From the IMG/VR virus record IMGVR_UViG_3300044998_000299, positions 1 to 46,462 of that record: 46,462 nt of DNA, one strand, 5' to 3'. This DNA is from a virus. Positions 1 to 46,462 of this stretch are shown here, in pieces (position 1 is the stretch's first letter; the number at the start of each line of letters is the position of its first letter). Made by a program: the position numbers and the translations under genes. The notes below the pieces were generated by a model. The model saw only the letters and a list, made by a program, of their open reading frames with translations. It was not told the origin of the DNA and made no database searches.

Positions 1-481
1 GGTCCACGGACCAGACCGGGATCGTGCCGCCGGGATAGCGGCCGTGGCGAAAGAGGTCGCGCTCGGCCTCGCGGCGCGGCATGATCGCAGCCGGTTTTCG
101 CCAGTTCAGAAACGCATCAGCGGCTGCAGCGCGGTTGCCGGCGTTGAGCAGTTTCGTCAGCGTCGCCCGGGCAATGGCGCCGGTGTTGTAGTGGAAAGAC
201 ACCAGCGCATCGAACTCGTGGGGCGCGAGCGGCACCTTCACGGCGCGCAGCACCTCGGCCTCGTAGACGGCAAGGTCCGTGCGGAACAGCCGGAAGGCCT
301 CGCGGATTCCGGCGTCGAGGTCGGCCGGCATGCCGCGCGGCATCGTCGCAGGGTCAGGCGGCCCGGCCGCGGCGGTGTGGCCGATGCCGAAGGTCCAGAC
401 GCCTCGTACGTCGAGATAGGGTCCGGGCACGACGCCTTCGTGCCGGACGAGGGCCAGAAGGCCCCGGTCTGTGGTCTGCAT
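1..481 (-). CDS. GH24-type phage lysozyme (endolysin), C-terminus cut by window edge
   Basis: Muramidase that cuts peptidoglycan at lysis. The frame opens at ATG 481 and stays open to base 1, giving 160 residues with the C-terminus missing. The GH24 signature is complete near the start: Glu15 in RHEG, Asp24 in PYLD and Thr30 in VWTFGIGHT keep the Glu-9-Asp-6-Thr spacing of T4 lysozyme E11/D20/T26. A second conserved block (VSFHYNTG) lies near residue 106. There is no signal peptide, so release probably depends on the holin encoded just upstream. The start lies 4 bases past the stop of the 43-residue membrane ORF, with only a weak AGGTAA ribosome site, so it may be translationally coupled. Function is very likely; the full length is unknown. 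Confidence 0.9.
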   Translation of the reverse strand, partial: MQTTDRGLLALVRHEGVVPGPYLDVRGVWTFGIGHTAAAGPPDPATMPRGMPADLDAGIREAFRLFRTDLAVYEAEVLRAVKVPLAPHEFDALVSFHYNTGAIARATLTKLLNAGNRAAAADAFLNWRKPAAIMPRREAERDLFRHGRYPGGTIPVWSVD

Positions 482-485
482 GAGA

Positions 486-617
486 TTACCTGACGAGCGA
501 GAGGACAAGGATCAACGCCGCGATGGCAAGGCCGACGCGGAGGCGGTGACAAAACGCATGTTGAGCATTCACCGGATCGAGGCGAAGGGCGCGCGCAAGG
601 CGGAGAAGGTCATTCAT
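486..617 (-). CDS. 43-residue single-TM protein in lysis cassette
   Basis: Small ORF that starts at ATG 617 inside the end of the holin gene (8-base overlap) and stops 4 bases before the lysozyme start. The N-terminal half is basic and amphipathic (MNDLLRLARALRLDP); the C-terminal half is one hydrophobic helix (VGLAIAALILVLSLV) ending in Arg, so a single membrane span is predicted. The tight overlap on both sides supports it as a real lysis gene, perhaps a holin partner, antiholin or minimal inner-membrane spanin. It has no lipobox and no coiled coil, so a classical spanin is less likely. I do not recognise the family. Confidence 0.55.
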   Translation of the reverse strand: MNDLLRLARALRLDPVNAQHAFCHRLRVGLAIAALILVLSLVR

Positions 618-843
618 CCTCCGCCCCTCCCTTCGCAGCGCGCAGGCGGGCGAGGACGAGTTCGATGAAGGCCGGGCCGAAGACGCCGACGAGATAGGCG
701 GCCGAGCCTGCCGCTCCTCCCGCCGGGATCGCCTGCAACGGCAGGCCGAGCCAGGCGGCGACGAAGATCATCGAGAGGCTGCCCATGCCGGTCGCAATCA
801 GTCCTCCAAGCAGGACGTGGCGCAGCGCGTCGCGCAGGCTCAT
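610..843 (-). CDS. Putative holin, 77 residues
   Basis: Small membrane protein with two predicted transmembrane helices, at about residues 9-30 (VLLGGLIATGMGSLSMIF) and 42-62 (GSAAYLVGVFGPAFIELVL), and a charged tail (RLRAAKGGAEDE). Size, topology and position immediately upstream of the lysozyme fit a phage holin, which makes the membrane lesion that lets the endolysin reach the wall. I chose ATG 843, 9 bases after the stop of the preceding 35-residue ORF. An in-frame GTG at 885 would add 14 non-hydrophobic residues and overlap that ORF by 34 bases. The ribosome site is weak, which suggests coupling to the upstream ORF. Confidence 0.7.
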   Translation of the reverse strand: MSLRDALRHVLLGGLIATGMGSLSMIFVAAWLGLPLQAIPAGGAAGSAAYLVGVFGPAFIELVLARLRAAKGGAEDE

Positions 844-851
844 CCGTGTGG

Positions 852-959
852 TCAGCGCGTTGTCGCCCCGCCGAGCGCACCCCACAGAGCCAGAATCACC
901 GCCTGGGTGGCCGCCATTTCAGCCAGAATCAGCGACCAGAAGGCCTTGTCGTCGCTCAC
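852..959 (-). CDS. 35-residue hydrophobic protein upstream of the holin
   Basis: Very short ORF starting at GTG 959 behind a good ribosome site (GGAGA, 7 bases upstream) and ending at TGA 852-854, just before the holin start. The product starts VSDDKAFWS, then is hydrophobic (LILAEMAATQAVILALWGALGG) with one predicted membrane helix. Such micro-ORFs at the head of lysis cassettes are often missed by annotation. It could tune holin timing or only couple translation. There is no recognisable family. Confidence 0.5.
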   Translation of the reverse strand: MSDDKAFWSLILAEMAATQAVILALWGALGGATTR

Positions 960-980
960 GCACGGATCTCCGTCGAAGAT

Positions 981-1295
981 TCACGAATCCGGCGCTACAT
1001 CGAACGGCGGAAGCGCCACGGGCCCGTCCGCCGTGACCAGAAGCGGCGCCGGAAAGCGCCGCGCCTCGGGCGCGTCCGGCCCGTGCGGCAGGATCACGGG
1101 GACGGTCAGCAGACCATCGGCATCCCGCGACACGTCGCCCGCGATCCAGGCGCAGTCGATGTCGCCCTGCGCCAGCACGCCGCCGTTCGGAATGCCGGTG
1201 AAGTCGAGGACGGTATCGTTGAGCGTCAGAACCTCGCCCGCGACATGAATGGTCAGGTCGGAGTCCATTCGGACGGGGAAGAATACGAGTTGCAC
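981..1295 (-). CDS. 104-residue fibre-associated protein (copy A)
   Basis: Starts at GTG 1295 with an ideal AGGAGG ribosome site 7 bases upstream; that site overlaps the stop of the fibre gene. The product begins QLVFFPVRMDSDLTIHVAGEV and is predicted all-beta, rich in short strands, with no membrane span. It is a close paralogue of the 108-residue protein at 44928-45254, which also follows a fibre gene. This repeated pairing suggests an accessory role for the fibre, such as an assembly factor or tip protein. The function is inferred from context only. The 295 bases from the start inward are about nine-tenths identical between copies. Confidence 0.75.
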   Translation of the reverse strand: MQLVFFPVRMDSDLTIHVAGEVLTLNDTVLDFTGIPNGGVLAQGDIDCAWIAGDVSRDADGLLTVPVILPHGPDAPEARRFPAPLLVTADGPVALPPFDVAPDS

Positions 1296-1307
1296 GGTGT
1301 AACCTCC

Positions 1308-4049
1308 TCAGAACCAGCGCCCGATGGCGACAAGATGCGCGGTAACGTCCAGGTCCGTGGCGACCCCTGCGCAGGCGACGGCCTGAACCCCGGTCGCGGC
1401 AGTTGCCGACACCGATTGCGCCACGCCGGTGTGCGCTTTTTGAGTGCCTACCGTGCTGTTCACCAGCGGCGTGATTTGCAGCACGGGGGCGGCGGCGAAG
1501 GCGGCAGGGAAGGTCCATGTCGTCGCGTTGGTGCGGTAGGGGTCGGCATAGGTGCCCGATCCGAAGGCCAGCCTGGACCCGAGATCGATGCTCTGGGTGC
1601 AAATCAGCGTGCCGTCCGCGAATCGCACGAACGTGCCGTTCGCGTTGCTGCCGCGCTCGATCACCGCCCCGGTCGGCACGCCGCCGGATTGCGAAACAGC
1701 ACCTAGAATGTTTCCCCGCCGGAACGCTTGCGCCGGGCCTGCGCCTGTCGTCAGCAGCCGCCCGGCGGTTGTGTCGGTGGCACTCTGCGTCACCGCCGTC
1801 CCGGTGATCAGGCCAGTCACCTCAAGCCCGGCGGATGTCACGCGCACCCGCTCGGCCCCGCCAGTGGCGATGCCCAGCACGTTTTCAGCAGGACGGAACA
1901 ACCCTGTGTCCAGATCGTTCTCAAAGGCCGCACCGGGCTGAGATGCCGCCCCCGCAAGCAGACGCACTGCGTCCACGCCGTCGTTGAACACAACAAAGCC
2001 GTTCCGCGTCCAGACGTTTGGCGCCTGCGAAAAGCCGCCGCGCGCATTGGCAGGCACACGAATAAGGCCGCCGGACTCCACCACAAGGTCGAATTGGCTG
2101 TCGGACGCGGGATCGCGCCGGAAATCCTGTCCCCAGTCGCCGTTGTCCGGCATTTGACCGGCTCCGGCTCCAACCGTGGAAATCACCAGCCGCCCGGTGC
2201 ACAAGACTGACCGAACTGCCCCGCGAATGACCGATCGGGCGACAATTGCAACGCCGCGTTCATACCATGCAGTCCCAGTCGAAGAGGAAATCCGCGCGTT
2301 GCTAACGTTTGTCCGGGAAATATGGCCTGTAGAAAGCGTTATATACCACGCCCCCTGCGCGCCGCCGCAGCGCGGCGGATTGACCGGCTGCTGAAATTGG
2401 TTTTCTGTTTGGGCGCCTATCGAAAGAACGCCTTGCTGCGAGCACCATACTGGGTTCGGCGTGTAGTTGTTGGGAACAACACCGTCCGCAATTGCTTGGG
2501 CGTCCTGCGGCACTGCTCCTGCCCCAAGCACAAACTGCGTTAGAATGGTCGGTCCAGCCGAACTCGGCGTAATAGTAATGAACGCATGGCTTCCATCACC
2601 TACTTGTGTAACCTTGCTCAACCCCGCCGGGTTGATCGTCACCGTCGCGTCCTCGGCAATAATGGCTGTTTGCGAAAAGTTCACTCCTTCAAAACGCAAC
2701 TGCTCGTTCACTACATGCCCGCTGCGGATGACAATCAGATTCCGTAGTGGCCTGTCTTGTTGCCAATTCGCCTTGTATGGCGGCAGAAAACGAGACAGAT
2801 ATTGGCAAGCCGCGCCAATGGTTTGATACTGCTCGCCTTCGATTTCCGGCGATGACCCGTCTACATACAGTATTTTGTCGACAAGGCTGAACTCGAAGAC
2901 ATCATTCAGTTCGTCCTCGATAACACTTTCTACGAATGTCTGGTCAGCGATCAACCGCCACGCCGTGCCATCAGAATGAACGAGCTTTTCGCCCGTGGAC
3001 GCAAGCCAGCCTGTCCACTGGGCAGGTGGATAAAGCGTGTTGAGGTCCGTTTCCGAGATTGGTGCGCCGCCACCGATCAATTGGCGCGGCGCGCGCACGT
3101 CCAAGACGAGCCCTTCATCCGCCGGATAGTTTGCAATGACATTTGTCCCGCCGAGAATCCCTGCGTCTGTTAGGGCGACCTTCCCACCGTTGGACACTAC
3201 AATGTCCTGCGGGGCGTCGAACGTCCCGCGCCGCAGCGGAACAGCACCGCGCACAACAAGCGTCCCACCAGACACCTCAACACCCTGCGCCGCGCCGTTG
3301 TTCGTCACGCTTAGGGACGGATCACCGACGACACTCGCCGGACCGTTGTAGATCGCTCCTGTCCCGTCTCCGAGGATCAAGCCGCGCCGCCGACCGTTCA
3401 GAACTCCGCGCACATCCGTCGCGCACTGCCAGAGGCTTGCCGCCGTGGTGAACCCGTCGATCACGCCAGCCGCCCCAAGCGAAAAAGACCCACCCTGCGC
3501 GACCACTGCAATCAGTCGTTCCCCTGAAGGGCCAAGGTCTTGGTCGTCACCCGTCCACGTTGCGTTGGCGCAGGTGATCGGGCAGTCGATCTGCGGAAGG
3601 TCGCTGTCCTCGCCAAAAAGCCACGCCCGGAAAGGCCCGCCAGCCGATGGGGTAATGCCCGTCATGGCGGAAACGGGAACACTGATTCCCGCACCGATGA
3701 TGCGGATGTGCCGCGCGTTGGCCCCCCGCAGAAGCAACGGCGCACTCGCCACAAGCCCCGCAGTCGTCTCAAGGACAATGCCGTCCGTCCCGCCGGTCGC
3801 CTTCACATGCGCCAGCGCCCAGTCCATCGCGGCGTTGATGTTAGTGAACACCTCTCCCGGCCCAACCCGCCGCGTCTGCGTCGTCGAAACGGCAATGGGC
3901 ACATCATGCCAACCAGCCCAAGCGCGATACTGTGGAAGCCCTCGCCCAGAAGCACGCATCGCCCCTTGCATCTCGGGCGTATTCGCTGTCGGGGCGTCTG
4001 GAACGCCGTGGCCGATGAGCAGATTCCGACCGGAAAGAAAATCCGACAT
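1308..4049 (-). CDS. Tail fibre / receptor-binding protein, 913 residues
   Basis: Large structural protein rich in Gly, Ala, Thr and Val. A beta-helix-like central region carries repeated short strands. Near residues 720-760 a fibre motif (DLDTGLFRPAENVLG followed by GGAERVRV) matches motifs in the right-edge fibre. The C-terminus (SQSGGVPTGAVIERGSN and a final GRWF) is shared with that fibre too, marking a common tip or trimerisation domain. I start it at ATG 4049, two codons past the stop of the upstream gene and behind GAGAGGG; the open frame runs 19 codons further upstream inside the previous gene. The central region (about 2150-3150) looks less GC-rich than its neighbours, as expected of exchanged receptor-binding modules. 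Host adsorption is the likely role. Confidence 0.8.
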   Translation of the reverse strand: MSDFLSGRNLLIGHGVPDAPTANTPEMQGAMRASGRGLPQYRAWAGWHDVPIAVSTTQTRRVGPGEVFTNINAAMDWALAHVKATGGTDGIVLETTAGLVASAPLLLRGANARHIRIIGAGISVPVSAMTGITPSAGGPFRAWLFGEDSDLPQIDCPITCANATWTGDDQDLGPSGERLIAVVAQGGSFSLGAAGVIDGFTTAASLWQCATDVRGVLNGRRRGLILGDGTGAIYNGPASVVGDPSLSVTNNGAAQGVEVSGGTLVVRGAVPLRRGTFDAPQDIVVSNGGKVALTDAGILGGTNVIANYPADEGLVLDVRAPRQLIGGGAPISETDLNTLYPPAQWTGWLASTGEKLVHSDGTAWRLIADQTFVESVIEDELNDVFEFSLVDKILYVDGSSPEIEGEQYQTIGAACQYLSRFLPPYKANWQQDRPLRNLIVIRSGHVVNEQLRFEGVNFSQTAIIAEDATVTINPAGLSKVTQVGDGSHAFITITPSSAGPTILTQFVLGAGAVPQDAQAIADGVVPNNYTPNPVWCSQQGVLSIGAQTENQFQQPVNPPRCGGAQGAWYITLSTGHISRTNVSNARISSSTGTAWYERGVAIVARSVIRGAVRSVLCTGRLVISTVGAGAGQMPDNGDWGQDFRRDPASDSQFDLVVESGGLIRVPANARGGFSQAPNVWTRNGFVVFNDGVDAVRLLAGAASQPGAAFENDLDTGLFRPAENVLGIATGGAERVRVTSAGLEVTGLITGTAVTQSATDTTAGRLLTTGAGPAQAFRRGNILGAVSQSGGVPTGAVIERGSNANGTFVRFADGTLICTQSIDLGSRLAFGSGTYADPYRTNATTWTFPAAFAAAPVLQITPLVNSTVGTQKAHTGVAQSVSATAATGVQAVACAGVATDLDVTAHLVAIGRWF

Positions 4050-4050
4050 G

Positions 4051-4536
4051 TCAGCCCTCTCTATTGGGCGCGTGCTCAAGCGCCTGCCGCTCGACGTAGG
4101 TGACAATGGCGTTGACGCCGCTTCCGCTTGTCAGACGAGCTCGCAACAGGTCGCCTGCGGCGTTCGGGCTTGCAAGATTGCGCTTGAACAGACGCAGCCC
4201 CGCAGGCATCTGACGGGTGTCATTGCCCGGCACCCACAGGTCAGCCAGTTTCACGACCGAGCCGCCTTCGCGCACAAGCTCGACAATCACCGTCCGCGCG
4301 GTCGCCCCGGTATTGCAAAACAACATCGGAGCAGAAATGAACACCTCTCCCGGGCGCAGTTCGCGGTCGTCTGCATCGCTCGGGTCCGGCGTCACCCAGT
4401 CGTCGTCCGCATCCCCGTCCTCAAGCGGCACCGAAAAGTAGTTCGCCTCGACAATGGTCGCGTTGCTGGTGGTGAGCGAAACCGTAGCTGTTGCAGCCCG
4501 CTGCGCTGGGTTGTCGGTCACGATCTTGACGGGCAT
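4051..4536 (-). CDS. Hypothetical structural protein, 161 residues
   Basis: Lies between the tailspike and the fibre, and shares a TGATG overlap with the tailspike stop (start ATG 4536 behind GGGGGAA; a GTG one codon earlier is possible). It is predicted mostly beta, with an acidic loop (LEDGDADDDWVTPDPSD) near residue 40 and no membrane segment. Regular strands such as TVIVELV and NAIVTYVERQ suggest a jelly-roll or Ig-like fold. The position suggests a linker or cap between baseplate and fibre. I do not recognise the family. Confidence 0.65.
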   Translation of the reverse strand: MPVKIVTDNPAQRAATATVSLTTSNATIVEANYFSVPLEDGDADDDWVTPDPSDADDRELRPGEVFISAPMLFCNTGATARTVIVELVREGGSVVKLADLWVPGNDTRQMPAGLRLFKRNLASPNAAGDLLRARLTSGSGVNAIVTYVERQALEHAPNREG

Positions 4537-6755
4537 CACATTCCCCCTGTTGCAATGGCGGCCTCAATGGCCCGAAGCTCCACCGCCGCGTCGAACGCTG
4601 CACCAGTCAGCAAACCAGAGCGGGCGTCGTAGACAAGCCCGCCCACAAAACTGACGTTGCCCCGATCATCCTGCCCGCTGAATATGACTCGTCCGCCGCG
4701 CCGCTGCTTCACGACACGGCTCATTTTGAGCGAAACGCCCGCGCCGCCAAAGCGGTCCGGCAGCGCAGCCCTGTTCACCCCAGCCCCAGCCTGCGTGAAC
4801 GTGTGCGATGTCGACTTGATCCGCGACCGCGCCTTGCGGAAGCGCGGGTTCTGCAACGCATCAATCAGCACCGTCTTGAAGCTGTTGGCGCGCGTCACGG
4901 ACGCAAGCGAAATCCCAGGCAGCGCCGCAATCTGACGCTGCATCTCCTCGAAACTCTCGATGAACGCCGGAAGATAAGACGCGGCAAACACCGGAACCAG
5001 CGTCGAAACCCAGTAGTCGCTGGTCGGCACAACCTTGTAAAGACCGCGAGCAAACTGATGAACCGGCGCATACGTCCCCCGCCGCAGGCCAATGACGACC
5101 GCCTTCAGCCAATCCGCCGCGTCCCGCCGCGTAAACACCTCCGCCTGCGAAGGCCAGCCAGTCGTAAACTCCTGCGCCACCAGGTGATCCCACATCGCGT
5201 CGACAATGCCATCCGCAGCATTCTCGATCAGCGTCGCCGCCGCAGAATGGTCTCCGCTGGTCGGAGTCCGAGAAACCACCAGCGTCTTGCCATAACCATC
5301 CGCAACCATCGCATCTTCGCCAAACTGCGTCTCGCAGTTCGACAAAGTGATCTCGCCGCCCCCAAGCGCCAAAAATGCCTTGTTCTGCCAGACCATAACC
5401 CCCGAGACGAGGTGGATCAAAGCCAGATTTTTGGCGCAGTAGAACACGCCGTTGCTGCTGGACCCGGTGGCAGCAAACGCCACCGCCTGCTTGAACGTGC
5501 TGTTGGGGTCAAGCACAGCGGCATCGCACATCAGAACACCGCCCCCAGGGGGCGGGTTCGGATCGCTGATCAACGACATCGGTTGCGGTCTGAACGCAAC
5601 ACAGTTCATCACATAAGGCAGCCGGTCAATCCGCGCCCCGGGCCTGAATACCGCAATGAACCCAGTCGTAGGGTTGTCCAAATCGTCGTGAACAAAACCG
5701 CTACAGGTGAACCCATGAATGAATGTCCCGTTGGACAAACTGAACACGTTCGACTGCTCTGTGCCAGGCGCAGGCACAATCATGCACGAGCGCGGCTCAC
5801 AGTAAATCGACCAGCCATCCGGCAAATCCCACGTCGCCGTGGTAGGCTTGGTGTAGACGCCAGGACAAACGTAAATCTGCCCAGAACCCCCCAGCTCGTT
5901 CGCACGCGCAATGGCACCCTGAATGGTCAAGCGCGCAGTGCTCAGACTCGACCCGCTGTTGGCGTCGTTGCCGTTCTTCTGAACATAGATGCGGTTGGCA
6001 ACCGGATAAGCCTCCGGCGCCGTGATCTCGCCCAACACCGACCACTGGCCTTCATCGGCATCCCAGATGTAAAGCGTGACGGCGCCATTGTTCCGCAGAC
6101 CCCATACATAATTGTCCACCCCGGGGTTGGCTGGCCGCTCGCTGAGGCTGTTACCGAACCCGTTGACAGCCAGCCCGAGGTAGTTGCCGGGATCGCCTTT
6201 CAATTGGGTCCACGGACCCCAGCTTCCGTCCGGGTTGCGGAACCTGATCTGCGTTCCGTTCCACTGGTGTTCGGGGCGCGGGCCGATAGGCCCTGTCGGC
6301 CCGCGAAGGTTGGTCCAAATGCCCCACTCGCCTGACGGCAGTTGGAACCGCAGGTTGGTGCCGCTCCACTGATGCTGCGGCATGGGGCCGGGGGGGCCGT
6401 CGAAACCAAGTTCCAGTGCCAGCCAGTTGTTCAGGTAGGTGGACCCTGGCGCATCGCGGAGCGCGTAGAGCACCATGTTGGTGACAAAGGTGATGCCCTG
6501 GAAAACGCCGTTCGCGCTGACCCGAAAGGCGTCGCCTTTCAGCACATCCTCACCAGCGCCGGTCTGGGTCGGGAATGCGCCGGAAGCCGGGCTCCACTCG
6601 CCCACAAAGGCGACGGGCGACCGCAGCCGCTTGTTGAGCGCATCGGCTATGTCGTCAAGCTGAACATCGAAGGCAGACCGAAGGGCTTCGTCGCCAGGAT
6701 CGTATTGGTCAACGAAGGCCCACGGCCGAGTATAGACACCGTTGGTGATCGGCAT
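4536..6755 (-). CDS. Tailspike-like protein with collagen-like and beta-helix regions, 739 residues
   Basis: The N-terminal 110 residues (PITNGVYTRPWAFVDQYDPGDE onward) probably attach to the tail. Next come two collagen-like stretches (GPPGPMP and GPTGPIGPR), each followed by a repeat of the type HQWSGTNLRF / HQWNGTQIRF, near residues 115-185. From about residue 255 (VANRIYVQKNGNDANSGSS) the sequence has the look of a right-handed beta-helix of the pectate-lyase type, seen in spikes that bind or cut surface polysaccharide. The C-terminal third is more helical. I see no certain catalytic triad, so enzyme activity is open. The gene ends within the start of the next one. Confidence 0.75.
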   Translation of the reverse strand: MPITNGVYTRPWAFVDQYDPGDEALRSAFDVQLDDIADALNKRLRSPVAFVGEWSPASGAFPTQTGAGEDVLKGDAFRVSANGVFQGITFVTNMVLYALRDAPGSTYLNNWLALELGFDGPPGPMPQHQWSGTNLRFQLPSGEWGIWTNLRGPTGPIGPRPEHQWNGTQIRFRNPDGSWGPWTQLKGDPGNYLGLAVNGFGNSLSERPANPGVDNYVWGLRNNGAVTLYIWDADEGQWSVLGEITAPEAYPVANRIYVQKNGNDANSGSSLSTARLTIQGAIARANELGGSGQIYVCPGVYTKPTTATWDLPDGWSIYCEPRSCMIVPAPGTEQSNVFSLSNGTFIHGFTCSGFVHDDLDNPTTGFIAVFRPGARIDRLPYVMNCVAFRPQPMSLISDPNPPPGGGVLMCDAAVLDPNSTFKQAVAFAATGSSSNGVFYCAKNLALIHLVSGVMVWQNKAFLALGGGEITLSNCETQFGEDAMVADGYGKTLVVSRTPTSGDHSAAATLIENAADGIVDAMWDHLVAQEFTTGWPSQAEVFTRRDAADWLKAVVIGLRRGTYAPVHQFARGLYKVVPTSDYWVSTLVPVFAASYLPAFIESFEEMQRQIAALPGISLASVTRANSFKTVLIDALQNPRFRKARSRIKSTSHTFTQAGAGVNRAALPDRFGGAGVSLKMSRVVKQRRGGRVIFSGQDDRGNVSFVGGLVYDARSGLLTGAAFDAAVELRAIEAAIATGGM

Positions 6756-6764
6756 GACATGACC

Positions 6765-6781
6765 CCGAGGTATTTCCTCGG
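6765..6781 (-). promoter_or_regulatory. Perfect hairpin in the tailspike leader
   Basis: CCGAGG and CCTCGG form a 6-bp stem with a 5-base loop, 10 bases upstream of the tailspike start, in a 41-base intergenic gap. There is no T-tract, so it is not an obvious intrinsic terminator. It overlaps the purine-rich bases nearest the start and could modulate ribosome access or RNA stability. Confidence 0.4.
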
Positions 6782-6796
6782 ATCATGCCCTTGGGA

Positions 6797-7018
6797 TCAG
6801 GGCTTGTGCGGCAAATTCAGCGCCACGGGAGGCGCGATCCCGACCGACCAGGCGGCTTCCAGCATCTCCGCGCAGACAGAAGCATAAGGCCAGTCCCGAT
6901 ACACAAGCCGCTCGACCGGCTGCGATTCGAGGACGGCGACATCGCGACCGTGGCCCCATCCAACGAAATAGCCGGCAGACAGGGCCAAGACGAACGCCGC
7001 GACACTATATCTATTCAC
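6797..7018 (-). CDS. 73-residue membrane-anchored protein
   Basis: Starts at GTG 7018, overlapping the end of the giant gene by 8 bases. The N-terminus is a single hydrophobic helix (YSVAAFVLALSAGYFVGWG), either a membrane anchor or an uncleaved signal. About 50 soluble residues follow, with one Cys (Cys47). No lipobox is evident. It sits between the giant polyvalent protein and the tailspike. It could be a spanin-like or small virion membrane protein; no family is recognised. Confidence 0.6.
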   Translation of the reverse strand: MNRYSVAAFVLALSAGYFVGWGHGRDVAVLESQPVERLVYRDWPYASVCAEMLEAAWSVGIAPPVALNLPHKP

Positions 7019-10000
7019 CTTGGCGCCCCATGACGGCGATATACTTCCGGTTGAAGTCCAAGAATACCTTGCTTTCATCGCGCGCCGCAAGCGCCCCGAC
7101 CTTGGCGGGGTTCCACTCACCTCTGCGGGCCCGCTCTCGCTCCGCCTTGAGCCAGTCGTCGTACAGGCCCGCCAGAGCGGCGGTTTTGGGCGGAACCGGC
7201 TGCCCTGCCGCCTTATATGCCTTGAGATCGGCCTGCGCGTTCTTCACCTCAGCCCCAAAGCGGTAGTAGCGGTCCCGGTCCTGCCACTCGCCCACGGGGG
7301 AGGACAGGTTGCGCAGGAAAGGCACGTTGCGCCGCTCGATGCTCTCGAAATCGCCCTGCATTACCTTTACCACGATGTCCGCGCTGCGCCCCCAGAAGGC
7401 GCCCGCACTGCCCACAACGAAGCTGGCAAGGTGATCCAGCGTCTCCGGGCTGATGTCCACGGCGCCGGATTCGCGGAAGTCTCCCCCGGTCAGGCTGTTC
7501 AGGGTTTGCGCCACCCACTTCGACACCTCCGTTGCGCTTCGGAAGTGCACAAAGGCATCGGGCTCGGTCTGGTTGCCGTAGTTCTGCGGATAGATCGGAA
7601 CGCCCCGCCAGTCCTTGTTTTCGGCCATCTCGACCAGAGGGTCGGCGATGAACGGCGACACCATCTGCGCCGGGGTCGCCGCGCTTATCGGGCTAAAGGC
7701 ACCAAAAATTGCGGCGACAACATCGGCGAACGCTTTATCGGCAGGCTTCACGCCGCGCATGACCTTGCCTATCTGCTGCCCGGCATAGGGGAACACGTTG
7801 TAGCCATAGGGCATCGGGATCGCTGCCGGGTTGTCGCCGGTGCCCCACAACACGAGGTGGAGGTTTCGCTCGTTGCGCCAGTTCGGCACCTTGTCATACA
7901 GAAGTTCGCCGTTGTCATCCTCCTCGGAAAGCGATGCGTTGATCAGGTCCAGCACCGCACCGGCCGCGACGGCAGTCAGGGCCATCAGCGCAACCCTGCG
8001 GCTGGAAATGGCCTTGAGCGTGCGCGCCGTGCCCTGGATCGCCGCATTGAAGAACGGGTAGAGCGCGTTCATCGTGCTGCCGACCTCGCCGCGCCGGTTG
8101 AAGTTGACCGTCAGCTCTTTGGCCAGAAACGCAGCCTTTTCGACATCCCACCCTGCGCGACGGGCCTCGACAAAGGCGGCCAGACGGATCGCGTTGTCAA
8201 CGGCAAGGTTGGTCCGTTCGATGAAGGCCAGCGCAGCATTGTCACGAAACGAGAAGAAGGCCGATGGCGTCGTCATCACCTTGAGGGCGCGCACTGCCTT
8301 GTTGCCTCGCGCCAGCCTGATGCGCCTGTCCAGATCTTCGCGGCTCGCCTCGGGGTTTTCCATGGTCCAGAACCAGACCTGTGCGCCCGCCTGCTGGAAT
8401 TCGTTGTAGTAGCGCGACCACTCGGTATCGAACCTGTAGGTGCTGCCCCGCATGGCGCCCATGAAAGCCTTGCGCCAGTTCTTCGCCATGGCTTTCGCGA
8501 TGCGCGCCTTGTCGGCCTCGCCGAATGCCTGGATGTTGAACTGCGCGGTCTGGAAGTCGCGGAAGGCGTTGGTGATCATGAATTCCGGCGACAGCATGGT
8601 GCGCGTCATCGAAAAAAATCGCGAGAGCACGGACAGCACACGCACGACGCCCGACATCTGGTCTGCGCCCAGCGTGCCCGCCGCCTTGGCAATGCGCTCA
8701 TCCATGAACAGGATGCGGTGCTCTTCGCCGCCGATCTTCACGGCCATTTCGTTCGGCTCCATGACCATGGACACGGGGTCCTCAACCCGCGTTTCCACCA
8801 GCCCGGTGGACCGATTGAAATACCGCTTCTGCTTCGGCTTCTTTACCTCCCACAGCGCCTTGGACGGATGGTTCTTGGCCAACTCGTAGAGCGCCTGCGC
8901 GACCCGGTTCTTTTCCGCCCGGATCGCCACCTCCTGCGCCATGGAGATTGCGGATTGCAACGGGTTGAACGCCTCGGACCGGCGGCCGAGCGCGCGGCGC
9001 GTCTCCTGCCCGCGGACCGAGAAACGCCGCCCCAGGCGCACCCCGCCGAGGTCCATCAGGGCCTCGAAATGGTCGGTTTCCTCGAACCCCTTGAGCGGGA
9101 CATAGTGCCGGTATTGCTTGCGCCACAGGGTGGCCTGACTGTTGCTGATCAGCCCGGCATTCTCGCGCAGCGCGATCGACCATTCCCGCATCTCATCAAC
9201 CTTGCGGCCGATTTCGGCATAAGCCGCGGCATCCGGCGAGGCTGCAACCTGCGCAAGGATGGCTTGAGCGTCCGCGTTCAGCATCCCCGACCCGCCGTCA
9301 GGCATCTGCGGGTTGATCGAGGCGATGTAGGCGTTTCTCTCGATCGCGTGGCGGGCATAGAGGTATTCGCCGACCGTCTCCGATGTCATGCGGCCCTTGC
9401 TGGCCGCGATGATCTGGATGATCGGCTTGGTGAACCGCTCGTCGATGTCCAGAAGGTGCCGCCCGACCTTGCCCGAAAAGGTCGTCTCGGCCACATAGGC
9501 GTCTTGCTCCTTGGGCAGGGGCCGTCCGGTCTGCCGCATGACGGCTTCCTGCGCGCGCAGCACGGGAAGGAACCTGTCCTGTATGGTGAACCGCACCCGG
9601 TCCACGGCATCAGATGCCGCGCCCGGCAGATCGCGAAGCCGCTGCCAGATTGGAACGCCTGCCGCGGTCAGGGTTTCCCAGATGCGGCGGTCGGGAATGA
9701 ACGGGGTGGGTCCCATGGCGCTGTTGCGGTGCGCGCGGCCCTGCGGTGTCAGAGGCCGCACCGCGAGGGGCGGGCGCTGGAACATCATCCGGTCGCCGAA
9801 CAGGTTGCCTTGCCTCTCGGGCGCGGCCTTGCGGCGCTGTTCCGCCATCCCGGCCCGCGCGCCCGTGTTCCCGGCCCGACGCGCGCTGATTTCGCCCGCC
9901 AGCACCCGGCCGAAAATGTCCTCGGGGGTCTGGTAGCCGGCGCCCTGCAACACGTTGCGTAGCGCCCGCAGGACGCGGGCAATCTTGTTGAACGCCCGCA

Positions 10001-13000
10001 CAAGGATCGATCCCTTGGGCGACTCCTTCGCCGCCAGCGCCTCGCTGAACTCCTCCGCTATCGCTTCCTCGATCCGCTCGGCCTCGGTCAGGTCGGGATA
10101 CCGCTTGGCGATGTCGTGCTTGGCAAGCCACTTCCTTTCTGCGGCCAGCGTGAGCGCCTTCCATTCCTCCGGGGTGAACAGGTTCATCGCCCGCAGCGCG
10201 TGGATGACCTCATGGTGCAGGGTTTTCATCGGGTCCAGGCTGGCACCGATCAGGATCTCCATCTCCCCGTCGCCGGTGATGGCAAACGCCCCCTGCCAGC
10301 CCGGATCGCCTTCGCGCGCCGTCAGCCGCACACGTTTCAGGTCGAGCCGGTCCAGTTCGGCGCGCAGTTTGGGAAGCAGACTGCGGATTTCATCGGTCGC
10401 CGCAGCGGCCTCACGCACCATCTGCGCGCGCTGCTCCTTGGCGAGGATTTGGATGGCCGCCTCGTCATAGATGACGTAGTTGTACGAGCCCTCACCTGCG
10501 CTGCGGCTGGAACCGTCAAGGTAGCGGTGGCCGGGGATGCCGGCGGCACGCAGGGCCTCGGATGCATAGCGGCGGGCAACGGCCCTTGCCGCAGCCCGTT
10601 CCTGCGTGCTTCGCATGAACGCTGCATCGCCCATCGCATCGATGGTCAGTTGCTCGATCAGGTCTCGCCCGGTCGTCTTGTCCCACACGGATTCGTCAGG
10701 TGCGGCGTCCATCGATCGGATCGCTGCCTTTACCGCTTCCGGTTGCTTGGAAAGAGGGGCGTCCCAATCCAGAAGCCTGTCTTGGTCTGGAATATCAACC
10801 GTGTACACGCGGCCCGGATTTTTCTTGGTCACGCGCTCGGACAGCCAGTCGATCGCGGCGATGCGTGCCGCGCGCTCGGCCATATCGAATGTTATCCCGT
10901 CTTGTTCGGCGCGCTCGTAAGCCGTCACCTCAGCGTCCCGATAGGCGCGCAGGCGCTCTTGCACGTTATCCCCGGGCGCGGCCAAAATCCTGTCGCGCAA
11001 GTCGCCGATCAATCGGCGCAGCGAATACGGAAACAGTGGAGCCCCGCCTCTCCAGGCCTCGGCAGAAACTTCGACGGGCTTTGATGGCGTCTTGTCGGCA
11101 AGATATTCGTTTGTCCGCGCATTGGTTTCTACGGATAGCGGCTCATAGAGGAAGGACGGAATGTCCTCACCGTCGATCTGCAGGGAAGGCCGGGACAGCC
11201 TGTCGCGATACCATTCCGAAACCGAGCGCTTGCCCGCGAAATAGAGCCCCCAGCCATAGGTTTGCGCGCCTTCGCCGGTGCCGATGGCCGCCAGGCTGAA
11301 CCGATCGAAGTCGTGCGGCGTGCCGTGATAGGCGGTTTCCTCCATCCCCGCCACAGTCGGCTTGGTGATGTCGGCGATGAACGCCTGCCGTGCGGCCTCG
11401 CTCTTGAACTGAAAGCCGGGTTTTGCGCCGTTGCCGCTAAAGGACGAATACCAGCCGCCATGCTGCTTCGCGACCGCCAGAACGGCGTTATAGACATCGC
11501 GCTCCACCCGTTTCGTGAAGGCCGCGACGAAAAGCGGTTGGCCGGTTTTGCCGTGCGTAGCCTTTTCCAGCCTGAATTGGACATAGCCGCCCACAGGCGG
11601 GCCGGGCCGCTGGACGGGTGCAGGCGTGCTCGCGTCCTGCCCCTCGGCCTCCAATTCCTCGATTACATCCTGTTTCGGGTCTGGGCGGCGGGGCACGTCA
11701 TAGCGTTCCAGCCGGTCGAAGAAGTCGGTGATCGTGCTGGCGCCCGTGAAGTCGATCCGCTTCGTGCCGCCGTGACGGCTGCCGAACATGGCCCGTTCGC
11801 TGGCGTCAGGGATCTTGTCCAGGATCACCACGCGCGACATTATGCCCGTTCCCGCGCGCTCGAAGGTCACGGCCGGCAGGCTGATGTCTGCCGTCCAGTT
11901 GAAGTCCTTGGCGTCGTCGCTGTTCCACCAGGCATCAAACCGCTTGTCTGCACTGTTGCCAGACGGGATCAACGCTACAAGGCGTCCACCGGGGCGCAGA
12001 TGCTTGGCCGCCTTGGCAAGGTGATCCATGGCCGTCTTGCCGCCTGACCCGAAGGGCGGGTTCATCACGACCACATGGTACTTGTTGCTGATATGGTGCT
12101 GCTCGAAGGTGGTGGCCGCAAGGTTCGCCCGCGGCGCGCGCAGAAGCGCCGTGCTGCCCAGATCGTCGGACGGCTCAACGATCGTCACAGCCGCGTCGTC
12201 TGGCATGAACCGGGCAATGGCGCCGTCGCCCGCCGAAGGTTCCAGCACGCGCTCGTTTGCGCGGATGCCAGCCCATTCCACCATTTTCAGGCCAAGCGGT
12301 TCCGGGGTAGGGTAGAAATCCAGACCCTCGCGCTGATCGCGGCGCCCGAGCATCTTGGCTCGGGCGAAGTAATAGCTGATGGCTTTCTGCCAGGGTGTCG
12401 TTACGTTTCTGGCCCGGTCCTTGTCCTTGCCGCCCTTTCCATCTGCGTCCGAAGGATCGAACGCCTCTGCGTCCATGTAAGCATCCACGAATGCGTCGGT
12501 GATTGCTCTGGCCTCGTTGCCAAGCGCCAGGTTCTCGACGGTGCCAGACCGTTCCGCGATGCGCTGCGCGAAGGCGATGCGCTCCCATGTGGTGCCGATG
12601 GTGTAGTAGCGGAACGCGGCGTTGGTCTTGGTTCCGACACGCAGAATCCGGCCTTCTTGCTGCAACGTCGTCGTCGGCTTCGTCGGCATGCCAAGGTTGA
12701 TCATCACGCGCGGGTGGGTGCCTGTCACATCGTGCATGGACACGCCGGCACCGCCTGCGTCTGCCTGCACGATCAGCACATCCAAGCCGCTGTTGTCCGT
12801 GTTGAACGCGGCAAGCTGTGCATCACGGTCTTTCTTGGTCAGCCCGGAGAACACGCCGGCGCGTTCGCCGAACGCCGCTTTCAGGCCCACCGCAGCGGCG
12901 GGGTATCCCGTGAAGTCCAGTTTGTCCCAGCCGGGGTTCTTTTCGCTCAGATCAGCGAGGGCTTTCAGCGCGTTGTCGTCACCCAGAAGGCTCAGATCGC

Positions 13001-16000
13001 GAAGTGGTGCGAAGGGGTTGAACCCGCCGCCCTTGTTGAAGTCGTGAAACACAACGACCTTGCGGCCCATCGCCAGATGCTTCTGGATGTCGGAAACCGC
13101 AGCCTTGGCCTTTATCGCCTCAAGCAATTGCATCCGGGCCAGATAGCCGAATTTCGACCGCATCAGGCTGTTCAGGGTGCGATAGCCGTCCTTCAAAACA
13201 GGGTCGGCGCTGTTTTTGCCCTCGCTCAGGGTTTTCAGGATCGCGTCGATTTCCGTGCCGATAGCATCGGCCACGATCACAAAGCGACGGTCATAGTCCA
13301 CATCGACCTGCAGGGACCGTCCCGACAGAACGCCCTCACGTTTCAGCTTCTCGTGGAATTCGCGCTCGAACACGGCCGAATCGACGGCATGTTCCGGCTT
13401 GGTCAGCTTGTGATACCGAATCCGGTAGCCGAAGTTCTGCACCATGAAGATGGTGCGGCCGTCCTGATTGCTGAGCCCCACCCTCCCGTCATCGGGATAC
13501 TTGAACAGATAGCCCTCGGCATAGTCGATGCTCTTGTCGTAGGCAAAGGGAGTGGCAGACAGGAACAGCACCTTGCTGCGGGGCTTCTGCGCCCAAGCCT
13601 GAATTTCGCGGTCCTCGCGTTCCTTGAGGCGGCGATAGAAGGCGGTTTTCTGGTCGCCGTCCTTCATGCTCTCGTACTTCGCCCAATCCTCGCTGTGGAT
13701 CATGCGAGACTTGCGCCAAAGATCCTCGGGGCGGTGGGTGATCGCGCGCAGGGTGTGCAGCGTCGAGGTGGGCTCGCCGTCCTTGTTCGAGGACAGCTTA
13801 TGCGCTTCGTCCACCACGACCATATCCCACTCGCGGGACGCCAGCGCATTGTTTGCGCCCGCATTCTCGGGCGTCGTGTAAACCACCCCTTCGCCGGCGT
13901 CCGTGGTGTTGGCCAGCCTGGATGACGGCACACCCAAAGCGTCGAGGGTGCGCGCCCAACTGCCATGCGTGGCGTCAGGCGCGATGATCAGGATGTTCTT
14001 CTTGCCCTGCTGATAGAACCGCTTGATCAGACCGCCGCCGCTGTAGGTCTTCCCGGTGCCCGTGCCGTTGGTCAGCATGAAGCCGTGACCATCGGGCTTG
14101 GCGAACCGGGTTTCGATCTTGAACACATCGTCGCGCTGTTCCGGCAGGAGCTCAGGAACGGTCGCGTCGATGTTCGCCCGGTCGCCGGGAATGATGCGGG
14201 GCGCAGTCTTCGGCTTTGCCGGCGCCGCATGGTTTTCGATAAACCAGTCCACCGCCTGATCCACAGTGTCCAGGCCGTCAACAGATCGAGGCGAACCGTT
14301 CAGGATTACGAACCATTTCTTGCTGCGTATCGCTTGGTCGATGATGCCGCCTTTCGCCGGGTCGGGGTTGGTCAGCATCCCGTTCACGGCCGTCCAGCCG
14401 GGGACCAGAGCATTCAGCCGGTCTAGCGCGCTTTGCTCCGGTTCAAGCGTCGGGTTCATGTTGATCCGGCCCGCGCGCAGATCGGCGAGAAACGCGGTCA
14501 GATAAGGCGCCAGTTTCACCACCTCGGCCCGCGTCATGCCCGCGTCCCGCAGCGGCAGGATGATCGAGGCGAACAACTGGCGGTCGGTCGCCTGCTTGAT
14601 GTTCACCCCATCAAGCGCGTCGATGAAGATGGATTGCAGCGCCTCGGCCTTGCGCGGGTCGATCGGGTTGTCCGCGTCCTGGCGCATGATGTAGGGGCTG
14701 CTGGCGTCCCAAGTTCCGCGGTTGAAATCGGAATCCGTGCGGCGCCGCTCCGGGCCTGCCACAAAGTCCAGCGTATCCTCTTTCAGGATGGCCCGGATCG
14801 CAGCGAGTTGCTGCGCTGGAGTCAGCTTGGCGGGGGCACCAGAAGCATTGCCCGCAGAGTCCGCACCTCGTCCGGTGTCAGCGGATGATCCCCGACCGCC
14901 ACCGCCAGCGCGTCCTCCACGCTCTCCACGGGCGGAAGGCTGCCGATCGGCCCCGTCTTGTCCGTCAGCGCCCGGATTGCTTCCTGCTCCCACAGAAGCG
15001 GCATCGCCACCAGGTAGGCCGCCGCCAGCACCGGGCTGCCCGTCTCCTGCTTGACGCGCTCGATTTCCGCCGCGATTGCCGCGTCCAGTTCGTCCTGTGG
15101 CAGCGGGAACATCTGTTCCGCCCATGCGGTCCGAAGCAGCCCCGTCTCGGCTACCGCCTGCCAGATTGTTGCCGGCGCCTGATACATCGCTCTCACCCCC
15201 GAAAATGTCGTCCAGCGCGCCATCAAGCGCATCGTTGCCGGTCTTGGCCGGACCCTTCGCGGGCAGCGGCCCCTTCTGGATCAGGGCAGGGTCTTCACCT
15301 CGATGCCCCCGCTTTCCGTTGCCAATTCCAGCGCCCGCTCCATCTGCGCTAGTTCCGTTCTGACTGCCTGCGAATCCGGCATCTGCCGCAACTGCTTGAT
15401 CCTGCTGATAAGCGCGTATCGCGGCGACATCGAGTCCAAGCCGTCCAAGCCGATCATCGGGAATGGCCCCGGCGACTTCTTGGATGATGCTCTCAAGGTC
15501 TGCTTCGCCATCGGTGCCCTCCAAGGCTTTGGCGCGGATGTCGCCGGATACCGAAAGGATACCCAGCCGATCATACACAAGGTTGATGATTGCGTCGAAT
15601 GACCCGTTCAGACGGTCTCTTTTGGCTTCTTCGCGGGCAATACCCTCGGCGTCGTCGTAACGCACCGGGATCATGCGCGCTTGAAGAATACTCATCAGTT
15701 TGCGATTGGCGGCGTTATGCAGGCTGTCGAAGGCACTCGTGCCTGCGGGCGGGGCAGGCAGTACCAGATTGCCGGCCATCGGGCCGCGTTCGACCTCGTA
15801 ACGCATGCCATTGTGCGCCATGACCGCGAACCCTTGCCACTTGAGGCGCAAGAAAGACCGAATGTCGGCATGCGAGGCGCCGCGGCTGCTCGGGTGATTG
15901 TGCGTCAGGTAATGGACTTCACCAGCGATGGACATGCGCCAGATATAACTGGGGAAGCTAACGGCGTCGCGCTTGCCGGATGCGATGGCCACAGGGCGGC

Positions 16001-19000
16001 CCTGATCGTCAAGAAGGACGACAAATTCGATCTTGGTCGCCTTGCCGCGCTCCAAAACCCAGGCATCGGCAATCGCTTTCCGGGGGCCAAGGCCATCGGC
16101 GGCGGCCAGTTGGTCGGCCAATGCGCGCCCCTCGGGCGAACGCGACAGGTCAACGAACCCTTTGATTTCTACCGGGTCGGTGCCTCTGTACTTTTCGCGC
16201 AAGGTGTTGATGCGGTCGAGAAAGTCAGCGCCGGTTTCGCGCGGGGGCTTTGCGGGCTCGGGGGCGTTTGCCGCCTCCCCCTTCGGCGGTGCAAACAACT
16301 CCTGCTGCGAGTCGAACAATGGTCCTGCATCCCCGGTGTTCCCGCCCGGCTTGCGGATCTTCGACTGCTTGGCGCGCACTTCTGCCTCAGCCTCGGCGCG
16401 CACCCGATCAGGGCTCTTGCCGGTCTGCGGCACGTCGAACGGGTCGGCGGGAGGCGGCGCAGTCTGCCCGGTCATTGCCGCCAGAATGTCGGCTTGCGGA
16501 TCGCGCGGGGGCGAGGACGGGGCGCCGAAGAGATCGCCGTCTGCGGCGTCCTCGTTGCGGCCGGAGCCTACGGCTTTCGGTTCAGGTTCCGGCTGACGTT
16601 GCGGCTGAGACGAATGCCCTCCTCGATCGCCGCTCGGGCGTTCGCTGCCGCGCGCTCCCAGTTCACGTTCGACGGCATCGCGGAACTGCTGGGTTGCGCT
16701 GACGAGCGTTGCGCCGCCTTTGAGGGCGCGGGCTGCTGCTGTGAGGGCTTCACTGATCGCTCCCTTGGTATTGGCTTCGCGTTGCAGATAGTCGGCGATC
16801 ATGGAGGCCTTGTCCACGAAGGCGCGATTGCGTTCGCCATCGAGCCGGTTCCCGGCCGCTTCCAGCCGCTTGGCATTGACCAGCACGTTTTTGAAAGCGT
16901 TCTTTTCCTCGCGCGCCATCTTTATGGCGGCCTCGATGATCCTGGCTCGTTCCAGATAGAGGTTCTGGGTGTCGGCCTCGGGGCCGAAAAGACTGTCCTG
17001 TGTGTTGGTGACGGTATCCGCCGCTGCCTGCCTGGCCACCTGTTCCGCCTGGAAAGCCGTGATCGGGCGGTCCTTCTGCAGCCGGCTCAGAAGCGCGAGA
17101 ATGTTGGCCTGTGCCGCCTTGTCCGTTACGACACGTCCCACGATCCCGCCGTCGCGTTCGCTGGCCACACCGTTGACGACCATGCCGAACGCCTGATCGG
17201 ACAGGTTCTTCATGCCTGCAGCATCGCGCACAATGGAAGAATTCGGCGGCAGGTCCAGTTGCGCCGGGGTCTTGTCTGTGCTGCGCAGCACCTTTGCCGC
17301 ATCCAGCGCGGTGCCCGATCCTTCGGCGATGTTCTTGAGCGCGGCGGTCACGCGCGCTTCCTCGGGCGTCACACCGTCCACCTGCCGCAGGATCATGGCA
17401 AGCATCTGGATCGGCTTGCCCTCACGCGCCAGCCGCTTGGCCAGAGCCAGGCGCTGGTGCCCGTCAGCGATGACGCGGCGGCCATCGGCGTATTCATAGA
17501 CGATCACCGTACCTGCGCGCTCGGGCCGCCACTCGGTCACGCCGCGCAGCCGGTCGGTAACGCCCTCGGCATCCCCGCCCGCCTTGTATTGCATCACGCT
17601 CGGTTCGGTCTGGATGCGCTGCACGCCTGCAGCATCGATGAACTCGAAGTTGCTGGGCTGGTTCGGCACCGTGGCGGGCGGCACTCTGCCGCTTTGGGCC
17701 TCGACCGCATCGGCCTGCGGCGCCCGGCCTGCCGTCAGTGCCGCGTCCGTGTCGGCGGCGCTTCCTGCATAAGCATCAGCTTGAGCACTGCCGGCAACAG
17801 GGCGGAATCCTTGTCCACCGTCCCGCCCTTCCAGAGGAGGTTGCGCAGTTCCATCGCCGCCTGCGGCGTCACCTCCCCTGATCGTTCCAGCATTTGCAGC
17901 GCCAATCGCGCCGGAAGTCTGCGAGGGTTGCGCATCGGTCGCCTCCCGATCGGGGGCCAGCGGGAAAACCTGGCCTGTGGTCTTGTCCAGCACCACCTGA
18001 CCGCCCGTCGCCCGCCAGTCGCGGCCCTGACCTTCGGACTCGTCAAGCACCTCGAAGCGATCAGGATCGGCGTCCACCTCAGCGCGGGTCATCGGACGGC
18101 CCGCTTGGAACCGCGCGGGTTGTGCCGGCGGCTGCGTTGCGGGAGCGGGCTGGCCCGACATGGCCGCCCTGATCTGCGCCAGAGTGTCGGCGGGCTGCGG
18201 CGGCGCCGGAAGCGGAGCGGGCTGGCCAATAGGGCTGGATGGCGCGGCCTGCACGCGGGGTGCCGCAAGCACAGCGGGGTCTGGGGCAGGCGGCCGCATC
18301 GAAGCGGCGATCTGGTCGATCACGGGCGGCGGTGGCGCGGCGGGGGGTAGTGTTCCTGCACCCGCATAGGGCGCCGCATTGGGGTCTGCTGGTGTTCCGC
18401 GCCTGGCCCTGCGGTCGGCGACGGTTTGAGCCGCCCTGTCTGCAACAGTGGCAGTGCCGCCCATCAGCGCACCCATGACACCGCCGGCCGCAGCAGATTT
18501 CTGCATCTCCGCGACCGCTTCACCCCAAGTCATGTCCTCTTTGAGGTAGCCAAGATCGACCAACTGCTGCAAAGCAGAGGTAAGGGCTTCGGACGCTGCT
18601 TCGGTTGCGGCGCCGCCGGCGATCTTCGCCACCGCTCCGGTGCCGCGCTTCAGGATCACGGCCAGCGGAACGTACTGGGGAATGGCTTCCGCCAGCGCGT
18701 AAAGGTTTGCGGCAGTGACAGCTTTTTCGCTGTCGTATCCTTCGGCGCGTTTGTCCGCATAGGTCGAACCGCGTGAATACGCCCCGAGATAGGCCATCAT
18801 CGGGATCGGGTTGCGCCTCACAATGAACGCTGCAAGGCCGGGCGCCATGTCGCCGAAAGACGCGATGCCGGACACGAGCGCTTCGGGCAGACCCGGCGCG
18901 GGTTTCACGGGCGTCATGGATGCGTCGAGTTGGTCGATGCGATCTTGTGTTGCGCGAGCGATACGCCGCGCCGCCATGATCGCCGCCTGCTCTCGTTCGA

Positions 19001-19739
19001 TCGCCTCCGCCTGCACATCAGGATCGACGCTGGCCAGCGCCGTTTCGGCCCTCCGCACAATGTCGGTATCGAAGGTGCCAGGCCAAAGACCGCGATTTGC
19101 ACGCTGCTGGGCTATAGCGTCCTGCGGGTTCTTGAGCTCGCCGATCCGCTGCAGGCTGCGCACGATGTCCCGCTCGGCATCGGCAAGGCGATTCCCGAGA
19201 AAGCCACGCTCAACACGCTTGGGGGTGTCTGCCAGAGACGAAAGGATCGCCTCCATCGTGGGCGTGTAATCGGGGCCAGGCGCGAGCCGGGGCGGCGGCG
19301 CTTGCATGTTGCGCACGACATCGCCGTAAGGCATGTCGCCGTAAGGCATATCGGGCGGGGCCTCGGGCGTGACTTCGGGCGCGCGCCGGGGCAATATCCT
19401 TTGCGCGTTCTGCACGACATCGCCATAAGGCATGTCAGCCTGCGGCACGGCAGGGAAAGAGCCCGGCCGAGGGAATTCTTGGGGCGCGATCAAGGGCCGC
19501 ATGCCCTGTGGCGCACCCATCAGGGAAGCGATGAACGGCAAGAACCCGCCCTGGGCCGCATTGTCCAGCGGCACCCGGGGCGTTGGCGGATCGACGGGAG
19601 CCGCCAACCCACGCGACATGGCGGCATCTCGCTTCGACCTTGCCTCACGAGCCTGACTGGCCAGTAATACCGCCGCAGCCGTGTCGCCCCTTTGGTGGGC
19701 CGCACGGAGCGCAGCCATCAGTTCTTCATAGGATGCCAT
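7011..19739 (-). CDS. Giant polyvalent protein, 4242 residues: ParB-like, JAB, SF2 helicase, adenine methylase, ART, zincin and LPD domains
   Basis: One uninterrupted frame (start ATG 19739 behind GAGGGG) fills 27% of the window. Approximate domains are: N-terminal MPYGD repeats (100-145) and a hydrophobic Ala/Gly region (345-400); ParB-like nuclease with VIADGHQRLALA (759); JAB/RadC-like with HNHPSS (1280); SF2 helicase with GTGTGKT (1893), DEAH (1976), LSATPF (2061) and QQEGRILRVG (2361); N6-adenine methylase with EPSAGDGA (2502) and NPPF (2560); ADP-ribosyltransferase with AYHGTP and YGWGLYFA (2806-2830); zinc protease HEVIHAL (3176); then a roughly 1000-residue helical region resembling large polyvalent-protein-associated domains, with a hydrophobic helix near 3920. 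Iyer, Aravind and colleagues defined polyvalent proteins with such domains in phages and conjugative elements; the helicase-methylase pair recalls P1 DarB. Ejection with the DNA, with anti-restriction and host-modifying roles, is inferred. Confidence 0.88.
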   Translation of the reverse strand: MASYEELMAALRAAHQRGDTAAAVLLASQAREARSKRDAAMSRGLAAPVDPPTPRVPLDNAAQGGFLPFIASLMGAPQGMRPLIAPQEFPRPGSFPAVPQADMPYGDVVQNAQRILPRRAPEVTPEAPPDMPYGDMPYGDVVRNMQAPPPRLAPGPDYTPTMEAILSSLADTPKRVERGFLGNRLADAERDIVRSLQRIGELKNPQDAIAQQRANRGLWPGTFDTDIVRRAETALASVDPDVQAEAIEREQAAIMAARRIARATQDRIDQLDASMTPVKPAPGLPEALVSGIASFGDMAPGLAAFIVRRNPIPMMAYLGAYSRGSTYADKRAEGYDSEKAVTAANLYALAEAIPQYVPLAVILKRGTGAVAKIAGGAATEAASEALTSALQQLVDLGYLKEDMTWGEAVAEMQKSAAAGGVMGALMGGTATVADRAAQTVADRRARRGTPADPNAAPYAGAGTLPPAAPPPPVIDQIAASMRPPAPDPAVLAAPRVQAAPSSPIGQPAPLPAPPQPADTLAQIRAAMSGQPAPATQPPAQPARFQAGRPMTRAEVDADPDRFEVLDESEGQGRDWRATGGQVVLDKTTGQVFPLAPDREATDAQPSQTSGAIGAANAGTIRGGDAAGGDGTAQPPLEGRDGGQGFRPVAGSAQADAYAGSAADTDAALTAGRAPQADAVEAQSGRVPPATVPNQPSNFEFIDAAGVQRIQTEPSVMQYKAGGDAEGVTDRLRGVTEWRPERAGTVIVYEYADGRRVIADGHQRLALAKRLAREGKPIQMLAMILRQVDGVTPEEARVTAALKNIAEGSGTALDAAKVLRSTDKTPAQLDLPPNSSIVRDAAGMKNLSDQAFGMVVNGVASERDGGIVGRVVTDKAAQANILALLSRLQKDRPITAFQAEQVARQAAADTVTNTQDSLFGPEADTQNLYLERARIIEAAIKMAREEKNAFKNVLVNAKRLEAAGNRLDGERNRAFVDKASMIADYLQREANTKGAISEALTAAARALKGGATLVSATQQFRDAVERELGARGSERPSGDRGGHSSQPQRQPEPEPKAVGSGRNEDAADGDLFGAPSSPPRDPQADILAAMTGQTAPPPADPFDVPQTGKSPDRVRAEAEAEVRAKQSKIRKPGGNTGDAGPLFDSQQELFAPPKGEAANAPEPAKPPRETGADFLDRINTLREKYRGTDPVEIKGFVDLSRSPEGRALADQLAAADGLGPRKAIADAWVLERGKATKIEFVVLLDDQGRPVAIASGKRDAVSFPSYIWRMSIAGEVHYLTHNHPSSRGASHADIRSFLRLKWQGFAVMAHNGMRYEVERGPMAGNLVLPAPPAGTSAFDSLHNAANRKLMSILQARMIPVRYDDAEGIAREEAKRDRLNGSFDAIINLVYDRLGILSVSGDIRAKALEGTDGEADLESIIQEVAGAIPDDRLGRLGLDVAAIRAYQQDQAVAADAGFAGSQNGTSADGAGAGIGNGKRGHRGEDPALIQKGPLPAKGPAKTGNDALDGALDDIFGGESDVSGAGNNLAGGSRDGAASDRMGGTDVPAATGRTGRGNRGGNRARQAGDGQPGAGGGLPGGDAASVGAGSNPGADGQDGADRQPSARGERGGRAGGGGRGSSADTGRGADSAGNASGAPAKLTPAQQLAAIRAILKEDTLDFVAGPERRRTDSDFNRGTWDASSPYIMRQDADNPIDPRKAEALQSIFIDALDGVNIKQATDRQLFASIILPLRDAGMTRAEVVKLAPYLTAFLADLRAGRINMNPTLEPEQSALDRLNALVPGWTAVNGMLTNPDPAKGGIIDQAIRSKKWFVILNGSPRSVDGLDTVDQAVDWFIENHAAPAKPKTAPRIIPGDRANIDATVPELLPEQRDDVFKIETRFAKPDGHGFMLTNGTGTGKTYSGGGLIKRFYQQGKKNILIIAPDATHGSWARTLDALGVPSSRLANTTDAGEGVVYTTPENAGANNALASREWDMVVVDEAHKLSSNKDGEPTSTLHTLRAITHRPEDLWRKSRMIHSEDWAKYESMKDGDQKTAFYRRLKEREDREIQAWAQKPRSKVLFLSATPFAYDKSIDYAEGYLFKYPDDGRVGLSNQDGRTIFMVQNFGYRIRYHKLTKPEHAVDSAVFEREFHEKLKREGVLSGRSLQVDVDYDRRFVIVADAIGTEIDAILKTLSEGKNSADPVLKDGYRTLNSLMRSKFGYLARMQLLEAIKAKAAVSDIQKHLAMGRKVVVFHDFNKGGGFNPFAPLRDLSLLGDDNALKALADLSEKNPGWDKLDFTGYPAAAVGLKAAFGERAGVFSGLTKKDRDAQLAAFNTDNSGLDVLIVQADAGGAGVSMHDVTGTHPRVMINLGMPTKPTTTLQQEGRILRVGTKTNAAFRYYTIGTTWERIAFAQRIAERSGTVENLALGNEARAITDAFVDAYMDAEAFDPSDADGKGGKDKDRARNVTTPWQKAISYYFARAKMLGRRDQREGLDFYPTPEPLGLKMVEWAGIRANERVLEPSAGDGAIARFMPDDAAVTIVEPSDDLGSTALLRAPRANLAATTFEQHHISNKYHVVVMNPPFGSGGKTAMDHLAKAAKHLRPGGRLVALIPSGNSADKRFDAWWNSDDAKDFNWTADISLPAVTFERAGTGIMSRVVILDKIPDASERAMFGSRHGGTKRIDFTGASTITDFFDRLERYDVPRRPDPKQDVIEELEAEGQDASTPAPVQRPGPPVGGYVQFRLEKATHGKTGQPLFVAAFTKRVERDVYNAVLAVAKQHGGWYSSFSGNGAKPGFQFKSEAARQAFIADITKPTVAGMEETAYHGTPHDFDRFSLAAIGTGEGAQTYGWGLYFAGKRSVSEWYRDRLSRPSLQIDGEDIPSFLYEPLSVETNARTNEYLADKTPSKPVEVSAEAWRGGAPLFPYSLRRLIGDLRDRILAAPGDNVQERLRAYRDAEVTAYERAEQDGITFDMAERAARIAAIDWLSERVTKKNPGRVYTVDIPDQDRLLDWDAPLSKQPEAVKAAIRSMDAAPDESVWDKTTGRDLIEQLTIDAMGDAAFMRSTQERAAARAVARRYASEALRAAGIPGHRYLDGSSRSAGEGSYNYVIYDEAAIQILAKEQRAQMVREAAAATDEIRSLLPKLRAELDRLDLKRVRLTAREGDPGWQGAFAITGDGEMEILIGASLDPMKTLHHEVIHALRAMNLFTPEEWKALTLAAERKWLAKHDIAKRYPDLTEAERIEEAIAEEFSEALAAKESPKGSILVRAFNKIARVLRALRNVLQGAGYQTPEDIFGRVLAGEISARRAGNTGARAGMAEQRRKAAPERQGNLFGDRMMFQRPPLAVRPLTPQGRAHRNSAMGPTPFIPDRRIWETLTAAGVPIWQRLRDLPGAASDAVDRVRFTIQDRFLPVLRAQEAVMRQTGRPLPKEQDAYVAETTFSGKVGRHLLDIDERFTKPIIQIIAASKGRMTSETVGEYLYARHAIERNAYIASINPQMPDGGSGMLNADAQAILAQVAASPDAAAYAEIGRKVDEMREWSIALRENAGLISNSQATLWRKQYRHYVPLKGFEETDHFEALMDLGGVRLGRRFSVRGQETRRALGRRSEAFNPLQSAISMAQEVAIRAEKNRVAQALYELAKNHPSKALWEVKKPKQKRYFNRSTGLVETRVEDPVSMVMEPNEMAVKIGGEEHRILFMDERIAKAAGTLGADQMSGVVRVLSVLSRFFSMTRTMLSPEFMITNAFRDFQTAQFNIQAFGEADKARIAKAMAKNWRKAFMGAMRGSTYRFDTEWSRYYNEFQQAGAQVWFWTMENPEASREDLDRRIRLARGNKAVRALKVMTTPSAFFSFRDNAALAFIERTNLAVDNAIRLAAFVEARRAGWDVEKAAFLAKELTVNFNRRGEVGSTMNALYPFFNAAIQGTARTLKAISSRRVALMALTAVAAGAVLDLINASLSEEDDNGELLYDKVPNWRNERNLHLVLWGTGDNPAAIPMPYGYNVFPYAGQQIGKVMRGVKPADKAFADVVAAIFGAFSPISAATPAQMVSPFIADPLVEMAENKDWRGVPIYPQNYGNQTEPDAFVHFRSATEVSKWVAQTLNSLTGGDFRESGAVDISPETLDHLASFVVGSAGAFWGRSADIVVKVMQGDFESIERRNVPFLRNLSSPVGEWQDRDRYYRFGAEVKNAQADLKAYKAAGQPVPPKTAALAGLYDDWLKAERERARRGEWNPAKVGALAARDESKVFLDFNRKYIAVMGRQGE
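19315..19440 (-). repeat. MPYGD coding repeats in the giant gene
   Basis: A 15-base unit encoding MPYGD occurs twice in tandem at about 19317-19350 and once more near 19421-19438, the outer copies continuing as VV-[QR]-N. They lie in the Pro-rich linker before the first helical region of the giant protein. They look like short linear binding motifs or a spacer. Confidence 0.7.
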
Positions 19740-19747
19740 TGAGCCCC

Positions 19748-20422
19748 TCAGTAACGGCGCAGAAGTTCGTCATCGGTCGGAAAGTCGCGCGGCAAGACCG
19801 GATCAGGCGGAAGCGGGATCGGAGCCGTGCGCGCAGCCGGGGGCGCAGGCGCAGCCGGGGGCGCAGGCGCAGCCGGGGGCGCAGGCGCGGCAGGGGGCGC
19901 GATGGAGGTAGACCTAGGCGGCTTGGTTCGCCGGGGATCCTCGCCGCCCGAGCGCCTGGGCCGCGCACCTCCACCCACGGGAACGTCGCCCCTCAGCATC
20001 GTCGCGGCGATCTGCTTGAGGTAATCGGGAGCGTCAGGGTTGTTCAGGACATCCATGGCCTGCCGCATCCGCGGCGTGATGTTCCCACCCAGAAGCCCTT
20101 CGACCATGGCGTTCCGTTGCGCGGTTACTGCCGCATCGCGCTTGTCTGCCAGCCTTGAGCCGGTCATTGCCCCGATGATGGGCGCGAGGAATGCCAGCGC
20201 CGGGCTGCCCGATCCGGCTGCGCTCGACATGGCGCTCTCAAGCATCCGCATCGCCATCTCGTAGCGTTCGGGCGTCATGTTTCCGCCGCCGATGCGCGGC
20301 AGGAACTCCTGGCGCGGCGCCTGTTCAGCCTGGATGCCACCCAAGCCCACGGGGCGCGGCATCGGGCGCGGAGCGGGACCCGTCGCGCCGCCACCACCCA
20401 TGCCGCCGAATAACTTGGCCAT
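19748..20422 (-). CDS. Probable internal virion protein, 224 residues, Pro/Ala-rich tail
   Basis: Begins at ATG 20422 within the stop of the S74-domain gene (TGATG) and ends 8 bases before the giant gene. The N-terminus is Gly/Pro-rich (KLFGGMGGGGATGP). A central helical part has a hydrophobic segment (PALAFLAPIIGAMTG) that may insert into membrane. The C-terminus holds about four copies of AAPAPP, then a charged end (DDELLRRY). Location between an internal protein and the giant polyvalent protein suggests an ejection or core protein. I do not recognise the family. Confidence 0.65.
   Translation of the reverse strand: MAKLFGGMGGGGATGPAPRPMPRPVGLGGIQAEQAPRQEFLPRIGGGNMTPERYEMAMRMLESAMSSAAGSGSPALAFLAPIIGAMTGSRLADKRDAAVTAQRNAMVEGLLGGNITPRMRQAMDVLNNPDAPDYLKQIAATMLRGDVPVGGGARPRRSGGEDPRRTKPPRSTSIAPPAAPAPPAAPAPPAAPAPPAARTAPIPLPPDPVLPRDFPTDDELLRRY
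19831..19900 (-). repeat. 18-bp tandem repeat encoding AAPAPP
   Basis: Three exact copies of an 18-base unit (19831-19848, 19849-19866, 19867-19884) and a degenerate fourth, in frame within the 224-residue protein. The result is a Pro/Ala hinge of the kind that changes copy number by replication slippage. Confidence 0.85.
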
Positions 20423-21399
20423 CAGTCCACCTGCGGAAGTTGCGAGTAATCAAGGAAAAACCAGCGCCCGATGCGCTGCACGGCGGCGGGCATGGCGCGC
20501 CTGACATCCTGCACCATGTACCCGCGGCGAACCGTTCCGGGGCGATCCCAGATGTAGCGCCATGCGTAGAGCGGGAACCCGTTGCGATACCCGATCAACC
20601 GGACATCACGCTTGAACACCCGGTCGGACTTCATCAGCATGGCTGCGCCAAGGCCGCCCAGCGTGCTGGCCATAGACGCGCGGTTGGCTTGGTTCTGGTT
20701 ATGCTGGGCCATCTGCTGCTGATACTGCTGCCCGACGAGCCCGGAGTAATTGACGCCGGGCGCGCTGCCCGAGGGGACCGCGCTGGGCGGGTTGTAGCTG
20801 CCCCCCATGGCCGCGACAAGTTCTGCGATGGCCCCCTGCCGGGCGGCCGCATCCAGCGAAAACAGACGCGATTGCTCCTGTCCTGCCGCAATGTCGGCAT
20901 CCATTGCCAGCCGGGCCAGCGTGTCCTGGGTGTTGCGCTGCTGCTCTGCCATGGCTTCCTTGAACGCATCCGAGCCGACAGGCAGGCCGCGGGCCTGCAG
21001 GTTGGTGAGAAGCCGCGAATTCGACCTGTCGATGCTGGGCTGCATCATTGACAGCGTGCGATCATAGATCGACTGCGCCACCGTGCTCCGATCCTGCGCG
21101 CGGGGTGCATTGGGCATGTTGGAAATGTTGTCCGAAATGATCCGGTTCGTCAGATCGACAGAGGCGGGTTCAAGCGCGGTCCTGATCTGCCGTTCCCACG
21201 GGCTTTCGACCCTGCTGACTGCCGATTGCGAGCCTTGCGGCGCCACACCTTGCTTGAATTGGCCCGTGGCCGGGTCGGTGTAGCCATAGCGAATGCCGGC
21301 CCCCGAGGGCGAATAGGTGTCCAGCCGGTTGAACTGGGCCTCTGCGCTAGCGGTCTTGTATGGATCAGGCGGTGCCGGTGCCGTGCTGCCCTTGCCCAT
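20422..21399 (-). CDS. Internal/tail protein with C-terminal S74-like intramolecular chaperone domain, 325 residues
   Basis: The N-terminal 250 residues are helical and rich in Gln, Asn and Ala (for example QQYQQQMAQHNQNQANRAS), typical of podovirus internal proteins. Residues from about 258 carry a peptidase S74-like signature: SDRVFKRDV keeps the Ser and Lys of the SD-x-x-x-K-x-D autoprocessing motif, followed by YAWRYIW and GYMVQDVRRAMPAAV. S74 domains assist trimerisation of fibres and then often cleave themselves off. Start ATG 21399 has AGGTGG upstream and overlaps the GNAT gene by 35 bases. Whether this copy cleaves is not known. Confidence 0.7.
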   Translation of the reverse strand: MGKGSTAPAPPDPYKTASAEAQFNRLDTYSPSGAGIRYGYTDPATGQFKQGVAPQGSQSAVSRVESPWERQIRTALEPASVDLTNRIISDNISNMPNAPRAQDRSTVAQSIYDRTLSMMQPSIDRSNSRLLTNLQARGLPVGSDAFKEAMAEQQRNTQDTLARLAMDADIAAGQEQSRLFSLDAAARQGAIAELVAAMGGSYNPPSAVPSGSAPGVNYSGLVGQQYQQQMAQHNQNQANRASMASTLGGLGAAMLMKSDRVFKRDVRLIGYRNGFPLYAWRYIWDRPGTVRRGYMVQDVRRAMPAAVQRIGRWFFLDYSQLPQVD

Positions 21400-21820
21400 G
21401 TCGAAGCCACCTGCATTGTTCGCGATACATCTGCAAAACTACCAGCGGGCCGCCGCCATGTGCGGCAAACGGGATCAGCGCGACGTGGTTGAACCCCAGC
21501 TTGGTGGCAAGGTTCAGGCTGGACAGGTTGTCCATCGGCACCAGCACCGTAACCGCCTCCACGCCAAGCTGCAGAAAGGGGTATGCGAAGATGTGGAACA
21601 AGGTGTGTCGGTCGGCCCATCCGCTGCCCGGCTCGGCCGCAATGGATGCCTCGATGTTGACCCCGTTGCAGCGTTCATAGGTGACGCCAGCCACCACCTT
21701 GTTGCCCTTGATCACGCCCAGCGCCGCCACGCCGGGGGTTTGAACATAGCCCGGTATGCGCTGGCCGACCCATTCGGCGATCAGCCTGTCAGCGCCATAG
21801 ACAACATTGCCTATTCTCAC
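21365..21820 (-). CDS. GNAT-family acetyltransferase-like virion-module protein, 151 residues
   Basis: Start taken at GTG 21820, which overlaps the previous stop as GTGA; an open frame to 21859 is also possible. The N-acetyltransferase fold is seen in VAALGVIKGNKVVAGVTY (beta2-beta4), HIFAYPFLQLGVEAVTVLV (helix 3/beta5) and the late motif NLATKLGFNHVALIP (helix 4, beta6). GNAT genes at this place, between hub and internal proteins, are common in podoviruses. They may be structural or may modify host proteins. The acetyl-CoA pyrophosphate loop is not a canonical Q/RxxGxG/A, so activity is uncertain. Confidence 0.75.
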   Translation of the reverse strand: MRIGNVVYGADRLIAEWVGQRIPGYVQTPGVAALGVIKGNKVVAGVTYERCNGVNIEASIAAEPGSGWADRHTLFHIFAYPFLQLGVEAVTVLVPMDNLSSLNLATKLGFNHVALIPFAAHGGGPLVVLQMYREQCRWLRHGQGQHGTGTA

Positions 21821-23277
21821 AATCCGAGGGCGGCCGTCAGTCCCGTGATTTCCGCCCATCGCGCTGTAACCTCCAACGTGATCTGGAACCGCTTGCCCGA
21901 GGCATCCGTGGGGATCTTGTCGGACAGCGAAAGTCGTGTGCCGCTCCCTTCTTCGGGCGTCAGACGAATGATCTGCTGCGCCTCCGCGATGTCGGCGTCG
22001 GTGTCGTTGTTGTCCGACAAGACCACTACCCTGACACGAAGGGGGCCTTCCGAAATGATGACAGGCTCAATGTAGTCAACAGAAACATTCCTGCCGACCT
22101 CAAACCAGGACGACACCCAGCGAGCGGTGATCAATTCATCGGTGCCGGTGTGCCGGAGCTTTCCGAGGCGGCCGTCTGTTGCCGTGATCTGGGGTGTGCC
22201 TGCCAGATTGTGCCAGTCCAGCGCGGGCAAATCCATGGTCGCCCATGAGCGGCCCTCCATGTAATAGACGAACTGGCGGGCCGTGCCATTTGCGACACGG
22301 TTGATGACCACCATGGACCCGTCGCGCGCCGTGAACATCTGCCAGTCGGCAGGGCCCGCCTCGACGAGCGCGGCAATTTCGTCGGCGATCGGCTGCGAGA
22401 TGTCGGAGACCAGCGCCAGCACTGACTCCCGAATCGCCTGACTTACGCTGATCGGGCCTTGTGCGGTCAGCATCCACGCATCGGACCCGACTTGCGTGAA
22501 TGCCCTGCGCCCAATGATGATGGCGCCATCGACACGCCCGACCAGACGCCAGTCATTCGGGTCGGTCGGATCGAACCCCTCGTAGAGGATCATCTGGCCA
22601 GTGGTCGTGACGATGCACAAGACATCGTTCATGCCGTGTCCGGCGTCGATCGTAAGCGATGTCATCGCCTGGATCGATCCGGTGATGTTGCCCAGCCTGC
22701 CCAGAGGGAAGCGCGACATCGGGCCGGTGACGGCGCCGACATCGCCGACGAGAAATTCCAGCGGTCCCCCGGTTTTCCAGAGGTATATCCTGTCGTGGTG
22801 GCTGATGATGCCGTCACACTCCGCAGGGTCGGGACCTGCGGCGGCGGTAAAGCCAGCCGAGGTGAACGCGGTTCCGTCAAATCGCACGGGCAGACCAAGG
22901 CCGTCCGCAATCAGGATGTTGCCGGAGATTGCGGCCCATGATGCTTGCCCTCCGAATGGCCTGGTGATGCTGAGCGCGCCTGCGGTCGCCCCGGTGGGGG
23001 TGACAGTGATGTAGAGGCTGGCCCCGCCGAACTCGAACGGGATGCGCTGGATCACGGCAGAGGGCGCAGATACCCATTCGACTCCCGGCCGGGTCACCAT
23101 GGAGACGCCATTGGACCGCAGGTTCAGCAATTCGGAGGCAAAGAGGTTGCTGACACGCGCACTGCGCGCCTTGGCATAGATGCCGCGAAGCGGAAGGGGA
23201 ATCGGAACCTCTCGCGAGGATGACTGCCCGGCCCGCTTCCTGCGCTGCGCTCGCACTGCCAGCCTGTGACGCATCAT
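21817..23277 (-). CDS. P22 gp10-like tail hub / DNA-stabilisation protein, 486 residues
   Basis: Beta-rich protein that starts RHRLAVRAQRRKR and continues ASELLNLRSNGVSMVTRPGVEW, typical of short-tail hub proteins that open with an assignment of array parameters. Repeating four-stranded blade-like units (for example GNILIADGLGLPVRFDG, DVLCIVTTTGQMILYEG, SDAWMLTAQGPISVSQ) suggest a beta-propeller, as in the P22 gp10 family that plugs and extends the portal-adaptor channel. ATG 23277 overlaps the collar gene stop (ATGA). The family match is by pattern, not by a search. Confidence 0.7.
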   Translation of the reverse strand: MMRHRLAVRAQRRKRAGQSSSREVPIPLPLRGIYAKARSARVSNLFASELLNLRSNGVSMVTRPGVEWVSAPSAVIQRIPFEFGGASLYITVTPTGATAGALSITRPFGGQASWAAISGNILIADGLGLPVRFDGTAFTSAGFTAAAGPDPAECDGIISHHDRIYLWKTGGPLEFLVGDVGAVTGPMSRFPLGRLGNITGSIQAMTSLTIDAGHGMNDVLCIVTTTGQMILYEGFDPTDPNDWRLVGRVDGAIIIGRRAFTQVGSDAWMLTAQGPISVSQAIRESVLALVSDISQPIADEIAALVEAGPADWQMFTARDGSMVVINRVANGTARQFVYYMEGRSWATMDLPALDWHNLAGTPQITATDGRLGKLRHTGTDELITARWVSSWFEVGRNVSVDYIEPVIISEGPLRVRVVVLSDNNDTDADIAEAQQIIRLTPEEGSGTRLSLSDKIPTDASGKRFQITLEVTARWAEITGLTAALGL

Positions 23278-23963
23278 GTCCGCACCATCCAGTTGACTGC
23301 GAAATAGGGGGGCAGGACGGAGAACGGGTGGCCGTCACCCGTGCTACCCGCGACGATCCCTGTCGTGGCCGTGCCGATCGAGCCGGTGACCGTGGTAGAC
23401 CCTATCGTGATTCCGGTTGTCGCCGTGCCGGTGCTTCCTGCCGCAGCCGATGCCACGTCTGCGCCTATAACGGCCCCTGTCGGGTCTGCAACGACGGCGC
23501 TGTGGCTGTGGCCGGGGTCGATGACGGTGTGGCCGTGCGCGTCGGCCGTGAAACTGTGGGCATGGCCCGGGTCAGTCAGGACATGAGTGTGTGCAGGCAG
23601 GTTGCCGGTATCCAGCGTGACCTCTGCGACGCCGCCAAGCGACATCAGCGCGCCGATGCTCGCCGATGCGCCAAAGAGCGTGCGCCCGCGCAGATCGGGC
23701 AGGTTGAAAGTGTCCGCATCGGCCCCAAAGGTCTCGCCCAGAATTCCGAACAGGCGGGGATAAGCGATCTTCGAGAGGGCCTGGCCGTTGCAAATCTTCC
23801 AGCCGTTGCCGGGCTCGTCCTGCAGAAGCGTGGGAACGATGGTCCCTGCCGGGCAGATGATTTCCAGAAGGGCGGTCAGGACGGCATTCGGATCGTTCTG
23901 CGCGTCATAGATGCGGGTGCGCCTGCGGCTGAACGAATATTGCTCAATGGACGGCTCGGCCAT
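23274..23963 (-). CDS. Phage tail collar domain protein, 229 residues
   Basis: Contains the Phage_Collar signature near residues 50-95: WKICNGQALS, YPRLFGILGETFG and FNLPDLRGRTLFG. A His-rich segment follows (LPAHTHVL, PGHAHSF, AHGHTV, PGHSHS), seen in many collar-type fibres and able to bind metal along the trimer axis. Then come Gly/Thr repeats (GTATTGI) and a conserved end (VLPPYFAVNWMVRT). It is probably a short tail fibre or collar subunit. The start lies directly after the adaptor stop. Confidence 0.88.
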   Translation of the reverse strand: MAEPSIEQYSFSRRRTRIYDAQNDPNAVLTALLEIICPAGTIVPTLLQDEPGNGWKICNGQALSKIAYPRLFGILGETFGADADTFNLPDLRGRTLFGASASIGALMSLGGVAEVTLDTGNLPAHTHVLTDPGHAHSFTADAHGHTVIDPGHSHSAVVADPTGAVIGADVASAAAGSTGTATTGITIGSTTVTGSIGTATTGIVAGSTGDGHPFSVLPPYFAVNWMVRT

Positions 23964-24902
23964 TCAGGTCACCAGCCATTTCCCGCCGCCGACAGGGTAG
24001 GTGTCGTAGGCTGGCCGATCCATGCCCAAGCGGATTGCGCGTGCGCCGCCTGCATCATGGTCAAGCCGCTGGCTCATCTCGACCTCATATTCTGCGGCGG
24101 CCTCGGCATAGTCCAGACCCAGCCCGCGGCGCAGCCGATATGTCATGCCTAGCGACAAGACGTGATCGTCGTCGAACACCGGGCGATCCTCGTCATGCTC
24201 GAATTCGGGCCGACGCACCTCGGGATAGGGCGCGCGGATGGATGACGGGCTGATCTGGCGCAGAATCTCGAACACTTCGTCTCCCCAGACCCCGGCATCC
24301 CACCCAGGCCCTGCCTCATAGGCGAAGGTGCCACCAGTCGTGATGTTCAGGCCTTCCAGCGCCATTTGGCCATCGCGCGGCACCCACGGCGCGATGATCT
24401 GCGGCGGCGTCACGCTGAAATCGAAGTCGCCTTCGCGGATTCGCGACACAACCGGAAACCGGCTGACGTATTCGATGGCCACCATCTCGGCGGCCGAAGG
24501 GGTAGGCTCGAAGAAGATGGCATTGTTCCTGATGCGCCAGCCCATCTCGACGGCGGTAACGGCGCCGCCGAAAATCCACGAAGCCCAGCTCTGCGGCGAT
24601 GCCGGGCCAATAAGCCCCAGCGGCCAGCCGCCGCGATGTTCCGTGTTCGGGATCATGCGCAGGAAGTCCGGGGGCAAAGGGTAGGCAAACCGTCCGGGCT
24701 GTAGCGAGAACACCCATGTCGAATGAAATTCGGACAGGCCGTTGTGACCTGACCGGGTGAGATAGTCGCGGATGGTGTCCTTCGCCGCCACCCGCAGAAG
24801 TTTCGCGACCTTTGTGCTGGACGCGAAAAGCGAGGTGGGCGCTGGCGCGGTGTTGTCGCGCTCCGCAGCCTCTTGGGCGATGGCGAGGATCGTGCGCCCC
24901 AT
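23964..24902 (-). CDS. Head-to-tail adaptor protein (P22 gp4 / tail tubular A-like), 312 residues
   Basis: Starts at ATG 24902, one base past the upstream stop (TGACATG); the open frame reaches TTG 24923. The first 60 residues are helical, followed by beta-rich segments (FAYPLPPDFLRMI, NNAIFFEPTPSAAEMVAIEYVSRFPVVS) that match the pattern of podovirus adaptor proteins building the ring under the portal. A conserved late segment (DDDHVLSLGMTYRLRRGLGLDYAEAAAEY) is typical of them. Position between capsid and hub genes agrees. Confidence 0.78.
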   Translation of the reverse strand: MGRTILAIAQEAAERDNTAPAPTSLFASSTKVAKLLRVAAKDTIRDYLTRSGHNGLSEFHSTWVFSLQPGRFAYPLPPDFLRMIPNTEHRGGWPLGLIGPASPQSWASWIFGGAVTAVEMGWRIRNNAIFFEPTPSAAEMVAIEYVSRFPVVSRIREGDFDFSVTPPQIIAPWVPRDGQMALEGLNITTGGTFAYEAGPGWDAGVWGDEVFEILRQISPSSIRAPYPEVRRPEFEHDEDRPVFDDDHVLSLGMTYRLRRGLGLDYAEAAAEYEVEMSQRLDHDAGGARAIRLGMDRPAYDTYPVGGGKWLVT

Positions 24903-24903
24903 G

Positions 24904-25737
24904 TCAGCCGCGCCTGCGGCCAAGGCCTGGGAGAGCGGCAGGCGGGGGCGGATCGTCGCCCATCAGGTCATCGTTCCCGCTGACCATCTGCACGCCCTGG
25001 AAAAGGCCGGTATCCGGCGCCTCGACCACACCGTCATCGTTGTCGATCGCAACGGCGGTCTGGCCGATCGGCACGTTATGCGCCGCCATTCCGGTTGCGC
25101 CTTGGCGCATCAGAAGCTCCACCTGCGCAGTTAGGCGCGCGATGGTTTCGATGTGCTGCGCCTCGGCCTTGCGCATCCGCTCGATCTCGGCGTTTGCCGC
25201 CGCCTCCTTCTGGGCGTTGGCGATCAGGTCGGTATTGGACTTGCGGGCTTCGTCCCACTTCCGGGCCAGCGTGAACGCCTTGCGGGCATCCATGCCGATC
25301 TGCGCGATCCGATCCTCCTCCAAGTTCACCAGATCCTCGACCGAGCGGATGTTGTGAATCACGAGGATGGCGATCTGCGACTGCGTGATGCCCGGCAGTT
25401 CATGCAGCGGCGTGCCATCGGTGGGCACGTCGTGGTGCTGCTTGAAGTAGGCGAATTCCCGAGGATAGAGGGCCTGCGCCGTGCGCTCGGAAATCATCTT
25501 CACCTGTTCGGTGTGACGGTCGCCGTGGGGGCGCTTGCGGACGCACAGGACGGTCTTGTGCTCGCCGTGCACAGACGGGTTGGACGGGTCCGTCAAGCGG
25601 ATCATCCGGTAGAAGAATTCGATGGAAATCTGACCGTTCGAGGCGACAAGGCCGAGGTCGGCCGACAGGTCGGCATCGCTCATGTCGAAGGCCTGGCCGG
25701 CGCGCAATCTGGTCGGCATCTGGGCGAAGGGTTGCAT
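24904..25737 (-). CDS. Conserved capsid-module protein with HhH-like motif and coiled coil, 277 residues
   Basis: Lies between major capsid protein and adaptor. I start at ATG 25737 because GGAG sits 9 bases upstream; ATG 25746 is in frame but directly abuts that GGAG. The first 90 residues are beta-rich. Around residues 118-155 the sequence ELPGITQSQIAILVIHNI / RSVEDLVNLEED / RIAQIGMDARKAF resembles a helix-hairpin-helix fold. Residues 165-220 form a charged coiled coil, and the end is acidic and Pro-rich. A head-completion or DNA-contacting role is possible. No named family is recognised. Confidence 0.65.
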   Translation of the reverse strand: MQPFAQMPTRLRAGQAFDMSDADLSADLGLVASNGQISIEFFYRMIRLTDPSNPSVHGEHKTVLCVRKRPHGDRHTEQVKMISERTAQALYPREFAYFKQHHDVPTDGTPLHELPGITQSQIAILVIHNIRSVEDLVNLEEDRIAQIGMDARKAFTLARKWDEARKSNTDLIANAQKEAAANAEIERMRKAEAQHIETIARLTAQVELLMRQGATGMAAHNVPIGQTAVAIDNDDGVVEAPDTGLFQGVQMVSGNDDLMGDDPPPPAALPGLGRRRG

Positions 25738-25804
25738 CCCTGGCATCTCCTGCTGTGTGTGGGGAGGACGGGGGCACGAAGGCCCCCGCCTGTCTTGTCT
25801 GGCC

Positions 25805-26767
25805 TTACGGGATGTGCGTCAGCACGCCGTTCAGCGCCCGGTTGTCGATGGTCCAGTTGCCCATGCCGGCGATGATGACCGTATCGCTGTCCTCAGTCAG
25901 CGGGCGGCGAGGCCCGCCAAGAACGACGTTGTTCCGTTTCCGGTGCATAATCATCTCCAGCGTCTCCATGTTCAGGAAGAACATGCCGAGCGGCGCGAAC
26001 CCGCCTTGGCCGCCGTCGAACACAACGGGCGTGGTCTGGAACATGATGTTCTCGAACCCGGCGCTTGCCAAGCGTCGGTCCATGAAACGCTGCTGCGCCT
26101 GCAGGGACGACGAGTAGGTCGCGTAGTAGGTGTTGTCGGCGATGATCAGGTTCGGCTTGTCACCGTCGCGGCACAGCGCCAACTGCATGTTGAGCATGGC
26201 CGCGTAGATCGTGTTGGCGTTGGGCGCCGAAGGCAGAACGCTGCGCTTGTTGTCCCACCAGCCGTAGGTGGCCGAGTTGATGCCGCCCACTGTGGCCCCG
26301 GCAACATCGTTGACGAGAAGCTGCAGGCCGCCGAACACCTTGCCGCCCGCCGCAGTGCCGTCGCCGTAGGATGCGGCGTGCATCTGGTTGGCGATGGTCT
26401 TTTCGGCGTGCATGATGCGAGTGCGCATCATGTTGATGACCTGTTCGGGGCCATCGTTCTGCAGCATTTCCAGCCCCGACATCGAGACCCCGCAGGCGTA
26501 TTGCTTCCACGGGAATTCGGCCGAGGTCAGCACCTCCATGCCAGAGACGTTGAGGGCTTCGCGGCCCACATACCACTGGAAGTTTACGTTTTCCTCGCCG
26601 ATCATGATCGGCTGGGTGATCGTGCGGCCGCCGCCAATGGTCTTGGCACGGCCGCGCCGTTTGGTTTCGGAAAGCAGAGCGTTGTTCTTGGACAGGGCGT
26701 CGGCGATTTTCTTCCGGCGATGCTCAAGGGTCGCCGTCACCATTTCGCCCCAATTCGGGTTTCCCAT
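25805..26767 (-). CDS. Major capsid protein, 320 residues
   Basis: Follows the scaffold gene and has a strong ribosome site (GAGG, 8 bases before ATG 26767). Sequence features of an HK97-fold shell protein are present: an N-terminal helical arm (EMVTATLEHRRKKIADALSK), an E-loop-like segment (GGGRTITQPIMIG, NVNFQWYVG), a spine helix (GPEQVINMMRTRIMHAEKTIANQ), and a P-domain/A-domain part with LIIADNTYYATYSSSLQAQQ and MHRKRNNVVLGGPRR. Gene order portal, scaffold, capsid, adaptor supports it. No N-terminal protease-cleaved delta domain is obvious. Confidence 0.87.
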   Translation of the reverse strand: MGNPNWGEMVTATLEHRRKKIADALSKNNALLSETKRRGRAKTIGGGRTITQPIMIGEENVNFQWYVGREALNVSGMEVLTSAEFPWKQYACGVSMSGLEMLQNDGPEQVINMMRTRIMHAEKTIANQMHAASYGDGTAAGGKVFGGLQLLVNDVAGATVGGINSATYGWWDNKRSVLPSAPNANTIYAAMLNMQLALCRDGDKPNLIIADNTYYATYSSSLQAQQRFMDRRLASAGFENIMFQTTPVVFDGGQGGFAPLGMFFLNMETLEMIMHRKRNNVVLGGPRRPLTEDSDTVIIAGMGNWTIDNRALNGVLTHIP

Positions 26768-26813
26768 GGGTTTGCCTCATCTGGCAGGCCCGCACCGACT
26801 TCCGATCAGCCCC

Positions 26814-27920
26814 CTACTGCTTGGAGAGGAAGTACCTGAGCACGTCCTCAAGGGGCGTTTCATCCGTCAGTTCGGGGCGACGACCGGCGCCTTGGCCTGA
26901 ACCGTCAAGTGATTTGCTGGCCGCCTTGGCGCGCTGCACGCTGTCCGAGGGTTTGGCCGCTGTCTTGTTCTGCGCCTGTTGTGACACAGGCTGTGGCACC
27001 TGTGCGGCGGATGTGCTTTCCGGCCGGCCGGTCTGTTCCAGGCCGTTCGCCATGACCGCAGCGGAATAGAAGCGCCGGATGTCGTCCATCGTCGCGGGCT
27101 TACCGGTGATCTGGACATGCGTGCTGGCCAGCGCCGCGATCTGCGGGCTCACGGCCTGCCAGTGCGGGCTGGTGGCGGCGAATTGTTCGAGCTCCTTCTG
27201 CGCCTTGAATTGCGGCGAATCCGGCCCCAACTGCGGCCCTCTTTCCTGCTCCTCGTAACGCGCCAGTTTAGCCTTGAGGTTCTTGACTTCGGGGTCCTCG
27301 AACGGATCGTCGTCCTGCGAGGCGCTAGCCACCATTTTCAGGCCCAGCTTCTCGGCGGCGCTGGTCAGGATTTCCTTCGGATCGCCCAATTGCAATGCGG
27401 CCCAGGCCAGATAGGCATCGGGTTCACGGCTGGCGTAGGCGTTGATGTCGATCAGCCTCTTCATGGCATCGGCCGGCTTGACGCCGTGCCGCTGCAACTC
27501 GGCCTCGTGCTCCTTGAACACCTCAAGCACCTCGTCGGCGGCCATCAGGCGCTCACGCAGCGCAGCCTTGCGCGCATCAGGGACGCCATCGAGCAGCGCG
27601 TCAACGCTGTCGGGCGACAGTGCCGTCTCGGGCGCAGCATCCTTTTCGGCATCCTCGGCAGGCGCTTCATCCGGCTCCACCTTCACTTCGACCGCCGCCC
27701 GCTTGCCGGCGTGCGCCTTGTCGATCAGGTCAATCCCGTCATCGACCGACACCACGTCGATTGCGGAAGCGTCGGGCTTGTCCGAGCCAACGCCGAAGGC
27801 CACGTCTTCGCCCGCATCGTCGTCGCGCTTGAGCATCTGCATCAAGAGCTCCACGGGCATTTCATCGTCGGCTGCGGCGCTGTCGTCGCGCTCGATCTGA
27901 TCGTTGTCCTTGTCGGTCAT
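26814..27920 (-). CDS. Scaffolding protein, 368 residues
   Basis: Highly charged and helical, with an acidic first half (DDSAAADDEMPVE, PDEAPAEDAEKDAAPE) and a long Gln-rich C-terminal part. It sits immediately upstream of the capsid gene, the standard place for the scaffold that shapes the procapsid and then leaves. The C-terminal segment (LTDETPLEDVLRYFLSKQ) is an amphipathic helix that would suit capsid binding, as in the P22 scaffold. ATG 27920 overlaps the previous stop (ATGA) and has GAGGAG 7 bases upstream. Confidence 0.78.
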   Translation of the reverse strand: MTDKDNDQIERDDSAAADDEMPVELLMQMLKRDDDAGEDVAFGVGSDKPDASAIDVVSVDDGIDLIDKAHAGKRAAVEVKVEPDEAPAEDAEKDAAPETALSPDSVDALLDGVPDARKAALRERLMAADEVLEVFKEHEAELQRHGVKPADAMKRLIDINAYASREPDAYLAWAALQLGDPKEILTSAAEKLGLKMVASASQDDDPFEDPEVKNLKAKLARYEEQERGPQLGPDSPQFKAQKELEQFAATSPHWQAVSPQIAALASTHVQITGKPATMDDIRRFYSAAVMANGLEQTGRPESTSAAQVPQPVSQQAQNKTAAKPSDSVQRAKAASKSLDGSGQGAGRRPELTDETPLEDVLRYFLSKQ

Positions 27921-28192
27921 CGACTTGCTCCTCGGCTTGTCTTGTGTTCAGCCGGGCCCTGCGCCCGGTGCATCCAGTAGGTATTGAGCATGCGCAGCAT
28001 GGCGTCCTGCAAGGCGCTGCGTGAAAGGTGCCGCGCGCGCTGGGTCGCTGGATGCGCCTGACGAAGGGCTACGGCCGCGTCAAGGGTCTGCATCATACTG
28101 TCCCCGTGGCGTTCGAGCGCCTCCCGAAACCTGCGCTCTCCGTCATCCTCGTTTGATCGCGGCGCGATCAGGGGCGTGGGCTTCTCGGTCAT
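27917..28192 (-). CDS. Hypothetical protein, 91 residues
   Basis: Small helical, charged protein linked by ATGA overlaps to the genes on both sides (stops at 27917, starts at 28192). It contains a central amphipathic helix (FREALERHGDSMMQTLDAAVALRQ) and a basic second half (RARHLSRSALQDAMLRML). Location between portal and scaffold suggests a minor capsid-assembly factor. No recognised family. Confidence 0.6.
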   Translation of the reverse strand: MTEKPTPLIAPRSNEDDGERRFREALERHGDSMMQTLDAAVALRQAHPATQRARHLSRSALQDAMLRMLNTYWMHRAQGPAEHKTSRGASR

Positions 28193-28668
28193 TTCGCAAT
28201 CTCAATGCTCGTCACGTCGATTTCCGGCGCGCCATCAAGATCGGCACGGCCGATCACCTCCGTTGGCGGCCGGTTGAGCGGGTCGGTTTCCATGACACGC
28301 TTGAAGTCCGCGACAAATTCCTCGGTCCATGACCGTTCAGACGGCTCCGGCTCCCGCCTGACCCCAGAGTCGTATTCGACCAGATCGTACGCATCCATAT
28401 AAGCGCGCTTGTCACGGCGATCGTTGATCACCACAGGGTTATCGTGATCCCCGGCCACAAACGGCTCGAATTTCGGCGCCAGCATCGGGGCGGCAAGAGG
28501 GGCACGGGGAGGACGTTCGGGGAGGCAGTTGTGGGGCCATGCGCTCGGGTCGTGCCAGCCGCCGCAAACCTTGCACAGCCGCAACCGTGAGCTCCGAGCG
28601 GCCTCGGGGTCGCCTCCGAAGATACGGGCATATTCGCCCCCAAGTTCCGACATGGCAAAGTGGGTCAT
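28189..28668 (-). CDS. Hypothetical protein with zinc-ribbon-like Cys/His motif, 159 residues
   Basis: Start chosen at ATG 28668, which overlaps the stop of a 15-codon leader ORF (ATG 28712, behind AAGGAGG). Near residue 32 the motif C-K-V-C-G-G-W-H followed by W-P-H-N-C could bind one zinc. The middle is Pro-rich, and the C-terminus is acidic with WTEEFVADFKRVMETD. It lies between portal and scaffold genes. Proteins of similar design occur beside podovirus portals, but I cannot assign a function. Confidence 0.6.
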   Translation of the reverse strand: MTHFAMSELGGEYARIFGGDPEAARSSRLRLCKVCGGWHDPSAWPHNCLPERPPRAPLAAPMLAPKFEPFVAGDHDNPVVINDRRDKRAYMDAYDLVEYDSGVRREPEPSERSWTEEFVADFKRVMETDPLNRPPTEVIGRADLDGAPEIDVTSIEIAK

Positions 28669-28740
28669 GGCACCATTCCCGCGCTGTTGCCGAAGTCTCC
28701 GATCTGTACCATCCAAAGTCCTCCTTGGGCTTGGCTCGCA

Positions 28741-30978
28741 TCACGCTACAGGCGGCGCGGGCAGCGGGTCTGCTGGTTGACCGGCGGTGCGCGCCGCATC
28801 CGCAATCATGTCCACACCCTTCATGCGCATGTCGTGCGCACGGGCAGCTTCCTCTTGCGCGTTTTTCATCCGCTGAATTTCCAGGTCCACCTCGGCCCTG
28901 ATCTGGGCCACCTGAACGGCCACATCGGGCTTGTCCTGGCCCTGCGGCATCTCGTCGGGCAGGTCGCTGATCATGCTTTCCAGCGTTCGCGACTTCGGGA
29001 ACGCGCGAACCCCGAACAGCAACAGTTCCTTGGCGGTCTTCATGTCGAATTGACCTGACCCGACCAGCGGCATGATCTGCTGGACGAAGGTGCTGAACGC
29101 AGCCAAGAATTCGATGCGCGCCTGCTTGTCGTCGGCCTCGTCGGCGAGGATGGTCGATTGCGTTTCGATCGTGATGGTAATCTTGCGGGACAAGTCATCG
29201 CGCAGACGAGCGTGCACAAGCTCCCATGAAGTCTGCGGAATCCGGTCGGCAGGCACGGGCGGCGGCGGTGGCGGCGGGGGCGGAAGCGTGACGCTGCCGC
29301 CCTGCGACTGCGCGGCCTGTTCCAGCATCTGCCGCTCTTGCATCATTCGGCCATAGGCGGCATGCGCCTGTTCAAGCATCTGCCGCTCTTGGATCATTTG
29401 CGCGCGCTCGGCTTCGGTGAGCGGAATGTCGATTCCGCAGATGTCGGCCAATCGCTTGGTGTCGAACATCTCGACCGCGATTTCGACCAGGATGCGCAGC
29501 ATGTCGCGGGCATAGATTGCCATGCGCCGCTGTCGGCTCGCCAAGCGCATGCCGGCATACTTGCCCTTGATCTGCTGGGCGGTCGCGGTCTCCCTGGGGT
29601 CGCCCTGCGCCCGCATGATGTCCGACACCCCGGACGCCTCGAACATGCGCTGCTTGGCTTGCTCACGCATCATGTTCAGCGCACTCAAAGCGGCGACCAT
29701 GGCGTCCAGCGGCAACCACTGGATCAACTCGCGTGTGCCGCCCTTGTCCATCAGTGCAGCCCAAGCCTGAGCCGGGTAGACCGCGTTGCGGCCAGACAGA
29801 AGTTTCGTCACCTCCTGCTCGGCATTGCCTGGATAGACCCCGGCCACGGCCAATATCCTGAGTATCTCGCGCATCTTTCGGGTTGCGGACTCAATCTCGT
29901 CGGCGGCGGCCTCGTAATAGCGGATGTCGGGCCTGGGGTTCATGGACTGGCCCTTGGTGGTGGCCAGCAAAGGCTTGGGCATCGGCCAGAAACCCTCAAG
30001 GTTGAGGGCGTCGGGTTGCTCGTCCAGAATGTGCTGGCGGCAATCGGGGCTCCACCAGATCACGCGGCGACCGTCCTTGACCCAGATTTCCCAGACCGTT
30101 GCGGTGTCGAACGGGCTGGACGGCGCGTCGCCCGAGGATGTCAGGTCAGAGGTGTTGATGCCTTGGTGCCGGTCGCTGTCGCTGAAAGCGCGGCTGCGGT
30201 CGATCAGCCCCTTCTGGTTGTAGCTGACCATGTGGGCGTAATCAGGAAACGCCGCCTCGATCTGGCTGCGCGTCATCGGCACCTCGAACGCGATCCACGG
30301 CATGCGCTCCCAGGAATGCCCGGGCGCCATGACGAGGCGGCGCCACTCCCAATGACTACAGTATACCACCTCATCGACCTTGGCCTCGCCCGCCGCGCCG
30401 GTCGCGGGGTCAATCGCGGGCTCAAAGCGCGCCTTGTAGAAGGCGCGTGCCGCACCACGGCCTGCAATCAGCCAGTCGTCACGGACGGCCTCGATCGCTT
30501 CATTGAACGCGGTGGTGGACAGCACCCATTGCGCGATCCTCTGGCCCGCTTCTGTCGCCATCAGGTCGGTTTCGTCGGTTCGCTTGCCGTCGCCGCGGAA
30601 TCGCCGCTGAACGACGGGCACGGGCGTCTCCGAGAACAGGAGCGGCTTCAAAACGTCGATGTTCGCGTGGATGGTCGAGGTCATCTCGCTGATGCGGTTG
30701 GCGTCCTTTGCGGCGTCACCATCGCGGACCATCGGATCTTCATCCGGCCCGAAATAGGCGGATTCCGCGCTTTCTGCCTCGCTGCGCCACCTGCGTTCCG
30801 CCAGCAGCGCGGCGGTGATCTGCTTTTCCCAGAAGATCGCCACCTCGGACGGCCCGCCCTGTGCGGCCTCGTCGGTGGTTTCGGGCACGTCAGGCCCACC
30901 CGTCTGCGGGGCGTATTCTACCGCGTCGATGCCATCTGCGCCCATTGCGCCAACAGGAACGATTCCAAGTCGTGACAT
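28741..30978 (-). CDS. Portal protein (P22-like), 745 residues
   Basis: Dodecameric head gate through which DNA is packaged and ejected. Size and motifs match long podovirus portals: an N-terminal helix-rich region with AALLAERRWRSEAESAESAYFG, wing and stem parts with DWLIAGRGAARAFYKARF, SHWEWRRLVMAPG, and a crown-proximal coiled-coil half (ERQMLEQAHAAYGRMMQ, repeated once about 20 residues later). A run of about ten prolines lies near residue 570. The large terminase gene is directly upstream, as usual. A long helical tail after residue 600 could form a barrel as in P22 gp1. Confidence 0.88.
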   Translation of the reverse strand: MSRLGIVPVGAMGADGIDAVEYAPQTGGPDVPETTDEAAQGGPSEVAIFWEKQITAALLAERRWRSEAESAESAYFGPDEDPMVRDGDAAKDANRISEMTSTIHANIDVLKPLLFSETPVPVVQRRFRGDGKRTDETDLMATEAGQRIAQWVLSTTAFNEAIEAVRDDWLIAGRGAARAFYKARFEPAIDPATGAAGEAKVDEVVYCSHWEWRRLVMAPGHSWERMPWIAFEVPMTRSQIEAAFPDYAHMVSYNQKGLIDRSRAFSDSDRHQGINTSDLTSSGDAPSSPFDTATVWEIWVKDGRRVIWWSPDCRQHILDEQPDALNLEGFWPMPKPLLATTKGQSMNPRPDIRYYEAAADEIESATRKMREILRILAVAGVYPGNAEQEVTKLLSGRNAVYPAQAWAALMDKGGTRELIQWLPLDAMVAALSALNMMREQAKQRMFEASGVSDIMRAQGDPRETATAQQIKGKYAGMRLASRQRRMAIYARDMLRILVEIAVEMFDTKRLADICGIDIPLTEAERAQMIQERQMLEQAHAAYGRMMQERQMLEQAAQSQGGSVTLPPPPPPPPPVPADRIPQTSWELVHARLRDDLSRKITITIETQSTILADEADDKQARIEFLAAFSTFVQQIMPLVGSGQFDMKTAKELLLFGVRAFPKSRTLESMISDLPDEMPQGQDKPDVAVQVAQIRAEVDLEIQRMKNAQEEAARAHDMRMKGVDMIADAARTAGQPADPLPAPPVA

Positions 30979-30996
30979 GCCCGATCCCAGCGGTCC

Positions 30997-32544
30997 CTAT
31001 CGCCCCGCCTTTTCCCATAGGTCATCGAGGGTATCCCCGTGCGGCGAACGTGCCTTTTGGGGCTTCTGGCCCAGCAACACCTTGTCGATGCCGCGGGCAA
31101 AGAGGGTGGCGGCGTCTACGGTGTCGTCCTTGGTCCCGCGCGGGAATGTCAACAGTTCCTTCTCGAATGCATCCAGATGCACAAGCTGCGCCTTGCTGAC
31201 TTGGTGGCGGTGCGGCAGATACATCTTCCCCATGGATGCGAGCCCCAGCAGGGCTTGGGCGCGCGACGGCTTGTCGGTGATGCTGGCGATTTGCATGCGC
31301 GACACGAACACCCGGTTGTCTTGCATCATGGCGCTGATGATCGGCCCCACGGCGCGCAGGATCACGCCGCCTTCCTCAAACGCGCGCAGGGGCTTCCACT
31401 TCTGGACCAGACGTATCCACTCGCGGACCCAGGTGTCGGATTGGGTGCGGCCGCGCCACATATCCAGCAGGTAGATGTTGCGTTCGTCATCCACCGCCCA
31501 GACCTGGTGCACCGTCCAGTCGGGGTTGTCTCCTTGGCCGTCCTCGGTGACGGCATAGTCGGACGCGATGTAGACCTGCATGCGCGTCAGGTCGATCGCG
31601 GCCCGGTCATATCTCCGAATATGCTCTGCCGTGAACATGACGCCCTCTGCGGGGCTGGGGCGTTGCTGATAAAGGGCCGACCAGACCCAGCCACCCCGCT
31701 TGCGCACCCCGCCCAGCGCCGCATCGCCAAATTGCTCCGGCCATAGCCATTCGCCCGGCTTGCGACCAAGCGGGTCATCCTCGTGCTCGGCCACGGCCTG
31801 CAGGCTCAGAACATACCAGTCCTCGCCGGTTTCACGGTCCTGAAACCACCCGCTGCGCCCGTCATAATCCTCGGGCAGAATGCGGCCTGGAGGATCATCC
31901 TGGTGCCAGCGCGTGATGGCAATCACCTGTTTGCGGCGCCCTTGCAGACGCGACAGGAGGTCGGTCTTGTATGTCTCCCATGCCTCGTCCCGCATGTGCG
32001 CCGACATCGCCACCTTGCGCCCCTTGATCACGTCATCCATGAACAGCCATTCGGCGGGGTTGCCATGCTGATTGCCACCGAACATCCCAAATCCGTTGTA
32101 TTCCCCGCCCTGCGGTGTGGCCCACTGTTCCTTGGCCTGGCTGTCGTCGGCCAGATCAACATCCTCGAAAGGCGCCTGGCATTCATCGAAAGGCCAGAGC
32201 GGGCTGCGCAACAGGTTGCGGACGTTCTTGCCCACCTTCTTTGCGTATCGGTCTGTGTGAACCACCGACATGATCTTGCTCGTCGGGTGGCGGCCCATGA
32301 TCCACGCGGGCAGAAGGATGGAGATCCCCAAGGTCTTGATGTGCCGCGGAGGCGCGAACAGCATGGCCCTGTCGATCTGGTCGTGCTCTAGCGCCTCGGC
32401 TAGCGCAGCGATCAACCTGAAATGCCGCGGCGGGAACATGCCGGTCATACGCATGTAGAAGGCCAGGAATGACTTCCGTGCGGCGCGCTTGTCCAGCGCC
32501 TCCTGTATCCTGAATTCCTCCATTTCATCGGGGGTCAGACGCAT
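30997..32544 (-). CDS. terL: Terminase large subunit, 515 residues
   Basis: ATP-driven DNA-packaging motor with a headful or site-specific nuclease. The ATPase domain shows a terminase-type Walker A, APPRHIKT (64-71), and Walker B, LFMDD (167-171). The coupling motif region is IAITRWHQDDPPG. The RNase H-like nuclease domain begins with YIASDYAV near 325 and ends with the conserved acidic stretch DDTVDAATLFARG near 484. ATG 32544 has GAGG 5 bases upstream. The length is usual for the family. In the 85 bases between this gene and the small subunit, a 21-codon ORF overlaps the small-subunit stop but is probably not a gene. Confidence 0.93.
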   Translation of the reverse strand: MRLTPDEMEEFRIQEALDKRAARKSFLAFYMRMTGMFPPRHFRLIAALAEALEHDQIDRAMLFAPPRHIKTLGISILLPAWIMGRHPTSKIMSVVHTDRYAKKVGKNVRNLLRSPLWPFDECQAPFEDVDLADDSQAKEQWATPQGGEYNGFGMFGGNQHGNPAEWLFMDDVIKGRKVAMSAHMRDEAWETYKTDLLSRLQGRRKQVIAITRWHQDDPPGRILPEDYDGRSGWFQDRETGEDWYVLSLQAVAEHEDDPLGRKPGEWLWPEQFGDAALGGVRKRGGWVWSALYQQRPSPAEGVMFTAEHIRRYDRAAIDLTRMQVYIASDYAVTEDGQGDNPDWTVHQVWAVDDERNIYLLDMWRGRTQSDTWVREWIRLVQKWKPLRAFEEGGVILRAVGPIISAMMQDNRVFVSRMQIASITDKPSRAQALLGLASMGKMYLPHRHQVSKAQLVHLDAFEKELLTFPRGTKDDTVDAATLFARGIDKVLLGQKPQKARSPHGDTLDDLWEKAGR

Positions 32545-32629
32545 GCAGCCTCAATCCGGCGCCATGATCAGGAACGCCTGAAAGCGGATCGCCCCACCTT
32601 GCGCGAGGCGTCACCCTCACGCTGGCACA

Positions 32630-33142
32630 TCATCCGCGCTCCTCCTGCCTGCGCCGACGCAGCACTTCAAGCCGGGCGCGCAGATCCTCATCCGTGGCTT
32701 TGCTGATCGCCTCTGCAGACATCCCATGACCGCCCACCTCGTCGCCCGGATCGTCAGGGCGCAGGACGTAATCCGTCAGGTCCACGGGCTCGCGGCCGAA
32801 GAGCGCAGGGAGGCGGCGCAGTATCAGCGCATACATGGCGCTGTTGGCTCTCGGATCCTTGATGCCGCTGGCGACTTGCTCGGTCCAGTAATGCCCCAGC
32901 AGATGCTTTGCGATGATCAGCGCATCTTTGAATTCCGGGTACGTGTGCCCCCATCGCCGCAGGGTTTCGACCGACACGCCGATCTTGCAGGCCCAAGTCT
33001 CTGGAAACTTGCCGGCCTGGGCGAGCAGCTTGATCGTGTGACAATGAGCCGGGTCATACTTGTTGTTGCGGCTCCGCTCCCCCGCAGGCTGTCCAATCAT
33101 CGCCATGAAGGCCGATTTCGGTTCTGGCATCTGGCTCCCCAT
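32630..33142 (-). CDS. terS: Terminase small subunit, 170 residues
   Basis: DNA-recognition subunit of the packaging enzyme. It lies just upstream of the large subunit. An N-terminal HTH is visible: NNKYDPAHCHTIKLLAQAGKFPETWACKIGV then SVETLRRWGHTYPEF, followed by a helical oligomerisation region (LGHYWTEQVASGI) and a charged C-terminus (RARLEVLRRRRQEE) that would contact the large subunit. I use ATG 33142, 2 bases after the previous stop; GTG 33184 is in frame but would overlap the upstream gene. Confidence 0.78.
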   Translation of the reverse strand: MGSQMPEPKSAFMAMIGQPAGERSRNNKYDPAHCHTIKLLAQAGKFPETWACKIGVSVETLRRWGHTYPEFKDALIIAKHLLGHYWTEQVASGIKDPRANSAMYALILRRLPALFGREPVDLTDYVLRPDDPGDEVGGHGMSAEAISKATDEDLRARLEVLRRRRQEERG

Positions 33143-33144
33143 AG

Positions 33145-33639
33145 TCACGCGAGCACTTGTTGCCCGCTGGGGGTCATTCGCCACCCGCGGGGCTTGGCGG
33201 GCTCAACCCACCCCCTCGCGCAAAGTCGGGACAAAAGATCGATGGCGAGGCTTTCGGGGCATCCAAGGTGGTCGCGGATCGCTCGACTTGCGGATTGCGC
33301 GGGGTCACGGCGGTGTATTGCCTCCAAAGCGCGGAATTCGTGAGGGTCGCACTGATCGAGCAACAGCGCTCTTGGCGCGCGACCGTGGCCTGATCGGGTG
33401 GCGACGTACCAGGTTGAGGTGCCCAAGGGCAGGTGCATGATTTGCCGACTGGTGACGATGACTTTGCGCTCGCGGAAGATCATCACGGCCTCTGCGAGGG
33501 CGTGGAGCACAGGCGACTCCGCGCGATCCCGGGCGAGGTTCCCGATGTGATAGGTGACAGACTGCCCAAACTCGGCGCGCCCTGCCCAACGCACGAATTC
33601 CTGTGTGTTTCTGGCGGTTGCGCGCATGGCGACGTTCAT
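33145..33639 (-). CDS. Hypothetical protein with winged-helix-like C-terminus, 164 residues
   Basis: Starts at ATG 33639 with an ATGA overlap to the upstream gene. The C-terminal 60 residues (RDPAQSASRAIRDHLGCPESLAIDLLSRLCARGWVEPAKPRGWRMTPSG, read here in parts) follow a helix-turn-helix-wing pattern typical of small DNA-binding proteins. The N-terminal part, with YHIGNLARDR and a hydrophobic core, resembles phage proteins that start by modulating gene or packaging functions. It could be a regulator or a packaging helper, placed between SSB and terminase. No firm family. Confidence 0.6.
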   Translation of the reverse strand: MNVAMRATARNTQEFVRWAGRAEFGQSVTYHIGNLARDRAESPVLHALAEAVMIFRERKVIVTSRQIMHLPLGTSTWYVATRSGHGRAPRALLLDQCDPHEFRALEAIHRRDPAQSASRAIRDHLGCPESLAIDLLSRLCARGWVEPAKPRGWRMTPSGQQVLA

Positions 33640-33845
33640 GTCCCTTCCTCCGGCTGAAACGGGGCGGAACCGGGATGATCGCCCAAGCTCTGCCCCTCGC
33701 GCTCGCGCAGACGCCGCATCCGCATCCGCTTGGCGTTTCGCGCGCCAGACACGTCGGGCTTGATCACGCGGGGCAGAGGCACGTCTTCGATCTTGATGCC
33801 GTAGTCGCGGGCGATGCGGATGCGGGTTTCCACGGGGGTTTCCAT
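33636..33845 (-). CDS. Small basic protein, 69 residues
   Basis: ATG 33845 has GAGGTG 7 bases upstream, a good site. The product is short with a helical N-terminus (ETPVETRIRIARDYGIKI) and a basic cluster (NAKRMRMRRLRERE). It ends by overlapping the next gene at ATGA. The layout suggests real translation. A nucleic-acid-binding role is possible but not shown. Confidence 0.6.
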   Translation of the reverse strand: METPVETRIRIARDYGIKIEDVPLPRVIKPDVSGARNAKRMRMRRLREREGQSLGDHPGSAPFQPEEGT

Positions 33846-33854
33846 GGCAGCACC

Positions 33855-34346
33855 TCAGAACGGGATTTCGTCGTCGAGATCAGACCGCGCGCCGCCGTCG
33901 AAACCGCCGCCGCGCGCCGGCTGGCCGCCCCCGCCGTAGCTGCCGGTCGGGTCGTGGCCGACATTGCGGTCGATCTGCGCGCCAGCGCTGTCGCCGCGGC
34001 CGTCAAGCGGCGTGAGTTCGCCCCGGTAGGGGCGCAGCACGATTTCAGTCGTGTAGCGGTCGGCACCCGACTGGTCCTGCCACTTGCGGGTTTCGATCGC
34101 CCCCTCGACGTAGACCTTCGATCCCTTGCGCAGGTACTGTTCCGCGATTCGCGCGAGCGGTTCCGAATAGATGGCGACCGAATGCCATTCGGTCTTCTCC
34201 TTGCGCTCGCCCGACGCCTTGTCGCGCCACGTCTCGGACGTGGCGATGCGCAGGTTGACCACCTTGCTGCCGTTCTGGAACGTCCGCACCTCGGGGTCGC
34301 GGCCGAGGTTGCCGATCAGAATGACCTTGTTCACCGATCCCGCCAT
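33855..34346 (-). CDS. ssb: Single-stranded DNA-binding protein, 163 residues
   Basis: Classic bacterial-type SSB: OB fold from residue 4 ([17 protein letters not shown]) through [31 protein letters not shown] and RYTTEIVL, a Gly-rich linker, and the acidic tip DDEIPF that recruits replication and repair partners. It binds ssDNA as a tetramer during replication and recombination and should cooperate with RecT, the helicase and the primase here. A consensus TTGACA lies upstream in the leader, so it may have its own promoter. Confidence 0.96.
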
Positions 34347-34370
34347 CAGCGACCGGCCTCGCGCGCGCGC

Positions 34371-34399
34371 GCGTATCTCATAACCCTAACCTTTGTCAA
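34371..34399 (-). promoter_or_regulatory. Candidate sigma70-type promoter for ssb and late genes
   Basis: A perfect -35 (TTGACA, 34399-34394) is followed after 16-17 bases by the weak -10 candidates GATACG or ATACGC. The ssb start is about 25-30 bases further. It lies in an AT-richer, purine-striped leader unlike the rest of the window. Direct evidence is the -35 match only. Confidence 0.45.
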
Positions 34400-34440
34400 G
34401 TCCCTATCTCTCTATTCTGTCTATTCTCTATCTCTCTCTG
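34396..34440 (-). repeat. Purine-striped low-complexity leader
   Basis: On the minus strand this is a run of AGAGA, GATAG and AGAATAG-like units; on the plus strand it reads as CT-rich. It is markedly lower in GC than the flanks. It could be an accessible, unstructured leader or replication-initiation DNA. No protein is implied. Confidence 0.55.
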
Positions 34441-34705
34441 CTGGCTGGTGAGCGTTGTTGTTGAGGTATAGGACGACCAGCCCCCGGCAATTGTGCCGGG
34501 GCGGTCCCTGTACCTCGTCGATCCTGCTGGCCGGAGCCGCGCCGCCGCCGGAGGTCCAGCCGTGGCGTGCACCTGCCCGGACTGGTTGGCCGCTACTTGC
34601 GACGGAGGTGCTTCCGCCGGGGACCGCGCTTCGGCCTTTCGGACTGCGCTGTGCCTGGGTCCCGCCCCACAGTAGGCACTGATACCGGATCGCCGCTGCC
34701 GTCAT
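34421..34705 (-). CDS. Doubtful ORF, 94 residues
   Basis: ATG 34705 has GAGAG four bases upstream and the frame stays open into the purine-striped tract. The composition (many Gly, Ala, Ser and Arg) looks like a chance reading of GC-rich DNA apart from the last 25 residues (HNCRGLVVLYLNNNAHQPAERDRE, in parts). It sits between the primase and ssb genes on the same strand. It may simply be non-coding leader. Confidence 0.25.
   Translation of the reverse strand: MTAAAIRYQCLLWGGTQAQRSPKGRSAVPGGSTSVASSGQPVRAGARHGWTSGGGAAPASRIDEVQGPPRHNCRGLVVLYLNNNAHQPAERDRE
34482..34501. terminator. Perfect 8-bp GC-rich hairpin between primase and ssb
   Basis: CCCCGGCA and TGCCGGGG flank a 4-base loop. No T-tract follows on either strand, so it would be a factor-dependent terminator, processing site or replication structure rather than a canonical intrinsic terminator. 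Confidence 0.4.
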
Positions 34706-34780
34706 CTCGCTCTCGCGTCTGGAACCGACCAGCGACCCGGCCCCGCGCTGATTTGGCGCGCGCGGGGGTGCGCCTGTGGC

Positions 34781-35698
34781 CTATTGAGGCCGCACCTCCC
34801 GCAGCAGCAGCGCCGTGGCGCGCAGGCCGTGGCGCTGGTGGTAGTCGTTCCAGTCACCCGCTTCGGGTGGCATTGTCCACTGGCGGCCCGAGGCACGGGC
34901 GTAGAATTCTCCGGTCCCGAGGCCGTTCAAGTGCTTGATCGGTTTGTCGTGGTCAGCCGCGACGATTGCGCCGCGGATCGAGGCGGCGACGCGGGCGGCG
35001 TTGTTGGCGGCGAAGGCGCAGAGGACGGTTGCCGACCGTCCCAGGAATTGCAGCGCGGCACGGACGCTGAGCGCAGTGGCGATTCCCTCGCACACCCAGG
35101 TCTCGTGCCCTGTGCTGATCCTGTAGGAAGAGCCGCTCATCTGGCCACGCAGTATGTTCCGCTTGGCGCCATCCTGCCCGATGATCTGGACGGTGGCAAG
35201 GGTGTTTTCGATCCACCCCGGCACGATCAGCCACGGCCCCGGCCCGTCGGGCAGCGCGCGGGTGATCGCACGCCCGAGCTCGTGCTGCGGGATCAGAGGC
35301 CGCAGGTCGTCGATTACCAGCCCGCGCGTGTCGGCAAAGCCTTTCGCGGCCAGATACAGGTGTTGATCGTGGCGGCAGGCGCGGACGATAGCGGTGCAGA
35401 TGCGGGCGACCTCGGCGTGCTCATCAGCAGCGCGGCGTTCGGCCTTCGGATCGCGACGAACCAGAGTCGCGGGCATTGGGCTGCACGCATCGCCCACGCG
35501 GAACGTGTGGCTCTGCCCCGTCACCCAGTTCCAAGCGACGCCGCCCGTGCCGTCTGGCCAGACCAGGACGCGGCCGGAGCCGTTAGTCCGCGGTTTGCCC
35601 TCGACCGGGCACGGCACCCAGCGGCCGGGGGTGACGCGCGGCGGGGGCGAAATCCCGACCGCGTGGCAAGCCTCCCGGATTGCGTCGTCGAGGGTCAC
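34781..35698 (-). CDS. TOPRIM-domain primase (phage TraC/P4-like), 305 residues
   Basis: Starts at GTG 35698, in a GTGA overlap with the helicase stop; the open frame upstream is a shadow of the helicase gene. The N-terminal part has the small fold seen in DnaG-like phage primases (GRWVPCPVEGKPRTNG). The TOPRIM signature is present: VCEGIATALSVRAAL supplies the catalytic Glu, and IVAADHD gives the DxD-type metal site. The conserved end EAGDWNDYHQRHGL is typical. It probably makes RNA primers with the adjacent helicase. There is no replicative polymerase gene in the window, so host polymerase use is likely. Confidence 0.85.
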   Translation of the reverse strand: MTLDDAIREACHAVGISPPPRVTPGRWVPCPVEGKPRTNGSGRVLVWPDGTGGVAWNWVTGQSHTFRVGDACSPMPATLVRRDPKAERRAADEHAEVARICTAIVRACRHDQHLYLAAKGFADTRGLVIDDLRPLIPQHELGRAITRALPDGPGPWLIVPGWIENTLATVQIIGQDGAKRNILRGQMSGSSYRISTGHETWVCEGIATALSVRAALQFLGRSATVLCAFAANNAARVAASIRGAIVAADHDKPIKHLNGLGTGEFYARASGRQWTMPPEAGDWNDYHQRHGLRATALLLREVRPQ

Positions 35699-37248
35699 GC
35701 TGCACTCCGTTGTTTGCGGAACCGGCGCACCTCGCGCTCGACCAGCGCCAGCGCGTCGCTGTCGGCGGCGCCGAGCACAGGTGCCTCGAACCAGCCGCGC
35801 GGGAGTTTCGCGCCGGGATAGATGCCCGCCCAGATACCGTAGGCCCAGCGCCGCGCCTTGTTCGGATCGCGCGCGCGGGAGAAAGCGTAGATCAGCGCTG
35901 CGTCCCAGATCGAGCGCGGATTGCCGAGGCACGGCGCCCGCAGTCCGTCGCGCGGGGTGAGCGCGTAGCGCGAGGCGTCGAACGCCTGCAGCGTGCCCGC
36001 CACGTTGACAATCCCGGATCGTGCCGGGCGCTCGTATCCGCACGCCAGACAGGTCGGCCCGCGCATGACGGCGCTGCACTCTGGGCAGGTAATTGACTCG
36101 CGGGTTTTCTTGTCGCGCGTGCGGGCCTTGGAGTCCTGCTTTTCGGCGGCGTCCAGTTCGCCCGCGCCGTTCTGCCAGATGTCGAACATCTCTCCGGCGA
36201 ACCGTTCGACGTTGCCGCTGTGGTCCAGCCACAATGCCTTTGATTTGCCCGGCGCGGACCGCATCACGCGACCGATTTCCTGCATGTGCCCGCTCAGGCT
36301 TTTGCGGTAGGGCCGACACGAAATGCCGACCAGGCAATCCGGCACGTCGAACCCTTTTGTCAGCACGCCGCACGATACCAGTCCGACGATCACGCTGTCG
36401 GGGCGCCGGAATTCGGCGATTTTGGCGGCGCGCTCCGCGTCGTTCCGGTCCAGATAGCTGATCTGCTGGAAATTGTAGCCCGCCGCCCGGAACTCGGCGC
36501 ACAGTGCGCGGCCGTGGGCCACGGTGGGCGAGAACACGATGGTCTTGACTGGCCCGCCGAAATGTTCGCGCGTTTTGCACTCCCATTCGCGCACCACGTC
36601 GCCGATGATCTTGATCCCGGCGGCGGTGGCGCTTTCGTCGCTGAACTCGCCGTCCCAGCCCACCGCCAACTCGGCGTCGTCCGGGGATTTGGCAACGTAG
36701 ATCGTCGGCTCGATCAGGTGGCCGTCCTCGATCAGCAGGCGGGTGGAGCGAACGTTGACGATCCCGTGCCAGTCGCGGGCCATTCCGCGCGTGAACGGTG
36801 TCGCAGTCAGGCCGATACAGATGGCGTCCGGGTGGCGGTCCATCAGATCGATGGTCGCCTTCATCCGGCAGTGCGCCTCGTCCACCACGATCAGCGATGG
36901 CGCGCGCGGCAGGATGCGGCGGGCGAGGGTTTGTGCGCTGCAGACCTGGACGTGCTCGCGCGGCTCCCAGCGCGGGTGATTGCCCTGAACGACGCCGTGC
37001 GGGATTCCGTAGCTGTCGAGCACGGCGCTGGTCTGATCGACGAGCGCCACGCGGTCCACGATGAAGAGGCTGTACGACCCTTTGCGTGCGGCCTCGGCCA
37101 GCAATTTCGACGCCAAGACCGTTTTGCCTGATCCTGTCGCGGCACACAGAATGAGCCGCCGTTTCCCATCCCTGATCTGCTCGCGCAGCGCCTCGATCGC
37201 GGCGGCCTGGTAGTCGCGCAGCTCGATCTGCCTTGTGGAGTTGAGCAT
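35695..37248 (-). CDS. SF2 DEAH-box helicase with zinc finger, 517 residues
   Basis: Starts at ATG 37248, sharing ATGA with the previous stop; upstream open sequence is a shadow. Helicase motifs are Walker A AATGSGKT (36-43), DEAH (123-126), TATPF (148-152) and a motif VI-like QEIGRVMR near 300. A zinc ribbon with CPEC and CLAC lies near residue 370. This design is common among SF2 helicases of temperate and virulent phages and serves replication or recombination. The primase is translated next and overlaps by 4 bases. Confidence 0.87.
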   Translation of the reverse strand: MLNSTRQIELRDYQAAAIEALREQIRDGKRRLILCAATGSGKTVLASKLLAEAARKGSYSLFIVDRVALVDQTSAVLDSYGIPHGVVQGNHPRWEPREHVQVCSAQTLARRILPRAPSLIVVDEAHCRMKATIDLMDRHPDAICIGLTATPFTRGMARDWHGIVNVRSTRLLIEDGHLIEPTIYVAKSPDDAELAVGWDGEFSDESATAAGIKIIGDVVREWECKTREHFGGPVKTIVFSPTVAHGRALCAEFRAAGYNFQQISYLDRNDAERAAKIAEFRRPDSVIVGLVSCGVLTKGFDVPDCLVGISCRPYRKSLSGHMQEIGRVMRSAPGKSKALWLDHSGNVERFAGEMFDIWQNGAGELDAAEKQDSKARTRDKKTRESITCPECSAVMRGPTCLACGYERPARSGIVNVAGTLQAFDASRYALTPRDGLRAPCLGNPRSIWDAALIYAFSRARDPNKARRWAYGIWAGIYPGAKLPRGWFEAPVLGAADSDALALVEREVRRFRKQRSAA

Positions 37249-37508
37249 CAGCACCGCGTCACCTCGCGATAGGCGGCCTCCTCGGCTTCGGCGCGCGGCT
37301 GGCCGCCGTCGTATTCGCGGATGGCGGCGCGCTCGACCCATGCGTCGTAATCCGGCCAGACCTCTCGGGCCAGCGCGTCGTAGTGGCGCGGCTCGCGCAG
37401 CCATGCGATTGCGGCGTCGGAGAGCCGCCCTCGGCGCAGCCGCAGGGTCCAGCGGTCGCGGATCACCTCGCCGCCGTTGGCGCGGACGCGATCCAGGATC
37501 GGGGTCAC
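37248..37508 (-). CDS. Hypothetical protein, 86 residues
   Basis: Start GTG 37508 overlaps the methylase stop (GTGA) and its own stop overlaps the helicase start (ATGA), so it is translated within a coupled operon. The product starts with TPILDRVRANGGEVIRDRWTLRLRRGRLSDAAIAWL, read here in parts, which looks like a small DNA-binding or regulatory fold, and ends AEEAAYREVTRC. I do not recognise the family. Confidence 0.65.
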   Translation of the reverse strand: MTPILDRVRANGGEVIRDRWTLRLRRGRLSDAAIAWLREPRHYDALAREVWPDYDAWVERAAIREYDGGQPRAEAEEAAYREVTRC

Positions 37509-38524
37509 AGCAGCGCCTCCTGCTGAGGCGCGACACACGCGGGCGAGAACCAGAGCACCTCGCGCGCGGCGTTTTGTCTGCCGCGTCCGTTGCCTTGAGA
37601 ACCGAACCCCCCTTTAGTCTTCCAGCGATAGAACGACCAATCGGACGGCATTTCGTGTTCGGTATTGTATCCTGCGAGGCAGATGCGCATGTCGGGATGT
37701 TTGCCTGCTTCGATTGCCCATTCGCGGGCCTGCGCGGCAACGGAGCCGTCGTCGTGGTTATAGAGACCGTCCGTGCGTTCGTCGTTGGAATAGGGCGGGT
37801 CAAGGAAAACGGCAGTTTTGCCGTGCCGCCACGTCACGCTGTCGCCGAGGACGCGCGACCAGTCGCCGTTGGTGATCCGAACGTTTCGCAGTCTGGCGGA
37901 TAGCGCGGCGAACCAGTCGGTGATCCACTGCCTGCGGTCGCCCGATTGCGGCCGTTGTCGGTGGATGCCTTGGCCTCCCAAAAGACGCGGCATTTGCCGG
38001 TTGATGCCCCGCCCGGCGTTTCCCAGATGCGGCAGTTGCTGCTTGACGCCCCGGCCAGCGGCGCTTTTCACCCATTCCTCGCCGGTCCACCGCCACGGGC
38101 CGTTGCCGCTGCACCAGCCGCCGCTGATCCAGCAGCAGATTCCCCACACCCACCAGCCTGCGATTTTGGCGTCGTATGCGTCGGGGTTGCCGAGGATGCG
38201 CGCAAGACGATCCTTTCCCTCGGTGATCAACCAATAATGGCGGGCGTGCAGATCGGCCTCGGACACCGGCCAGTCGGCCCATTCCGCAACTTCGTCGGGG
38301 GCGGCCTTGATCGCGCGCCAGAAATTGGCAAGGAACCCGTCGGCGTCGTTGACCGTTTCGACGCCGGTGAACGGCTGGGGCCGTGCGAGCAGAACAGCGC
38401 CGGAGCCGAAAAAAGGCTCGACGTAGTTCTGCACGTCACCGAACCGGCGCCAGATTTCGGCCGCGACGCGGCTTTTTCCGCCGAACCACGGGAACGGCGT
38501 TTGCAACGGCGCTGCGCTGTTCAC
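37505..38524 (-). CDS. D12-class DNA N6-adenine methyltransferase (Dam-like), 339 residues
   Basis: Motif I-like FPWFGGKSRVA near the start binds SAM, YVEPFFGSGAVLL follows, and the catalytic DPPY sits near residue 244 (FLDPPYSND). A C-terminal segment ends with REVLWFSP, usual for the class. Between residues about 154 and 193 lie three tandem repeats of about 14 residues (AGRGVKQQLPHLGN, AGRGINRQMPRLLG, GQGIHRQRPQSGD), an insert seen in several phage Dam-type enzymes. It probably protects DNA from host restriction or controls timing. It starts at GTG 38524 in a GTGA overlap. Confidence 0.9.
   Translation of the reverse strand: MNSAAPLQTPFPWFGGKSRVAAEIWRRFGDVQNYVEPFFGSGAVLLARPQPFTGVETVNDADGFLANFWRAIKAAPDEVAEWADWPVSEADLHARHYWLITEGKDRLARILGNPDAYDAKIAGWWVWGICCWISGGWCSGNGPWRWTGEEWVKSAAGRGVKQQLPHLGNAGRGINRQMPRLLGGQGIHRQRPQSGDRRQWITDWFAALSARLRNVRITNGDWSRVLGDSVTWRHGKTAVFLDPPYSNDERTDGLYNHDDGSVAAQAREWAIEAGKHPDMRICLAGYNTEHEMPSDWSFYRWKTKGGFGSQGNGRGRQNAAREVLWFSPACVAPQQEALL
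37935..38060 (-). repeat. Three 14-residue tandem repeats inside the Dam-like gene
   Basis: Repeats encode an A/G-GRG-[VI]-[KNH]-[QR]-Q-x-P pattern. The DNA copies have diverged but keep the 42-base spacing. They form an insert between the SAM-binding and catalytic halves. Confidence 0.7.
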
Positions 38525-39402
38525 AGTGTGATCTCCTGCGCGGCGAGCCGACCCTCAAGCTCCTTGACCCTGTGCTCCAGGCCATTGCTCCGACGCGTCT
38601 CGCGCGCGAGCTGGGCCTGCACTTCGCGGAGCCTGCCGCGCGTGCGGCGTTCTGCGTCCAGCGCCGCGCCCAGCTTGCGCCCGAGGTCGCCCTCGGCGGT
38701 GAGCACCGCGATCTGGTCGCGCAGTTCGTCGCGTTCGGCCTCGACGCGGCGGCGCTTTTCCCGCTCCTCGACCAGCTGCGCTTTGAGCCCAACCACCTCG
38801 TCGATCAGCGCGTCGGTTGTGAGTTTCGCCAGCTCGCGCCGCAGCCGCGCTTCCGCATCCGACACGTCGCGCGCCGGCTCGGTCTCCCCGTCACCCAAAA
38901 CCTCGCGCCGCAGCCTGGCCTTGGTCGGCTCTTCGCCCCGTTCCACGATTTCCCGCAGCGCGCGCTCCGTCCGGCCCGGCTCGGCGGCCTCCGCGTCGCG
39001 CAACCGGCGCGCCTCGTGGATTTCGTCGCGGCGCAGCCCGAGGTCTGAAGGGCCGACCCTGCAATTGTTGGGGTCTACAACAATTGGGTTGCCCGCCGTG
39101 CGAACCTCACCCCGCGCCTGCGCCGCGTCGTATTCGTCCGCTAGCCGGATTTTCGCCCGCGCCTCGATCAGCAGCGCGTCGGCCTGCGCGCGGTAGACGG
39201 CGGCGATCACCTCGTCATGCGCCGCCTTGGCCCGCGCCATCCGCCCGGCCGTTTTTGCGGCATCGTAGGCCACCCGCGCCAGATCGCGCGCCTCCAGCAC
39301 TTCGCCGCTGGTCCGCGCCGCCAGAAGCGCCGCTGCCGCGCGATCGATCAGCGTCGGCAGGTGTTGGGTTTTGGCCTGCTCAATCACGTCCACGTCATTC
39401 AT
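38521..39402 (-). CDS. Coiled-coil protein, 293 residues
   Basis: Start at ATG 39402 behind GGAG (6-base spacing), overlapping the resolvase stop. The first 110 residues are helical (TLIDRAAAALLAARTSGEVLEARDLARVAYDAAK, in parts). A central segment PSDLGLRRDEIHEARRLRDAE resembles DNA-binding helices of phage replication proteins. From about residue 185 there is a long coiled coil (LKAQLVEEREKRRRVEAERDELRDQIAVL, in parts). A replication or recombination accessory role is suggested by neighbours. Confidence 0.6.
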   Translation of the reverse strand: MNDVDVIEQAKTQHLPTLIDRAAAALLAARTSGEVLEARDLARVAYDAAKTAGRMARAKAAHDEVIAAVYRAQADALLIEARAKIRLADEYDAAQARGEVRTAGNPIVVDPNNCRVGPSDLGLRRDEIHEARRLRDAEAAEPGRTERALREIVERGEEPTKARLRREVLGDGETEPARDVSDAEARLRRELAKLTTDALIDEVVGLKAQLVEEREKRRRVEAERDELRDQIAVLTAEGDLGRKLGAALDAERRTRGRLREVQAQLARETRRSNGLEHRVKELEGRLAAQEITL

Positions 39403-39811
39403 GTGCTGCTCCAAGTGCGGTCACCTCAACGCGCGTCCCCTCGATCTCGCCCCACAGTTTGCGCACCGTGAGCTCGGCCACCTGCGCATCGTCCGTCCAC
39501 GCCAGGCGGTTCAGCGCGTCCTTGACCGCCTTGGCGATATTGTCGGCGTCCGGTTTCTGAGCGTGGGGCTGCCCGAGACAGGCAGCGCGCCGTCGCGCCG
39601 ACCACGAGGCCGGCGGTGCGAACGTCGCCACGACCACGACCCGCACCGGCCCCTCGATAGGGGCGCGGAACACCGGCGCGGCCAGCGTGCGCACGAGGTG
39701 CTCGAAAAGCTCGTTCTCAGGCGGATTGAACGCGCGCGCGCGACCCCGGATCGTCCCCACACGATGGCGCTGTTTGGCGTAGGGCCTGCCGGGGATGAAG
39801 ATTGAGGGCAT
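39395..39811 (-). CDS. rusA: RusA-like Holliday junction resolvase, 138 residues
   Basis: Family signature is clear: a short N-terminal beta part (IPGRPYAKQRHRV), then KPDADNIAKAVKDALN with the paired Asp residues of the RusA active site, and TDDAQVAELTVRKLWG with the later catalytic Asp. It resolves four-way junctions produced by phage recombination and replication. ATG 39811 is chosen; GTG 39823 is in frame but less likely. It is the first gene of the leftward replication operon after the terminator-like hairpin. Confidence 0.92.
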   Translation of the reverse strand: MPSIFIPGRPYAKQRHRVGTIRGRARAFNPPENELFEHLVRTLAAPVFRAPIEGPVRVVVVATFAPPASWSARRRAACLGQPHAQKPDADNIAKAVKDALNRLAWTDDAQVAELTVRKLWGEIEGTRVEVTALGAAHE

Positions 39812-39824
39812 CGCGTCTCTCACG

Positions 39825-39857
39825 AAAAAGCGCCGGCGGGGCGACCTGCACCCCGCC
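39825..39857 (-). terminator. Terminator-like hairpin after the repressor gene
   Basis: GGCGGGG and CCCCGCC make a perfect 7-bp stem with a 9-base loop (39835-39857). On the minus strand a TTTTT run (39829-39825) follows 5 bases after the stem. It lies between the repressor stop and the resolvase start, so it could stop or attenuate leaderless repressor transcripts before they reach the replication genes. Confidence 0.5.
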
Positions 39858-39899
39858 AGCAGACCGCCAGTTCAGGGAGGAGAGACAAACAAGCGGCGG

Positions 39900-40112
39900 T
39901 CATGGAGTGCCCTCATCGTCAGCGCGGCGCGCGTGCCTGAACGCGAACAGTTCGCGCGGCAGGTCGCGTCCGGTCAGCTCGCACAGCGCATCGTACCACA
40001 GCGCTGGCAGACGCCGCGCATTGGCAGCACGCTGCACTCTGATCAGGCTCACGCCGACGGCGCGCGCGACGCACTCGTGGCCGATGGTGTCGATGATGGA
40101 CCGCGGTGTCAT
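39900..40112 (-). CDS. Cro-like HTH repressor, 70 residues
   Basis: Starts at ATG 40112. The sequence matches small Cro-type regulators of alphaproteobacterial phages: RSIIDTIGHECVARAVGVSLIRVQRAANARRLPALWYDAL has the helix-turn-helix around residues 10-32, and LTGRDLPRELFAFR is the usual end. It should bind operators in the adjacent divergent control region. A -10 box ends 6 bases before the ATG and no ribosome site exists, so the mRNA is probably leaderless. Confidence 0.85.
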   Translation of the reverse strand: MTPRSIIDTIGHECVARAVGVSLIRVQRAANARRLPALWYDALCELTGRDLPRELFAFRHARRADDEGTP

Positions 40113-40118
40113 GGCCGA

Positions 40119-40147
40119 ACCATACAGACGTCGCCACCGCCAGGCAA
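40119..40147 (-). promoter_or_regulatory. Promoter of the repressor
   Basis: TTGCCT (-35, 40147-40142) and TATGGT (-10, 40124-40119) are separated by exactly 17 bases on the minus strand. The start codon lies where transcription should begin. Confidence 0.7.
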
Positions 40148-40150
40148 GCG

Positions 40151-40184
40151 ATTTTTTGTCTTGACCGGCGCACATTTTCTGTCT
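40151..40184. promoter_or_regulatory. Direct-repeat operator candidates
   Basis: ATTTTTTGTCT (40151-40161) and ATTTTCTGTCT (40174-40184) match at 10 of 11 positions with 23-base spacing, about two helical turns. The first touches the -35 and the second the -10 of the rightward promoter. They are the best candidate binding sites of the Cro-like protein. Confidence 0.6.
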
Positions 40185-40189
40185 AGCGT
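40161..40189 (+). promoter_or_regulatory. Promoter of the rightward operon
   Basis: TTGACC (-35, 40161-40166), 17-base spacer, TAGCGT (-10, 40184-40189). The leader ends with GAGGAGAGAC upstream of the first start at 40216. The direct-repeat operators overlap both boxes. Confidence 0.6.
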
Positions 40190-40215
40190 GGCAGCACCTG
40201 ACGAGGAGAGACGAC

Positions 40216-40443
40216 ATGGCTAGCACAGCGCACATGATGGGCAAAGGCGAGTTCAGGCTCGTGCAGACGCCGACGGGCGAGGACGACGTTCGGATCGAGT
40301 ATTGGCTGGGCGTTAGCGGCAACGGCGCGTGTCTGCGCACCGTCAATCCCGACGGTCTGGTGACGATCTCACACGTCCACGATCCCCGTCGGATCGAGGA
40401 CTGGCTGGCTCGCTACGAATACGAGCTGGAGCGTGGTGCGTGA
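40216..40443 (+). CDS. Hypothetical protein, 75 residues
   Basis: First gene of the rightward operon, with a strong GAGGAG ribosome site 7-8 bases upstream of ATG 40216. Predicted beta-rich (EFRLVQTPTGEDDVRIEYWLGV), ending with a helix (RRIEDWLARYEYELERG). The stop overlaps the nuclease start (TGATG). A small recombination accessory or early regulatory role is possible. Family unknown. Confidence 0.7.
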   Translation: MASTAHMMGKGEFRLVQTPTGEDDVRIEYWLGVSGNGACLRTVNPDGLVTISHVHDPRRIEDWLARYEYELERGA

Positions 40444-41342
40444 TGCTGGGCGCCGGCTTGCACTTCGACGTTTCCGAGGCGCGCTATCACGCGGACGACC
40501 TGCTGAACGTGCCCACCCTGTCGAGCAGCGTCGCGCGCCAGATACTGCGCAGCCCGCTCCACGGCTGGACCGCGCACCCGCGCCTCAATCCCGACTATGC
40601 GCCGCGTGAGAGCGCTGCGTTCGACCTTGGGCGCGCCGTGCACCGGGCGGTGCTGGGGCGCGGCGGCGATTACGTGGCGATCCCTGACGAGCTGCTGTCG
40701 GACGACGGCGCGATCCGCTCGAAAGCCGCGCGCGAGTGGGTGGCAGACGCGCGCGCGCAGGGACGCACGCCGCTGAAACGGGACGTTTTCAACCAGGTCT
40801 ACACGGTCGCGGAGGCCGTTGCGACACGGCTGGCCGAAATGGCCATCCGCCTCGATCCGGAGCGCAGCGAGGTCACCGCGCTGGCCGAGGTGGACGGCGT
40901 GTGGTGCCGGGCGCGGATCGACAATCTGCCCGAGCGCGGCGGGGTGTTCTACGACCTGAAAACAACGACCGACGCCGGTGTTGACGCGGTGATCCGCGCG
41001 GTGGAGTTTTACGGCTACGATCTGCAGATCGCGCACTACCAGGCGGTGCTCGAAGCCGCGACGGGCGAGCGCCGCCGCGCGCGGCTGATCTTCGTCGAGA
41101 AAGACCCGCCGTACGAGGTCGCCGTCGTCGAGCTGCTGGATGATCCTGACGCCGACGCCGACTGGATGCGGGCGGCGCGGGCCAAGGCGGCCGAGGCCCG
41201 CCGTCTCTGGTCCGAGTGCCTGCGCACCGGGCAGTGGCCGGGCTATCCGCGCGCGGTGCAGATCGTCGGCGCCCGCGGCTGGGATCAGGCGCGGTGGCTC
41301 CAACGGCTGGCAGCGCAAACCGATCAACTCAACCCGGGATAG
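40443..41342 (+). CDS. PD-(D/E)XK nuclease, RecE/YqaJ-like exonuclease, 299 residues
   Basis: A phage exonuclease that would degrade one strand of dsDNA ends to feed RecT. The signature lies in AFDLGRAVHRAVLG, then ALAEVDGVWCRARIDNLPERGGVFYDLKTTTDAG, where Asp (in RID) and Asp-x-Lys (in DLKT) form the PD-(D/E)XK core, followed by YGYDLQIAHYQAVL with the conserved Gln and Tyr. The next gene is RecT. ATG 40443 overlaps the upstream stop. Size fits the truncated RecE-type nucleases. Confidence 0.87.
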   Translation: MLGAGLHFDVSEARYHADDLLNVPTLSSSVARQILRSPLHGWTAHPRLNPDYAPRESAAFDLGRAVHRAVLGRGGDYVAIPDELLSDDGAIRSKAAREWVADARAQGRTPLKRDVFNQVYTVAEAVATRLAEMAIRLDPERSEVTALAEVDGVWCRARIDNLPERGGVFYDLKTTTDAGVDAVIRAVEFYGYDLQIAHYQAVLEAATGERRRARLIFVEKDPPYEVAVVELLDDPDADADWMRAARAKAAEARRLWSECLRTGQWPGYPRAVQIVGARGWDQARWLQRLAAQTDQLNPG

Positions 41343-41347
41343 ACATC

Positions 41348-42082
41348 GTGACCAAACCCGACACCGACACTACCGCAGCTCCGCCCGCGCCGCGTCCGTC
41401 CGTCACCGCAGGCGGGCCTCTGGCGGCGCTCGTGCCCGACAGCCTCGACAGCGCGTATCGCCTCGCCAAGGCGTTGGCAGCGGCTGGCGAAATGATCCCG
41501 CCGGCGTTTCGCGGCAATCCCGAGGCGACGATGGCGGCGATCCTGCGCGGCATGGAGGTCGGGCTTGCGCCGATGCAGGCGCTGCTAAGCGTTGCTGTGA
41601 TCAACGGTCGTCCTGTAATCTGGGGCGATGCGCCGCTCGCGCTGGTGCAGCGAGCGGGTCACCACGTGGACGTTGAGTTCGAGGGCAGCGGCGAGACTCT
41701 CACCGCCGTCGCCACGCTCACGCGCGGCGACACCGGCCGCCAGATCGTGCGGCGGTTCGGGATCGCCGACGCCAGGCGGGCTGGGCTCCTCGGCAAACCC
41801 GGTCCCTGGCAGCAGTATCCGCAGCGAATGCTGGCGCACCGCGCCCGGTCTTGGGCTCTGCGCGACGGCGCCGCCGACGTGCTGATGGGGCTGCAGATCG
41901 CCGAGGAGGTGCAGGACTACGGGCCAGACCGCGCGCGCGACGTGACGCCGTCGCAGCGTCCGGTTCCGCCGCGCGGTGGCGTGGTGCTGGCGCCGCCGGA
42001 GCCGGACGTGGACGAAATCGTCAATCTGGATCCGACCGAGGCCCCGCCGCCGCCCCCGAGCGCGCAGGGTGAAGAGACCTGA
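41348..42082 (+). CDS. recT: RecT-family single-strand annealing protein, 244 residues
   Basis: Partner of the nuclease immediately upstream. GTG 41348 is 5 bases past the nuclease stop; the open frame 5' of it is a shadow. RecT features are seen in DSAYRLAKALAAAGEMIPPAFRGNPEATMAAILRGMEVGLAPMQAL, here in parts, then VINGRPVIWGDAPLALV and RRFGIADARRAGLLGK. The C-terminus is Pro-rich and acidic. It would anneal ssDNA during recombination and replication restart. An Ala-rich tract begins at its stop codon in the -1 frame. Confidence 0.85.
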   Translation: MTKPDTDTTAAPPAPRPSVTAGGPLAALVPDSLDSAYRLAKALAAAGEMIPPAFRGNPEATMAAILRGMEVGLAPMQALLSVAVINGRPVIWGDAPLALVQRAGHHVDVEFEGSGETLTAVATLTRGDTGRQIVRRFGIADARRAGLLGKPGPWQQYPQRMLAHRARSWALRDGAADVLMGLQIAEEVQDYGPDRARDVTPSQRPVPPRGGVVLAPPEPDVDEIVNLDPTEAPPPPPSAQGEET

Positions 42083-42171
42083 GTACCGCCGTCGCAACCG
42101 TAAACGCCTACCTCCGCGCCTGCGCCCACGTCGGCGCCGTCGCCACCGCCGCCGCCTGCGCCATCGTCTGA
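42079..42171 (+). other. Ala-rich tract in the -1 frame at the RecT stop
   Basis: From CTG 42079, overlapping the RecT stop as CTGA, 30 codons stay open (STAVATVNAYLRACAHVGA and so on) to TGA 42169-42171. Ala codons are nearly all GCC. GGTGAAGAG lies just upstream. It could be a CTG-initiated peptide, a -1 frameshift tail, or low-complexity DNA only. Confidence 0.35.
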
Positions 42172-42193
42172 CCACACAACCGGAGATACGACC

Positions 42194-42847
42194 ATGCTGA
42201 CGCTTGACCTCACCCTCGCCTTCGTCACGCCCTACGTTGGCCACCCCTACTGGCCCGAGGTGAACAAGGTGATCGACATCACCAAAAAAAGCGGCCTGAA
42301 CCGCGCCAAATCCGACGCCAACCGCCGCAAGGCGCTGGAGGAATACCTGCGCGCGAACGGGCTGACGCTGGCGGATTTTGAGCGCCTGGAGCAGCTGTCG
42401 CGCCGCCCGTTCCACTTTGCGCCCGATGGCGAGATCATCATCCCCGCCGACCGCATCCTGTCGTTCCTGGTGGCGGCCAACAGCGAGGCGCGCGCCGCCA
42501 ACCGCGCCGCCCCGCCCGAGCAGGTGCGCTCGCGCATCACGGCCACCGATTTCCACACCGGAAAATACCAGCCCGACGGTGTGTGGGAGCGGTTCGTCAC
42601 CGTCAACCTCGGCACCGGCGCGAGAGCGTCGAACCAGCGCGGGCTGCGCGAGAACGCCTATATCGAGAACTTCGAGGCGACCGGCTCGTTGCGGTTCGAC
42701 GAGCAGACCGTCGATCCGAAAACGTTGATCCGGCTGATCGAATGGGCCGGGGAGTTTGTCGGCGTCGGAGCCAGCCGCAAGATGGGCAAGGGCCGGTTCC
42801 GCGTTGCCCGCGCCGAGGTCAGGCCCGACGCGCTCGCTGCAGAGTAG
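42194..42847 (+). CDS. RAMP-like (ferredoxin-fold) phage protein beside RecT, 217 residues
   Basis: ATG 42194 has a GGAG ribosome site 8-9 bases upstream. An N-terminal strand (LTLDLTLAFVTPYVG) leads to a basic helix (KSGLNRAKSDANRRKALEEYL), a strand-turn-helix (EIIIPADRILSFLVAAN), a second half with ARASNQRGLRENAYIENFEATGSLRF (in parts), and a terminal helix plus Gly-rich loop (LIEWAGEFVGVGASRKMGKGRFRV). This order, ending in a Gly-rich G-x-G loop, recalls RAMP/Cas7-like RNA-binding folds and a family of phage proteins often found near recombination genes. That link is from pattern memory. Nucleic-acid binding is inferred. Its stop is followed in frame by an Ala/Tyr-rich tract. Confidence 0.6.
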   Translation: MLTLDLTLAFVTPYVGHPYWPEVNKVIDITKKSGLNRAKSDANRRKALEEYLRANGLTLADFERLEQLSRRPFHFAPDGEIIIPADRILSFLVAANSEARAANRAAPPEQVRSRITATDFHTGKYQPDGVWERFVTVNLGTGARASNQRGLRENAYIENFEATGSLRFDEQTVDPKTLIRLIEWAGEFVGVGASRKMGKGRFRVARAEVRPDALAAE

Positions 42848-42997
42848 GTTTTCAGCGCCCTCGCCGTCGCCTACGCCACCGCCTTCGCCGTCGTCAGCGC
42901 CTACGTCAACGCCTACGCCTTCGCCCCCGCCGCCGCCAGCGCCAGCGCCAGCGCCTACGCAACCGCCTACGCCTTCGCAACGATTCGCTGCGGATGA
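42848..42997 (+). repeat. GCC-TAC-GCC low-complexity tract, in frame after the RAMP-like gene stop
   Basis: Directly after TAG 42845-42847 the same frame stays open for 48 codons of Ala, Tyr, Ser and Phe (SALAVAYATAFAVV, SAYVNAYAFAP, ASASASAYATAYAFAT, in parts) to TGA. There is no ATG, GTG, TTG or CTG in it, so it could only be made by stop readthrough. The DNA is a short-period repeat of GCCTACGCC-like units. Confidence 0.6.
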
Positions 42998-43033
42998 TCT
43001 GCTGGAAAAACAGCGCCCCGCGCAAATTTCCCC

Positions 43034-43062
43034 TGGACGCTGATAGCGCTGTGCGCTATACG
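43034..43062 (+). promoter_or_regulatory. Promoter with operator-like palindrome for the second rightward cluster
   Basis: TGGACG (43034-43039), 17-base spacer, TATACG (43057-43062). The spacer and -10 hold a perfect inverted repeat, ATAGCGC-3-GCGCTAT (43043-43059), a good operator for a dimeric HTH protein. The HTH gene at 43667 lies in the same cluster. Confidence 0.55.
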
Positions 43063-43108
43063 TGAGGCATGAAACGGGGCAAGGCCCCAAGCAAGAGGAG
43101 AGACGACG

Positions 43109-43315
43109 ATGCCGACCAAGCGGATCAGCGACAAAATTCCGCCCGGATACATGCTCTGGGGCAGGAAAGGCTACAAAACCAGGGAAGAGGCCTGGGACTC
43201 GCTGGAATATGACGGGCTGACCGAATGGGAATATGACAGGTCGAAGGTGATCTATCACGAAGGCCGCTATTACACGATCATTCCTGATCTGGATTACAGG
43301 ATCTGGAACCACTGA
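43109..43315 (+). CDS. Hypothetical protein, 68 residues
   Basis: Strong ribosome site (GAGGAG, 8 bases before ATG 43109) in the shared leader GAGGAGAGACGACG. Tyr/Trp-rich (YMLWGRKGYKTREEAWDSLEYDG, in parts), compact, probably a small beta-alpha fold. First gene after the palindrome promoter. Family unknown. Confidence 0.65.
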   Translation: MPTKRISDKIPPGYMLWGRKGYKTREEAWDSLEYDGLTEWEYDRSKVIYHEGRYYTIIPDLDYRIWNH

Positions 43316-43325
43316 TCCACCGGTG

Positions 43326-43346
43326 ACCAGCCCCGCGAGGGCTGGT
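43326..43346 (+). other. Intercistronic hairpin
   Basis: ACCAGCCC and GGGCTGGT form an 8-bp stem with a 5-base loop, in the 68-base gap after the 68-residue gene. No T-tract follows. A processing, stability or partial-termination role is possible. Confidence 0.45.
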
Positions 43347-43383
43347 ATCCCGTGGACCAGCACAGAAACGAGGAGAGACCACG

Positions 43384-43674
43384 ATGACCCGCACCCCCGA
43401 GATGATTGCCGCCGAGATCAAGGCCTGGAACTGCCGCGACGTGCGCGAACTGCGCGATCTGTTCGTCGAGTTTCGCGCTTGCCGCGACGAGAACGGTGAC
43501 CTGCTCGACCTGCGCGCCTACGGCGTGGACGTCGACGAGATGCCGTCCGCTCCGATCCCCGAGTGGGTCGATACCGCCTACCCCGTGTGGTTCGTCGATG
43601 TGAACGGCTACGCGCTGGTCGGTGACCTCCTCGATACGGTCAAGCACGTTGATAGCCTCCGTGCCGATGCGTGA
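43384..43674 (+). CDS. Hypothetical acidic protein, 96 residues
   Basis: Starts at ATG 43384 after the same GAGGAGAGAC leader as two other early genes. Helical N-terminus (TPEMIAAEIKAWNCRDVRELRDLFVEF, in parts) and acidic C-terminal half (YGVDVDEMPSAPIPEWVDTAYPVWFVDV, in parts). The final codons overlap the HTH gene by 8 bases. No family recognised; acidic small early proteins are sometimes DNA mimics, but nothing here proves that. Confidence 0.65.
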   Translation: MTRTPEMIAAEIKAWNCRDVRELRDLFVEFRACRDENGDLLDLRAYGVDVDEMPSAPIPEWVDTAYPVWFVDVNGYALVGDLLDTVKHVDSLRADA

Positions 43675-44095
43675 GCAGATGACCCCGGCCGAAATCCTCC
43701 GCGCGCGATTGACGCTGGGCCTCACCCAGGCCCAGCTGGCACCGCTGCTCGGCTACAGTGATGTCGCGCGCGTTTCCGAACTCGAGCGCGGCGTGCGGCA
43801 GCCGAACGGTGCCGTGCTCTGTCTGCTCCGCGCCTACCTCGACGGATACAGGCCCGAAAACTGGCCTGTTCGACAGCAAAACACCGAACAATATGGAGGG
43901 GATACCGTGCTGCCGATCGAATTGATTGACGACGACGAGGGCACGCTGTACGCAATGAGCGGCACACACGTGGTCAAATCGTGGGCATACACCGACAGCA
44001 CGTTGCGCGCGGTCTACCACGAGGCCCGCGTTTTCTGCGACGGCTGGCACGCCGCGATGGCGGCTCAACAACATACTGGAGTGCAGGTGTCGTGA
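43667..44095 (+). CDS. HTH regulator with internal start candidate, 142 residues
   Basis: XRE-like helix-turn-helix near residues 5-60 (TPAEILRARLTLGLTQAQLAPLLGY, then VARVSELERG, then NGAVLCLLRAYLDGYRPENWP). Start ATG 43667 overlaps the preceding gene; ATG 43679 is possible. The C-terminal 60 residues (LPIELIDDDEGTLYAMSG, then VYHEARVFCDGWHAAM) are a separate small domain. In frame at 43907 a GTG has GGAGGGG five bases upstream, an ideal ribosome site. The protein may regulate the palindrome promoter upstream. Confidence 0.75.
   Translation: MREQMTPAEILRARLTLGLTQAQLAPLLGYSDVARVSELERGVRQPNGAVLCLLRAYLDGYRPENWPVRQQNTEQYGGDTVLPIELIDDDEGTLYAMSGTHVVKSWAYTDSTLRAVYHEARVFCDGWHAAMAAQQHTGVQVS
43895..43909 (+). 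promoter_or_regulatory. Internal ribosome site and GTG start in the HTH gene
   Basis: GGAGGGG (43895-43901), 5-base spacer, GTG 43907. In frame with the HTH ORF, it would give a 62-residue C-terminal product alone, exactly after the predicted DNA-binding domain. This is stronger than the site of the full-length start. Confidence 0.5.
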
Positions 44096-44337
44096 TGGGC
44101 TGGTCCGAACTTGACGCCGCCTGCGCCGACGCGCTGACCCTGGTGCGCTCGCCCGCGCTGGCCGCCGCCCATCCGGCTGCGCGTATCACCGCGTGGCAGG
44201 TGCTCAAACTCGCGCGCGGCCAGCGCACCGACTGCGACGTGCTGCGTGCCCACCAGCGCGTCGTCGAATACGGCGCGGCAACGTGGGGCTGGCTCGTCGA
44301 TGCAGCGCTGGCGCGCGACCCGGAGGACGTGGCATGA
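44095..44337 (+). CDS. Hypothetical protein, 80 residues
   Basis: Starts at ATG 44095 overlapping the HTH stop (TGATG) and ends in an ATGA overlap with the membrane gene. Helical, Ala/Arg-rich (ELDAACADALTLVRSPALAAAHPAARITAWQVLKLARGQ, in parts). The tight coupling suggests translation with its neighbours. Family unknown. Confidence 0.6.
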   Translation: MGWSELDAACADALTLVRSPALAAAHPAARITAWQVLKLARGQRTDCDVLRAHQRVVEYGAATWGWLVDAALARDPEDVA

Positions 44338-44834
44338 ACCGTCCACACACTCCACCGCGCAATCTGGACGACGCAGTGGCCGCCGCTCGCGGCTGGGAGC
44401 CGTCCGAGATTTTCGCGCGAATGCACACCACGCGTGAGCAAGCCGCTCGCCGCGCGCGGTGGCGTGTCGCGCGTGTTGCACTCGCGTGCGCCGGCGCAGC
44501 GGTGGTCGTATCGCTGCTCACAACCGCTGTCTGGCCCGAGATCTGGCAGGGTCAGCCACACGGGAGCACGGTCACGCTGCGCCCGACCACGGAACCCGGC
44601 GCCGTGGCAGAGCTTTTCTTTGACAACCGAGGCACCGATAGCGGCGGGCGCATCCGGCACACCTTCGAGCTCGGCGGGCACCACATTGAGGCCGAGCTCG
44701 GTGTTCCCCACTACCCGGACACGATCAGGGTGACGCCTGCCGACGGCTATATCGCCGTGCCGGACGTGCTGACGATCCCTGACGGCGAAACTGGCGTGGT
44801 GCTGATCTATCGTATCGAGGCAGTGGGGGTGTGA
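44334..44834 (+). CDS. Single-TM membrane protein, 166 residues
   Basis: Last gene of the rightward unit, start ATG 44334. About 40 cytoplasmic residues with a basic flank (QAARRARWRVAR), then one transmembrane helix (VALACAGAAVVVSLLTTAVW, about 46-65), then about 100 residues predicted beta-rich outside the cytoplasm (STVTLRPTTEPGAVAELFFDN, in parts). It might be a surface, exclusion or lysogenic-conversion protein. Function is inferred from topology only. Confidence 0.65.
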   Translation: MNRPHTPPRNLDDAVAAARGWEPSEIFARMHTTREQAARRARWRVARVALACAGAAVVVSLLTTAVWPEIWQGQPHGSTVTLRPTTEPGAVAELFFDNRGTDSGGRIRHTFELGGHHIEAELGVPHYPDTIRVTPADGYIAVPDVLTIPDGETGVVLIYRIEAVGV

Positions 44835-44927
44835 GGGAGGCGGCCACACCGACCGCCTCCGCATGGCGCTGTCCGGGAGCCGAGGCGCGCAACAGCTGCA
44901 GAACGTTCCCGGCACGAAATCCGGCCC

Positions 44928-45254
44928 TCAGGGCTCCGGCGCAGCCTCCGGTGGCGCGTCGAACGGCGGAAGCGCCACGGGCCCGTCCGCATCCACCAGA
45001 ATCGGCGCCGGAAAGCGCCGCGCCTCGGGCGCGTCCGGCCCGTGCGGCAGGATCACGGGGATGGTCAGCAGACCATCGGCATCCCGCGACACGTCGCCCG
45101 CGATCCAGGCGCAGTCGATGTCGCCCTGCGCCAGCACGCCGCCGGGCGGCAGCGCGGCAAGATCGAGGACGGTCTCGTTGAGCGTCAGAACCTCGCCCGC
45201 GACATGGATGGTCAGGTCGCAGTCCATCCGGACGGGGTAGAATACGAGCAGCAT
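44928..45254 (-). CDS. 108-residue fibre-associated protein (copy B)
   Basis: ATG 45254 with GAGGAGGG upstream. Paralogue of copy A at 981-1295: most residues are identical, with changes concentrated near the middle and the C-terminus. It follows the second fibre gene just as copy A follows the first. Its stop lies 93 bases from the end of the rightward operon, so transcription converges at 44835-44927, where I see no clear terminator. Confidence 0.75.
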   Translation of the reverse strand: MLLVFYPVRMDCDLTIHVAGEVLTLNETVLDLAALPPGGVLAQGDIDCAWIAGDVSRDADGLLTIPVILPHGPDAPEARRFPAPILVDADGPVALPPFDAPPEAAPEP

Positions 45255-45266
45255 GGCGAACCCTCC

Positions 45267-46462
45267 TCAGAACCAGCGCCCGGTGGCGGTCAGGAAAACG
45301 TCTGTCGAGGCGACGGAAGCCGTTGCAACGGCGCGCATTTCAGTGGCTTGTGTCGTCAGATTCCCATGCGGGATTTGCACGCACAGTCCGTCAACGCTTG
45401 TCACCCGACCGAACACATTCGCGCCGTTGATGGACCCCACGACAAATGTCGCGGGGAAAGTCCACGAGAATGTGTTGCTGCGGAACAGGCCGCCACTCCC
45501 GAAGCTGTTGTCGATGGCAATATCTGTGAGCCTCTGCGAGCAAATCTGCGTCCCGTCCGCGAACCGGACGTATTCCCCGTTGGAGTTCGACCCGCGCTCG
45601 ATCACTGCGCCCGTCGGCACCCCGCCGGACTGGCTGACGGTGCCGAGGATGTCGCTCTGTGTATAAATCTGCCTCCACGCGGTCCAGCCGCTCGGCGGGT
45701 TGCCGGTGGAATAACGAATCCACATTGCCACGCGCTCGGGCGATGTGCGCGGGTGAAGCACCAACTGAACGATGCCGCTGGATACGCGCCACCAGTTTTG
45801 CAGAATTGCGCTGGTGGAGTTCATCCCCGGTGGCAGCGTTCCTGTGTGTGCGTTATTGAACCGATACCAGCCGCTCGGAATGCTGAATGCGTCAATGTCC
45901 CCGCCGGGCACCGTAGGGGGATCACCGGCAAGGAGACCAATGCCGAAATCACGCACTTTCAGCAATCGACCGACAGTGCTGTCGGTTGTGCTCTGCGTCA
46001 CCGCCGTGCCGGTGATCTGGCCCGTGACCTGAAGCCCGGAGGATGTCACCCGCGCCCGCTCGGCCCCGCCAGTCGATATACCAAGCGCATCCGCGCCGGC
46101 GCGGAACAGCCCGGTGTCGGGATCGCTCTCGAACGTCGCAGCAGGTGCCGCCGCCGTGCCGTCGGTCAGGCGCAGCGCGACCAGCGCACGGACAGCGGTC
46201 GAGAGAATCCGCAGCCGCTCGGCCCCGCCAGTCGATATACCCAGCGCATCCGCGCCCTGCCGAAACAGGCCGGTGTCGCTGTCGTCCGCGAAGGCAAGCG
46301 GCGGAGCGAGGGCGGTCCCGTCGGGCAGCCGGAGGCCGGCCGGCAGCCGCACCATGCCGCTGGCGGCCTCTGCGACCAGCGCATCCGACCAGGCCGTTCC
46401 GTCCGGGCTGACCCGGACCGCCAGATCGTCCGACCCCGTCGTGCCGATCTCGGCCCGGCCCG
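45267..46462 (-). CDS. Second tail fibre, C-terminal part, cut by right window edge
   Basis: The frame is open from the edge to TGA 45267, about 398 codons; the N-terminus is beyond the window. It begins GRAEIGTTGSDDLAVRVSPDG, a segment typical of DUF2793-type phage fibre proteins. Two copies of D-x-DTGLFRxGADALGISTGGAER follow, then the C-terminal block shared with the first fibre (SQSGGVPTGAVIERGSN and final GRWF). It is probably an alternative or additional receptor-binding fibre. Confidence 0.75.
   Translation of the reverse strand, partial: GRAEIGTTGSDDLAVRVSPDGTAWSDALVAEAASGMVRLPAGLRLPDGTALAPPLAFADDSDTGLFRQGADALGISTGGAERLRILSTAVRALVALRLTDGTAAAPAATFESDPDTGLFRAGADALGISTGGAERARVTSSGLQVTGQITGTAVTQSTTDSTVGRLLKVRDFGIGLLAGDPPTVPGGDIDAFSIPSGWYRFNNAHTGTLPPGMNSTSAILQNWWRVSSGIVQLVLHPRTSPERVAMWIRYSTGNPPSGWTAWRQIYTQSDILGTVSQSGGVPTGAVIERGSNSNGEYVRFADGTQICSQRLTDIAIDNSFGSGGLFRSNTFSWTFPATFVVGSINGANVFGRVTSVDGLCVQIPHGNLTTQATEMRAVATASVASTDVFLTATGRWF
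46060..46285 (-). repeat. Fibre motif repeated in tandem
   Basis: Two near-identical units, around 46071-46120 and 46226-46275, encode DTGLFRxGADALGISTGGAER. A third diverged copy lies in the first fibre (around 1850-1905). Such units build trimeric shafts and favour recombination between fibres. Confidence 0.75.

Follow-up and report, generated by a model that had tools for sequence, protein, structure and literature searches.

How can one phage protein of 4242 residues unite ParB, JAB, helicase, adenine methylase, ADP-ribosyltransferase (ART) and zinc-protease domains, as a preliminary description of this locus had proposed, and what would such a chain accomplish for the virus? The frame in question, P0001, occupies positions 7011-19739 of the window (the whole viral DNA stretch of 46,462 nucleotides that was analysed). 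It is encoded on the minus strand, which had not been specified before, as are all features given below, and forms a single uninterrupted ORF with an ATG start and a Shine-Dalgarno-like stretch, GAGGGG, upstream of it. The frame is real and its motifs lie where they had been placed: DGHQR at residue 759, HNHP at 1280, GTGTGKT ending at 1898, DEAH at 1977, SATP at 2061, NPPF at 2560, YHGT at about 2804 and HEVIH at 3176. Since near-full-length homologues exist, such as ANH49087 of Ruegeria phage 45A6, the frame does not arise by chance. In a PHROGs profile search the uncharacterised family phrog_10691 covers P0001 over nearly its full length (2541 bits). A PDB sequence search with P0001 returned nothing useful, a nucleotide search of phage records gave no match, and one viral scan using a C-terminal piece of the protein found no relative.

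A polyvalent protein encoded among podovirus virion genes

The closest isolated phage is 45A6, a temperate podovirus, whose ANH49087 is annotated as 'hypothetical protein' and likewise belongs to phrog_10691. At 3912 residues it is 330 shorter than P0001, shares its gene position and scaffold and is 54-55% identical to it over large conserved blocks. The structural clusters of both phages are syntenic from the terminase through the giant gene. In this arrangement the P0001 gene has tail/virion genes on one side and tail-fibre genes on the other, a usual place for genes of internal virion proteins (PMC10386132); the upstream gene (20425-21399) codes for a virion structural protein of phrog_6121 which is 60% identical to its syntenic counterpart in 45A6. 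The phage is of a marine type, and its host is probably a member of the Rhodobacterales.

Assignment of P0001 to the polyvalent proteins was borne out by its location among the virion genes of a podovirus structural cluster, by the union of unrelated activities in one chain (ParB, JAMM, helicase, methyltransferase, ART, zincin and LPD38) and by the presence of typical domains of the class, with LPD38 above the Pfam cut-off, ART-PolyVal below it and an invariant HExxH. Zincin, ART, SNF2 ATPase, adenine methyltransferase, ParB and LPD38 are all listed as domains of the phage polyvalent class by Iyer et al. 2017 (PMC5512222). Such a combination has a precedent, since an Acetonema longum protein described there already joins an SNF2 ATPase, an adenine methyltransferase, a zincin and an ART in one chain (PMC5512222). 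P0001 nevertheless departs from the published patterns in two respects: RadC, a JAB-fold domain, was found only in polyvalent proteins of conjugative elements and LPD38 only in phage-type ones, and the helicase was located on the C-terminal side of the methyltransferase (PMC5512222), whereas P0001 carries JAMM and LPD38 in one chain and its helicase precedes the methyltransferase.

The constant scaffold

The N-terminal half contains a Gly/Ala-rich hydrophobic segment (residues 266-440; 18420-18944), of which residues ~266-415 are shared, according to tblastn, with giant DarB-like proteins of the Pseudomonas phages Itty13 and Skulduggery, Vibrio phage VvAW1 and E. coli phage PTXU04. This segment possibly serves in virion or membrane passage. 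It is followed by a ParB/Noc-like domain (residues 690-1010; 16710-17672), whose AlphaFold model contains both the ParB N-domain and the HTH and matches Noc (7nfu) over 218 columns, HTH included, with E 1.8e-5 and prob 1.00; the C-terminal part of the portal family phrog_21 also matches this region (E 5e-29). The classical ParB motif is GERR, in place of which P0001 has DGHQR. The modelled fold confirms the proposed ParB domain. Between residues 1124 and 1149 (16293-16370) follows a linker peptide conserved in relatives, KQSKxRKxGGNxGDAGPLFxxxxxLF, of which the relative L025 carries a second copy in its bay 2 (see below). An interpretation of this duplication as a recent recombination scar was rejected on account of the low nucleotide identity between the copies (61/135 in register).

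The JAB/JAMM metalloprotease-like domain (residues 1170-1345; 15705-16232) retains the residues E..HNHP..S..D in the aligned relatives, and its AlphaFold model matches JAMM1 of P. furiosus with moderate significance (E 0.08, prob 1.00). Motif and predicted fold together support a JAB domain, although neither this region (ten sequences searched) nor the ParB region yielded a Pfam match.

For the helicase and the adenine methylase, the profiles confirmed what the motifs had indicated. The SF2 (SNF2-type) helicase/translocase (residues 1849-2369; 12633-14195), with Walker A at residue 1894 and the DEAH at 1977, is recognised by Pfam ResIII and Helicase_C above cut-off. The gamma-class adenine methylase (residues 2440-2680; 11700-12422), carrying TP, EPSAGDG and NPPF, matches phrog_15406 with E 9e-43 and Pfam MTS with 21.6 bits, just under the cut-off; EPSAGDG and NPPF are invariant in all ten sequences compared. 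The spacing of the pair is rigid among scaffold relatives (sd 2 residues).

The chain ends with a conserved C-terminal module at ~27% identity to the Bcep22-like giants. Its first part (residues 3377-3700; 8640-9611) is common to BcepIL02 gp70 (E 2.6e-37) and to Stx and Vibrio podoviruses, and its second part (residues 3701-4186; 7182-8639) contains LPD38 (residues 3948-4141; Pfam E 1.2e-41, above cut-off) and matches BcepIL02 gp70 with E 4e-50. The CT1-L38 spacing varies as little as that of the enzyme pair (sd 3 residues).

Two cargo bays around a zincin-like domain

The junctions flanking the zincin are two cargo bays with interchangeable content, a feature recognised newly in this analysis. 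The left wall of bay 1 is a conserved post-methylase segment (residues 2681-2801; 11337-11699), which can be aligned in 10 sequences as far as FKSEAxRQAFxDDMxKP and diverges beyond. Bay 1 itself (residues 2801-3105; 10425-11339) contains an insert resembling the ART-PolyVal (Tox-ART-HYD2) type. PF18760 scores 22.6 bits on the segment (E 1.9e-4) and 18.9 bits on the whole protein, compared to a Pfam cut-off of 31.2, so that the insert is ART-like at a sub-threshold level and not a secure family member. [YF]HG[TS] and GWG[LM]YF are conserved in six sequences, while the assignment of the catalytic Asp is uncertain. The proposed ART domain, with its motif at ~2804, has profile support below the cut-off.

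Among 13 relatives with the same scaffold, most of them metagenomic contigs, bay 1 holds an ART, another ART subtype, a GNAT, LPD37, an unnamed 700-800-residue domain or nothing, and the junction length ranges from 16 to 806 residues. In 45A6 a GNAT acetyltransferase takes the place of the ART. On the 13-taxon scaffold tree the bay-1 content needs at least 8 changes, no better than shuffled contents (mean 8.6). As bay contents turn over across relatives, and some scaffold relatives are devoid of an ART, the "completeness" of ART and HEVIH behind the methylase, stressed in the preliminary description, is incidental: the ART is one of several interchangeable inserts and no fixed companion of the zincin.

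The zincin-like metallopeptidase (residues 3106-3285; 9885-10424) carries HEVIH at residue 3176 and IEEAIAEEF downstream, and HExxH plus the downstream Glu are invariant in 15/15 sequences. In the AlphaFold model both reside in predicted helices, the Glu in a helix following that of HExxH; however, the model of the ART-zincin region is too poor (pLDDT 65) to bear out either fold and found no match in the PDB. The proposed zinc protease is accordingly upheld by its invariant residues and not by a fold match.

Bay 2 (residues 3286-3376; 9612-9884) is empty in P0001 apart from an FQRP border peptide and contains a GNAT, LPD3, an ART, MuF_C or nothing in relatives, with lengths between 46 and 401 residues. 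The same GNAT (70% identical) occupies bay 1 in 45A6 but bay 2 in the relative L002. A search of 49 giants found 14 instances of a border motif, [ILVM]P[LT]F[SQ]R (0.03 expected). As a general cleavage signal it was rejected, since the occurrences stem mostly from few distant relatives and the motif did not rank first in an unbiased, context-dereplicated count; it is retained as a lead only.

Proposed function and its alternatives

A multi-effector, virion-delivered role is the best reading of P0001. The protein is probably packaged in the virus particle because its C-terminal module is homologous to that of the Bcep22-like giants, and a member of this group, JC1 gp69 (4515 residues), was detected in CsCl-purified virions by mass spectrometry with 51 unique peptides (PMC9144972). 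Of these giants, BcepIL02 gp70 (4667 residues) was the one on which the homology was tested. The genes of the Bcep22-like giants are likewise positioned after two virion genes, but their methyltransferase precedes the helicase, and the ParB and zincin profiles of P0001 gave no significant match to BcepIL02 gp70.

P1 DarB, a virion-packaged antirestriction protein (PMC9024508) of 2255 residues, had been cited as a known case, and P0001 might be its true orthologue, an antirestriction protein to which some domains have been added. Both combine an adenine methylase and an SF2 helicase in one giant virion-type protein, and relatives of P0001 are annotated 'DarB-like'. The reversed domain order already disfavours this idea, as the DarB family is defined by a methylase N-terminal to the helicase together with LPD36, whereas in P0001 the helicase comes first and Pfam found no LPD36. 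Moreover, the P0001 helicase profile has no significant match to P1 DarB (E 0.02 or worse), P1 DarB itself shows no match to the C-terminal LPD38 module and has no HExxH or HNHP motif, and P0001 contains many further domains. We consider orthology highly improbable. Somewhat less remote, albeit still improbable, is an ordinary large internal virion protein, whose terminal modules form a DNA-ejection channel and whose enzyme domains are mostly unimportant passengers. The gene position among tail and virion genes would suit it, and so would the distribution of the two terminal modules, which podoviruses share more widely than the rest of the protein. Passengers, however, would not be expected to retain their catalytic motifs across divergent relatives, as the methylase, the JAMM domain and the zincin do.

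We favour, as the probable overall explanation, a 45A6-like podovirus polyvalent protein with a constant, virion-loaded scaffold and swappable cargo. The scaffold, consisting of the hydrophobic N-terminal segment, the ParB/Noc-like and JAMM domains, the helicase-methylase pair, the zincin and the C-terminal LPD38 module, would be loaded into the virion and reach the cell interior together with the DNA. There, the ParB part and the translocase-methylase part may act on the incoming phage DNA and shield it from restriction, and the cargo of the two bays, here an ADP-ribosyltransferase in bay 1 and none in bay 2, would modify host targets. The zincin most likely releases or trims the cargo. Processing of polyvalent proteins by zincins was proposed by Iyer et al. 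2017 with the processing of P1 DdrB as precedent (PMC5512222). A stricter version, in which host-modifying enzymes are swapped at fixed borders of a constant chassis and the built-in protease cuts out the loaded cartridge after injection, is offered tentatively, as a possibility short of an even chance. A competing reading, in which the zincin attacks host proteins as an effector instead of processing the chain and the variable flanks are only tolerant linkers, is less likely than not. It is listed as an alternative by the same authors (PMC5512222), the virion RNA polymerase of N4 is packaged without processing although it contains a zincin, and the linkers around the JAMM domain vary among relatives as well; against it, every relative with the full scaffold has the zincin as the constant element separating the two bays, while effectors turn over.

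The analysis thus moves from single motifs to an anatomy that can be tested, in which the chassis of a giant phage protein is set apart from its exchangeable weapons. Should the bays prove to be genuine delivery slots, their comparison between close phages would directly find host-modifying effectors, including the unnamed 700-800-residue domain, and 45A6 would offer a laboratory system for the zincin processing of polyvalent proteins that has been proposed since 2017.

Domain composition and genomic setting of the giant gene

The giant ORF (7011–19739, minus strand, 4242 codons), which begins with ATG behind a purine-rich stretch, encodes a single multi-domain chain, as the preliminary description had stated, and profile searches recovered its helicase, methylase and LPD38. 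The helicase scored above the Pfam cut-off, the methylase gave a strong PHROGs match and contains the motifs TP, EPSAGDG and NPPF, and LPD38 was detected with an E-value of 1e-41. The predicted ART was sub-threshold in Pfam and shares YHGT and GWGLYF with the other ART inserts of the set; the ParB and JAB regions gave no Pfam match. An AlphaFold model of aa 674–1345, built from a 14-sequence alignment and mostly at pLDDT 80–96 in its folded parts, matched structures of ParB/Noc with the HTH included (best E 1.8e-5) as well as Pyrococcus furiosus JAMM1 (E 0.08, probability 1.00), and the JAMM residues E, HNHP, S and D are kept across the alignment of relatives. Structure prediction did not confirm the zincin fold; the zincin assignment of this region is supported by its motif, as HExxH and a downstream Glu are invariant in 15 sequences. 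The ParB/Noc-like region (16710–17672, aa 690–1010) also matches the C-terminal part of the portal family phrog_21 (E 5e-29), which suggests that the same domain is fused to portals in other phages.

The window covers the complete IMG/VR virus record (46,462 bases), with a minus-strand gene order of terminase, portal, major capsid, tail and lysis genes, virion protein, giant gene and tail fibres. The terminase-to-giant block is syntenic with Ruegeria phage 45A6 (identity 36–71%), a temperate podovirus of Rhodobacterales (PMC10386132). Related segments occur in Jannaschia, Mameliella, Mesobacterium and Thiosulfatihalobacter genomes, and a related zincin segment in 10 of 395 genomes sampled from the Jannaschia family. 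Interspersed with the virion genes a short way upstream of the giant gene is a separate acyl-CoA N-acyltransferase gene (21368–21859), as in 45A6. Away from this cluster, the genome contains overlapping stand-alone helicase (35698–37803) and DNA methylase (37508–38524) genes; 45A6 likewise encodes a separate SWI/SNF helicase and a cytosine methylase.

Exchangeable bays on a constant scaffold

Among relatives gathered from IMG/VR and genome contigs, 13 non-redundant chains retain helicase, methylase and zincin, and also the C-terminal modules where the contig is long enough. In these chains, helicase and methylase are rigidly spaced (70–78 aa), as are the parts of the C-terminal module (0–9 aa), whereas the post-methylase segment is separated from the zincin by anything from 16 to 806 aa (bay 1) and the zincin from the C-terminal module by 46–401 aa (bay 2). 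Bay 1 is occupied by an ART in the window, L002 and L118, a second ART type in L076 and L112, GNAT in 45A6, LPD37 in L025 (285 bits) and an unnamed, IEEIQSD-containing domain in L022, L024 and L035, and is empty in L036, L083 and L097. Bay 2 contains GNAT in L002, LPD3 in L022, ART in L035 and L112 and MuF_C in L083, and is empty in other chains. The GNAT domains of 45A6 bay 1 and L002 bay 2 are 70% identical, and the window-type ART is found ahead of the zincin in some chains and behind it in others. The earlier emphasis on ART and zincin as a fixed, complete set fails, because the ART is exchangeable.

On the scaffold tree of 13 taxa, the bay-1 contents require eight changes, compared with a mean of 8.6 for shuffled labels (80 of 200 shuffles as low), in a test which is insensitive to weak inheritance and uses a tree joining two long branches. 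Independently of these branches, the window and its sister L025 (100/100 support) differ in bay 1, ART versus LPD37.

The bay-1 insert with the motif EEIQSDLASKWRE (680–806 aa; L022:12884–15304, L024:12815–15193, L035:7955–10003) had no significant match in Pfam, nor in NCBIfam (L022 only), and in PHROGs a single member gave a match, a weak one; it is a candidate new domain. Further unshared inserts of about 80–120 aa immediately before the JAMM domain, in the ParB–JAMM stretches of L002 (3023–5464) and L025 (2551–4893), suggest that bays are not limited to the zincin flanks. A conserved linker, KQSKxRKxGGNxGDAGPLF, precedes the JAMM domain (window 16293–16370); the L025 ORF has copies at aa ~1235 and ~3474, the second within bay 2. 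In the giant ORFs of L061, L065, L078 and L079, the peptide [IV]P[LT]FSR is repeated between domains, up to four times per chain and far above chance, possibly as processing sites or linker tags.

Departures from published polyvalent architectures

The class of polyvalent proteins, rightly named in the preliminary description, is already known; the giant departs from two published rules. Iyer et al. place the helicase C-terminal to the methylase (PMC5512222), as in P1 DarB and BcepIL02, whereas in the window the helicase precedes the methylase; many other phage giants compared share this order, which is thus a widespread variant not peculiar to this phage. The same authors assign the JAB-fold RadC to conjugative and LPD38 to phage-type polyvalent proteins (PMC5512222), whereas the giant combines a JAB-fold domain and LPD38 in one chain. 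Since its JAMM domain has no match to Pfam RadC, this comparison holds at the fold level.

Packaging and proposed functions

P1 DarB is a functional analogue of the giant, whose C-terminal module is common to giants of Bcep22-like, Stx and Vibrio podoviruses. One of the Bcep22-like giants, JC1 gp69, was identified in purified virions by 51 unique peptides (PMC9144972), and P1 DarB is packaged via an N-terminal signal (PMC9024508); taken together, these relationships make packaging of the giant in the virion likely. The constant place of the zincin between two changing bays fits a function in cargo release, the role that Iyer et al. suggested for the zincins of polyvalent proteins (PMC5512222). 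Zincin-dependent processing of the giant is given at best an even chance, because the N4 virion RNA polymerase, their counter-example, remains whole (PMC5512222). Family knowledge suggests that the helicase–methylase pair would protect the incoming DNA, that the ParB/Noc-like domain may act in DNA loading and that the bay cargo may modify the host.
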